Assembly (NCBI RefSeq): GCF_000003815.2
Contig: NC_049990.1
Span: forward strand, 4,527,803-4,591,802
Length of the DNA: 64,000 bases
From: Branchiostoma floridae
Taxonomy: Eukaryota > Chordata > Leptocardii > Amphioxiformes > Branchiostomatidae
Direction of reading: 5' to 3'
Shown one piece after another: positions 1-64,000 of this stretch. A model generated the notes under the pieces. That model saw nothing but the letters and a program-made list of their open reading frames with translations, was not told the DNA's origin and did no database searches. Within the stretch, counting starts at the first letter, position 1. Every line of letters begins with the position of its first letter. The translations under genes and the position numbers were made by a program.

Positions 1-3000
1 CCTCCAGCTTAGGCTCTTTTGTCAGCGGGTTATTGCACTGGGGAAATGTGGCAAAACAGCAAGAATGAATTAACATATGGATAACGTATGTGCATTTGAT
101 ATCCAGAAATTGTCTAAAATGTTTACTTCGTTTTATGAAAACTATCTTCCTCTGACGTACCTGCTTGTTAATATAACTTGAAATTTGCAAATGCTTTATG
201 ATTGAGAATCTTGTTTTTATAACAATGTTTGATGCTTTTTTTGCCTCTTCAAGCTTAGATATATAGATGGTAGGAATGAAACTGGGAAAATGTGGCAAAG
301 AAACAATAAGCTACATGTTGATATTACTAGTCGATATGGATCAGCAAACAATTCTAAACTGAATAATAACTGAATGAACAGTTTTGTATCCAAATAACTC
401 TACAGTCATAAAGATCATGGCATAAATATGGGTGCTATAGTATGCATTCATTACATTTCTATCATGGCACTATACAAAATTTAAACTAAAATACTAATAT
501 GCTTTCAAAGATGTTTAAAAAAACACTGTTTTAATATCAAATAAAAAAATTGTGGCTGTGGCCTTTAAAGGATTGTTTTCTTAAATATTTTACATAACAT
601 GGTTAAACTTTATGATATCAATAATGTGGTTGTTTCTCACCAGATCGATAGTTTTGGCGGTTGTTTTTGAAGCATCGTCACACCAGGTCTCACACCACAG
701 CCACTCCTGGGGCAGGGACTTGATGGCCACCTGGTGAATCATGTTGTTGGGGAGGTCCTGGAGAGGAAGCAGAAAACTCACATTAAGAAAAAACAAGAAT
801 TGCAAGAAAATGCAGTGTTTTTCCATCCAGAATCTCTGTAAAGAAGTATCACATAGCAAAACAACTCTCTAAATGAGTCTGCAAGCTCTAAAGGACATTT
901 TCAGCAGCAGTACAGTGGAAAATATAAAATTTTTAGAAATTGAACAATGTTTGCAAGTCAGTAAGCCCCATCATGAAAAAACAACATCCTCTGGCAATTT
1001 CAAAATTTGGCCAAACTCCACAGAAGATTGTTGAAGGTGTGATATCTACTGGCTTACTGTTAATGACATACCTGGACTTATAAAAGCTACTTAACTTTTT
1101 CACTTCTTCCAAATAATTGATTTATATAACCAAGCTTGTATTACCTGATCCAAATTAGAGAGACTGTTTGGATCCTGGCTGAGACCCTGGTACTGCCCGC
1201 GTAGTCGATCCCCCGCTGCAATACGGCGGAACTTCTTCAGGTCCACCACGTACAGAGCACTGATGTGGTACTTCCGCCCACCCAGGTGACTCGCCCAGTA
1301 ACCGGACTTCCAGAACCTGGGGGCAAATAGAGCATGTTTTAGATGTTTCTGCCTGTGTGAAACTACAAGTACTGTATCAGTGTATGTAATGTCCTGAGTT
1401 AGCTAAGATTTGGTACATCATGATATGATTGAAGCAGAAAAAAAGGAACTTTGAAATTCTAAGAAAAAGATTATAACATTCTTTTAGATGTAAATGGTTT
1501 TAGATACAGATATCTTTCCCAACAGTAAAAAGCTGTATCATATCCTAATCAAGTTATGATTAAAACAAAACACTTTCTATTGTTACAACTACAGTCAGAA
1601 CTATCAACAGAATCAACCACAACTTATGCTCGAATGTACATAAATGAAAATTCAAATCACTAACAAATCAATGGTAGGTATTAAAAATGTGTCCATTATG
1701 TTATCATAGTCTATTTGCATCAGGGCTGTCTTATTGTTTGATGATTTTAAACATGGTCATGCTCACTCTTGTATCTGTCAGACACCATCATCAGGGTTAG
1801 AATGGCTGGATCTGATTCTTGCTGCTATTTATAGCTTATGTGGGGGGATAGAAACTGAGTCACGTTTGGGACATCATTCTAAATGCTGCAGCGCCACCTA
1901 CAATGTACATTGGCTTTAAGCAGGGAGAATCAGATTCAGCCATTCTAACCCTGATAATGATGTCTGACAGAAACAGAAATGTTGGAAGAACTTTACTATG
2001 TGTGTATCACAGTAAGTTTGACCCACCTGAATCCGTTCATCTCCTTCCTGCTATCACAGAAGGGCGTGTAACCGTAGGGAGCCCCGCCCAGGTCAAGGTC
2101 TCGCAGCTCCTTAATGTCTGTACGAACAATCTGTATGAAATTGAAAAAAATTTAGAAATGAGTAGGACTGAGGAAGGCACAAGTATTGATTGGTAAAACA
2201 TACATTGAGGGTAAATTTGTTGCAATGCAAAAACATTTTGATAATTTGATCATGTTACCAACCAACTATGGATAAAAGTTTTGTAATGCTACAAGATTGA
2301 AATGAGCCTCCCCCCTCGAAAATATAAAACTGCCCAGAGTTTGGACAATAATAATCTTAACCAAAAAACGCAAGAAGCAAATTGAAAATATCACACCAAA
2401 ATATTGGAAAATACCACCTTGAACAAAGAATTCTGATTATTAGAAGATAAAGCTACGCGTTTCTACCTCTCTGAGTACATGATCATCAAAATTTGGTAAA
2501 GATAGCTTTGGTCACATGTGTATAGAAGCTCAAAAAACCTACATATAAATCTGGCAGCTAAAAGAACCTCACCTGATCTGCGTCCACAAAGATGATTTTC
2601 TTGACGCTGAGTGGGAACAGCACATCGAGGAACAAGATCTTGTAGCCCCAGATGATACGCTGTTTTTCTGTTTGCTGGTGTAGCCAGCGAGGCCACTTGT
2701 ACTGCACTAGCTCGTACTGGAAACCGTACTCCTTAGCCATGTGGGGCAAGAAGTCCTGGAGAATCATTAAAAAATACAGAGGTGTTAGTGTTGGTATGGC
2801 CAGCAAGGCCACTTATACTGCACGAACTCTTTAGCCATGTGGGGCAAGAAGTCCTGAAGAATCATAGAAAATATAGAGAAGTTAATGTTGGTGCAACCCG
2901 TGCGACCACTTAAACAGCACAAGCTAAAACTGGAAACTGTACTCTTTTGCCATGCAGAGTAAGAAGTCCTGGAATATCGTGTAGAAATCAAAGCTACTAT

Positions 3001-4385
3001 TAAACTGAAAAGTTAAACAAGTAAAGACAAAAATATCTGTGAAACCATTCATAATATTCCTTGATGGCTCTTGTTTCTTAACATTTCACACAAAATGGGC
3101 AAACAGATTGAGAAGGGACTACATTATATAATTCAGAAAAGACCCTGTCTTTAGTGCAGAACATATCCAATGACATTTCTTACCCAAAACCTGAAAATTA
3201 TGCTTACCATGACTGCAGGAGAGAGGTAGTTTTTGAGGAACCAGAACTTCACAGGAGTCTTGGTGTGTTTCAGAACACTCAGCATCATAATCCTGGGGAA
3301 ACACAACATCAGTCAACTATCATCCAACATTCAGCACCAAGGAAAGGATCCATGGTTATTTGGTTAAAAGAGAATTTACAAAGTTTCTAAGTAAGAAATG
3401 CCAAAAAGCAGTTACTCAAGAAACTGGATATGAATTTGGAAACGGTCAGACGTTTCAGACAGCCATCCGATGTCTTTCCTCAGTGATACTGAAGAAATCT
3501 TGTTGGAGATAGTTAAAGATTTCTCCAGTGTCACTGACGAAAGACACCAGATGGCTGTCTTAAATGTCATTTCCAAAATCATATCCAGTTGCTTGAGTAG
3601 CTGCTTTTTGGCTTATCTTATACTCTGGATGTCTAACCTTCATCAACGTTTAAGTAAGAAGTAAGTAAGAATCTAAGTAAGAAGTTAACACTGATTGCTT
3701 CACACAGAACTTTGCAGTCAGCAATTATCCAGTATTCAGCACCAAGGACAGGAATCATGGTGATATGTGATATGAGAAATGCCTACTTTGTTTCACTATT
3801 CTATAGAAATCTATTGAGTTTCTAACTGATAGTGTAACTATGTAGTCAGTAATCATCCAGTATTCAGCACCAAGGACAAGAGTTATGGTGTGATGTTGAA
3901 AGAGAATCTAAAGAGTTTCTAAGTAAGAAGTTTAGACGGATGGTTTAACAGAGAATGCAGTCAGCAATCATTCAGTATTCAGCAATAAAGACAGTATCCA
4001 CTGTGAACTGTTACACAAGATGTGCCTACTTTGGTTTTACTATTCCATAGGAATCCATTGAGCTTCTTAGGAAGAAATTACTGATGGTTTCACACAGAAC
4101 TATGCAGTCAGCAATCATCCAGAATTCAGCACTAAGGATAGGAACAATTGTCAGAAGTAGGTTTTTGGCACCAAAAATGTATTGGTGACAGGGTGCCTCC
4201 AATACATCATAATACTGTACAATACTACTGCATACAGCACCAAGGGCTGAGGTGGAAGGGAAAAGGAAAAGTGGTTTTCTCACCTGAGCAGCCTCTCGTA
4301 CAGGTGCCCTGAGGCAACAGAGAAGATGTTGATGACATCCTCCTCATCTGTATCATCTCCTGACTTCTTACCTCCTCCTGTGAAG
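1..4385 (-). CDS. UGGT: UGGT exons 34-40: GT24 catalytic domain (partial at left edge)
   Basis: Exons: 4284-4385, 3208-3292, 2573-2755, 2027-2130, 1145-1316, 641-757 and <1-37. Exon 34 gives [15 protein letters not shown], exon 35 [17 protein letters not shown], exon 36 [15 protein letters not shown] and the DxD-type FVDADQ, exon 37 [17 protein letters not shown], exon 38 [20 protein letters not shown], exon 39 [20 protein letters not shown]. These are the donor-sugar and metal-binding elements of GT24. Exon 40 begins [12 protein letters not shown] and runs off the window, so the C-terminal tail and ER-retention signal are not visible. The domain is intact as far as it can be read. Confidence 0.96.
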
Positions 4386-7297
4386 CTGGAGAAAAGTACA
4401 AAAACATTACAACTTGGTTACAATCTTCCTGTACTTCAATTTTTTTGAGGTCTCATCTTCTCATCATCGAGATAAAGCAAATTCCAGTCTTCATATTTTT
4501 TATTTTAATGATGTAGATGATGATGGTAGCTAACATATTGTTGTGCAAAACATTGTTCAGCTTGGAAAATTATCAATCAATCAATCAATAGATCAATAAT
4601 CTACAGGCATCATCTGATAATGTATGGTGGCAGCAGACATATTTCCAGAATGGATGGATATCTGTCACTAGAATGTTACATTTCCAGCACGGGACCTCCA
4701 ATTGGCTCTAGTGGCCCCTAGTCGACTTATCGTGTTGAAAGTTATGCTGTACAAGGATGTTACTACAGACAGTCTGGCTGTGAGAATAACATAATATTAT
4801 GTGTGGACAGTGTGGTGAACAACTGTTAGGCTATTCATCTTTACAACAGGGGATGACTGTACCTGGATATAGAGTCCCAGATCCCTCCCCCACTCTCCCC
4901 TTCATCTGCCAGCAGGTCCTCCTGAAGCTTGTCTGGCTTCTTGTTTACCTACAGACAGAATAATTCATAGCTAGGGAAATCTCCAGTTTTTAAAAGAGCT
5001 TTAATCCTACTTCACTTATCTTCTAGGGTCACAACAGATGATCTGAAGACTTGTTATCTCCAAGATTCTGTCATTACTTCTTACTATTTCACTTAGTGTC
5101 CATTCTCATATTTTGTCAACTGGCAATCTTCCCCATGTTGACAATGACAATTCATATCATTAGATGTATCAGATACCACAATCTGGGCTAGAATTCTATA
5201 CAGATCTTGTATTGGCATCTTTCCCTCAAACTGATATCCTATGAGTGAAACCATAAGCTTATTTCAAATTAAAGGTACACAACAATGTTGATAGGGTCAA
5301 ACCTGGGTTCAGCAACCGTTAAAGGGACTGTTTGTTGTGTTTGCTGAAGACAGGGTGGAGTTAACTATATAAAGATGCACAAAACCGTTTTATGGAGCTT
5401 TTGACTGGAGGTTCCTGCCTGTGCTAAGTGGCTGCTAAGGTTTTACTGTAATAATACCCAATTAAACATTAAATCTAACCTTGATCTTGATGATCTTGCT
5501 CTTGAAGCTGTCCATGATGACGGTGACGTCCTCTGACCCTGCAGGCGTGTCCGTGCCGTCGTGGTTCGTGATCTGGTAGATCTCCTCGGAGCGCCCCGCC
5601 CGCATGCGCAGCAGCCAGGCACCGGGGTTCGCCTTCAGCTGGAAGTAACCCTGGAGAGAACACAAGAAAGGTCAACATTTTCTTGGGGCTAACTGGACAA
5701 TAAAAGCACTACATATGATCAAATCTTCCTTCAAAAGACTTCCCAGATACCCTATTCCAGATGTTTTATCAACAAAAGCACTTTCTTTTCCCATATAAAG
5801 TTCTCTTCAGGACATTTCTAAAAAAAAAGAACAAAAAGAAATCTGTCCAACTTTTTTCTATGAATATTTCCCAGGCTTTCATTATAGAGGAATCATCCCA
5901 TGACAATGTTTCTCAGACTCTTTTGTTTTTCAGGAAAAATTTCATCATGATTTGTTCCTTTTTTCTCCAGAAATATGTCTACTGCGCTTCTTTTATGTAT
6001 TACCTACAAGAAAGTCTATATTTTAGACAGAATTTCTGTACTTGAATGTTTATCAAAATGGAAGGAAAGAGTGAAGAACAAATGAAGGGCTGTACCAGGT
6101 TGGCCATGACGATGGTGTCCACCATGACAGGAGTGTTGTGTGTTCCCAGGGTGAACTGGAGACCTCGTGGGGGCTGGCCAGACATTGCATCATAGCAGTG
6201 ACCTGAAATGATATTACAAAATCTGAGTTAACATGATGTGAAAGAGAAGTCAACTCTTGCTCAAAAGCTAGATAAACACAACTTAACTCTGATACTCAGA
6301 AATCTTAAATTTGAGGGACTAGAAACTACAATGCAGCAATGGAAACGGTTCATTGATATTCAAGACTAGACCCTTGGGTTCTTAAATGTAAAAGAAACTA
6401 AAAACCTACCACATTTGTATTACATTACACATCTCAAGAACTACATCGTCACATAAGAAATAAACATGGACAGTCAACATGGCTCAAATGGTAAAAATTT
6501 CATTCTTTATCCTGTAATGACAGAAGTTAAAATGTTGGGCATCTATATAAAAGAATTCTTTTCTACTGACCTTCCAGCAGCAGATACTCCAGTTCATACT
6601 CTGCGTTGATGGTTGTACCAGGCACCACGTCCTCTAACCGGATGTTATCCAGATCATATGGCGTGCGGACTGACTCGATCAGCCAGCTCTCCGGAGGTTT
6701 CATGTTCAACGTGAAGAGTGTGCTGTCTGGCATGTCCACGAACTTGGCACTGGGACCTGGACTGAAACTGGAGGGAAAGTTGTTGTTGGACTAACAGCTT
6801 CTCAATCAGAATGCAACTGAAATGTTGAATACTACAGTTCAGAAATCTCAATTAGCCAGCTCTCCGGAGGTTTCATGTTCAGGGTGAACAGGGTGCTGTC
6901 TGGCATGTCCACAAACTTGGCACTGGGGCCGGGGCTGAAACTGGAGGGAAATGTTTGCAGTGGTTTTATTTTGAAGTTTTTGAAACAGGAACAAAATGTA
7001 ACTGGGAGAGAGAGAGAGAAAGGAAGAGAGAGAGGGGGGGGGGGAAGGGGAGTGAGGAAGAGAGAGAGCAAGAGGAAAAGGGGAGAGAGACAAAGAGAGA
7101 GAGCAAGGGGGAATGGGGGAGAGAGGGAGGAAGAGAAAGCAAGAGGAAAAGAGGGGGAGAGAGACAAAGAGAGAGAGCAAGGGGGAATGGGGAGAGAGGG
7201 AGGAAGAGAGAGCAAGAGGAAAAGAGGGGGAGAGAGAGACAAAGAGAGAGAGCAAGGGGGAAAGAGGGAGAGGGACGGGAGAGAGAGAGCCAGAGCA

Positions 7298-7328
<31 letters not shown>

Positions 7329-10300
7329 AAGGTAAAGTGACAAAAGAGAGTCAGAGCATTCCCTACCTTGTGTTAACCATGAAGCCCACCTCCGGCTCCA
7401 GCACATATCTGTAGAAGCTCTTGAGCGGCATCTCTGACAGTTTGTCCCGAGAGTTCATGAACACCTTCAGGTTGGCATTCACCACTTGTTGGAGTACCTG
7501 GGAGCAACAGTAAGGTAATATGTAGACAGTCCATACAGTATTGTAAGAGTTTATCAGATGTTACTAACATGTTTTCTAGTTGTATCTTAAAATGAAGACC
7601 TAAATTTGTAACCTACTTAATCTAAGAAAGAAAGAAAGAATAAACATCTATCAGCATTGATAATCCAGAGTCAAGTTGCTCAGAAATTTGTTCTTCTCTA
7701 GCAGTAAAACAGTTGTAAAGTGGAAGGAGAAATTGTAAACTGTGTAAAGGCCTCATTGTTAGGACTGAGGTTACATGTGAATATGCATCAGATATGACTG
7801 ACAGGTTGTTCAATGTACATGTACACATAGGTAAACAGTTTTTGCCAAGTTTAGTGTCTTATAGTTTAGTGTCTTGTAGTGTCAATACTACTTTGCTGAT
7901 GCAAGGTACCACCCAACAACTTTGCCCAATGACAGTGACACGTACCATAAGAATAGGAGCCAGTCTCTGAGCGTCCCTTGTTGTTGGGTCCACCACAGCT
8001 ACAATGTCAAACGCTGCCTCGTTGGGATCACCTGGGATCTTCACAGCACTGAAAAAACAAAATGAGAAAATGATATTGAAAATTACATGAAAGAAGGTAT
8101 CAATACATTCAGATTGAAAGAAAAGACAGCAATGAAAAACATAAAGCTGTTAAGTTTAAATGAGCATTTTGCAAGTGTTTTTCTAAAAAATGGTAAGTCT
8201 ACTACTGTGGTCTATGGAAAGGTTATGGGAAAAACAGAGGAGAGGTGCACTCTTCAAGTGATTTCAACACAAGTGAAGGTGGAAATGATCACCAGTAGTG
8301 GACTCAACTCTTATGAACAGACTTGGGAGAAGTGAGCCAGCATACAAAACGTAGATACCAGAGCCACTACTCTTCTAACGCCACCAGAGGAATAAGAAAA
8401 AGGCCAGTCTGCAACTTGATTAATTCTTATAAAATTCACTAAAAGTCTTCTACAATGAATTCCTCCTAAAAATGACATATCCTGTTAAGAATGAAGTGCC
8501 AATCTGCATATTGTGTAGGAAAGAGAGCCCCCTACCTGTGCTGGTCAGAACTGTAGCTGACCTCCCTTCTGGAGTCTGACCTCTGGTTGGCGATGAGCAG
8601 GCCTGAGGCCTTCATGACAAGGTCATTCAGACTGGGGAGGGCACGGAACAAAAAAATTTAAATACTGGTATTTTCAAGACAATTCAACCTCTACACATGG
8701 GTAAAATACATGAGCTGACTGCCAGTCATTTAGAGTGACTCCAAAGTCATGTCAGACTTTTGATATCAGAATTAAGTTGTAACTTACCCATCATTCTTCA
8801 GGTTAAGCTCCATGTCTTTAATCTGCAAAAAAAATACAAAAAATTTTTTTTATCTCCTTCTGAATCTTATCAAAGTACCATAAGGCTACAGAGAGTGAAT
8901 ATAGTCAGAGTCAAGTTTTTCTTCCGTAATTCTGTTGTCATCCCAAACTTTTACTAACATTTCACTTAAAAAAGGTTAGAGAAACAAATGCCTTAGAGAA
9001 ACAACTGTCTTAAGGACAATTTGTTCAAAGAATTACCAGCAGTTACCTTCTGAGCAACATTGTCAGCTGCCAGGCTCTTGACAAACTTCTCCAACAGGCC
9101 AAAGTCATCGGGGTCAAAGGTCTCTGAGGGGTCCAAGGGACCAACAATCTATAAGACATAACAAACAGGGACTCCATGGGTCAATTTTACAAACTTTGAG
9201 GTGAAAGAGACATATTTTTCTCAATTTTCTTTTAGGTATTACCACTTCCTTTCAAAAGAGATGCTGAAGAAAGTTCTGGCATGCATATACATGTCGCAGC
9301 TTTTTAGCAGCTAGATTTTGAGCAAAATAACAGAAACTTTCACAATAACAAGCTAACAGGTGCTAATCTGAAGGACACTACACATTAATGCCATTGACCT
9401 TTACATCGAAACCTATTTTAAAGCACTGCTAATGTAGAATTCTTAAAAAAAAAAAATTCCACTCACCATCCCATTGGCCACTATGGCCCTCTGTCCTGGC
9501 CTCACTTTTAATGTGTTCTTCACAAAAGTCCAGTGGGAGGTCAGCAGGCTTGTCTGTTTCTTCTGGTCCTTCTTCAAGGCTGCTTCAAACTTAGCTGTGT
9601 CCATACCCTGTGGTGGAAGACAGGCATTCTTTACATAAACCAAAAGTTATTTATATCAGACTTAAGCCATACTCACTTTTCTTGCATTTTGCTGTGGTTT
9701 TAGACTTTTAGTAAATCACACTCATTTGTTTGTTTGTTTGTTTGTTTGTTTCACTCGCAAAGACTCACAACAAATGGTACCTCGATAACATGATAGCAAA
9801 GTTGTCAGCTTTGTCAAGATGATGGAGATAACCTACATTTGTAAATTACCAGATTTTCCAAACCAGTTGATTGATAGCTATCATTTGGATTAGCCTGAAC
9901 TAATAGTACTCCCAAGCCGTCCATTTTTTATGTATTTTTAGACGTTTTTGTGGGGTTTTCTATTTTGTATTGTTCTCTTCTTAAGCACCAGCCAAACTGG
10001 AAGGCATTAAGAAAACAGTACAAAATAGACAGCCTTTTAAAAACACCTAAAAACACAGAAGGAAACAGCTGAATCTCTGCTTGGAGGATAAACTAATAGG
10101 AAATCAGAACTACAACTCCATCAACATAACGTTTTTGAAAATAAAATCACATGGTACACAAAATGGCAAATCTACCACCATTAAATGTTTTCAAAATTTT
10201 CCAAACTTACTGTATGTAAAGTAACAAAAGAATACCTACATTGACGTAGAGGTCTGCCAGCTTCCCCCCCTGCACCAATGGTACATTCTCCTCCTTGGCC

Positions 10301-13300
10301 AGTTTGGTGATGAAGTTTTTCGCCAAGGTCATGGTCTGCGTGTCCAGCGCCGCCTGCACGGCGCAGGCGAAGGTTTGAGAACCGTCCTCGGGAGCACTGC
10401 TCGGGTTGTGGAGCACTCCAATTCTTACAGTGTTACTGGATTTCTGCAAAACAATATGAATCATTTTAACCTCTGTCAATAATGAACTGCAACTTTTGAA
10501 TTTATTGAAAGTATGGCTTGAAAGACAAAGATACCAATAAGTCAATAGAGAATGAAGAAAGGATTAAATCTATTTTGAACTGAGTAATGGATGAATGTTG
10601 AAATTCCTGCAAATAGGAGGAAATATATTTTCCCTTGTATAATTATAGACTAAGTTCACCTTTATCCACAGGGTAACGTATGTCCATTGTTTTAAAAAAT
10701 TAGGTATTTAGGAATATCAAGTCAACGGACGGTAGTTTCATACACTCAGCAAATATTGAAAATATGGCAGTTTGACATTGAAAATATTGCAGTTTGAAAC
10801 TATCGTCCTTCGATGTACAAGAAGTGTATTATCCCTAAATACCCTGCTTTTAAAACCAGTGGACATAGGTCACCCCAAAGATAAAGGTGAACTAGCGTTA
10901 TCTTACTGAGAGAAAATCTAAAAGCATTCAATTTATAGTTTGTGGATAAGTTTATTTTACCATGTGTTTGATGGCATCATAGAGCAGCTGCCTTCCCTCT
11001 GTACTCTCCATGTCACACACTACCCACATGGTCACGGGGCGGGTCACAGACTCATCTGAAACAGAAGGGTGGCAACTTAGTGTCCTAAATATGCAACTGA
11101 ACCAAATGTACCACGAGCATTCCTGCACTGTAGTATAGGATGAGTGTAATGCTCATCTGCAACACCGTGGCATCATGTTTCGTGTCCCAAGTATGCAAAT
11201 AACCCCAAAACACCATCATGTTAGTGTCCCAAATATGCAAATGTCCCTTTAAACACCATTATGGCTTACTGGTATCTGCAAGAGAGGGGAACCATTTTTG
11301 TCATAGAGCAGCAGTTAACAACCTTGCCTCCAGCCAAAAGACCAGAGTAGAACTTGTTACCATCGAAAAGAGTTGAGACCTCTTCATTGGTAAGAACAAA
11401 ACTAGTAAGTAGCTGTTTAACCGTTTGAGCCGTTTTAGATAGCCAGCTGTCATCATCCCCCTGTGAAGCTGGTGTGTTACACCAAAGGGTAGTCAGACTT
11501 GTTTGTTAATACAGCAGTTTGTAAGTACAGCAAAGGTATCGCACAAGTGGAAAACAACTAATGCAAAATTCTTAGTACAAAACATCAAATTTCCAGTCGC
11601 AGGGCTTGAAATATCAATCTGTATTACTAAGCATTGCAATTTGCAGAAAAGCTTTGGAAGTTGCATAAGCTTACAATTTTGCAGTTGAAAAAGATTCAGG
11701 TTTGGAAGCAAGAATCACTCAAATATCAAATCAAGGATTTCAAGCCCTGCACTACAAAGAAACTTGTTTTCCAGTTTACAAGTCAGTAGTATGTATAAAG
11801 ACCTGCTTTGCCTACCTTTCTTAGTCAGGTACTTCATGTTGTTTGCCAGGGTGGCTGCCATCTGGTTAGAGCTGAGTCTGGAGAAGGCAGCGGAGTCTGC
11901 AAGGGGAGATTTACCTGGAAACAGTGGCATGGATTAGTAAAATCACTCAAGTGCTTTCTCTTCAGGAATGGTCAATGATGTATCATGTATTTGGTACTTT
12001 ACAAAAAGTCTTCACCTGTGTCTACGAGGACCAAGAGTCTTTAATTTCATGTAAATCAAAGATGTACAACTAGGAGTTCACATGATCTGTATTGTTTGTA
12101 TCTCTTCTCACCTTACAGTCAATCATCTAACGTATATATAGTGACATCAGTTATCAAAGAATGTATGCGATCAAAGGATATTTACCTCCATGAAATGTCA
12201 TGGAAGTTATATTTTACCCCGCGTTTGTCTGTGTGTCTGTGTGTCTGTGTGTAAACAAGATAACTCAAGAACGGCTGGGTGGATTGGTTTGATACTTGGT
12301 GTGTTGGTAGGGTGTGATGAAAGCTGAAAATGATTAGATTTTGGGCCCCCTAGCGGCTCCCCTTGGTACTGCAGCGCAACTTCCGGTTTTGCTATCTTGG
12401 TGTTCTGAACATGCTATGGTCACGATTTTTGAGTATTAGATAGTTCTTGTGCTCAGGAAAAAGTGACATAAGTTTGGGCCCCCTAGCGTCTAGTTTTGGG
12501 ATAGCAGGGGCATTTTTGTCAAAAACTTCTGACGAGGATAACTCAAGAAGGGAACAACGGAATTTCATGATTTTTGGTATGTAGGTACCTTGGACAATGT
12601 TGTACAAGATGAAATACTAATTATGCAAAATAGGAGCAAATTTGCATAATTAATGACAACATTCAATCATAGCAGTTTTTTCTATGTATCTCTTGTCTTG
12701 GACGTGATATGGTCTTGAAGTTTGGGTGGTAGATAGCTTTAAGTGTCATGACAACGTGGAGCAAATTTCAGCCCCCTAACATATAATTTAGGAACTGCAG
12801 GGGCGTTTTTGTCAAAACATTCCAAAGAGGATAACTGCAGAAAGGATTGACGGATTGGCATCATATTAGGCATGCGGGTACCTTAGGCAAAGATGTTCAT
12901 AATGATATACATGTTATGCAAATGAGGACTTAATTTGCATAATTAATGAGGAAATTGTATAATTCCATTGTTTTCAATAACTGGACTTCAATAAATGTAA
13001 CACATGTTAATTATGATAGGTGGAATATAAGCAGATACTAAATATAGTAATGATGAACTTATTTGCATAATTTATGTAAAAATTGCAAAACCGCTTTATG
13101 ATTAATAATGGGAATTTTATAATTGTGACATGTGTACGTTTGTCAATGATGAACAACACTATGCATAAATTATGTTAATGTCTTAGTCATTTGCATGAAA
13201 TTTACAAAAGCTCGAAATTTTCATGGAGGTATGAGGTCGCTGAACTCTAGTTTTGTGTTTTTCTATAAGTTGAGTAAGGATCAAATCTTGCTTAGTGTAT

Positions 13301-16300
13301 ACATGTATGTCAGGTGTAGGCTTCTTGATCTGCCCTTATCCTGAATGAACCATAATTTTTCTATTGCTATAATGACACTGGTTGCAGCTCCAATAGACCA
13401 AATCTAAGCAGATCTAATAAAACATCAGAATACAAAGAACAAAAGCGTCCCTACCAGGCTGTGTAGTGAGGTCCAGGGTCCTCTTCTTGGTGCTAAGCAC
13501 CCTGGGATTGAGGCGGGGCATGACATTAGGCCTGTCCATCAGCCACTCCAGCAGGTTCATGGAGTTGGTCAGCTCACTCTGGCAGAGAAAAAAAAACATT
13601 TTTCCACGTCTTTAAAACTGAACATGGACTTGAGTTGGTGGGGACGTAATTTTGTGGTAGGAAGAAAATGAGAGTATTTGCAGTCACTGTGGTTTTATGT
13701 TCCCTACAAAAACCTTGAAAATAAAACTGAAGCAGAAATTTCAAGAACTACACTTGTCTAGGTATTGATAGATGTAAAGATAGGCCATAGTATATCCAAT
13801 ATATTTTATGAAATTAAAACTCAAGGGTCTACAGGTTTAAGGTCCCTATTATAAAATAGCAAAGAGTTGAAGCTAGTGCTTTCTTCCAATAGGCACAGTA
13901 TCAAATCAAATCAAAATTGGAATGAAAGGGGCAGGGCACTACTTTGAGAGAGGTGGAAATTCTAGCCAAGACAAACTAACAGTCTGTCTCCTTACCATGT
14001 ACACAGCCCGCTGTAGTTCGGGGGTGATGCCCAGGATCTTACTGACCACAGACTCCTCAAAGTTCTCAGGAGAAATCTGCAGAAATTATGAGTCAACCAT
14101 TAGATGAGACTCACAAGGTAAAATGAAAAAGGCATTTCTCATGTTCACTTAGTGTACTTGACTTGTACATCTTTAAGATTAAAAAAAAAGGTGCAAAAAA
14201 TTTTATTGACCAACAATTGCATAGGGTACAATGTATGGCAACCAATAACAACTACTAGCTAATATAGACAATGGTACTACAAGGCCACATACAGAACAAT
14301 AAAATATTATCAATAACAGCAGTCATGTATAAGTGATCTATTCTCACATTTGGAATAAAGTATAAAAAAATTGACCTACATAGGTGGATATATATCTCAA
14401 GGAAAGATATCAAATAGATTTTCAGTTGTAAAACTATTGAAACTAAACTACTGAAACTAAACTAAAAGAACAGCTGTTAAAAGAAATGCATCCTGACCTC
14501 TTCCTCTGTGAAGGGCACCCCATTCATCAGCACCTGTGGCAGTGGACCCAGTCCTGTCCTCTGGTAGAACTGTCGTCCTGCCTAAACAACAAACAAACAA
14601 ATAAATAAACAAACATATCTAATGTCAGCTAAAACACAAACCTATGATATTTGGATCGATGAAACTTGAATTCAATCCAATTCAATATGAGGATGTGGCT
14701 AGTGTTTTTTATAGATATGCAATCACAACAGAATGGATAAACTACACATTCAATCCCTGTCCTTGGTGCTGAATACACCATCCATACACTGCACATTTAT
14801 CAATACTCTATATTAACTTCGATATTAACTCTAACAACTTCATGGCCTATATACAATTGAAGCAATCTAATAGTTCCTGCATTCCAGCCAACTTATAGTG
14901 TTGCAGATACATGAATATTATACAATGTACATGTACATGCGCTGAAAAAGTAGCATGTAAAATGTATGTGCCCAAAAGTCATGTGGAAAGCTATAACTTG
15001 TACTCACCCTTCTCTTGTCATCATAGTCAGTGTCAGCAGCGATGACATCAGCGATATCGTCTCCAGGGTACTTCCTGCGGAACTTCTCCTTGATGTGGTC
15101 CATCTCCAGCAGACTGTCCTTGTTTCTGGCCAGGCTGTAAACCTGAAACATCCACAAATGTTCATAAGTCCCATTTAACCATAAGTCCCAGTTAACCATA
15201 CGTCCCTGTTAACCATACCTACTAGAAGCTAATGAGAAGGCCTTGGCCTGGCTGCAGTACTGGCATGGAACGATATGATGATGATAGGTCACATTTTAGC
15301 TCATTGCAAAGTTTTTTCTTCCCAAAATGCTCTTGTTTCTAACAGACTGTCCTTGTTTCTTCTGGCCAGACTATAAAGCTAGGAAGTCCACAAAATTTAT
15401 GTTATAACCTACCATTTAACCATTCTAGCTCACTGCAAGAATTTTTTCTACACAAAATGCTGTTGTTTCTAACAGACTGTCATTATTTCTGGCCAGGCTG
15501 TAAACCTGGAAAATTCCACAAATAACCATAGAGAATCCAAATTGAACCTCTCACCAATGAAAAACTGTAATCTGTTAACCTAAATAGCAAAACTCCTTAA
15601 TGTGCCAAACACAATCCTTAATTGCATGGGATCTAAGAAATAAGATTCACCATCACCAGTGCTACCAGCAAGATCTATTAGGTTTTATTTTTATGAAAAC
15701 AACAGCAAAAATCTGACTGGACTGGTTCACATTCCAAGGTTTGAAATCATCAATGGGCTATATATTTGACTCAAATGCAGATGACCACTGAACCAATGGC
15801 ATCACCTAAATATGATCTGTACTTACAGAGTTGAGCCATAGGAAGGCCTTGTCGCTGCCCTGGTCCTGCTGGATGAAGTTGTAAGCCCTGATCAGGGCTA
15901 CGCCCACATCGTCCTGTCCTTCCACATCCTTATCATCATTCACCACAAACACAAGGCCAATCCTACAGGAGAGAATTAAAGTTACTGATATAGGGAAATA
16001 AAAACAAAAGAGATGAATCCAAAAATATAGAACAATGGATGTGTTATGTCAGGTTCAAAACACAGCTTGATGAGCAGTTTGAGAGGCTTTGAAAATTTGG
16101 TTTCTTGATAAGTTATCCATATTTCACCTTAAAGAAAATGATTGAAACTGAACAATTTTATGTGAAAAAGACCTCAGAGATAACATATACTAAGGAACGG
16201 TTGAGGATTAACTTTGATTCAGGTCCAACTCTGTAAGAGTATAAAAAAAAGGATATATATCCTGTAGAACAGATCAGCCAGCTTCATTAGCTGATACGAG

Positions 16301-19300
16301 ACAGCTGCCTTCTACACTGTCACAACAGTATGATACAACAAATCCTGGAATCATTACCTGACTGGAGCCTGGTTCCTGTAGAACAGGTCAGCCAGCTTCA
16401 CCAGTTCTCCTGCCTCCTTCTGCAGAGGGTCCAGGAAAAACACCTGGACAAAAACAGGAAGAGCAACACAAGTTGGAAATGTATAGTATTGGGTCAATTA
16501 ATGCTTTGCTGATGATTCCATTGGACACTAAGCTTGCTTTACAAATCAAAGGAGTGTCCTTATCTTTTATTCTTGTTTTGGCACTTCTTTTGCAATTGAC
16601 TCACAAGTTCTAACTGGTGATAAGATATTGAAGAGAGCAAGATTTTTACAGCCCATGTCACACATAGCTGACCATGGCCTCCCAACTTTCTCCAGACCAT
16701 GGTTGGGAGTTAGTCATAAGCAAGGGCATCTGTCGTTGGGAGTTGTTTTGCAAGGTTGCCTACTAATCCTCTACAGTTACCTGTAGCAGCCAACTTCCGG
16801 TATGAAATATAAAAAATGAAGTCAGGAAGACATCTTGTGCTTGGCTGATCAGGGGAGCAAACTGAAACTAGAATAGTCAAGTCTAGGGAAGGTCCTGAAT
16901 TTGTCACAGGATTCTAAAGAGGGAACAAGCCAACAACTGTAATATATGTCAACCATAAAAACAGCTTTGTGTACAGATTAATCTGTAAGTTTGCAGATTG
17001 TCCCCACTCACCATGTGGTACATGTTCTTGCGTATGTGCCTGAGCATGCCCGGGAACATGGGCCTCAGTAACTCCTGCAGGTTGGACGGCCAGCTCTTGT
17101 ACTGGTAGTCTTTCTCAAGGTCATTGATCCACTACAAAAATTGAGAAATTCAAGGTCATTATCAGACTGAGAAGCTTGGTGTATACTTGGTGACATTTTT
17201 AGCCAGTTACAACAAGCAAGACCGTCCTTTTACCACAATACAAATTAAGAGTTTAAGCCATCACATATTTTGTAGATTCTTCTTGAAGATTACTCCTCAA
17301 AAGTATCATACTAACTCAGTGTGTATCAAGTCCAAATCCTAAAATAAACAAGTTGAACATGATCACTTTACAATTTTGCAGTTCAATTCTACACAGCTTT
17401 TGCACCACATGGTCACACTGCTTGGGTAAGCTTTCTGTCTTGTCAATGTTAACAGTGCCAAATTTTCCCTATGTTTTAAAGGCGGAAAGGTTTCCTTTTC
17501 ACTGTCATACAAATCTGCCCACTCACATGTACAGCATGGTCCCTGATGTCTATGGCGTAGTTATCCACTTCTGAATCAACAGGCAGGTACAACAGCGACT
17601 TCAGGTCGTCTTCCTGGAATACATGAATAAGAGTCGCCGTCTTAATTCAACATCAGAATTGGTCAAACAGATGCAGGGCTGTCTCCAGGACCCATCCTTC
17701 CATCGTTGGACGGAAATTTGCATGTTGGGATGGAAAATAATTTTATGCCATCCTTCCCAAAAGTAAAATGAACCTGTTGAAAATGTACTTTCATAAGCTT
17801 GAAATGACTTATTCAACCAGGAAAATCAACAACATTGGCTCCCAACAATGAGTGGGACGTCAAGAAAGTTTAAGCTGGGGACAGTCCCTAACAGGTGACA
17901 AAATATGTTTAAAAGAATATTAAGAAAATCTTGTCTGTCATATTTTGCGTAGCAGGTGTTCTACTTACCCTGATCCCTAGTGACCACAGTCCCTCCATCA
18001 GCTTTACCTCGTTCTTGATGGTGTCTAAGAGTCTTTGGAAGAAATATGAAGATTTTGTTACAACATACTGTAGCAACACTGTTGTGATACACTGTATGTA
18101 TGTAGATAATGAAATACTTTGTTACAACGGGCGCTGTCTACCTAGTCCATGAACGTTAATGAAGGTTTGACAGCTAGGTAACAAGATATGCAAAATAGCT
18201 CTCGATCAGGTAGCAACTGGATATGATTTTGGATTTAGTCCCTGTAGTTTTCAGCTTTGTAACCTTGCCCTACAAATGTAAATGGGTATCCCTCGATATA
18301 CAGTCAAACCATAAACTAGTAAATCAAACTGAAATGATAACAGGAAAACTCACAGGAAAGGATCCACAATGTCCAGGTCCACATGTAGCCCATTGATCAG
18401 CAGAGCTGATTCACCAGCACCCATGTCTAGGGTTTCTGAAAACACCTGAAATATTCGGCAGAAGAAATATATAAATATATCATTTATTTGCAATTTCCAT
18501 TTGTAATCCTGTGAATATCATTGTATCTCTTGGCTAGATGAGCTTAATTGAGGGGTAGCCTGCTTAAGAATTTCATCTGACTGGTCAGAGAGATTGTTCT
18601 TTTTGAGAGGAAGGGGAGGGGTGTTCAGTATAATGGGAGGATGTATTTAAGGACAGAGAGGGTTAAAATGGAATTATTTCATCTTTCCATAACCAAGCAA
18701 CATCTAGGGCTCACCTTCTGGTTGTCTTGTATTTCCTTCCTGACTTCATCTTGGACTTGTGTTCTTACAAGGGACCTGGGGACGGAAGAAAAAATTGATG
18801 GCAATGTATGATCTCATTATCAAGAATATCCGTTTACAATCACCACTAGTACTAATGATTCTAATTTTCAACGAAACATATAGAGTTGTACAGGGAGACA
18901 TTTTCACTGCACCTGGCCTGTGTGGGGAAGTTCTGACTGACGTCTCTCATCACTCGCAATGCATCCTGGGGAGATGAAGAAACAATCCGCTGGGCGGCCT
19001 GGAAACTCAGGTCCTGAATCTGCCAGACCTTGAGAGGAGCCATCTCGTTGGTGCTCTCGATCAGGTAGGAACGGAACGTCTTTAGCTTCTCTTTCAAGTC
19101 TGGATACAGTTGTCTGCAAGGTCAAGTACAGAAACCGAACTGTTAGCGATCCTCCTTTTGGGTCATGAGCTTGGGGGATTCCATGAACTACATGTACAGG
19201 TATCAAAAAATGAAACCTGTTGTTATCAAATAATGTTTATGGACATGTTGTGACAGGTGTAATATAGCAAGCAGACACAACATGCTTTTTATGCCAAATG

Positions 19301-22300
19301 GTGGTTATACAGTAATCTCCAAGCAGATCCTACGGTAGCATAAGATAGTATCAAAAGCTGGCAGAGGAGTGAAGCCGGCGTAGGAGTGTGTATGCGACCG
19401 GTGCCTATTTGACCCCCTTTGGCCGGCTTTTTTTCTTGGCCAGCTTTGATCTTATGGCACCATAGGGTCTGCTTGGAGATTAGTTATACAGGCTATTCAG
19501 ATTAAGTTTGTACACAAAGGTTGGTAGATAACTGATGCTATGTGGTTCATATGTCTTATTTTGTTCTTGTAGATTTCAAAGTTGTTTAGGTCTTCCTAAC
19601 TCACCTGAGTTTCTTAAAGATGAATCCTTCCACCTCATCTTCACCCTCCACCTCCACTTCCACACCTGGTGCATCACCTGGGAATTATAAAAACTTGTTA
19701 AAAACCAAAGATGGGAGAAATATGTATACTACATTATACATATCATTTTTAGGGGGCCAAAATCTGATCAGAAAGTTTCTAAAACACTGAACTTAAGTTA
19801 TCTGAATACAGAGTAAGATTATGTGGACATACATGTGTTACGTTCTCGTTGTTGTGACAGAAGAGTTGTTAATCCAATTGTACACTGTCATGTGTGCTCA
19901 GTGCTCTGAGTCAGGAGCCAAAGAGATGGAACTGGAGACTTACATGTATGTTACTTAGCTTAAGTATTGGCTGAGCTTTTAGTATTCAAAGTACTATGTC
20001 TGGTACCTTTGCAGTTATTGTGAGGGGTGCTGTCTTAGCTATTTTACTGGCAGTACAACTGTATTTACCTTGCACTTTGCTGTCGTCCACAGCCTTGTAC
20101 TCAGTACTCTTGATGGCCAGCTCCACTCCATAGCCAGACAGACGCACCTTCCTGTCTGGTCGCACCTGGACAAAATGGAAATGTTATTTCAATGTACCAA
20201 GTATGTCTTGTAAAAAGATAATTATTACAAATTGCATTCAACATATAAACTCTAAGAGCTAGACTTACAGAATGTCACAGTCTATTTTTCCACCAATACA
20301 ATGTAATTTGAGAGGTTTTGACAATATTTTTACATCAAAATAGTACTTTTTCTGTATCTGTATCTGTATCTGTATCTATATAGCCGGTATAACTGCCGCT
20401 CGGCGTAACACACCATCTTTGCAGGCACGCGGCGCAGCAGCAGCCGGCTATATTACACCGAACGACTTTTTGTTGTCTCTCTCAGCCCATATCAATAATT
20501 ATTTGTCAGTGCATTCATGTTTAATTTGAAACAGAGAAGACAAAAAACTGGTTACATAATCTTGCAATGTTTGGGACATTTTCAAAACTTAAAAATAATT
20601 CCAAATAGTGAGAATAAGGAACTCAGCCTTAGAAACAGACCTTGATGTAGTGCCTTAAGACATAGTTGATGTCTCCCCTGTCCGCCATGTCCCTTAGGAC
20701 AGTGTGGAAGTCCTTGAAGGCCTGCGTGCCCAGCTCTGCGTACAGGATAACTACAGGGACATCAGGTGAGGTGCCTGGGTACTGGTGGTCTACCTTGTAC
20801 AGGTATGGTCTTTGTCTGGGAGGGGGAGGAAGGTAATTACCAAATCTGTTGTAAAAAAAATTCTGTAAATATATTTCAACTTGAAAGGATAACTAACAGT
20901 AGGTTTTGAAAAGGACATCCTTTAAGAGACTTAGAGATACATGTACATTTGTACTTCTAACATACCCGGTAGTCACTGTAATCATTTTTACAATTCAAGG
21001 GTACAATGTTGGAACTCACTATTTTTACAGCCATTTGACTGATACAATATTTGTTAGAAAGGCATGCTGCTCATGTAATGCTATTTTCAATTTGGTCATA
21101 ACACATGTATGTAGTCATAGATATGTTTGACTGTTGGAAGACCTCCTTTCAAGATCTTAAGTAAGAACTCTAGAAATCTGCATTTTTGCAAGTGGTACAT
21201 GTAAATATCAGGTCTCTCTTGAAAATTGATTGACTTCAACTGTAGGGCAACCCTTTAGATTTATTAATAAATGGAGAAAAAAAGGTATTTTTGCAACTGA
21301 CCTTCCAGAGGCAGTGTCCACCATACCCTGAACCCTGCTGGGGTCACAGGTCATCTGGTTGTGCACGTCCACAAATGCAGGGCAGTCTGGGATAGATGGC
21401 AGGTCATCAACCAACTGTCGTAGGAAAAGGTAGGAAGGAAAGTAATATTGTAAATGAAGGTACATTATAACATTGCTTTAAAAACTTAAATGGTTCACCT
21501 TGATACAAGATAACTGCTTAACCTTCCTCTTTGACTAGCCTGACTAAAATCGAGCTCCTAGTGGCCGGCTGTGCAGTTGCTACTAGGGTACCAGTACAAA
21601 AAATTCAGGTCCAGGTCCGGTTCAGGTCCAAAGGATCAGGTCCAGGTCCGGACCTGAACCTGGAACTGATTCAGTATGACTCATACCAATGGCCCATTTC
21701 ACTACAAAGAAATCTGTTTGGTGGAGTATTAGACTCACACTGGCATTTTAAAATCCTATAATACTAACTGCACCTGTACAATTGACTGTAAAACTTGGTA
21801 GAAATGACTATAAACTATACTCTATTTCACTCTTGTTAGTTTCTTCCACTTGCAAGCACCAAAATGTGTGAATGCCTGATCAAATAATCTGTTAATTTCC
21901 TAATAGACCCAACATCCGGTCTACCTAATTTTTTCAGGTCCGTTTTTTCTGGACCGGTCCAATGAGAAAAAATGGGTTTGTACCGGTACAGCGTACTAGT
22001 ACCCAGCCCTAGTTGCTACCACCTAGGTTCCAGCCAGCAAGAGATTGTGTAAACAGTGTAATGTTCCTTATACAACATATACTTACATGAGCGAACATCT
22101 CCACAGTAGGAGAGTGGGCCCGCAGAGCCAGCGTGAAGCGCAGAACTTTGACCTGTGCCTCGGACAGGACTCCATGGGTCAGCTTCTGGATGTAGTGGTG
22201 GTACGAGTGGTCCGATTCTGAGGGACAAAAATTTTGAAATTAATATTTGTTTTAATTGACATAGCAGAAAAAAGTTACTGTAATCTAAACTCAATATTTT

Positions 22301-25300
22301 CTTATCAAAGTTTGATTGTAATACGTTTGTATTTGCATGAAAGCTCATCTCATAAAACTCATAAAAGTAATAAAATTCATGAATGTGACAAAGCTAGATA
22401 TTGGAATTACAGGAAACAACACATGTCACTTTATTACAGCAAAACTAGCTAGATTTTTTGCCACACTTTTAATCAACATTGCATATTTTTTCTGCTATTT
22501 TACAGAGTGAGTATAGTAAAAGTTTCCTTACGTGATGTAATCTTTTCTGGGTCAGCGTCTGCGACTTTGTTGGCAAAACTCCAGAATGCATCATTGCTCT
22601 CCTGAGCAAGGAACTCACTGAAAGAAAAAAAAGAGTTAGAAAGGCTATTAGTACAACATCCAGGCACTTTTCATCTTATTTCATCAAAATATATATATAT
22701 AGCAAATCAACTTTCTATTCAGCCCATCAAACTGTATCTATTACTGTAAATGCAGAAATGTTCGCGGTGGATTAATATTCGCGGTTTTCGCGGCGGCCGC
22801 TTCACCGCGAATTTAAAACCACCGCGAACATTTTTCCATAAAGGTAAGTGACTACAGTGCATGGTGCTACCGCGAAATTAAAACCACTGCGAAAAGTCCA
22901 TTTTCCCGCTACCGCGAAATTAAATCCCCGCGAACTTAAATGCATTTACAGTATATAAAATTGTGAAGAGTTCAAAAGTTTCAGAAACACAAATTGAATA
23001 GCTTTAGAGTTTCTTTTTTTTCACAATCAACAATCCACAAACAACCATGACTGCCAGCCACATTTTTCAGGTGCTGAAAGTTGAGGCCTTCAGGGCCAGG
23101 TAAGCTGCCTTGCCTTAGCCCTCACAGCTCCCCTCCTCAGTGATTAGTCCCCCAAGCAGACCCTACGGTGCCTTAGAGATAGCATCAAAGCTGGCCAAGG
23201 AGTATAGCCGGCCAAAGGGAGTCAAACAGGCACTGGTTCCCGGCTATACTCCTTGGACAGCTTTGATGCTATCTTATGCCACACTGTAGGATCTGCTTGG
23301 AGATTAATCATTACTCAGCGATACCCCAGTTGGGGTGGTTCGAGGGTACCTCGAAGAAGAAGAGACGAAGAAACTTTGACCCACCTGGCTTCCAGCAACA
23401 ATGGAGTGTCCCTCCATTTAGCATCTAGTGTGGCCACAATAGACTTGGACTTGGCTTCTGCTGTAAGAATGACCCCTGATAGAACTGTCACCAGGACAAA
23501 CAACATGCTGTGGTATCCTAGTTTTGTGGTATTCTGTAGGACAAAAAAAAAGAAAAATAAAGAAAAAATGACATTTTGGGAGTTGTTAGCTTAATGCAAT
23601 TCTTTAATGTATTACCATATGCTACAGACTGTAACATAAACTCTAATAATTCTGCTAGGTACCTTAAGACCGCTGCTAAGGAAGGTTGATTAACTAAAGA
23701 TCTACAAATGCAATGAGCAATACCAAATGTATGCAAACTTCAGGGGTGCAATATATTTTAGAAGATATATTTAATTGGCCCTCTAAGGATACTGAAAGAA
23801 TTGGCATTTAAGCTACAATTTATAGACTAATGCACGAAATAACAAAGATTTATAAATCACAGATGTCAAACAAACTTCAACTCCCTGCATGCATGATTTG
23901 TAGGTGGCATTGCTTGGCAAAAGTGTAGAGCTAACACACACCATAACATATGCACTATTAACAGGTGTCATATTGCACACAGACAAGTGGTTAGAACTGA
24001 GAGGATCCTGAGAAAAGGGAATGTTGTAACAGCTGGGCTGAGGAAGGCCAGAAACTATATATTCTAGGTCAATTTGGTAACTATGGTTAAACTTTTGTCA
24101 TCCAAAGCAAGCACGCAAGTTTTCATCTCATTATAGCGACTTATACTAATGACATCATACCGTAAAACAAAAATATGTGCAACGGTAAAATCGAATGTTT
24201 AGGTTGGACATTTATTTTGGACTTGGCCGAACGCAATTATCTCCAGCGATACGGGTAATACGTTTATCTATACGTCGTTTTCCTACGCAAAATTCATGCT
24301 AACTCATTGATCAATTCCGGCAACGGGCACTCATTGATCAAAGAGCAATTTTAACCCAAACGTTTGACATTTACTTTGAATTTTTGGGGGGAGGGGGACG
24401 CGAATCCGGAAGTCAATAATACAACATGGCAGACGCGTGTCGAGCTGTTGGACGCCCGTTTGAGGCACTTGACATGGTCACGTAAAAAAAAGATTAAAAA
24501 ATTGCGGTGGGCTAAATCAGGCTGTCAAAGGTGTCCCCGTAATCCCCACGAGTTGTTCTATCTGCCTTGTGAATCTCAAGCGATGGACTTTTACGAGAAA
24601 GTATATATTTGATGTCAAAGTTGACCGATTTTCGACAGCTTTTTCCTATGGTTTCGCCATTGTTTTCAAGCCGAAATACGCACCGTATGGGGGTTTCGGG
24701 GTGTCCGCTTAGTGGGCGAGGTTCAACTGTTTCCGGGTCACGCTATACCGTTGCGGCAGTCACTCGGGACCTCACTCGGTAGTGTACACAAGTACTTTTG
24801 ATGGTGCTGTCAGCGTTTTATCATGTTACGAAGTAATATTGAAATGTCTTTGAAGTATAAGACAGCACTATGATCTGTAAGGTGTTATTCCAATAGGTTG
24901 CGTCGTGGGTAAAGTGAACTGTAGGTAACGTTACCCGACGAAGGCTTTTTACATCTGACTGTTAACTGTTGAAGATATTAAATACATTGCTCGCGCCTGA
25001 CTGAAGGATTAACTAAGATTAGAACAGTATATAGCTAATTAATAGAGAAAAACGTGTTCAGAAGAGAAACTGCCAATTTGAATGACACAAAAATTAGCGC
25101 CGTAAGAATTGTAACGTTATATAGCTAACTTGTAGCGGAAAACGTGTTCAGAAGACAAACTGTGTCAATTTGAATGACACATCTAAAGGACCGTTGTGCG
25201 CTGCATTAAGTGTATATAGCTAACTAATAGCGAAAAACGTGTTCAGAAGAGAAACTGTGTCAATTTGAATGACAGACTTACAGAACAGTAAGAACTATAA

Positions 25301-28300
25301 CGTTATGTAGCTACATGTAATAGCGCAAAACGTGTTCAGAAGACAAACTGTGTCAATTTGAATGACACACTTGCAGATAGCGCAATAAGAACTGTACATA
25401 GGTAACTCATAGCGGAAAAAGCGTTCAGGAGACAAACTGTGTCAATTTGAATGACACACTTACAGGTAGCGCAATAAGAAATGTATATAGCTAACTCATA
25501 GCGAAGTGTAACGTGATCAGAAGACAAACTGTGTCAATTTGAATGACACACTTGCAGATAGCGCAATAAGAACTGTATATAGCAAACTAATAGCGGAAAA
25601 GTGTTCAGGAGACAAACTGTGTCAATTTGAATGACACACTTAAAGGTAGCGCAATAAGAAATGTATATAGCAAACTAATAGCGGAAAAAGTGTTCAGGAG
25701 ACAAACTGTGTCAATTTGAACGACAAACTTGCAGATAGCGCTATAAGAACTGTATATAGCAAACTAATAGCGGAAAAAGTGTTCAGAAGACAAACTGTGT
25801 CAATTTGAATGACACACTTGCAGATAGCGCAATAAGAAATGTACATAGCTAACTCTTAGCGAAGTGTAACGTGATCAGAAGACAAACTGTGTCAATTTGA
25901 ATGACACACTTGCAGATAGCGCAATAAGAACTGTATATAGCAAACTAATAGCGGAAAAGGTGTTCAGGAGACAAACTGTGTCAATTTGAATGACACACTT
26001 GCAGATAGCGCAATAAGAACTGTATATATAGCAAACTAATAGCGGAAAAAGTGTTCAGGAGACAAACCTTGTCAATTTGAATGACACACTTACAGGTAGT
26101 GCAATAAGAACTGTATATAGCAAACTAATAGCGGAAAAAGTGTTCAGGAGACAAACTGTGTCAATTTGAATGACACCCTTGCAGATAGCGCAAGAAGAAC
26201 TGTATATAGCAAACTAATAGCGGAAAAAGTGTTCAGAAGACAAACTGTGTCAATTTGAATGACACACTTACAGATAGCGCAAGAAGAAATATATATAGCT
26301 AACTCATAGCGAAGTGTAACGTGATCAGAAGACAAACTGTGTCAATTTGAATGACACACTTGCAGATAGCGCAATAAGAACTGTATATAGCAACTTAATA
26401 GCGGAAAAGTGTTCAGAAGACAAACTGTGTCAATTTGAATGACACACTTGCAGATAGCGCATAAGAAATGTACATAGCTAACTCATAGCGAAGTGTAACG
26501 TGTTCAGAAGACAAACAGTGTCAATTTGAATGACACACTTGCAGATAGCGCAATAAGAACTGTATATAGCAAACTAATAGCGGAAAAAGTGTTCAGGAGA
26601 CAAACTGTGTCAATTTGAATGACACACTTGCAGATAGCGCAATAAGAACTGTATATAGCAAACTAATAGCGGAAAAAGTGTTCAGGAGACAAACTGTCAA
26701 TTTGAATGACACACAGGTAGCGCAATAAGAAATGTATATAGCTAACTCATGGCGAAGTGTAACATGTTCAGAAGACAAACTGTGTCAATTTGAATGACAC
26801 ACTTGCAGATAGCGCAATAAGAAATGTACATAGCTAACTCATAGCGAAGTGTAGTGTTCAGAAGACAAACTGTGTCAATTTGAATGACACACTTGCAGAT
26901 AGCGCAATAAGAACTGTACATAGCTAACTCATAGCGGAAAAAGCGTTCAGGAGACAAACTGTGTCAATTTGAATGACACACTTGCAGATAGCGCAATAGG
27001 AAATGTACATAGCTAACTCATAGCGGAAAAAGCGTTCAGGAGACAAACTGTGTCAATTTGAATGACACACTTGCAGATAGCGCAATAAGAACTGTATATA
27101 GCAAACTAATAGCGGAAAAGTGTTCAGAAGACAAACTGTGTCAATTTGAATGACACACTTACAGATAGCGCAATAAGAAATGTACATAGCGAACTCATAG
27201 CGGAAAAAGCGTTCAGGAGACAAACTGTGTCCATTTGAATGACACACTTGCAGATAGCGCAATAAGAACTGTATATAGCAAACTAATAGCGGAAAAGTGT
27301 TCAGAAGACAAACTGTGTCAATTTGAATGACACACTTACAGATAGCGCAATAAGAACTGTACATAGCTAACTCATAGCGAAGTGTAACGCGTTCAGTTGA
27401 CAAACTGTGTCAATTTGAATGACACACTTGCAGATAGCGCAATAAGAACTGTATATAGCAAACTAATAGCGGAAAAAGTGTTCAGGAGACAAAGTGTGTC
27501 AATTTGAATGACACATTTATAGAACAGCGATGTATGTAAGAACTGTATATATCAAACTTAAAGCAAAAAACGTGTTCAGAAGACTACCTGTGTCAATATG
27601 ACACATTATAGAACAAAGCTGTTAGAACTGTATATAGCAAACTAATAGCGAAAAACGTGTTCAGGGGACAAACTGAGTCAATTTGAATGGTACACTTGCA
27701 GAATAGCGCCGTAAGAACTGTATATACATGTAGCTAGCTTAAAGCAGAAAGCGTGTTCAAGAGACAAACTGTGTCAATTTTAATGACACACTTACAGAAT
27801 AGCGCCAAAAAACTGTATATAGCTAACTTAAAGCATAAAGTGAGTTCAGAAGACTACCTGTGTCGATTTGAATGACACACCTATAGAATAAGCACTGTTA
27901 CAACATGTATATATATTTAACTAACAGCGCAACGTGTTCAAGAGACAAACTGTGTCAATTTGAATGACACATTATAGAACAGTGCTGTAAGAACTTTATA
28001 TAGCAAACTAATAGCAAAAAACGTGTTCAGGAGACAAGCTGTGTCAATTTGAATGACACACTTACAGAATAGCGCCGTTAAAACAGTATATAACTAACTT
28101 AAAGTGAAAAGTGTATTCAGTAGACTACCTGTGTCAATTTGAATGACAGATTTATAGAAAAGTGCTGTAAGAACTGTATATAGCGGAAAACGTGTTCAGG
28201 GGACAAACTGTGTCAATTTGCATGACATACTCACATCATAGCGCCGTAAAAACAGTACATAGCTAAACAATTAAAAAAAACGTGTTTAGGATACAAAATG

Positions 28301-31300
28301 TGTCTATGTGAATGACACATTCATAGAACAGCGAGGTAAATTTATTTTGACGAAAGCTTGCTCTAACAAAAACTTTTTCAATCGGATGATCATTCTATTT
28401 AATTATCGCTTTACTTTACTTGTGTGTCATATGAATTGACACAGTTGCCCTCCTAACGAAGTTTTCTGTTGTAAAATGGTTATATGCAGTTCTTACAGCG
28501 CTTTTCTTTACGTGTGTCATACAAATTGACACAGTTTTGTGTCCTGAACACATTAGCCGTTAAGATTTAGTCATACATTTGTATACTATACGTTCGGCGC
28601 TATTCTACAAATGTGTCGAAACAAATCGACACAGCTGTGCATTTGACTACGTTTTCAGCAATAAAGTTGTTAGGTACAGCCCAAAGTACACTTTTTACCA
28701 GTGTGTCATATAAATTGACACAAATTCTTTACTGTCCAACTTTTTCCGTGATCAATTTTACACACGTTAAACAGCGCTTTTCTAATTGTGGGTGATATAG
28801 ATTGACACAGTTGTCCCCCGGAAAAACGTTTTCCATTTTTAAGACACGGTTCAAACATCGCTTACAAAGGTGTCAGACAAATTCACACAATTTCCCTCCT
28901 GAAAAAGTCGTCCGCCATCAAGACAATTTTACACTGATTTCACATCGTGTTTCATAGTGTGTCATATGAAATAACAGTTGTCCTCCTGACAAGGTTTTCT
29001 GTCATTTGATACAGTTGTCGTCCTGACCGTGAGGGTTTTCCGTTTTGTGAAATTTTAATAAGTTTTAAAAAACTTGTTAATTGACACAGTTGTCGTCCCG
29101 ACCAAGTCTTCCATCAGTTTAATACTGTTTAATCATCGCACTAGTGTGCCATACTATCAGTGACAGTTGTCCACCAAAGTTTCCGTCATGAGGCAGTTTT
29201 ATACTGTTTAACACTCGGTTATTAATTGCAAAGCCGTCCTCCTGACAAAGTTTTCTGTTATAAACTATTGTGTCAATTAATGTGACAAACTAGCAAACTA
29301 AATAGATATGCCTAAATCGTATAATCATTCGATTGAAAAAGTTTTCGGCAGAGCGAGTTTTCCGTCATAAGATAGTTATTATGCGTTTCAAAAGTGTGTC
29401 ATATGATTGACACAGTTTTCAGCTCAGACAGCGCAGTACTAGATTTGACAGTTTACTTGAACAAGTTAGTATTTCAGTTACTTTAAACCTACCATGGTCC
29501 AAACTCCAGTAATCAGTTGTTAATTGATATGAAATAACCGCATCTAAAGTCATATATATACGAAGGAACGCCATTTAGTTCGTAAGAAGGCACCTTAGAA
29601 CTTGTCTGACACACTTGCAGAAAAGCGCTGCCTGAACCGCGCTATTATGTAAGTGTGTCATTCATATTGACACAGTTTGACTTCTGAACACGCATTAATA
29701 TTCCACTTTAAGTTAGCTATATACAGTTCTTACGGCGCCATTATATAAGTGTGTCATTCAAATTGACACAGTTTGTCTCCTGAACACGTATTTTGCTATT
29801 AGTTAGCTATATACAGTTCTTACGGCGCTATTATGTAAGTGTGTCATTCAAATTGACACAGTTTGTCTCCTGTATACGTTTTCGGTATTAATTTGTTATA
29901 TACAATTATTTGGGCGCTGTCTACAAGTGTGTCATTCAAATTGACACAGTTTGACATTTGAACACGCATTCCGCTTTAAGTTAACTATATACAGTTCTTA
30001 CAGCGCTATTCTATAAAGCATTGTGTCATTCAAATTGACACAGTTTGTCTCCTGCACATGTTTTTCGCTCCTAGTTAGCTATATACAGTTCTTACGGCAC
30101 TATCATGTAAGTGTGTCATTCAAATTGACACAGTTTGACTCCTGAACACGTTTTTCGCTCCTAGTTAGCTATATACAGTTCTTACGGCACTATTATGTAA
30201 GCGTGTCATTCAAATTGACACAGTTTGACTCCTGAACACGTTTTCCGCTATTAGTTAGCTATATACAGTTCTTTTAGCTTTGTTCTATAAGTGTGTCATT
30301 CAAATTGACACAGTTTGACATTTGAACACGCATTGCGCTTTAAGTTAGCTATATACAGTTCTTACAGCGCTGTTCTATGAATGCATCATTCAAATTGACA
30401 CAATTTGTCACCTGAACACCCTTTTTCGCTATTACTTAGCTATATACAGTTCATTAAGATTTGTTCTATAAGTGTGTCATTCAAATTGGCACAATTTGAC
30501 ACCTGAACACGTTTTCCGCGATTTCTTAGCTATATACAGGTCTTACATTGCTGCTCCATAAATGTGTCATTCAAAGTGACACATTTTGTCTCCTGAACAC
30601 GTTTTTCGCTATTAGTGAGCTATACACAGTTCTTACGGCGCTATTATGTCAGTGTGTCATTCAAATTGACATAGTTTGTCTCCTGAACACATTTACGCTA
30701 TTAGTTAGCTATATACAGTTCTTACAGCACCATTATGTAAGTGTGTCATTCAAATTGACACAGTTGGACTCCTGCACACGTTTTTCGCTATTAGTTAGCT
30801 ATATACATTTCTTTCAGCTTTGTTCTATAAGTGTGTCATTCAAAGTGACACAGTTGGACTCCTGAACACGCATTGCACTTTAAGTTACCTATATACAGTT
30901 CTTACAGAGCTATTCTATAATGCATTGTGTCATTCAAATTGACACAGTTTGTCTCCTGAACACGTTTTTCGCTATTAGTTAGCTATATACATTTCTTATT
31001 GCGCTACCTGTAAGTGTGTCATACAAATTGACACAGTTTGTCTCCTGAACACTTTTTCCGCTATTAGTTTGCTATATACAGTTCTTATGGCGCTATCTGC
31101 AAGTGTGTCATTCAAATTGACAGTTTGTCTCCTGAACACTTTTTCCGCTATTAGTTTGCTATATACAGTTCTTATGGCGCTATCTGCAAGTGTGTCATTC
31201 AAATTGACAGTTTGTCTCCTGAACACTTTTTCCGCTATTAGTTTGCTATATACATTTCTTATTGCGCTATCTGTAAGTGTGTCATTCAAATTGACACAGT

Positions 31301-32154
31301 TTGTCTCCCCAAGGAGGTCTCCCGAACACGTTTTCCGCTATTAGTTCCCTGTATACACTTCTTACAGCACTGTTCTATAAATGTGATATTCAAATTAACA
31401 CAGTTTGTCTCCTGATGTCTACGAGAATGCCAGTTAGTTCGTTCGGAAGGGACCTTACAACCGTTGCAGATTCGCAACGTGGGCCGAGACGATACGAACA
31501 AACACAAACTTAAAAAACGTTCTGCAAGTTCAAACACACTTTCGCCAAGAGTACCTTAACAAACCTAATTTAACAATATGCGTAAGCCTGACTTGAATCC
31601 TCCTCTACCGAACCTAGCGCAGACTGAGACCGTCAAGATACCTGGTGACCCGCGTTCAATGACCTCACTCGTACGACCCGGAAGTATATGATCGTAATCG
31701 GTTGCACGGAAACCCCCATGCAGTGCGAAATCGAGGCCGAAAACAGGCATAAAGAGCCAGTTTGAAGGCTAACTTTGACTCTTCAAATCTCATCCCGAAA
31801 TAATATTTGAATCAACACGAGTACTGTAGGCGATAGAACAGCTCGTGGGGATTACGTGGGCACCTTTGACAGCCTGATTTGGGCCACCGCGATTTTTTAA
31901 TCTTTTCTTTACGCGACCATGTCAAGTGCCTCAAACGGGCGTCCAACAGAGCTGTGATTCGCCGGCTGCCGGATCAGCTGTTTAAATCCGATTCTGGCGC
32001 GTAAAGAAATAATCAAGCTATCTGAGGCACCGATACACATCTACGGAGTATATAACCGCGTTTGGGGTATCCAGGAACGATTCTAGAGCGCCAGACCGAA
32101 GGAGAAAGAAACGAAACTTACCGGTCGCCTGTTTCTAGCACAGGAGGCTGCCAT
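1..32154 (-). CDS. UGGT: UDP-glucose:glycoprotein glucosyltransferase (UGGT), 40 exons seen, 3' end outside window
   Basis: UGGT is the soluble ER-lumen folding sensor that re-glucosylates N-glycans of misfolded glycoproteins so that calnexin/calreticulin rebind them. Forty exons join in a single frame (4495 coding nt, about 1498 codons) from an ATG at 32154 to the left edge. The order matches the family: signal peptide, thioredoxin-like and beta-sandwich region (exons 2-33), then a GT24 catalytic domain (exons 34-40) with FVDADQ, the DQ/DLPNNM junction and [10 protein letters not shown]. The vertebrate protein is about 1550 residues, so roughly 50 codons including the ER-retention signal should lie left of base 1. 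Exon coordinates are given in the five block entries below. All junctions have GT..AG ends and preserve frame, which makes the model strong. Vertebrates have UGGT1 and UGGT2; I cannot say this copy is specifically either. Introns hold many transposons and partial exon copies. Confidence 0.96.
1775..1970. mobile_element. Inverted-repeat MITE in UGGT intron 37
   Basis: The arms CTGTCAGACACCATCATCAG and the inverse ending ATGATGTCTGACAG pair for about 50 bp (GGGTTAGAATGGCTG, AGAATCAGAT), with an unpaired centre. Short open frames across it are not genes. Confidence 0.65.
2798..2976 (-). pseudogene. Two decayed tandem copies of the start of UGGT exon 36
   Basis: Two fragments upstream of exon 36 repeat its acceptor and first codons. 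The nearer (about 2798-2862) keeps GACTTCTTGCCCCACATGGC, has lost 21 bp in frame and changes KWPRW to KWPCW. The farther (about 2905-2976) has many changes and an in-frame stop after the phrase corresponding to YSFQF. Neither has a usable exon end, so both look like non-coding relics of local duplication. Confidence 0.6.
3300..4260. repeat. Decayed ~130-bp tandem repeat in UGGT intron 34
   Basis: A core TCAGCAATCATCCAGTATTC followed by AGCACCAAGGACAGG recurs near 3308, 3716, 3845, 3959, 4105 and weakly 4225, with TTCTAAGTAAGAA and GATGGTTTCACACAGAACT between copies. Copies differ by many changes. Confidence 0.65.
4863..8822 (-). CDS. UGGT: UGGT exons 26-33: region before the catalytic domain
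   Basis: Exons: 8788-8822, 8536-8631, 7946-8048, 7367-7497, 6571-6767, 6096-6202, 5480-5650, 4863-4948. Landmarks are [20 protein letters not shown] (exon 28), [20 protein letters not shown] (exon 29), [19 protein letters not shown] (exon 30), [20 protein letters not shown] (exon 31), [20 protein letters not shown] (exon 32) and an acidic linker [16 protein letters not shown] (exon 33). A second, shortened copy of exon 30 lies just upstream at 6848-6940 (separate entry). The intron between exons 29 and 30 carries a long purine-only tract. Confidence 0.94.
6848..6940 (-). pseudogene. Truncated second copy of UGGT exon 30 (possible poison exon)
   Basis: This stretch repeats the splice acceptor and first 31 codons of exon 30 ([19 protein letters not shown]). 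It lies about 80 bp upstream of the real exon in transcription order. Compared with exon 30 it has ten base changes, and all ten are synonymous. After the shared part it reads EISEL and a stop, and the remaining ~100 bp of exon 30 are absent. No strong donor follows (weak GTAGTA and GTTAGT only). It may be a decayed duplicate, a cassette that triggers nonsense-mediated decay, or an assembly or haplotype artefact. Confidence 0.6.
7000..7325. repeat. Purine-only (GAGA)-rich tract in UGGT intron 29
   Basis: About 320 bp of almost pure G/A on the plus strand, with GAGAGAGAGA runs and repeated AGCAAGAGGAAAAG / AGCAAGGGGGAA modules. Open frames on both strands here are low-complexity and not genes. 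Confidence 0.9.
9047..17131 (-). CDS. UGGT: UGGT exons 14-25: central region
   Basis: Exons: 17012-17131, 16358-16443, 15827-15962, 15008-15142, 14498-14581, 13996-14076, 13455-13578, 11816-11914, 10961-11055, 10240-10443, 9467-9607, 9047-9148. Landmarks are [15 protein letters not shown] (exon 14), [15 protein letters not shown] (exon 16), [17 protein letters not shown] (exon 18), [14 protein letters not shown] (exon 20), [10 protein letters not shown] (exon 21), [12 protein letters not shown] (exon 23) and [13 protein letters not shown] (exon 24). The exon 18 acceptor was set at TTTAG before GCAGGACGACAG, because the nearby CAG would shift the frame relative to AGRQFYQ. Intron 20 holds a 1.07-kb Helentron-like copy (12184-13250). 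Confidence 0.93.
9721..9750. repeat. (TTTG)n microsatellite
   Basis: Seven tandem TTTG units in UGGT intron 23. Confidence 0.85.
10652..10893. mobile_element. Palindromic MITE in UGGT intron 22
   Basis: Arms AGTTCACCTTTATC ... GATAAAGGTGAACT pair over most of the 240 bp, including TATGTCCA / TGGACATA and a loop around GATAGTTTCAAACTGC-like sequence. TA flanks are possible. Confidence 0.7.
11600..11749. mobile_element. Small MITE with CAGGGCTTGAAAT ends, UGGT intron 21
   Basis: 150 bp with inverted ends CAGGGCTTGAAAT / ATTTCAAGCCCTG, of hAT-like appearance. A clear 8-bp duplication is not seen. A LINE 3' scrap (GCTGGTGTGTTACACC) lies nearby at 11468-11483. Confidence 0.6.
12184..13250 (+). 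mobile_element. Helentron-like element in UGGT intron 20
   Basis: Plus-strand copy of the 1.06-kb family, running from ACCTCCATGAAATGTCATGG to GAACTCTAG. It has a GTCTGTGT microsatellite at about 12225-12252 and three internal monomers that each start GATAACTC or GATAACTG. No coding capacity is visible. Confidence 0.65.
15339..15511 (-). pseudogene. Two relic copies of the start of UGGT exon 17
   Basis: Near 15339-15378 and 15461-15511 the sequence repeats the beginning of exon 17 together with its acceptor side, reading like the [12 protein letters not shown] coding sequence with indels. Both are upstream of the true exon (15008-15142). They are short and not open, so I read them as decayed partial duplications. 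Confidence 0.5.
16258..16293 (-). pseudogene. Short relic copy of the end of UGGT exon 15
   Basis: Thirty-six bases downstream of exon 15 match its 3' part (the KLADLFYR coding stretch) with a few substitutions. There is no donor site. It is a small decayed duplication. Confidence 0.4.
17527..20815 (-). CDS. UGGT: UGGT exons 6-13: N-terminal half, thioredoxin-like domains
   Basis: Exons: 20641-20815, 20069-20165, 19605-19677, 18913-19113, 18715-18775, 18354-18445, 17969-18032, 17527-17613. Recognisable UGGT stretches are [16 protein letters not shown] (exon 7), an acidic [11 protein letters not shown] segment (exon 8), [20 protein letters not shown] and [10 protein letters not shown] (exon 9), [11 protein letters not shown] (exon 11) and [17 protein letters not shown] (exon 13). 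Each exon is bounded by AG on its upstream side and GT on its downstream side and keeps frame. The acceptor of exon 12 is CAAAG rather than CAG or TAG. Mobile elements interrupt neighbouring introns at 19313-19482, 17674-17889 and 20352-20467. Confidence 0.93.
17674..17889. mobile_element. Degenerate hAT-type MITE in UGGT intron 12/13
   Basis: Starts CAGGGCTGTCTCCAGGAC and ends near GGGGACAGTCCCT. Its left part resembles the left end of the element at 55778 (TCCTTCC, GGACGGAA, GGAAAATAATTTT). Flanks AACAGATG and AACAGGTG match at 7 of 8 positions. Confidence 0.6.
19313..19482. mobile_element. Palindromic MITE with 9-bp target duplication
   Basis: Ends TAATCTCCAAGCAGATCCTA and its inverse, flanked by exact 9-bp repeats GTTATACAG (19304-19312, 19483-19491). 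Nine-bp duplications suggest a Mutator-like mobiliser. Relatives lie at 23145-23306 and 61216-61386. Confidence 0.75.
20352..20467 (-). mobile_element. LINE 3'-end fragment, same family as 39113-39467
   Basis: (TGTATC)n followed by TATATAGCCGGTATAAC, GGCGTAACACACC and GCAGGCACGCGGCGCAGCAG, the inverted 3' UTR and tail of the LINE. About 115 bp only. Confidence 0.7.
21302..32154 (-). CDS. UGGT: UGGT exons 1-5: signal peptide and N-terminal thioredoxin-like region
   Basis: Exons: 32122-32154, 23385-23533, 22532-22617, 22087-22217, 21302-21414. Exon 1 is only 11 codons (begins [10 protein letters not shown]) and ends at a GTAAGT donor. Exon 2 starts in the same frame and supplies the hydrophobic core ([11 protein letters not shown]) and the cleavage region before KSKSIVATL, so the signal peptide is split over an 8.6-kb intron. 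An in-frame ATG also exists inside exon 2, so a shorter start is possible. Exon 3 encodes [16 protein letters not shown] and exon 4 [12 protein letters not shown], both recognisably UGGT-like. Exon 5 contains [11 protein letters not shown]. Intron phases are 0, 2, 1, 0 and 2 after exons 1 to 5. Confidence 0.9.
21584..22011. mobile_element. hAT-type MITE in UGGT intron 4
   Basis: TAGGG...CCCTA ends with inner GTACCAGTAC / GTACTAGTAC, flanked by exact 8-bp repeats GTTGCTAC (21576-21583, 22012-22019). Inside are CAGGTCCAGGTCCGG-type subrepeats near both ends. Confidence 0.75.
22742..22953. mobile_element. MITE with CGCGAA-rich arms in UGGT intron 2
   Basis: Begins TACTGTAAATGCAGAAATGT and ends ATGCATTTACAGTA, with multiple TTCGCGG / CCGCGAA blocks giving several nested pairings. 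The TA at both ends suggests a mariner-type TA target. Confidence 0.75.
23145..23306. mobile_element. Palindromic MITE, second copy of the 19313 family
   Basis: Shares CCAAGCAGACCCTACGG, GCATCAAAGCTGG, CAAGGAGTATAGCCGG and the inverse arm. It ends about 80 bp from UGGT exon 2. No intact target duplication is seen. Confidence 0.7.
24446..24745 (+). repeat. Left terminal inverted repeat of the foldback element
   Basis: It pairs with 31670-31948 on the other strand. Matching landmarks from the tip inward are GGACGCCCGTTTGAGGCACT, a run AAGATTAAAAAAT, CAGGCTGTCAAAGGTG, GTAATCCCCACGAG, GTCAAAGTT, CATGGGGGTTT-like and TTCCGGGTC. Identity falls toward the inside and there are indels. Confidence 0.75.
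25040..28330 (+). repeat. Left ~89-bp minisatellite array (about 35-38 units)
   Basis: Each unit contains a dyad, TGTGTCA + ATTTGAA + TGACACA, followed by a ~68-bp spacer. Spacers begin CTTGCAGATAGCGCAATAAG, then a TATATAGC motif and an end close to GTGTTCAGGAGACAAAC. Two spacer types alternate irregularly: one with AACTAATAGCGGAAAAAG, the other with AACTCATAGCGAAGTGTAAC. Units from about 25340 to 27500 are very alike; units near 24990-25300 and after 27500 are more divergent. Unit count is by eye. Short open frames in this array are repeats of the same meaningless peptide and are not genes. Confidence 0.9.
28331..29639. repeat. Decayed centre of the foldback element
   Basis: Near 28340-28420 the unit orientation switches from plus to minus. 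To the right, dyads such as TGTGTCATATGAATTGACAC (28422) recur about every 90 bp to roughly 29000, while the spacers between them no longer resemble the outer units. From 29000 to 29570 only scattered pieces remain. At 29572-29602 lies a block similar to one at 31430-31461. Confidence 0.65.
29640..31412 (-). repeat. Right ~89-bp minisatellite array (about 20 units, inverted)
   Basis: Same unit as the left array but in the opposite orientation, with the dyad read as TGTGTCATTCAAATTGACAC and spacers containing TTAGCTATATACAGTTCTTA and TCCTGAACACG. The three units nearest 31080-31260 are almost identical and share a 4-bp loss in the dyad (TTGACAG). Confidence 0.9.
31670..31948 (-). repeat. Right terminal inverted repeat of the foldback element
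   Basis: Reverse-complement partner of 24446-24745, with the same ordered landmarks. The outermost bases CCAACA are followed by GAGCTGT, which also occurs at the left boundary. Confidence 0.75.
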
Positions 32155-32168
32155 CTTGGATGCCGAAA

Positions 32169-32193
32169 TCTCGCGATCTCAGATCTCGCGAGA
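32169..32193. promoter_or_regulatory. TCTCGCGAGA-type core promoter of UGGT
   Basis: A perfect palindrome TCTCGCGAGA lies at 32184-32193 and a near copy TCTCGCGATC at 32169-32178, 15-40 bp upstream of the UGGT start codon. In other animals this CGCG element marks TATA-less housekeeping promoters and is bound by BANP (formerly attributed to Kaiso/ZBTB33). A single UGGT promoter here fits its housekeeping role. Binding in this species is inferred. Confidence 0.65.
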
Positions 32194-32199
32194 CTTGAC

Positions 32200-33513
32200 A
32201 AGAGCGGGAAGGAATTTTGAATGTCAGACTCGAAAGATGTCTGGAAGAAGTAGATTTTTGCTAAAACTAGGCTGAAAATGAGGGATTGCAACCGAGAAAA
32301 CGACTTGGTGCGATCTTAATGACGCTTTCCTTGTGGTAAGCTATGAACTTGCTACTCTAATGCTTCTTTGCTAAAAACATACACTCAAATTGCGTGTGCT
32401 GGTAACCGTACAAATGGGGGAGGGGTGTTGGAGAGCGACCTACAGTCTAGGCTGAGCTGTCAAGGATTCAGTGATGTCTAACGTATTAAACCTATGTAGT
32501 CTTAACGTTCACATTTTAATCGGAATAAAGAGTTTGTTCATTGTATACTACCACTGCAGGGCGTTACAAATTCCGGCTCGGGAGAGCTTTCAAAATACTG
32601 TTATGTTTAGTATTGGCCGAATTACTAGTATTCAATTTTCTAGGTAACGTTAATGTTAATTCAAAGGAAAAGTTACCAGAAAAAAAGAATGACAATTGTC
32701 ATGTTTGCCAACAGTGATTGTATTATACAAATTGCAAGTATTACACAGTGCCACGTACTGGGTGGCAATATTTCCATTAATTTGCTTATTTACAATGTCA
32801 AGATGCTCCTTCGTATCATATCGTATTCTCTTCTACTTGTACCTAACACACCCAATGATACAACAAATACTGTTCTTGTGAATCTTATGATCATGAAATT
32901 CATGTATATATATAACATATACAACTTCAGTGATATTGGTCTGTCAATGTCACGTTGCTCACTTCAGGAATATTGATGACAATCAAACTATGCTAATACA
33001 AAATACATGTACATCTGTGAACAATCAATACAAAATCAAACAGAATCATACCAATTGGGATACAAGGGTAATGGCTTAGGAATATATTTTCAAAATTCTT
33101 CAACTACATTTATAGTCACAAGTTGCTGGATAACTATACATTGCTCATCTATGTAGTTCTACATACTAGTAATACAAACTTCACTTCTGTATTATTCACG
33201 CTAACACATACTCAGACAAACATGTGGGAGGTAGAGCTCGATAATACAATGACCTGCCCAACAATGAGGCACATACTGCATAAATGTTACTAGTACTGAT
33301 ATGCTGTAGCATACAGAATGTCAGGCCAATCACATCCTCAATGGGAATAACATGCTATTTTTTATCTCAGAGGCTAATGTACAGTGTTAGATCTAGATTA
33401 CTTATGTTATAGACAAAACTATAGCATATATTTGATAATTTTTGGATGATTTATAAGTAAAACGTTTGACTTGTAAAACTTTGGTTTACAAGAGATTAAG
33501 TATTTATAGGTAA
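32200..33513. other. Intergenic region between UGGT start and the Roco-Death gene
   Basis: AT-rich sequence without a gene I can support. On the plus strand a donor-like GTAAGC follows CCTTGTG near 32337, so a short divergent transcript from the UGGT promoter is conceivable, but nothing else supports it. Confidence 0.3.
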
Positions 33514-36500
33514 TCAAACAAAGTCAACGACACCGCCATGTGCTCCGTATTCCCACTCAAAGGGCCTTTCCACCTGATCAAGACATGATATCACGTCATA
33601 GTCGACCCCTGCGTCCTGGAGAATAGACTGTAACCTCCTTCTCGTGGCCCTACGTCCCAACTGATCTCTCCATGCTGTCAGCATCGCGAACTTCTGTTGC
33701 CGTGCATTGTAGGGGTTGTTGTACTTGAACTCGTCCACGGCTGCCCTGGTGAAGTCCATGAGGATGGCGACGCTTTCCCAATCTTTATCCAGCTTGCCAG
33801 CTACCCGCAAAAGCTGTTGGTCGGATAATGGCTCGTACGAATAATCGGCAAAACGTCGTCCTGGTGGTGAGGGCACAAGAAACTCTACAGGGACCCTATT
33901 ATCGCAGAGAGAGCAGATCACTTCATCTTCTTCTGGCCACCTGGAACTTGGATGTAGCCAGTTCCCAGGAAATGATGGCCGGTGGCACACAGGGCAGACG
34001 GTTACTCGGTCATACCGGACACCTGTGGAAGAAATCATCAAGGATTTAATTGGGCCATTGTTTGACAAGCTTCGAAATAGAAATATGAAGTAATTGATTA
34101 GCCACTTTACTACTGTTGGTACCATTGTGTATAAATAGACAGGAACAACATGTACATGTTTGTATGATTTTGTATGATGGAAAATATTTGTCACAAATGT
34201 TTAGATACTGCTGCCTGATTAAATAACTGCAAGTTCAAACCTGGCCACTGCTTCAGAAGGTCTTCCATTTCCGCACTTATTTCTTTCAACGTCATCCACA
34301 GAAATATTGCACCAGTCATCCCATGAGGAAGGTTTTCTGGTCTAGCACTGAGTGAAACCACAAGCCCTTCGGCATCTTCAAACCTCAGGAGCACCAGTAT
34401 TCTGCTCCGTGTGTGCTTACATAATGTACCAGTGCTCCAATGAGCTACAAAGTGCAGTTTATGTTCTGGGCGGTGTGCTCTCACTGTGAGGCGTGCAAAC
34501 AGACCAGGAGGGATAAAAGATGGAAACTGGTACTGAAGTGAAATGATGGGAGTGTTTCCTGACGACCACACCTTCTTAGTCATGTATTCCAAGTTGTCTT
34601 TTATGTGCCATGGTAACAGAAGTCTGTCTGAAATGTGGTGACGTGTACGTGTCTTGCTGTCTGAGACACGTTTAACACGCCATGGCAACGGCAATCTTTC
34701 CTGCGCCCCATACGGATCAACGACCTGTTCTTTCTCATCAAGGTCATAACAAAGATCAAACTGTCTCATAAGCTCAATCAGCACATGAAAAATATCGTCA
34801 AATGTTCCCGAGCGACATCCTCTTTCAACATCTGACCACAGACACCTCAGCAATTTGGTATGCAGTATTCCCTTTCTAACCAAGTCATTTTTCATCGTCC
34901 GAAACTCAGCCGATGATATCTCGGCCTCTCTGTAGCAGGTGTCCGCCCCGTAATCAAGAAATGTTTCAAGATCATGCCTGATAACCTTCCTGAAGATATC
35001 TACAAGAGAAGCTGGCTTGAGAAACACGTGGTTTCTCAACGACTCTATCTCTGAATACCACAGGATCTTGCCGGTGTCGTGGAGATACTGTGCCACTGTT
35101 TTGATGCGAGATTTGGGCTGCAGATTGGGGACATTTTTATTTAGTAAAGCCGTGAAGTCATCCCAAGTCATGTAGGGAATGCTAAGCTCATTCCCCCTTT
35201 TTTCTACACAAGCTTCAGTGTCCGCCCACGCCTTGGGAATGGGGCGACCGACCTCAGGGAAAAGTTCTTTATTCACAGCATAGTTGAGAATCACTTGCTT
35301 CAAATACTGAATGCCGTCAAGAGATTTAGCTGAGCTAACAGGCACAGGTTTTGGGTGTATCGATGGCCTTTTCTGAAGGAGAATCTTAATCTGTTTCTCC
35401 CTATCTCTTGCAGCTTCTCCTGTTTCCTTCAAAATACGCTCAAGCTGTTTCTCTAGGATCTGTATTCTCATTCTTTCTTTACCCTCAAGCTTCCGACACA
35501 AATCGTCACACCTACGTTCTACCTCTGCTGTCGAGAGTTTATCAATATGAGTAGCAACAGGGATGACAACTGGGTTCCCTACTTTAGCTATCATATTTTC
35601 CATCCAATCTCCACATGTGTGAGAAAAGCTGTTGGAATCATACTTCTCCAGATTAACTATCAAAAGCACAAGGGCCTTAGAACTCAAGAAGAATTGGTGA
35701 GTCATGTAGTATGTTTCTTGACCAGCAAAGTCCCACACTGATAATGTGATATCAGAAGTATTTGGGGCAGAGAGATTGAGTTCAGCTATTTCTATGCCAT
35801 GTGTTCTTTCCTCAGGTTTTGTCAGACAAGAACGATTCTGCTGAAAAACTCTGACAAGGCTGGTCTTCCCAGCTTCATAGGTCCCCAAGAACAGTGTCTT
35901 GAGACATTGTGTGATACTGCTGGCCGTTGTCAAGTCTTCGTAGAACGCCTGTATGGCCGACAGGCCTGCCTGACACACCTGTAATGGGGGATCAATAATG
36001 GGGTTGCCTTGTAAATTTAGCTTTACATCTTTGGGCATACCCATGATAGACTGTGGGATGACTTTTATTTCATTGTTTGTTAAGTCAACCTTCTTTATTT
36101 TATCCATCTGAATGAGGGCTTCTGGGAAGTGTGTAAAGTGATTTTCTGCTAAGGCAATCATTTCAATCACATTCACCTCATTCTTTTGCAAAGAGCTGAC
36201 AGAATTGATATGGTTGTGGGAGGCACGGATTTCCACAAGATTTGGCAAGCTGATCACGTGAGACGGTATCTCCCTTAGCCAGTTGTGGGACACGTCAAGA
36301 ATAGCAAGGCTCTTACAACTTTTCACGTTTTCACTTATTGTTCTGATGTTGTTTTGCTTGAGGTACAGCTTCTTCAACGAACGAAGAAAGCAAAGAGCTA
36401 GCGGTAGATCCTCTAACTTATTGTGACTTAGATCGACGACACACAGCGTTGGAGAGAGGTCATTTAGATCCAAATCCACTGGAAGCTTTTTAATCTTATT

Positions 36501-37625
36501 ATGGCTAAGTAACAATGCTTTTAAACTTCTCAATAGCAGCAGAGCTTCAGCTACATTACTAAGCTTATTGTTACTGATATCAATATACTCCATGCTTGGC
36601 GACACCCTTGCCATTTCCAGTACGGGCAACGATTTAATGTTGTTGTTCATAAGCAGCAAAGTAGAAAGGCATGGCAGATAGAAGAGCTCAGCAAGCTGCA
36701 GTGATATCATTCTTTTGCTCATGTTTGCTCCTATCTTGTTATGTGAGAGGTTAACCTCCGATAGGTTACCTAATTCTTTTAAACATTTGGGTACCTCCTG
36801 AAGCAAATTATTAGATAGGTCTAGAAATACTAAAGAGAATGCACTGACCTTCTTTTTTCCAGCAGATGGCTCGAGCCACCTGACTGTCTTGTTATGATTG
36901 CAAGAAAAGGCCTCTAAGTTTTCCATTTCAAGTATTTCATATGGAATCTCTTCAATGCTGTTGTAAGACACATTGAAGTTTTTAACAGATCTGAAGTTAG
37001 TTACATCTCTAAGACCAAGTATGTTATTGTGACTTACGTTAAAGCTCTTTAGACAGGGCTGTGATTCCATAGGCACAGCTTGTATAGTCGACAGGTTGTT
37101 ATGACTAAGGTCAAGAACTTCTAGGTCTTTCAGGTTTTCCAGAGATTGTGGTACAGAATCCAGCTGGCATTTTGACAATTGGAGAGAGTGTATACTGACA
37201 CACTGAAATAAATTTGTCAAGCTAGAATCATCAAGTTCAATGCCTATGATTGTTACGGTTTTCAGTTGTTTGAATTCTTCAATCTCCTCAAAGATCGTTA
37301 GCGAACGATTCTCATCATTTTGTGTGAGCTTGATATGCTCTACGTCAGAGTGTTCTTTGTATTGTTCTCGATGGAAAAGAAAAGTTGATTCGTGGTCATC
37401 ATCACACGAGTCGCTCCTACAAATAGGACATGTTAAGGACTCCTGGTCGTACTGTTGAGGCGATACATCTTCTTGTGTCTGTCTGTTTTGGAACCCCTTT
37501 ACTAAATAGTAGAAGCAGATAGTTACAACTGTTGCCACCAAACATGTCATCAGGATCCATCCTACATGCCCTCCATAGAGCTCTATCACCGCCATTGGGT
37601 TTTCTAAAAGATTGGAAAACTCCAT
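33514..37625 (-). CDS. Roco-Death protein 1: TM, LRR, Roc-COR, Cys2-Cys2 segment, Death domain
   Basis: Two coding exons, 34241-37625 and 33514-34022, join in frame (3894 nt, 1297 residues). Order: start MEFSNLLENP; membrane helix WILMTCLVATVVTICFYYLV (about residues 23-42); a CPICRSDSC segment; some 17-18 leucine-rich repeats (about 120-560); Roc GTPase with P-loop GTYEAGKTS (~585), DFAGQE (~631) and THID (~692); a charged helical stretch; COR domain (KAWADTEACVE); CPVC...CSLC; C-terminal Death-type domain (DQQLLRVAGKLDKDWESVA). Roco GTPases are multidomain signalling proteins; Death domains recruit adaptors. The ligand and pathway are unknown. Without splicing, exon 1 reads into the 218-bp intron and stops after 16 more residues (stop at 34191), giving a form without a Death domain. 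The donor (GTTTGA) is weak. The tandem paralogue is at 44311-48619. Confidence 0.88.
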
Positions 37626-38545
37626 CGTACCAAACGGTTTAAGACAAGCTAATTGAAATGAATGACTATGGTTATGTATGATAACTAATGGGACTGAAAG
37701 GCTGTGGTTTGCTCAGTAAGACGCAGAATTGTTCCCTGTTAACCTGCAACAGAAGAAGCACGGTTTAAAAACATCATGGAAATATAATCAATACAAGTAT
37801 TGCATTATAAACATAAACGTTTTAATATACATGATTTACATACCATTACGTTGTTTTTCATTAAAGGTACCCCTGGACAAAAATCATAGAAATCCATTCT
37901 TTCATTCTCGAATCATCCTGTTTAAAAGAAGTAGTTCTAAAGATCTGCTAGAGGGATAAACCTGTCCAAAACACGAGGTTTTAACACTGAAAGTTCGGCT
38001 ACAGTGCCAAATAATGCCGCCATAGGCTTAAAATCTAATCAATTCTTCAACAGGACAATACATTATACCAAAGTTCATGACAACTCAGCCATAGCTTCTT
38101 GAGTTATTTCAGTCAACCACACACAAACATACAAGCATGTATGCACTCAAACGCTACGACTCAAACGAATAGCTTTCTGGGCAAAGGAAACGCTTTAGAA
38201 ATCAAATTCATGTTGTGGCCACATTAGTCATTAGCGACTGAATGAATCGTCATTGATGATAGTCTAATTCTGGTCTGTCTGGTTCTCTTTGAATTCAACT
38301 GACAATATCCTATTGAACCTTACCTTTGTTTACTCGTCTGGCGATTGTGATAGGTTGTATTGTGTGCCTTTCTTGGAGGCGGTGCCCCTGGTTTCACCTC
38401 GCCTGGGGCACTGTGTCAACATTACACAACAGCAAGCGTCAGGTCATATGCGCCTCGCCTCATATACAGTAGTTTTCTTTCGCATGACTAACTTCACATT
38501 CCATACAATCTTATTTTGGAGTTCTAGGTGAAGATATATACAAGA

Positions 38546-39944
38546 CTAGAGTTCGGCGACCTCATACCTCCATGAAAATTTAGAGCTTTTGTAAATTTCA
38601 TGCAATTAACATAATTTATGCATGGCGTTCAGCATTGACTAACGTACACATGTCACAATTATAAAATTCCCATTATTAATCATAAAGCAGTTTTGCAATT
38701 TTTACATAAATTATGCAAATAAATTCCTCATTACCATATTTGGTATCTGCTTATATTCCACCTATCATAATTAACATGTGTTACATTTATAAAAGTCCAG
38801 TTATTGAAAACAACGGAATTATACAATTTCCTCATTAATTATGCAAATCAACTCCTCATTTGCATAACATGTATATCATTATGAACATCTTTGCCTAAGG
38901 TACCCGCATGCCTAATGTGATGCCAATCCGTCAATCCTTTCTGCATTTATCCTCTTTGGAATGTCTTGACAAAAATGCCCCTGCAGTTTCTAAATTAAAC
39001 GTTAGGGGGCTGAAACTTGCCCCACTTTGTCATGACACTGAAAGCTATCTACCACCCAAATGTCAAGACCATATCACATCTGGGACAAGAGATACATAGA
39101 AAAAACTGCTATCTGTATCTGTATCTGTATCTATATAGCCGGTATAACCGCCATTCGGCGTAACACACCAGCTTCGCAGGCACGCGGCGCGGCAGCAGCT
39201 GGTTATATTACACTGAACGATCCGTCACACCTAACTTTTGCACATCTAACTGCAAGCGTTCTTTAAAACTATCCAGAGAAGATGCCCCTACTGTACTTGG
39301 TGATAACAAATTCCAATCTACGATAGTTCTGGGAAAATACGAATTTTTGAACACATCAATCCTAGCTTGGAAACTCTGGTACTTGAAGTCATGGCTGTTT
39401 CTTGTTCTTTTTTGAGCTGGTATTAGATACTTATCAGTCGGTACGTCCACCAGCTTATTACAGATATGATAGAATATTCTCATTAATCATGCAAATGAGC
39501 TCCTATTATGCATAATTAGTATTTCATTTTGTACAACATTGTCTACGGTACCTAAATACCAAAAATCATGAAAATCCGTTGTTCCCTTCTTGAGTTATCG
39601 TCTTCAGAAGTTTTTGACAAAAATGCCTCTGCTATCCCCAAACTAGCCGCTAGGGGGCCCAAACTTTTTTCACTTATTCCTTAGCACAAGAGCTATCTAA
39701 CATTCCAAAATCGTGACCATAGCTTGTTCAGAACACGAGATAGGAAAACCGGAAGTTGCGCTGCAGTACCAAGAAAAGCCGCTAGGGGGTCCAAAATCTA
39801 ATCATTTCTAGCTTTCATCACACCTCACCAACACACCAAGTACGAAACCAATCCGCCCAGCCGTTCTTGAGTTATCTTGTTGACAGACAGACAGACACAC
39901 AAACGCAGGGTAAAATATAACCTCCATGACATTTCATGGAGGTA
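38546..39944 (-). mobile_element. Helentron-like (HINE/DINE-like) element, copy with nested LINE
   Basis: A 1.06-kb repeat, also at 12184-13250 and 40235-41294. On the minus strand it begins ACCTCCATGAAATGTCATGG, carries a (GTCTGT)-type microsatellite, has about three diverged internal monomers (each with GATAACTC and a TTTGCATAATTAATGA-like end) and ends ...GAACTCTAG followed by T. The 5' tip recurs inverted some 20 nt inside the 3' end. This asymmetric terminal repeat and CTAG|T end fit Helentron-derived elements. It is 340 bp longer than its sisters because of the insertion at 39113-39467. Confidence 0.6.
39113..39467 (-). mobile_element. 5'-truncated non-LTR retrotransposon (CR1/L2-like 3' end) nested in the Helentron-like copy
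   Basis: The minus-strand frame 39208-39483 reads like the C-terminus of a LINE reverse-transcriptase ORF (FKYQSFQARIDVFKNSYFPR, DWNLLSPSTV, LDSFKERL). A GC-rich 3' UTR follows (GTGTTACGCCGAA) and then a (GATACA)n tail. The sister element at 40.8 kb shows the empty site (CTGCTAT/GATAG). The first codons of that frame belong to the host element. Non-functional fragment. Confidence 0.8.
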
Positions 39945-40234
39945 ATAAACGTTAAAGTTAGGTTATATAGAAAATAAACTATATGGGCACAAAGAAAATA
40001 CGTAACTATATCGTTTTTACTACATCATGCATACCAAATATTTGTAAGTCCTGCCGTTTTACCCTACATTTGTAGAATCTGGTTCCAAATACCAGTTAAG
40101 CAACCGTCAATGTTCTTGATCGCCTCGTCCTTTTGGTGGATTTGGATATGGTAGTTTGCTTCTCATGAGTGTTTGTTATTCTTTACTCTAGCCAAATCCA
40201 CTATCATTTTGTAAAAGATGAATAAATAAATAAA

Positions 40235-41294
40235 CTAGAGTTCGGCGACCCCATACTTCCATGAAAATTTAGAGCTTTTGTAAATTTCATGCAATTGACT
40301 ACCACATTAACATAATTTATGCATGGCGTTGTTCAGCATTCACTAACGTACACATGTCACAATTATAAAATTCCCATTATTAATCATAAAGCGGTTTTGC
40401 ATTTTTTACATAAATTATGCAAATAAGTTCCTCATTACCATATTTGGTATCTGCTTATATTCCACCTATCATAATTAATATGTGTTACATTTATTGAAGT
40501 CCAGTTATTGAAAACAACGGAATTATACAATTTCCTCATTAATTATGCAAATTAACTCCTCATTTGCATAACATGCATATCATTATGAACATCTTTGCCC
40601 AAGGTACCCGCATGCCTAATATGATGCCAATCTGTCAATACTTTCTGCATTTATCCTCTTTGGAATGTCTTGACAAATATGCCCCTGCAGTTCCCAAATT
40701 AGATGTTAGGGGGCTGAAACTTACCCCACTTTGTCATGACGCTAAAAGCTATCTACCATCCAAATGTCACGACCATATCACGTACGGGACAAGAGATACA
40801 TTGAAAAAACTGCTATGATAGAGTATTCTCATTAATTATGCAAATGTACTCCTATTATGCATAATTAGTATTTTATTTTGTACAACATTGTCTAAGGTAC
40901 CTACATACCAAAAATCATGAAAATCTGTTGTTCCCTTCTTGAGTTATCGTCTTCAGAAGTTTTTGACAAAAATGCCCCTGCTATCCCAAAACTAGCCGCC
41001 AGGGGGCCCAAACTTTTTTCACTTATTCCTGAGCACAAGAGCTATCTAACACCCCAAAATCGTGACCATAACTTGTTCAGAACACGAGATAGCAAAACCG
41101 GAAGTTGCGCTGCAGTACCAAGGGAAGCCGCTAGGGGGCCCAAAATCTAATCATTTCTAGCTTTCATCACATCCCACCAACACACCAAGTATGAAACCAA
41201 TCCGCCCAGCCGTTCTTGAGTTATCTTGTTGACAGACGGACACACACACACACACACAAACGCAGGGTAAAATATAACCTCCATGACATGGAGG
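40235..41294 (-). mobile_element. Helentron-like element, uninterrupted copy
   Basis: Same family and orientation as 38546-39944, separated from it by about 290 bp. The hairpin at its 5' tip is shortened. It supplies the empty site for the nested LINE fragment. A short (CA)n stretch at 41238-41261 corresponds to the microsatellite block. Confidence 0.65.
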
Positions 41295-41623
41295 TAATAA
41301 GGTACTTGTCATGGTTATGTGCTTCTCTCGATAAGATATAACAAATATTCGACTTCGAAGGTTATACGTGGGAAGATTGTGGACAAATCAAACAGTCTGA
41401 CTCTTTAGTTCAAAGTTTCGGTCCCCTTACTTCCTAATAGTTTCCTCCTACAAAACAGAACGCTTGTTGTGATAAAAAGGATTGATATATTAAAGTTCTT
41501 ACCAGGTCGAAGTCGTTGTGAGTGCAGTCAGAGATAGTAGCGGCGAAATGTAGCGGCACAGTGGAATCAGTGCCACGTCGGCAACACCAGCGTCTAGTTT
41601 CGGTACTTCCCGTTTTTTATGGC

Positions 41624-41633
41624 GGGACTTTCC
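41624..41633. promoter_or_regulatory. NF-kappaB-type site upstream of Roco-Death gene 1
   Basis: GGGACTTTCC fits the classical kappaB consensus GGGRNNYYCC exactly. It lies about 120 bp upstream of the conserved 5' donor at 41503, inside the identical string GGCGGGACTTTCC that is also present upstream of the paralogue, where surrounding sequence differs. Confidence 0.6.
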
Positions 41634-42059
41634 AGCAGACGCGGAAGGATAACAGGGGCTTTCCAGACGACAAAGTAGTCCTTCACTTCGTTGGAGTTGT
41701 AGAGCTCAAATTAAGATACTCAAGGCGGAAATGTTTCCCATGAGTTGCCGTTGATATACTAAAGCATCAAATGGCATCAAGAAGGCCAACCTATTTGATG
41801 AGATTACCTTGCCGTGGAGCGATATAAACAAAATGTCAGCGGTTACGTGGCACACCTGAAAGGTGAAATGTTCTGAAGCCACTAGGCCTTGAGGGGTCAC
41901 GTCATTGTTTTTGCTTTGGGAGGAACCACAGCGGCTGTTGGGGGAAGATGTCATTTTTAGACTAAATTCGCAGTTTACATACATGGATCTTTCTACTCGT
42001 GCATCCATGCTCACAATGAACGCCATGGAACAAGCATTTTGTCAGTGCATCTTTGTGAA

Positions 42060-44310
42060 ACGATTTTCAACCAGACCCCTCCCCCCCCCCCCCGCCATTC
42101 TTCTTGCTACGTCCCTTTGTTTGCAATGCACAATGACGCCTGTCACTGATATTTAGTGCACATGGCTCGTTCGCTGTTAGGTGGTATCCAGCGTTATGAG
42201 TGCTGCTGTGGCGATATATATTGTGTAGGTATTACTAAAGGATGTGACAAACAGGTAAAAAAATACAAAAGACAATTGAAAACTTGTTTATTGTGTAACA
42301 GTTGAGCTGGAGAATACATAACACAACATTCTAGTCTTTAAATCCCATCAAGGTACTTTATAGTCTTGTCAAAAAAAGCACTTGTGCATTCCGTTGTCTG
42401 ATTTTTAGTTCTTTCACCATGTTTTAATTTGATGGTTGAGGGATTCAAAGAATATTTGTGACCTATGTGTCAGCTACCTTTTAGATCCTGAGAGACAGCC
42501 ATGCAAACCTGTATAGGCCATTGCCTCTGCATGTACGGCATAACATCGAATACACGAATAAACAAGAATATGTTGAAATAACTCGATTTTTATCAACTCT
42601 ATTGATTTGTAGTCTCTGAAAGCAAGTATCATGTGATATATACATAGCTTTAGTTTGTTAAATATCATCTCAGCTTTATTCACTTTCTTAACCCATTGAA
42701 ATGCAAAGACGAATCCAGAAGATAAACAAAAATAAACATATACTCCCTAGTACTAGTAGTCCTTTATAGCATATGTTGGTAAGGATCAAACAACGGTGGC
42801 AGGGATAAAAAAATCGATTTGGCTCATATTTTGCACAATGATAGTAATTGATTGGTCCACAACCTTTCTAAATAGCTTTCTTTTAGATCAAAATTCATTG
42901 TTGCCATGGTAACGGTGGAAGGCTATGCGTCCACTTTCCAAATGCTTCTGTGTTTCTCTCAGACAATAATGCATGATGCATGTCACTAGTACGGAGGGTG
43001 GTGTCATTTGGGTGCTGCCCAGCTATTAAAATGTCAAGTCTTAGCGGGAACATTTACTGTACTAGCACTAAAGGGTGTTACAAATTATGATTGAAGAGGT
43101 TTCAAAATTGATCGTTTTAGAACAGCTTTCTTTACTACTCGATTTGTTGGGTTCGTTTTCAAGGACCAATAACGCTTCATCCTTTGTAGCAATTGTTTAT
43201 TACATTCTTAAAAATTAGAAGTATAGATAACTAATTTCTTCAATTTTCCAGGTACTTAAAGGTTAGTCATTCATTCATTGATTCACACCAGGGCAACAAA
43301 AGGGTGGCAAGTGGCATATAATGTTATACCAAGCTTTTTTTAATGGTTTATTGAAACACGTTATACCTCGCAGCCAGAGGCTGAATTGCGTATACGGTAC
43401 AAGCGTGGCACAATAACATGCCTCAACTTATCATACACTTTAAAAAATTTTAAGACAATTGGTCTTATTTGGAACATGATTACAATCGACTATTCACATT
43501 ATGGCACAATAATATGTCTCAACTTATCATACACTTTAAAACTTTAAGACAATTGGTCTTACTTGGAACATGATTACAATCAACTATTCACACCGTTAGC
43601 TTATACTTTAATATAATTACAGTAACGATGTATACGTATTACAACTGACACAGAGGGGCGACCTGCTTTGTCGCCTTTGCGCCATACACCTGTTTGTTTA
43701 CATTGTTAGGAATCATAATGTACCTTAAGTTTATACAGTTATCTAATACGGACTTTATACAACAAATCATACAACAACAAGCATGATTCTTTTACATCGT
43801 AACATATATGTAAAACTTTAATGATGTTGGTAAAGAAATGAAGCATTATAATTAGGATGTGTATTAGATATAGAAAACTGTGGGTGATTATTTAATACAT
43901 TTTTTCCTGCATATTTTCAAACCAAGTCATTGACAATTGCTGAACCACAATAAGTTTACCACACGAAAAGTGATAAGGCGTCTATGTTTTATACACTGAC
44001 CGCCCGAGGAGGCCTGCAAGGTACAAACTTGTTGTTGTTTACACACAAATGTATCCAGCAAATGAACTTTGTCAAATACGGTACTCGTGATAGATGACAA
44101 AATAAAGCCATTTGACATCGATAGGACAAATCACAACGTATCTACAGGTAGTGTTTTTAAGACGCTTCAAAAGTCATTATCTACCTCGCTGTACTACCTG
44201 GACAGTGACCAGGTCAATGCTTGTGTATCATTTTTAACTTTTGAAGATTTCTTGGGAAAAACATTTTACGTCAAAGCGGTCACTGAATCATATTGCGAGT
44301 CAGTGCCCCG
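42060..44310. other. Intergenic region between the two Roco-Death genes
   Basis: No gene is supported. It contains a poly-C run (about 42080-42093), a 97-bp tandem dimer at 43404-43597 and otherwise unique AT-rich sequence. Confidence 0.5.
43404..43597. repeat. 97-bp direct tandem dimer
   Basis: Two adjacent copies start with TGGCACAATAA and contain CAACTTATCATACACTTTAA and ACAATTGGTCTTA. The second has a short deletion and few substitutions, so the duplication is recent. Confidence 0.8.
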
Positions 44311-47300
44311 TCAACCTTCTTCAATTTCTACACGGTAATCGTCCAGAGATGATATTGCGTCATAGTCAACTCCAGCCTCTCGGAGAACAAGTTGCAAGTT
44401 GTGACGGGTCGCGTTCCTCCCCTTCCGGGTTTTCCACGCTGTCAGCATGGCGAGGATCTGTTGCTCTGCACTGTGGGGATGGTCACACTTGAACTTGTAC
44501 ACGTCTGCCTGGGTGAAGCCAAGGTGAATGGCGAGGCTTTCCCACTCTGCACCCAACTTCTGGGCCACGCGTAAGAGCTGTCGGTCGGACACTACATCGG
44601 GCAGCATTTCTTGATGGCAAAACCTGAAAGCTGCGTCCATACGATAAATAAATTTTGTCAGCATCTGACATGCTACTAGTACGTGAGTCCACTTGTTGAT
44701 ACATGAATATCGGTCACTGTGAAGGTTGAAGTGGTATTAAAAGAACGGCCAGATATCTTATAATGCGTCGGAATAATGAAAAACAGTATAATACACGTTA
44801 CTTACCGATATATGCCGCGATATGGTCTGCCAACGTAAGCGGCGGCAATACATCATGTAAATTAACCCTTTCGTTGCAGAAACAGCAGATCACTGTCCGA
44901 TGATGACGGCTGTATCTTCGATGTAGCCATTCCCCAGGAAATGATGGTTGATGGCACTTTGGGCAGGCAGTGAACCGGTCAAATCGGACACCTGTTGTAG
45001 GGAACATTCAGGCATAAGAATAGACTTAACTGCATTTGTGACGATCTTGGAAGCAAAATTACCTTGAATAATTACGAGGAACTTGAATGGTATGTTTGAT
45101 AGGAAATATTGTCATCGAGACTCTAATATCGACAGCTTATGATACAGGTAAAGAGAGGTCGGTCATACGTAATGAGAAATACTAGAAGCTCACACCTGGC
45201 CACTGTTTCAGTAGTTCCTCAATCTCCAAAGTTAGCATTTTCAGCGTACTCCACGAATGATAAATGAGGTCCTCCTCCACGTACGTGTGTGCGTCCTTGC
45301 TCTCTGGTCTCACACTCAGTGAAACCACAAGCCTCTCTGTGCCCTCATTTTCTAAAAGCACGAGCATCCTGTTCTTTTTGTGTTTACACAACGCGCCAGT
45401 GTTCCAATGCAAAACAAAGTGCAGGTTATGTTTTGGGTTGTGTGCTCTTACAGCAAGGCGGGCAAACAGGCCAGGAGGGATGAAAGATGGAAACTGATAC
45501 TGAAGAGATATCACACGACTTCCTCCTGATTCCCATTGGGCCTTAGCCATTTCTCCCAAGTCTTCTTTTAGGTGCCAAGGTAACAGCAGTCTCTCTGGAC
45601 TAGAGGTAGTGCTTTTGGTGTGATTATCATTCTCTTCACGGTCAAGATCATAACAAAGGTCAAACTGCTGCATCAGTTCAATCAGCGTATTGAAAATCAC
45701 ATTGAATGTGCCCTGACGACATTTTTCTTTAATATCCGACCAAAGACACCTGAGCAATTTGGTATGAAGTACTCCTTTCCTGACCAGGTCAATTTTCATC
45801 TTCTGAAATTCAGCTGGTGTTATATCGGCCTCTCTGTAGCAAGAATCAGAGTCGTAGTCAACAACGTCTTCAAAGTTATACCGAATAACCTTCCTGAAAA
45901 TATCTACAAGCGAAGCTGGCTTGAGAAACACGTGGTTTTGTAACGACTCTATCTCTGAATACCACAGAATTTTGCCGGTATCATGGAGATATTGTGCTAC
46001 TGTTTTGATACGAGACTCAGGCTGCAGATTGGGAACATTCTCTTTTAGTAAAGACGTGAACTCATCCCAAGTCATGTAAGGGACGTCTAACTCTTTGCCC
46101 TTTCTATCAACACAAGCTTCAGTGTCCGCCCAAGCCTTTGGAACGAGGCGACCGACTTCAGGGAACAACTCTTTATTTACAGCATAATTGAGGATCACTT
46201 GCTTTAAATACTGGATGCCCTCAAGATTTTTTCCTGAACTTACAGGCACAGGTTTTGGATGTATCAAGGGCCTTTTCTGAAGAAGAGTGTCAATTTGCTT
46301 CTTTCTGTCTATGGCATGTACAGCTTCCTTTGAAATTGTCAATGATTCATCGATACGTTCAAGTTGTTTCTGAAGATCCTTAATACGCCTTCTCTCTTGG
46401 TCTTCCAGCTTCTTAGCCAAATCTTCACATCTTTGTTCTACTTCTTCACTCGATAGTTTATCAATGTGAGTAACAACGGGAATAATGACCGGGTTCCTCA
46501 CTTTCGCTATGATATTTTCCACCCAGTTTCCACACGTGGAATAAAATCTGGCTGACTCGTATTCCTCCAAGTTCACAATCAAAAGGATAAGGGCCTTTGC
46601 ACTCAAAAAGAATTGGTGAGTTATGTAGTATATTTCCTGACCAGCAAAGTCCCATACAGATACAGTAATACCAGGAGTGTTTGGGACTGAAAGATGGAGC
46701 TCAGCTATTTCTATTCCATCTGTTCTTTCCTCAGGTTTAGTCAGACAAGAACGGTTGAGTTTAAAAACCCTAACAAGACTAGTTTTCCCTGCCTCGTAGG
46801 TCCCTAAGAACAGTGTTTTAAGACATTGTGTGATACTGCTGGCCGTTGTCAAGTCTTCGTAGAAAGCTTGTATGGCCTCTAAGCCAGCCTGACATACTTG
46901 TAAAGGAGGATCTACGATAGGATTGTCCTGCACCTGTAGCTTTACATCTTTGGCCATGCCCATGGTAGACTCTGGTATTTCTTTTATTTTGTTGCGTCGT
47001 AAGTCGACCTTCTTTAGTTTTTTCATCTGTATAAGAACTTCTGGGAACTGTGAGAGACCATTTTCTGCTAAAGTGAACTCTTCTATCACAGACGATTCTT
47101 CCTTTCGCAGAGAGCTGACAGTAGTGATCTGATTGTTTGAGACATCTATCACTTTAAGTTCTGGTAGGCCAAATACATGGGAAGGTATCTCCTTCAGCAT
47201 GTTGTGGGACATGTCAAGAAAAGAAAGGCTCTTACAGCTTTTCATGTTTTCACTTAGTGATGTGATTTTGTTTTGCTTCAAACTCAGCTTCTTCAACGAA

Positions 47301-48619
47301 GGAAGAAAGCAAAGAACCAGGGGCAGATCATCTACTTCATTGTTACTCAGATCAATGTCGTACAAAGTAGGAGATAACTTGTTTAGATCCAGGTCGGCTG
47401 GAAGCCTCGTGATTTTGTTACTGCCAAGATACAATGCTCTCAAAGTTGGCATTGATAGTAGAGCTGCGGGTACCTCACCTATCTCATTGTTAATGAGGTC
47501 AATCAACACTATGTTTTGCGAGAGTCTTGTTGTGTCCAATGGCGGCAATGTTTTGATATTGTTGTTACCAAGCCGTAATGTCGACACTGACGGCAGGTAA
47601 AACAGCTCAGAAATTTGCTGACTTACGATTTTGTCGGGGATATTTGCTCCTATCTTGTTATGTGCGAAGTTCACCATCAAAAGGTTCTTTAGTTCTTTTA
47701 CATGTTGGGGAACTTCTGTCAGCAAGTTATTTGACATGTTCAAAGATGTTACAGGAGATGTGTTAGCCTGTCTTTCTTCATTAGGTGGACCAAGCCATCT
47801 TTCTATCTTGTTGTGGCTGCAAGAAAAAATCTCCAAGCTTTCCATTTCAAGTATTTCGTAAGGCACTTGCCCGACATCATTGTACGATACGTCAAAATTT
47901 TGGAGAGCTTGCAGCTTTTTAACAACATCCCCAATGACTGCTATCTTGTTGTGGCTCACATTGAGACTCTTCAGACAGGGAAGTGAACGGATAGGCCTTG
48001 TTGGTAGCGTCGTCAGATTGTTATGACTAAGGTCGAGGATTTCTAGGTCTTTTAAGTTTGCTAGAGAACGTGGTATAGAGGCCAGCTGACAATTTGACAA
48101 TTTGAGGGTCCGAATGGATGTGCATTGGAATAAATTTGACAAGCTGGAATCATCCAGTTTCATCCCTATGATTGTAACAGCTTTCAGTTGCTTGAATTGG
48201 TTTATCTCCTCGAAGACAGTCAGAGATTGGTCTTCTTCCCCTTGCCTTTGTGTTAGATTTATACGTTCCTCATCAACGTGGTCTTTGTATTGTTCTCGAT
48301 GGAAGAGAAAAGTTGACTCGTGGTCATCATTACACGAGTCGCTCTTACAAACAGGACATGTTAAGGACTCCTGGCCGTCCTGTTGAGGCGATACATCTTC
48401 AACAAGAGATGTATCCTCAACCCTAGACTCATCCACCTGACCTGGTTGAGGTAAGGAGTCCCCCTCTTCTGTCTGTCTGTTTTGGAAGCCCTTTACTAGA
48501 TAGTAGAAACAGATAGCTACAACTGTTGCCACCAAACATGTCATCAGGATCCATCCTACATACCCTCCATACAGCTCTATCACCACCATTGGGTTTTCGA
48601 AAAGATTGGAAAACGGCAT
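44311..48619 (-). CDS. Roco-Death protein 2: tandem paralogue of protein 1
   Basis: Three coding exons, 45196-48619, 44806-44991 and 44311-44630, join in frame (3930 nt, 1309 residues). The start is taken as MPFSNLFENPMVVIELYGG, matching the paralogue; a TTG-initiated upstream extension has no support. Same order as protein 1: membrane helix WILMTCLVATVVAICFYYLV, CPVCKSDSC, leucine-rich repeats, Roc domain (GTYEAGKTS, DFAGQE, THID), charged helix, COR, CPKC...CCFC and Death-type domain (DRQLLRVAQKLGAEWESLA). It has an extra acidic insert after the helix. The Cys segment and Death domain are separate exons here (175-bp intron) but one exon in protein 1. Reading through the first intron (GTGTGA donor) adds VSF and a stop. 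A signalling or immune role is inferred from architecture only. Confidence 0.88.
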
Positions 48620-49966
48620 TGTACCAAACGGTTTGAGACTGAACAAGCTAACTGAAATGATTGACTGAATGGTTATGTATGTCAATAATAACTAACGGGA
48701 CTGAAGGGCTGTGGTTTACTCAGTGAGACGCAGAATTGTTCCCTGTCAACCTGCAACAGAAGAAGTACCGTTGATATTTAAGAACATCATGTAAATGTAG
48801 TAGATACTTGTATTGCATTAGCAACGAGTTCTAATATGTATAATTTACACACCATTTCGTTGTTTTCATCAAAGTTACTAACATGTCAAAAATCATACAA
48901 TAATTCTTTCGCTTGTAAACAGGTCAATAACCTGAGTTGTAATGTTCTGGTTAAACAAATAGAATGAAAGTGAAATGTCAATACATACATATATGTATGC
49001 ACACAAACACTAGCAAAGATACAACCTTCTGGGCAAAGATACTAACGTGTTGAAAATCAGATCAAAGTTGATCAGTGGCCACATAGTCATGAGCGACTGG
49101 GTGCTCATTGAAAACAATTCTGCTCCGTCTGGTCAAATAAAACGCGCGCGTCATGTGTACTACTTGAATTCAACTGACAATGTCCTATTGAAACTTACCT
49201 TTGTTTACTCGTCTGGTGGCTGTGAGAGGCTGTATTGTGTGGCCTTGATGGAGGCGGTGGCTCAGGTTTCACCTTGCCTGGGCACTGTGTAAAAGGAACA
49301 GAACAACAAGCTGTGGATTATCCAGGTGATCACCTGCACCATTGGCGTTCATGTCCATTTCTTAAGTATGAGAAACATAATCTTTTTAACAAGTATTCAC
49401 TTTGGTGGTCTACGTTAAGGCTATACTATAAATGGACATCTCCAGCACAATAAACTTCATCTTCCTTACAACTATGGGTGCAAAACCACGTAACAGTGGC
49501 GTTTTAGTTCCCAATCGTGCATACCAAGTATTTGTAATCCCCGCTAAACATTACTCCAGAAACTGTTTCCAGACACCAGGTAAATAAAATGTTAAAAGGC
49601 ATGGGACCCCTTTGTCTTTTTTGTTGAACGTACGCACAGGATGTTTACCGTATTTTGACATTATTCTAGTCGTGGCCATTTCTGTACCATCTATGGGTAG
49701 AAGGTAGAGGTTTGTGCTTTTAAGATATGACAAATATAAAATTTCTACGATCATATGAAAATCGCACGTTACCAACCTACTATATCATCAGTATATGATT
49801 AATAATACAGTTCAACAGATAGTACGCCCATGGTCAGACGAACCAAATACGCCGATTGTTTAGTCCAAAGTTTCGGTCTCCCTACTTAATTCTTCCTTAT
49901 AGTTTCATTCTTACAAGCAAAACACCTGTTGATAGTAGTGCCAAGGATGTTTGAGAAGTTCTTACC
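48620..49966 (-). other. 5' UTR exons of Roco-Death gene 2
   Basis: The coding exon starts at 48750 after TTCTGTTGCAG. Upstream exon ends lie at 49199 (donor GTAAGT) and 49966 (donor GTAAGAAC). These match gene 1 positions 37743, 38324 and 41503, with strongly conserved flanks. The distal interval is 0.77 kb here against 3.2 kb in gene 1. Confidence 0.55.
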
Positions 49967-50093
49967 AGGTGTAAGTCGTTGCACTCGCAGTAGGAGGTAG
50001 TAGCGAAGAACTGTGGGCAGAAGAAAATGGAATAACTGCACCTCGGTACGACCAGCTTGCTTTTTAACTTCCTCTTTTGTGGCGGGACTTTCC

Positions 50094-50103
50094 GCCAGAC
50101 GGG
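50094..50103. promoter_or_regulatory. NF-kappaB-type site upstream of Roco-Death gene 2
   Basis: GGGACTTTCC within GGCGGGACTTTCC, about 130 bp upstream of the conserved donor at 49966, in the same relative place as in gene 1. Other shared blocks further upstream include TTGCCGTGGAGCGATATA and CACACCTGAAAGGTG. Confidence 0.6.
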
Positions 50104-50662
50104 CAGTCTGGCGGAAGAATATCAGGTGAATCTCTAGACGACAAAGTAGTCCTTCGGTTCCTTGAGGTTTTAGAGCACAAATTAAGTTACACAAGGCGGA
50201 AATGTTTCTAAGGTGTTGTTACTGATGTACTGAAGTATCAAAGGGCATCAACATGGTCACCCTTTTTGATGATACTATCTTGCCGTGGAGCGATATATAC
50301 ACCATGTTTTGACGGTTATGTGACACACCTGAAAGGTGTAATGGTCCGAAAATAGCGCGGGTTTCAGGTATCATGATGGCTTTTTCTTTGGGAGAAACCA
50401 AAACGTCTGGCTGTGGGAGAAGGTGATATTTTTTTAGCATATTGCAGCTTGCCGACATGGATCTACTATGCTCGTGTATCCATTCTCATAATTTCTTGAG
50501 CAAAGCATTTCGGTACTGCAAATTATGTGTGCATTCTCCATTTCCATTCCTCTCCCATGATCATTCTTCCTTCGTCCCTCCATGTTGGCACCGCTGGCAC
50601 AAAAACGCCTGTGCGGTGCTATTCACAGACTTATAGTTGATAGTAAACGCTACTTCTCTAGC

Positions 50663-50835
50663 CTCCTTCACGGCCTTCCACGGAAGTTTGCCTTTATTGT
50701 TGATTTGCGATTTTCAAGATCAATGGTCTTGTGTCGAAGGGTCGTGTTAACGCTCGCTACTAACACAATCTTTTGGCACAAGACCATCCCGGACCTCCCC
50801 AACAATAAACGCCCGCAGAAGGCCGTGAAGGGGGC
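50663..50835. mobile_element. Imperfect inverted-repeat (MITE-like) element
   Basis: The arms share CCTTCACGGCCTTC, TTTATTGTTG and ATGGTCTTGTG in inverted order. No clear target duplication was found. Confidence 0.5.
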
Positions 50836-50879
50836 TACAACTTGTCAACGCCAGACACACGTCACAAGCAACTGACATC

Positions 50880-51485
50880 ACCACTCACCACACAAGTAAA
50901 CAAGACTAGGGGGGAATGGGGAAATCCCTATCAAGTAAACAAAACATGTTTATTGGTTTACAATTTCTGGATACCGATATATGTTCATCGCGAAAATACA
51001 TATGTATGTGATGTACATGTATATAAGTTGGTAGCTTGTAGAGAATATTGTCTATGTCAATTCTATTTGATTCGTTAGGTCCATAAAAATATACAGACGA
51101 TTCTAGTCAAACAGAAAGAAACAAACATTTTCAACATATTTAAGTCTGGGAGTTTCAAAAAGTCCCAATATGATGCATAGGCGGGCACTGAACAATTATC
51201 ATTTTATGGGAAAACGTATACCTGTTGTAACATTTTATCAAATACTTATCAGCAAATTGTAAAAACAATACCTGTAATCATGTCTATCGAACAATTTTTG
51301 AATAGCACGAATAGAATGTTACCAAGAATTCTTTACTTTAAAATCTTTCAAGATCGCCACAAAGAAATACCAAGGATTTTTTTATATACAGCACTACCTG
51401 TACTGGTGACAAACATTCATGAATAGATGGTGAGTAATTAGTATGCCTTCTATCGAAAACATAAACAGTTGTTGAAAACATATTT
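50880..51485. other. Downstream flank of the yellow-like gene
   Basis: AT-rich sequence, probably including the 3' UTR of the yellow-like gene. No other gene or repeat is recognised. Confidence 0.35.
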
Positions 51486-54400
51486 TCAAATGTAACTCAT
51501 AATTGCATACAGGACCGAAACAACTGCCACCAACATTCCCCATCCAAACCGCAAACCGCTCGCACCCGACCCTTTGTACATGTATGACTTCTCCCCAACG
51601 TAGATCTTCCACACACGGAAGTTGGACTCGGGGCCAGTGATGTTCAACTCATTGAACAGATACTGTTGCAGTTTGTTGGACACGAACCACAGGTAACCTT
51701 CGTCGTCAAAGGCGAAGGCATTCGGCCATTGCATCCTGACGTCACTGATAAGGAGGGGTGATGACGAAGACACATCTTGTGATGACGTATCCCACCTGTA
51801 CACGGCGTTGAGCTGCAGTGCGCCGTAGTACAGCGTGCCTTTGTTGGAAATGGCGATGCCGTCGCTTTGGGACGCCTTGCGACCTGCAACGGAATTTCAA
51901 CATTGTTTTAGTACTTAAGTGGAAAGCCAACGTCAGGATGATAGTTGCGGCAACTTTCTGGTCATTGGACATCGACTGACCCGAAAGAAGGTATGCCACT
52001 AAAGACATGTCCTAAAGTTGGCCAAGCACACTGGATCACACCCTACTCTTCTCCGTAAGTGTATTGGATTCTTTGAGGTGCATCGGTTTAAAGCCCGAGT
52101 TACCCTATGATGCAAGCATGGATCCGAAGACCCCTCTTGAAAGACACCCCCGTTCGCTAATGTACACTAGTACTACACATGCCTGAGCAGGGTTTGAACC
52201 TCCACCCACTAGCTCAGCAGAAGGGATCCTTTGCCCTCGGGGCCTCCGTATCCATATGAAGAAGAAGTTGCTTAAGACACATGGTGAGGGGCATGGCATT
52301 GGCACTGAAATGCATAAAAGTACCACCATGTTCTGGCAGTGAAGACCGTGCCTACCTAGTTCTTTCACGCTGGTTCCAACATCGGCCACCGTGGGTTGTT
52401 TCAGAAGGCTTGTCGGCAGCGTGTAGAGATTGTAGCCGGCCAGTGCGCAGTAGTACAGCTGTGATAAAGAAATTGATTTATTTTAAGGTCTGAGTAAACC
52501 AATGCTGAGATGTGGTGTTTCTTTAGGCCTATTTTGATGATCTTTGGTGTTTTTCACCCCAATGACACAATTTTGCCCCTAAGTTTAACCCTCTATCCAT
52601 GTCTACTCACGTCTGCATGGCAAGAATGTGGCAACTTTAAGTTGAATTTGTAAACCTAAGGCCATCTGTTCTTGGAAAATGAAATGACTGACAATTCGAC
52701 AGGATTCGGAAGCTAGGTTAGATGCTATGAATGGGGACGACCCAGAGCAAATCTGGTTTTAAGTTGGTGGTTTGAAAATAGCCCTATCAGATGTGAGTAT
52801 ATATTTGACATAAACAGAATCTAGCCGGTTTGATTTTGATCAAATCAAATCTAAATCTGATTCAACCGCTCTAGCAACAATGTGAATTGGGGATTTGGTA
52901 CCTTCATGTTTTTCCCTATAGGAGACAGCGCCACGCCGTTGACAGGTACCGGAGGGAAGGTGTAGTTTCGGCCGTTGATTGTCATTCGCCTCCCGTCCGT
53001 GGCCGCGGTCATACTGGGATGGGTAACTCTGCGTGGAAGAACATACGAAACGTTTTACCAGTAGTTGAAAGGAAACTATTTAGTCGACAGCGTACAATAT
53101 TCAACGATTTCAATTTCAAAGATTAGCAACGTTGCCTAAAGGTTCATATGCTTCACAATCAACCATCGTCAAGCGGAGACGGGGGAGATACTGACTTTCA
53201 GTCACCTTTGACCCATTATCGGCCACGTGTCCATAACGTCACAGAAATGATTTGGTTATACATCCTGAAGAAGGCATTAAGTGTGTGGCCAACATTCGCT
53301 GTTTTTTCTTTCAGAAAGACAGAAAAAGGTGGATTTATGACAGGCCTGAGGCTATTGACAGGATGATCATGTTAGCAGTAGAAAAAAATCGCGCTGATGA
53401 CGGATCATGTTTACAGGATCAGTAAATGCAAATGCAAATATTTCTACTGCTGACAGGATTATCCGTTCAATAGTGTAAACTTTTCTACCGTTAACAGGGT
53501 CATCCTGTCAATACCCACTCCCTTGTGACAACTGCACAGTGCCCCATACCTGTGCGACTTGTCCTGCTTGTAATCGTACACCACGATTCCTCCCGCCCGG
53601 CTCGAGTCGGAAATGTACGCAAACCACCCGTCTGTGTCGTCTGCAGAAGCGTCAATCACAATGTCGTTCAGGAAGGCGGTACTGTTGGAAGCCACGTCAT
53701 TCGGGAATGTGTGCACTCGGACCATCTCTGCCTTCTTGATGTCGTAGACGAGAATTTTCGGGGCACAGACTTGAGGAAGGTTCGGGTCGAAGACGGCCAA
53801 CCGACCGTTGTCGATGATCCACATGCGTCCCAATCGGTCGATTTCCATACTCTGCAAATACAAAGACTGGTAAGTAGACGGATTACTACAAATGCAACTG
53901 TTACAACATACTAAACTCCTTGTCAGTGTTACAGGTCGGCCAGCAGGGTCTCTGCCTAACCAGTGGAAGGGCTGCTATGCAGAAGTGTGAATATGGATAA
54001 CCAAGCTTTGTGGAGAAGGCTGTGACTGCAGCAGTAAATGAATTGCTGCTACCATCTGCATGTCTTAAAGTCAAAATGCAAAGATTGGTAAGTATTCGGA
54101 TGGCTAAAAAACTAACCGTATACATTCGTAGCTTCTGTATGGAAATGACTGCGATAGTAGCAATACACTGATAATGTTGTCACCTGCATGTCTTTTAAAA
54201 AGTTTATCAGCACGGCTGTCAGAAACGAAGAGGAACTGAAGAAAGGAAAACTTGATAAGATGAAGAAGCTGCAGTTTTTCTTCCAAACATTCAACATTTG
54301 AGTTTCTGGATTTCCTGAAATATGTGCACATAATCATACCTGCACGTACTGGATGGTGGAGCAGTTCCCGACCACCTGCCACTCCCAGCTGGGGAAAGGG

Positions 54401-55433
54401 CGCAGCACGGGCCGCCCGCCCTTCATCACAACGGACCTGGGGTGAACGGGACGAGAATCTTAGTCAAACATAGACAAGATGTTTATAATTATAGCTAAAA
54501 ATGATTTGCTAAGGCCAAGGTGGGATTCCATAGTTCTAGTAGACTATAGGGGCCTAATGTTCTACAAATACTCTATGACGTTTTCTCCGTCGAGGTTTTT
54601 CAATCAGCAAAATTGTGACAGAAAATCAGTATTACTACTACTTTAAGCTTATTACTGGCCGCTAGACTACAGTGCGTTCCTTCCTCGCGTAACCATCTAC
54701 ATATGTCAACGTGACGTTATGTTAATGTTACTCACGTCAGAGTGGCCGGCACGCCCGCCCTCCACCGCGGGACCGTAAGGTACACCACTCCGCCGTACGT
54801 CTTGATGCCGTTGATGCTGTTGTTTATCGGGGCGAAGGACCCGTCATCCAGTGCGAGCTGCGTGGAACATGGGTGGAAAATACTTCAAATTGAAGCTGAT
54901 TCAAGAAGGCCGCTACACCAGAACTTACGTAGGGCCTGTGCAATCTCAACGTTTAACGAATACTTCTCTTTGAGTTATGTGTCCTATAATGATGATTTTG
55001 ACCATACCAACCATCCCACTTTATGGCCTGCCCTTGTAAAGTGAGACTTTGTGTTACAATCGGACTTAACATGGAATATAAAATACAAGGAAGGTCCAAT
55101 GTCACCATAAAATGACACTCCTTTTAGCGTTTCCATCTCTTTTTGAGTTGGACGAAAGTAGACGTTGGTCAGACATGTCAAATATGAGATCATACGAAGA
55201 AAAGGAGCTAGCTATACCGGAAAGGAACGATTTTCAGCGGCTCTCAAAAAAGGCACAAAACAAATACTGAAACATACCTGTCGGGCATCGTCGCTCGGCC
55301 AGTCATAATCTATGAATGTCCACTCGTACACCAGGACAGTGTCACCACTGATCAAATCGGCACCATCGGACAGTCCCAGCATGCACAGGGCGCACAGTAG
55401 AACACATGCCAATGACCTTGCCGTGGCCGCCAT
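51486..55433 (-). CDS. Yellow/major-royal-jelly-protein family protein with GPI-type tail
   Basis: Seven exons: 55278-55433, 54736-54857, 54340-54436, 53550-53851, 52902-53028, 52356-52458, 51486-51883. They join in frame (1305 nt, 434 residues). The start gives a signal peptide (MAATARSLACVLLCALCMLG) followed by LVYEWTFIDYDWPSDDARQ, the usual beginning of the family. INGIKTYGGVVYLTVPRWR, DRLGRMWIIDNGR, YISDSSRAGGIVVYDY and MQWPNAFAFDDEGYLWFVSN are hallmark blades of the yellow beta-propeller. Insect relatives act in melanin metabolism, amine binding or as food proteins; the role in a chordate is unknown. The C-terminus, GSGASG then a hydrophobic GMLVAVVSVLYAIMSYI, looks like a GPI-anchor signal, although a transmembrane tail is an alternative. 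Two MITE-like elements or palindromes lie in its introns or flank. Confidence 0.9.
53353..53513. mobile_element. MITE in intron 4 of the yellow-like gene
   Basis: Inverted ends TATTGACAGGATGA...TCATCCTGTCAATA with further pairing AGCAGTAGAAA / TTTCTACCGTT. About 160 bp and non-coding. Confidence 0.55.
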
Positions 55434-55777
55434 CTTGAATTTCAGTAGTCAGTCACTAGCTTATCTGTAACTGAAATTTATGATAAATATCGACAATGTA
55501 TAAACATATTGATCCGTTGCTTGATCAGTTGATAAAACTATGATACATGTATTTCTCAACAAGAAACGGAAATACTTGTGTTGCAAAACGCTACACATAA
55601 ATTTAACTTGCGGCTGTTCAATAATAGCAGAAGGTCATCTGAGTTCACAGGGATTCTTGAATTTTTTTCCAGCAGATTCTCGACAAGGCAGTCCTGTATC
55701 ACACATAACCCTCAAAGGTAAGACAATGATGGTGCAAACACTCAGTAACTCACCCAATCAGCCTTACAAGCCTAGAT

Positions 55778-58545
55778 CAGGGTTGTAGCCAGCGCCCGTC
55801 CTTCCGTCCTTTGACGGAATTTTGCAGCTGGGGACGGAAAAATATTTTGCCCATTCCGTCCTCTGTGACGGAGAAAATCGATATGTAAAGATACAACAAA
55901 AACTAAAAATCGCCGTGCAAAGATCTCCAAAAATTAAAAGGATTTTTTCACAGCGCCGGGGCAGGGGTCCGCATTTCAGGCTATTTAGAAGGCTTATTTT
56001 ATCAGGTTTTTAGGGCCATATCTACGATAATAGTAGCAGTCACTTAACTTCTTTTCAGTTTGACATAACAATATTTCAAGTCAAAGCGTCAAAGTCAACT
56101 AAAAACTCGTAATCAACAAACTTTACTCAGCTCAACAGTAACGTTAACTATTGTCCGGTTTGACATCCGAAGTTGAAGCGCTTATTTATAGCGCTAGTAT
56201 CTTCGATGCTCCGTTAGCCGCCGTGCCGTGCGACTGTTGTTGACGGTCTTACATCCCTAAGTTGCCGCCTCGCTGTCAGACGATATACCAACGGACATGT
56301 TTCAAGAAAAATACCCGGCGAAACCATTGTTCCGCGTCAGATTCTATTCTATAAAACATGTGGGTTACAGTCTGATAAATATTTTGTAGAAGCACCGCTG
56401 TGGGAAAGTGCAAGGAATAATCACGTAGCATACGAAGTTCGCTGTCAACTGTCACACGACTGTTTGAAACTCTAACCAACAGCCGCGGCCTTTGATGAAG
56501 TCGGCGAAAAGGTGCACTGCCTTTGCAACAAGGAAGCCGACGGTCTCATGGTGGGCGGGGCCACATGACGAGGCTTGCCCCGGCCCCGAAAGGAAATGCC
56601 CGGGTTTTACATACAAACTTACGGTGGCTTGTACTTTACCTTGCCGAACCAAAGAGCTTCAAATTTAGAACAGGAAATTTGGGGACGCGACCCGCCCTTG
56701 CTCTAGAAATGTGTCAGAGAGAATTGATTTTATTTTTCGCGCTGAAAAAGAAATGACGCAACTAATAGTAAGAGCCTATGTGATCAACCCCGCTCCCCAT
56801 ATAAGGCGATTCCCGGGAAAATCTGGCTGTTCCGGGGAGGGGTCCCACCCCGCTATAATAGGACCGCGCCGGATCAAACCGTGGGCGATTCTTTCAAGTG
56901 ATTCGTTGTACATGCTCGCCGACTCGCCGTCTATGTTTCCAATCTTTGTAAAGTGTTAAAATGCTACTTACCTCATTAAGATGAACTGACAGATGAAGTG
57001 TGTTGTGTTAATCGACGGTTTCTCTCATCGGCGATGGTAGGAATCGACGTGAACTTTGATACGACTTAACTAAGTAAGACGCAAACGGCCGTTGTTGAAA
57101 ATGTTTTATTCTCGCCGATGTGAGGGCGCCGTTATCCCTTGTATGTGCTATTGTGCTTGTGAATATTTCTGGATCTGCCATATAGATCCCCNNNNNNNNN
57201 NNNNNNNNNNNNNNNNNNNNNNNNNNNNNNNNNNNNNNNNNNNNNNNNNNNNNNNNNNNNNNNNNNNNNNNNNNNNNNNNNNNNNNNNNNNNNNNNNNNN
57301 NNNNNNNNNNNNNNNNNNNNNNNNNNNNNNNNNNNNNNNNNNNNNNNNNNNNNNNNNNNNNNNNNNNNNNNNNNNNNNNNNNNNNNNNNNNNNNNNNNNN
57401 NNNNNNNNNNNNNNNNNNNNNNNNNNNNNNNNNNNNNNNNNNNNNNNNNNNNNNNNNNNNNNNNNNNNNNNNNNNNNNNNNNNNNNNNNNNNNNNNNNNN
57501 NNNNNNNNNNNNNNNNNNNNNNNNNNNNNNNNNNNNNNNNNNNNNNNNNNNNNNNNNNNNNNNNNNNNNNNNNNNNNNNNNNNNNNNNNNNNNNNNNNNN
57601 NNNNNNNNNNNNNNNNNNNNNNNNNNNNNNNNNNNNNNNNNNNNNNNNNNNNNNNNNNNNNNNNNNNNNNNNNNNNNNNNNNNNNNNNNNNNNNNNNNNN
57701 NNNNNNNNNNNNNNNNNNNNNNNNNNNNNNNNNNNNNNNNNNNNNNNNNNNNNNNNNNNNNNNNNNNNNNNNNNNNNNNNNNNNNNNNNNNNNNNNNNNN
57801 NNNNNNNNNNNNNNNNNNNNNNNNNNNNNNNNNNNNNNNNNNNNNNNNNNNNNNNNNNNNNNNNNNNNNNNNNNNNNNNNNNNNNNNNNNNNNNNNNNNN
57901 NNNNNNNNNNNNNNNNNNNNNNNNNNNNNNNNNNNNNNNNNNNNNNNNNNNNNNNNNNNNNNNNNNNNNNNNNNNNNNNNNNNNNNNNNNNNNNNNNNNN
58001 NNNNNNNNNNNNNNNNNNNNNNNNNNNNNNNNNNNNNNNNNNNNNNNNNNNNNNNNNNNNNNNNNNNNNNNNNNNNNNNNNNNNNNNNNNNNNNNNNNNN
58101 NNNNNNNNNNNNNNNNNNNNNNNNNNNNNNNNNNNNNNNNNNNNNNNNNNNNNNNNNNNNNNNNNNNNNNNNNNNNNNNNNNNNNCGTGCTGTTTCTTTT
58201 CTGTGTAATTCTATACAATATAGAAGTACAGCTGTGTAACACGCTTACAATCTTACCCTCATACCAGCAATCTGTGCGATCACTGCGGTGGCGGTAGCAT
58301 CGGCCCCTTTCCTAAATAAAATCCAGCGTAAAACCCTCGTGTAATTTCTTTTACCAAGACAGCTCAAAATGCTGGAAATAGCGTTTCAGAGGGTCTAGAT
58401 TTCAAAATTTTCCGGGGGAGCATGCCCCCGGACCCCCCTAGGAACGTCGCGCCTTCGGCGCGACATCTCGCGCCTACGGCGCTCGATAGGATTTTCAGTA
58501 AAAAGTGGGGGGACGGAAAATGATTTCGGGCTGGCTACAACCCTG
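55778..58545. mobile_element. hAT-like DNA transposon interrupted by the assembly gap
   Basis: The ends are CAGGGTTGTAGCCAGC and its inverse GCTGGCTACAACCCTG. Exact 8-bp direct repeats GCCTAGAT flank it (55770-55777 and 58546-58553), the target-site length typical of hAT. The interior contains the 994-N gap, so transposase content cannot be judged; the visible parts show no convincing transposase. It sits about 340 bp upstream of the yellow-like start codon. A GTAAGT donor on the minus strand at 56971 inside the element could serve a 5' exon, which is speculative. Confidence 0.8.
57192..58185. other. Assembly gap (994 N)
   Basis: Run of N inside the hAT-like element. Open frames that cross it are artefacts. 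Confidence 1.
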
Positions 58546-58553
58546 GCCTAGAT

Positions 58554-60449
58554 TATTGTACAGGTCTCCCTCCTGTAAACATATACTCAGTACAGAACCA
58601 GTACGATCAATAATATAGTACGTGCCGCTTCAACTGTCACCAAAGGTTGTTTCTAGCTACTATTATGCTGCCCTTGTTTACACTCGTACGTTCTGGTTCA
58701 GTGCACCGGTACATTTGATTTTGAAAGGCCGAACAGGTCAATCCTCTGCCCTGCCCACTTCGGGCCCTTGAAAAAATGCAAGAATGTGTCCTACACGCAG
58801 TCTGTCGTTTTCTTGTTGGTTGGAATGCTAATTTGGTCGGACGCCTGAGATCATTCTATTCAATATGAAAAGTTGTTCCCACCGTTCACAAGGGAATCAG
58901 TCAAAATCGTGTTACTTAAATGATCATAACTAGGTCATTCTGTAGCTTACATTAGTCATGTAACGTTATAATGCTTCAAGCACTCAAGCAGATATGAGGA
59001 GTAGCGATCGTAACATTCTACCGTGCTATAAAGGTTCGTGTGCTGCTGATGCTTCATACGACGTAATTGTTTATTGTTATAGCTAACTGCACCTCGCACT
59101 ACCTGTGCAAGGACATTTGACACGCCGAACCAAACGTGAGTGACCTGGCCGAAGGCACATTGCTACCGTCCATAAAAACGAACGAGAAAGTACAGCTTAT
59201 GAGTCGTACCTTCAATGACTACTTGAAGATCAGTCCAAGCCGTATCCGCAGTGATTGCTATCGCATAATGGGAGTCTCCGATAACGAATCAAAGCCAACA
59301 GTTGACCAACTCTACTCTACTCTACTCTGATTTATAGGACACTGGTGAACCTACGTTGTGTGCTGCACGTAGTGAGTGACTGCAGGCGCCTACTAGTAGG
59401 TAATGACAGGGCGTCAGCCAACACCTGGAGGTCATTTGAAACTGGTTCGTCCACCTTGTATATAACCGGCAACGAATGACATGCAATGATAGATAATGGG
59501 CACCAGTAGGTGTCGCTGTATCGTTCTATCTAACAACGCTGAAGTCCTCTCGATGTTTTACGAAATCATATTAAACAAGATAACGTTATGGAAATTTGGC
59601 ACACGCGTCTCAGAACACAGCACCTATGCAAATACAATATTCTCTAAAAGAACGTCGTACGGATTGTCCCGGTCTTCAAATTTTCTTTCAATCAAAAGCA
59701 TGCCAATTTCTCGCACTAAGCTCGTTAGCTGGTGTGTTACGCCGAAGGGCGGTTATACCGACTATATAGATACAGATACAGATACAGATGATGTCTCAAA
59801 CACCATACGAGGTGTATTGTCATTGGGTCTACGATAAACTTCCCCTTCACGAAACAACGGGATTTTGACAAAACATTCATACTGTCCGGAAATCTACTGT
59901 GCGACATGTTTGTGAAAGGGCGACCTCGTGTCAACTTACCTTTACTGAATGTTTCATACTATATCAATGAAAACGTTCAGCAAGCTCTAAAATTAAATTA
60001 CGGACTGTGCATACCTTAATCCAGTGATTTTCGTCTACTTGTAGTCTCCAGTGCTCGACACCGCCTTCCAGCTCCGAAGCCGCACTGCCAGTGACGCTAT
60101 TTCTTACAACATCAAAGGACGCGAAACCGAACACCTGAGGTCAAAAGGTCAACACCCTGTCCTTGAGGACAGCTCAAGTCCGTCAATGAAATTTGTAGGA
60201 ACAGAGACGGAATGACAGAGTTTCGTCGTGGCAACACACACATCTGTACAAAGCCAATATATATCTTCAGAAATGACGCACTAGTATTCGGTTGTGACAA
60301 CAGTTGGGAATGGGAAAACAGAAGACGAAAACGTACCATAAAGAAGAAGGACGAACCACAATTGGAATTCTTTTTACTACCTCTCTGCCCCCAAGGTTTG
60401 CTGATTAGATTATACCGTTCACATGCACGTCACTAACACTGGTGTCGGC
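58554..60449. other. Intergenic region, no gene recognised
   Basis: Mixed-composition sequence with a short (CTCTA)n at about 59311-59327 and one LINE 3' scrap (separate entry). No coding signal is supported. Confidence 0.4.
59728..59789 (+). mobile_element. LINE 3'-end fragment, plus orientation
   Basis: GCTGGTGTGTTACGCCGAAG, GGCGGTTATACC and a (GATACA)4 tail, matching the 3' end of the family seen at 39113 and 20352. Confidence 0.65.
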
Positions 60450-60574
60450 ACAACTTTAGGTCGACATTTCCTGTGCTTTAGGTCACGATTGTAACAACAC
60501 AATTCCATTAGCGAATGGAATTTGGTCTGTTGCAATTGTGACCTGAAACACACAAAATAACGACATAAAGTTGT
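60450..60574. mobile_element. Near-perfect palindromic MITE
   Basis: 125 bp. Arms ACAACTTTAGGTCG / CGACATAAAGTTGT and a tight inner stem AGGTCACGATTGTAACA / GTTGCAATTGTGACCT closing on ATTCCATTAGCGAATGGAAT. Confidence 0.7.
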
Positions 60575-61215
60575 ACCCAATAATGGCAGCGGCACGTGTG
60601 TCTATGGTATGCTTATTCGAGTGGGCAGAGGTAGTCAAAATAGTCTAACATCTTTATGGTTCCGCCTGTCTTGTTCATATGGTATGTGAAATTTACTTAG
60701 CATGTGGCTTTGCCCTCGGGGAGACCAAAAACCCTCATCAGCTATGTATCCAAGTATCTACTAGGCTCCACGTGTCACTGAAAATAGTAGAAATTGGTCA
60801 AATAGACAGATGACACACGGCCCAAAACCACAGTATGCGACATAGCCGGTCCCATATCATAAACTGTTTTTTTTTTGCCGGCCGACTCCTCTGGTGTGCT
60901 ATTTGTTTATTGTACCATTTTCAGCAATGTATGGGCCTGGTAAAGACTATAGCTACATCTTACGAAAAAGGCCCCGTGCTCTTTAAATAGTCTAGAAACC
61001 ACACGAAAGACTTTCGGCAACATACAATAGGTTTATTCTAGTCCACAAGCACATTATACATTAGATATAATCCGCATCTTACATCAATTACCATTGTACG
61101 AACGTTACAATAAATAGATCTTCGGTATACAAATAGTTTTTGGCACAAGCACAACAACAGGGACCTGACTCTATACATATACACAACTCATCATGGCGGA
61201 TGATTACAAGTCAGC

Positions 61216-61386
61216 TCCAGCCGATCCTACTTATACGGTACCATAAGATAGTATCAAAGCTGGTCAAGGAGTATAGCCAGCCAAAGGGAATCAGACCGTA
61301 GCATACACACACCTAGGCCGGCTTCTCTTCGCTGACCAGCTTTTGATACTACATATCTTATGGTACCATAGGATTTGGTTGGAGAT
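61216..61386. mobile_element. Palindromic MITE, third copy of the 19313 family
   Basis: Contains GGTACCATAAGATAGTATCA and its inverse, with CAAGGAGTATAGCCAGCC. The ends are more degraded than in the other copies. Confidence 0.65.
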
Positions 61387-61396
61387 GTTCCTTTAA

Positions 61397-62461
61397 GCCC
61401 CGGTCACAAAGCGCGTACGATTCCTTGCGATTCCTTCCGATGCGCAGGATAATCGCAGTGCGACGTAAGTCGGAAGAAAATCGGAAGCAATGGTTTAAGT
61501 ATATAAAGCCGTGGTCACAAAGCGCGTAGTGGATCGTACGATGAGGTCATAAGAGCGTGCCTGCGTCAATCGCAGTGGATCATAGTAAATCGGGGAGCGT
61601 CGTATGGCGAAAAATAGAGCTGAAATGGATTTTGAACATGTTCAAAATTTCGCTATCGTCGTAAGATTTTATTTGCCCCCATAGCAGAGTTCATTACGGC
61701 AATTTTTGTCTACTGATGAGGTTATAGATTTATGATTTTTTAGCATGTTGTGATGGTTTTAGTTTTCCCTGATATTGTCGATATTGACGAAAAGGGGAAA
61801 TATATCAGTCGCAACTGCCACAGTCGCAACCAGAGAACAGCGCGCCACGCACAGGTGATGCAGACAAATTGTTTGATCGCTTCATGCACGTGAGTTTATA
61901 ATTAGATCAAATCTCAGCTCTCGTCGGTCTTGGGTCAGTTTACCATAATCGTAATAACCATGGGGACAACTCGAACATAAAGGCAGGCTCTATGAGTCGG
62001 AAATATATATGATATAATTCTTATCATTTGATTTTTGTATGATGGCATCTTTTTGTTGATAGCATATCATGATCATGACGATCTTCGATAGAGCCTGACA
62101 CGTAGAGCCGGCAAGCAGACCGAGATAACCATACCAGTACTCACGCTTGATTTGAACTTTTGCTTGTAATACTCTTGTTGTCATGGTCTTTTTAAATTTA
62201 TTTTTACAGTTAAAGATATTATAGGAAGGTATTAAACAGCTATGTCCACATTTTGTTGGTTAAAGAAGCACAAAAGCGGTCAGACGGCTATACAGAAGAG
62301 ACACAAGTGAAAAATCGTGCGACGCTGGAAAAATTTTGAACACCATCCGATGCGTTGCGATGGCTTGCGATGCTTACGATTTTCTTGCGATGTACTGCGC
62401 TCATCGTACGATATGCGGAATAGTCCATCGCAAGGAATCGTACGCGCTTTGTGACCGGGGC
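61397..62461. mobile_element. TTAA-flanked (piggyBac-like) non-autonomous element
   Basis: The ends GCCCCGGTCACAAAGCGCGT and its inverse extend for about 40 bp (ACGATTCCTTGCGAT). TTAA lies immediately outside both (61393-61396, 62462-62465). A second copy of the tip (GTGGTCACAAAGCGCGTA) occurs at about 61513. No transposase is visible in 1065 bp. Confidence 0.75.
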
Positions 62462-62465
62462 TTAA

Positions 62466-63300
62466 AGCATGCTCTGGCGTTCACTGATTTGAGAGTGATT
62501 TGGTGTACATATATTCGTCTCGAACCATCGCAAAAGTACAATTTGAGATAGATAAAAGCAGAAAAAGTGATTGAAATTCCTCGTAGGCTTTGTTGTTTTA
62601 TGTCATTTGTATTCATATGCCTATGAACAGTATACAATGAGCAACACATCGCAGTAGATGGTCAAGATTTATCATGGGCTTTGGTGATTTAAGTTATTTC
62701 ACGATCATGTTTTTGTAACAATGTATGTTGTTAACACAGTGAATGACGACATCTATCAGAATGAAACTGAACTGCAAGTAGCAACTGATCAGATACAGAA
62801 AGTTGGGTCTACCTTCAACCTTGAGTGAAAACTTAAAAGAGAGGCACGTTACACATGTTGTACACTGCGTAAGTATCAACTAGTCAGGCGTAGAATTTTA
62901 TAAAATGAGGTATTTCATTTAAATTTAAACACATGTTTGACCAGATTGATTCACTTTTTTTTTTTGAAGGAACATATCCACTTTACAAAGGGTAAAGGAC
63001 AGTCTGATCAAGTCTTTGCTTTGATTTATTCATCAAATTCAATACATGACCAACATGTTCATCATAAGATAGTGGAGTTGTTTTTTGTACACAGCTATCT
63101 TGTCAGCATCCACCAACATTTCAGTTTCTGTCTGCTGCCTTCCTCAGACCTTCTGAATGGATTTCGTAGGCAAGTAAGAATTTTAAAAATCTAGTTGTGT
63201 ACAAGAAAATAACTCCACATCATATGATCTGCCGATGCGATGAAGTTATTCACTGTCTTCCATGTTCAATTTTTGGCGACGCCTCAGGGGCGGGGCAATT
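62466..63300. other. Intergenic region, no gene recognised
   Basis: AT-rich. A stretch near 63080-63170 (CCTTCCTCAGAC) resembles parts of the palindromic element that follows but could not be delimited. Confidence 0.35.
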
Positions 63301-63319
63301 AACTAAGCACCCTTACACT

Positions 63320-63615
63320 AGTAGAGTATGTGGGGAAGGACAACCTCAAACCAACCGTTCACACTTCAGAAAAGACGCTGCAGCCACATGTTCCCCGTAT
63401 AGGCCTAGGAACTTTATTCGAACCAGTACACAACAAACATGTTTCGCCGTGTGGCTTCCTCAGTGTTATAATAATTATGGGCTCGAATGAGCATAGTACA
63501 GCATGTCTGTTGTGTACTGGTTCGAATAGATTTCCTATTAGGCGTAAGATGTGAAGATGTGGCGTAAGTGTGAACGGTTGGCTTGAGGTTTTCCTTCCCC
63601 ACATACATTCTTACA
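63320..63615. mobile_element. Palindromic element just downstream of the right-edge gene
   Basis: Inverted arms TATGTGGGGAAGGA, CCTCAA and CCAACCGTTCACACTT with an inner pair GAACCAGTACACAACA / TGTTGTGTACTGGTTC. It lies about 20 bp past the stop codon of the neighbouring coding exon, so it is probably in its 3' UTR. Confidence 0.65.
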
Positions 63616-63637
63616 CCAGTAGTTATCAAACGCCTGG

Positions 63638-64000
63638 CTATACAAAGAAGCTCATGACACTATGGCTGTCTTCGTGAACCTCACTCTCCCTGCTCGATTC
63701 TACATCCTCAGCGTCCGCCTCCGAATGGAGGGAGCTCTCGTAGTCAGTTCTATCTGACGTCATGTCCGTGACGTCAGAGGTGACGTCAGAGCCTTGAGAG
63801 AGTTTTAAGGTGCGAGGTACGATGGAGGGGCGCGGGGCCGGGACCGGCTTCTGCGACGGTCTCTGTACTTCGGTCGTCTTTAGGATTGATATTCTTGGAA
63901 CTTTGATGCTTCCACTGGAAGAACGCGGGGTCGAGTTGGGGGTTGTGTGAGAACTGGACAGTGGGGATGTGAAAGGGGATAGCGGTATCCCTTGCAGGCT
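63638..64000 (-). CDS. C-terminal coding exon of an unidentified gene (partial at right edge)
   Basis: A minus-strand frame is open from the right edge to a TAG at 63638-63640, giving 120 residues. It has no start codon, since it is the end of a longer protein. It is rich in Ser, Thr and Pro (TPNSTPRSSSGSIKVPRISI), has a proline-rich KPVPAPRPS that could bind SH3 domains, an acidic Ser-rich stretch (SEADAEDVESSRESEVHEDS) and ends MSFFV. GC content is higher than in the flank. I do not recognise the family. An open frame of this length in such composition could be chance, but the coding-like codon use favours a real exon. Confidence 0.55.
   Translation of the reverse strand, partial: SLQGIPLSPFTSPLSSSHTTPNSTPRSSSGSIKVPRISILKTTEVQRPSQKPVPAPRPSIVPRTLKLSQGSDVTSDVTDMTSDRTDYESSLHSEADAEDVESSRESEVHEDSHSVMSFFV

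Follow-up and report, generated by a model that had tools for sequence, protein, structure and literature searches.

An apparently non-autonomous foldback transposon family in amphioxus, probably placed by a YY1-like target motif

What is the long inverted structure that lies within the UGGT gene of Branchiostoma floridae, and how did it come to be there? The sequence-only reading of the locus had described a foldback element at 24446..31948, in a window of 64,000 nucleotides (the whole stretch of DNA analysed here, to which all positions refer). These coordinates proved exact: the element runs from 24446 to 31948 (7503 bp), with the ends TGTTGGACGC...GCGTCCAACA and GAGC adjoining it on both sides. 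Taking all the results together, it is very probably a member of a young family of foldback DNA transposons, apparently non-autonomous and placed by a YY1-like motif, for which we infer the binding steps.

The presence of two opposed arrays of one ~89-bp unit, as first described, was borne out by two methods. TRF defined two oppositely oriented arrays of a single 89/90-bp unit, at 25021-28319 and 29639-31308. A search of the element with a unit profile returned 67 stretches in all, comprising 37 units at 25022-28333 and one short stretch (29599-29628) on the plus strand, and 9 decayed units at 28415-29420 and 20 units at 29639-31415 on the minus strand. A 41-base core of the unit was found with at least 26 matches at 36 and a further 25 places, while shuffled sequences (one per strand) gave none, with 23 matches at best. 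The orientation switches at about 28340, the middle of the element (28415-29420) consists mostly of decayed minus-strand units, and a spacer of about 260 bp separates the right inner repeat from the right array (Table 1). The terminal inverted repeats (24448-24567 and 31946-31828) are 92.5% identical over 120 bp, and inward of this strong repeat a weak, gapped homology extends to about 575/533 bp (inner part: score 8.5, compared with at best -25 in 50 shuffles). The ~300 bp originally given for the terminal repeats is thus intermediate between their strong outer part (122 bp) and their weak full extent (575 bp). The ends typical of the family are TGTTGG...CCAACA, and its outer terminal domains carry an ATGG of their own (GACATGGTCACG) about 28 bases in, which is retained in the relatives L061 and L062 and altered in C8c. 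The right array is also flanked on both sides by a faint direct repeat, about 43 bp long (29559-29601 and 31420-31461; score 46, compared with at most 34 in 500 shuffles), which may be a trace of the array's origin.

Table 1. Parts of the foldback element and its immediate surroundings, in window positions
Feature	Position	Strand	Basis or remark
ATGG of YY1-like target motif	24426..24429	+	16 bases from element (this copy)
Left target-site duplication GAGC	24442..24445	.	
Left terminal domain, 575 bp	24446..25020	+	Strong inverted repeat = outer 122 bp
Left array, 37 units, ~89 bp	25021..28333	+	TRF, unit profile
Left inner inverted repeat, 107 bp	28337..28443	+	76% to 29269-29378
Core, 825 bp	28444..29268	.	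With adjoining inner repeat, 8 decayed minus-strand units (28415-29118)
Right inner inverted repeat	29269..29378	-	
Right array, 20 units, ~90 bp	29639..31415	-	TRF, unit profile
Three left-type units within right array	31001..31258	-	Unit classification
Right terminal domain, 533 bp	31416..31948	-	
Right target-site duplication GAGC	31949..31952	.	
Predicted UGGT exon 1 (context outside element)	32122..32154	-	Donor 32121, acceptor 23534

The host gene was confirmed as UGGT on the minus strand by comparing eight minus-strand stretches with Pfam, of which four scored above the cut-off for UGGT domains (PF18400, PF18401, and PF18404 twice), one matched PF18400 below the cut-off, and three had no match. 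The predicted first exon (32154-32122) is followed by a GTAAGT donor (32121), splicing from which to a second exon from 23533 would keep the reading frame, and the element fills most of the predicted 8.6-kb first intron; the proposed placement inside intron 1 is thus upheld by the Pfam domains and the predicted in-frame join. It had also been suggested that the arms could form kilobase-scale double-stranded RNA. When positions 25000-31450 were folded in silico on the UGGT strand, 1584 of 2465 pairs joined one arm to the other and the longest run, with small interruptions, was 330 pairs; the paired blocks include 30968-31311 with 25517-25863. A long imperfect duplex in the UGGT intron is therefore plausible on this model, but a broken one, and effects of double-stranded RNA on UGGT are a prediction from the fold.

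Several other features of the window were noted. Within the same gene, minus-strand stretches at 15428-15550 and 14921-15208 are, from their translations, likely a UGGT intron-exon boundary that was partly duplicated, which resembles the intron-exon minisatellites termed 'mirages' described for amphioxus globin genes (PMC3087553); as described there, mirages differ in kind from the foldback element. A dispersed ~1.1-kb repeat occurs at 12182-13253, 40232-41297, and 38526-39948 (89-92% alike, inverted between 12 and 40 kb), one part of it within UGGT. Paralogous long ORFs on the minus strand (34738-37472 and 45642-48400; 75.5% DNA likeness) encode leucine-rich repeats with Roc and COR-A domains, a Death domain (33517-33999) adjoins one of the two, the gene content includes an MRJP/yellow-type gene, and the window's only N run (994 N) lies at 57192-58185.

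To characterise the family we searched the window's own assembly (513,431,437 bases in 431 contigs; the window is C12:4527803-4591802). The terminal 20-mer occurred with at most two mismatches 35 times forward and 34 times in reverse, and a reversed control gave 0 and 0. Inverted pairs of ends less than 20 kb apart numbered 29 and spanned 3.9-17.2 kb (median 7.7 kb); 28 were real, complete copies. The remaining pair, 14 kb long on C16 (L040), was rejected as false: one end matches the terminal 20 bp only, and a reverse transcriptase (PF00078) lies between the two ends. For 16 loci fetched whole or nearly so, the left terminal domain was present in 16 and the right in 14, and the order of plus-strand left array, core, and minus-strand right array was found in 14, distributed over many contigs, with C2b and C13a departing from it. 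Several copies contain N runs, which account for the long gaps in C8 and C11 and into which the right arm of C5 enters. One locus looks composite (L019, C341:1-9999): a single copy is followed by an N run and then by another copy's left arm, inverted. The sequence-only reading had held that an assembly artefact, or ends absent elsewhere together with no empty allele, would overturn it; neither applies, given 28 dispersed copies with the same ends and with target-site duplications.

The single-copy parts of the element are nearly identical across the family, with a mean pairwise difference of 1.45% for the core (12 copies) and 1.6% for both the left end (14 copies) and the right end (13 copies). 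Unit decay in the core and the difference between left and right ends must therefore predate the spread of the family and have been copied along with it. Heterozygosity in amphioxus is given as 3.2-4.2% (PMC12500494), and because the core difference lies below this value we consider the family young; insertion polymorphism, including empty UGGT alleles, should consequently be testable.

No transposase was found at the Pfam cut-off in eight stretches of the window copy, nor by eye in the ORFs of C2b, C13a, inserts and long gaps, and L068-L071. Five ORFs compared with Pfam gave one reverse transcriptase, one rhodopsin-type receptor, and three without a match. C2b and C13a, both missing the core, were considered as autonomous candidates and set aside, as a 100-N run sits in the middle of C2b and C13a is a divergent relative. 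A perfect 13-base end occurred 59 times, only 4 of them outside known copies compared with 8 for the reversed control, and a partner with identical ends is thus probably absent from this assembly. No autonomous copy was recovered in a search that compared few ORFs with protein families and reached the interiors of only part of the complete copies. Among older relatives, L062 has related ends and four plus-strand units. A fragment resembling the right end (86% in L072), which we read as an old relative captured and then amplified, is embedded in another abundant repeat (40 scored of 135 candidates), whose flank is common to L061, L072, and all 14 of 14 further loci (L073-L086).

Insertion sites were compared in the 27 complete copies with both flanks, leaving out the false pair L040 and C341, which has no 5' flank. 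A perfect target-site duplication of 4 bp was present in 19/27 and of 5 bp in 2/27, with neither in the remaining six (C8, C13a, C2c, L027, L033, and C8c). The 4-bp duplications are varied and include GCCC, AACA, GTCA, TCAC, TGAG, CGCG, GTAA, GAGC, TTCT, and TAAA. An 8-bp duplication (TCGAGCTG/CAGAGCTG, 6/8 matches), our first reading from the window alone, was abandoned once other copies showed 4 bp; on its own the window gives weak evidence of any duplication, with 726 of 20000 random pairs equally good.

The flanks of these copies share a second feature, which the sequence-only reading had missed: the tetranucleotide CCAT stands exactly 15 bp outward of one element end in 22 of the 27. The copies without it at this distance are C8, C2c, L032, C8c (which has CCAC instead), and the window copy, with a distance of 16. 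Over 61 flanks and offsets 0-27, CCAT was confined to offsets 15 (25 times), 16 (once), and 27 (once), and at the window's CCAT frequency the binomial probability of at least 22/27 at offset 15 is about 1e-42. It was the first 12 copies (10/12) that drew attention to this offset, and among the 15 added later 12 fit (P about 1e-23). For single-ended loci outside the 27, the motif was present in L039, L064, and L067 and was not seen on the sole visible flank of C5, C13b, L065, and L066, nor, outside the counts, in the divergent relatives L061 and L062 or in the 18 bp of L063. The target before insertion can be written as ATGG-N11-TSD, and insertion orientation is free, since the motif stands at either element end.

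Alignment of the 25 motif-bearing flanks gave CAAnATGGCGGC, which we take to be the YY1 consensus, with C in 13, A in 18, A in 17, any base, ATGG in all 25, C in 20, G in 14, G in 15, and C in 13; every named position was enriched over an assumed 60% A+T background. On this comparison the aligned target appears to match a YY1 site. The flanks were also CpG-rich (observed/expected 0.82 vs 0.56, p 0.0005) with no clear rise in GC (p 0.06), both relative to a control drawn from this window only, suggesting that insertions lie near promoters.

These patterns are consistent with a mechanism in which a transposase encoded elsewhere would bind the two ends over their outer ~120 bp and, in all probability, the dyad block present in every unit (see below), the complex being led to its target either by host YY1 seated on its site or by a motif-reading domain of the transposase. 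YY1 sites cluster near gene starts, and targeting of this kind would direct new copies to locations like UGGT intron 1. Once inserted, a copy would see its arrays lengthen, shorten, and now and then swap units between arms. The fullest version of this model, which may hold and which we put forward tentatively, is a YY1-tethered chordate DNA transposon that would insert 11-15 bp away from a YY1 site bound by the protein and close to the start of a gene, and whose minisatellite arms would serve as self-rebuilding arrays of transposase-binding sites. Retroelements such as Ty3 and Tf1 are known to integrate by tethering, close to the site that a host factor occupies and at a fixed distance from it, and the amphioxus family would resemble them in that respect; those elements have known integrases, whereas here we have a DNA element and the motif alone.

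It is also quite possible that the transposase recognises the motif directly, through a DNA-binding domain of its own, and that the likeness to YY1 sites is convergence. The near-fixed spacing, with 25 flanks at 15 and one at 16, would suit a single rigid protein, and some sites, such as those of C2a and C3, match ATGG only. Against this, the flanking CAAn...CGGC positions fit the whole of the YY1 consensus, beyond the ATGG, and the flanks are CpG-rich.

The description of the unit as dyad-bearing was correct, and conservation within the unit is concentrated in the block that includes this dyad. The dyad, TGTGTCA-ATTTGAA-TGACACA, is a perfect 7+7 palindrome. Over 749 units from 14 copies, conservation was 96.9% in the dyad arms, 96.7% in the loop, and 84.8% elsewhere in the unit, and when the decayed core was compared with 21-base windows of the unit, offsets 33-53, which span the dyad and the sequence immediately before it, matched 4-7 times each and others 0-3 times. 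By analogy with Galileo, the dyad block is probably a protein-binding site, likely for a transposase; this P-superfamily element of Drosophila has long ends whose tandem repeats are described as carrying extra THAP binding sites (PMC3688188). The block could also have been retained for some other reason, and we consider it unlikely that the reason is a hairpin, either a cruciform or in RNA. The perfect palindrome would suit a hairpin, as would unit 28612 of the decayed core, in which both sides of the dyad have changed and pairing is kept. Against a hairpin, the 749 array units include no pair changed on both sides, where about 5.6 in total would be expected, and conservation of the loop is on a par with that of the arms.

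Array size varies among copies: in the N-free copies with a core (C17b, C3, C2a, C13b, and the window copy) the left array has 11-38 units and the right 17-27, and C2a and C5, whose cores and left ends are identical, differ in their left arrays, with 24 and 39 units, respectively. By leave-one-copy-out classification of the 749 units in 14 copies, 425/428 units of left arrays were left-type, and outside C341 only 6/270 units of right arrays were; left and right arrays are thus separate lineages. In the right array of C341, 35/51 units were left-type, a share that is in part a join artefact, because an N run and then a second left end follow on that contig. Three of the six left-type units stand next to each other in the right array of the window copy (31001, 31090, and 31177, to 31258), bordered on either side by right-type units, and unit 31090 is identical to left unit 26557. 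This block, which the sequence-only reading had missed, is best read as sequence that passed between the two inverted arms. A mirror-like arrangement in which the outer units of both arms resemble each other, and likewise the inner units, was unsupported (Spearman -0.30, p 0.07; 9/36 circular shifts as extreme), and the family-wide comparison of units replaces it with separate left and right lineages and a transferred block.

The likening of this structure to the FB elements of Drosophila and the TU elements of sea urchin held for its class and was not supported as to kinship with FB. Like FB and TU, the amphioxus element has long inverted arms of tandem repeats, and it is mobile by the evidence of 28 complete pairs of ends, dispersed and with target-site duplications in 21/27. 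Its unit and ends differ from theirs, and FB duplicates 9 bp of target, where this family duplicates 4 and sometimes 5; comparison over 9 bp in 12 copies gave matches at 32 of 108 positions, which argues against FB/Mutator. To our knowledge, no target motif of this type is known for FB or TU. Galileo and P duplicate 7-8 bp, which the amphioxus copies do not, and binding to the unit, for which Galileo is the analogy, is inferred here. Galileo does share long ends with internal repeats in its published description (PMC3688188). The nearest architecture that we found is that of Tetris from Drosophila virilis, which has a 220-bp unit and is described as having, like the amphioxus element, a terminal flanking domain, outer tandem repeats, an inner domain, and a middle, and as non-autonomous with arrays that vary in size among copies (PMC4079207). 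The 8-10-bp duplications of that description are not found in this family, and the 89-bp dyad unit, 4-bp duplications, and target motif set the two apart (PMC4079207). Membership of the FB/Mutator or P/Galileo foldback lineages would agree with the long ends, internal tandem repeats, and absence of visible coding sequence, but given 4-bp duplications in 19/27 copies, in place of these lineages' 9 bp and 7-8 bp and the 8-10 bp described for Tetris (PMC4079207), we regard it as very improbable.

Ginger1 and Ginger2, known from lancelet, are described as having TGTNR ends of 40-270 bp and 4-bp duplications, with CCGG or CCGT as the target of Ginger1 and RTATAY as that of Ginger2 (PMC2836005). The TGTTG ends of the amphioxus element and its 4-bp duplications in 19/27 copies resemble these, but the duplications match neither CCGG/CCGT nor RTATAY as given in that description (PMC2836005), and no Gypsy-type integrase was present among the few ORFs compared with protein families. 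Assignment of non-autonomous elements in Repbase is described as using the length of the duplication together with the first 11 bases (PMC4455052), and a superfamily call for this element consequently awaits an autonomous copy.

Two further explanations can be dismissed. Dispersed copies with mostly 4-bp duplications disfavour FB/Mutator, Tetris, and Galileo and likewise exclude an assembly artefact or local inverted duplication: tandem arrays do assemble poorly, N runs occur in several copies, and C341 looks composite, but a common order of parts in 14/16 loci on many contigs, the target-site duplications, and the sequence differences between arms (diverged inner ends and separate unit types) make that account negligible. 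Random insertion followed by survival near promoters would explain CpG-rich flanks relative to the window, but selection would not fix a distance to one base, and as the source of the motif it deserves almost no credence.

Foldback elements were already known; what appears to be new is the targeting by a DNA transposon of a transcription-factor-like motif with near single-base phasing. Among the matches listed in the open literature, none described an amphioxus foldback element, and nothing comparable to YY1-phased or motif-phased integration of a DNA transposon was found. The C2a and C5 pair offers a natural experiment in minisatellite turnover. If the proposed mechanism is true, the family would be a DNA-transposon counterpart to the tethering of retroelements, and its insertions would form a readable record of YY1-like sites open in the amphioxus germ line.
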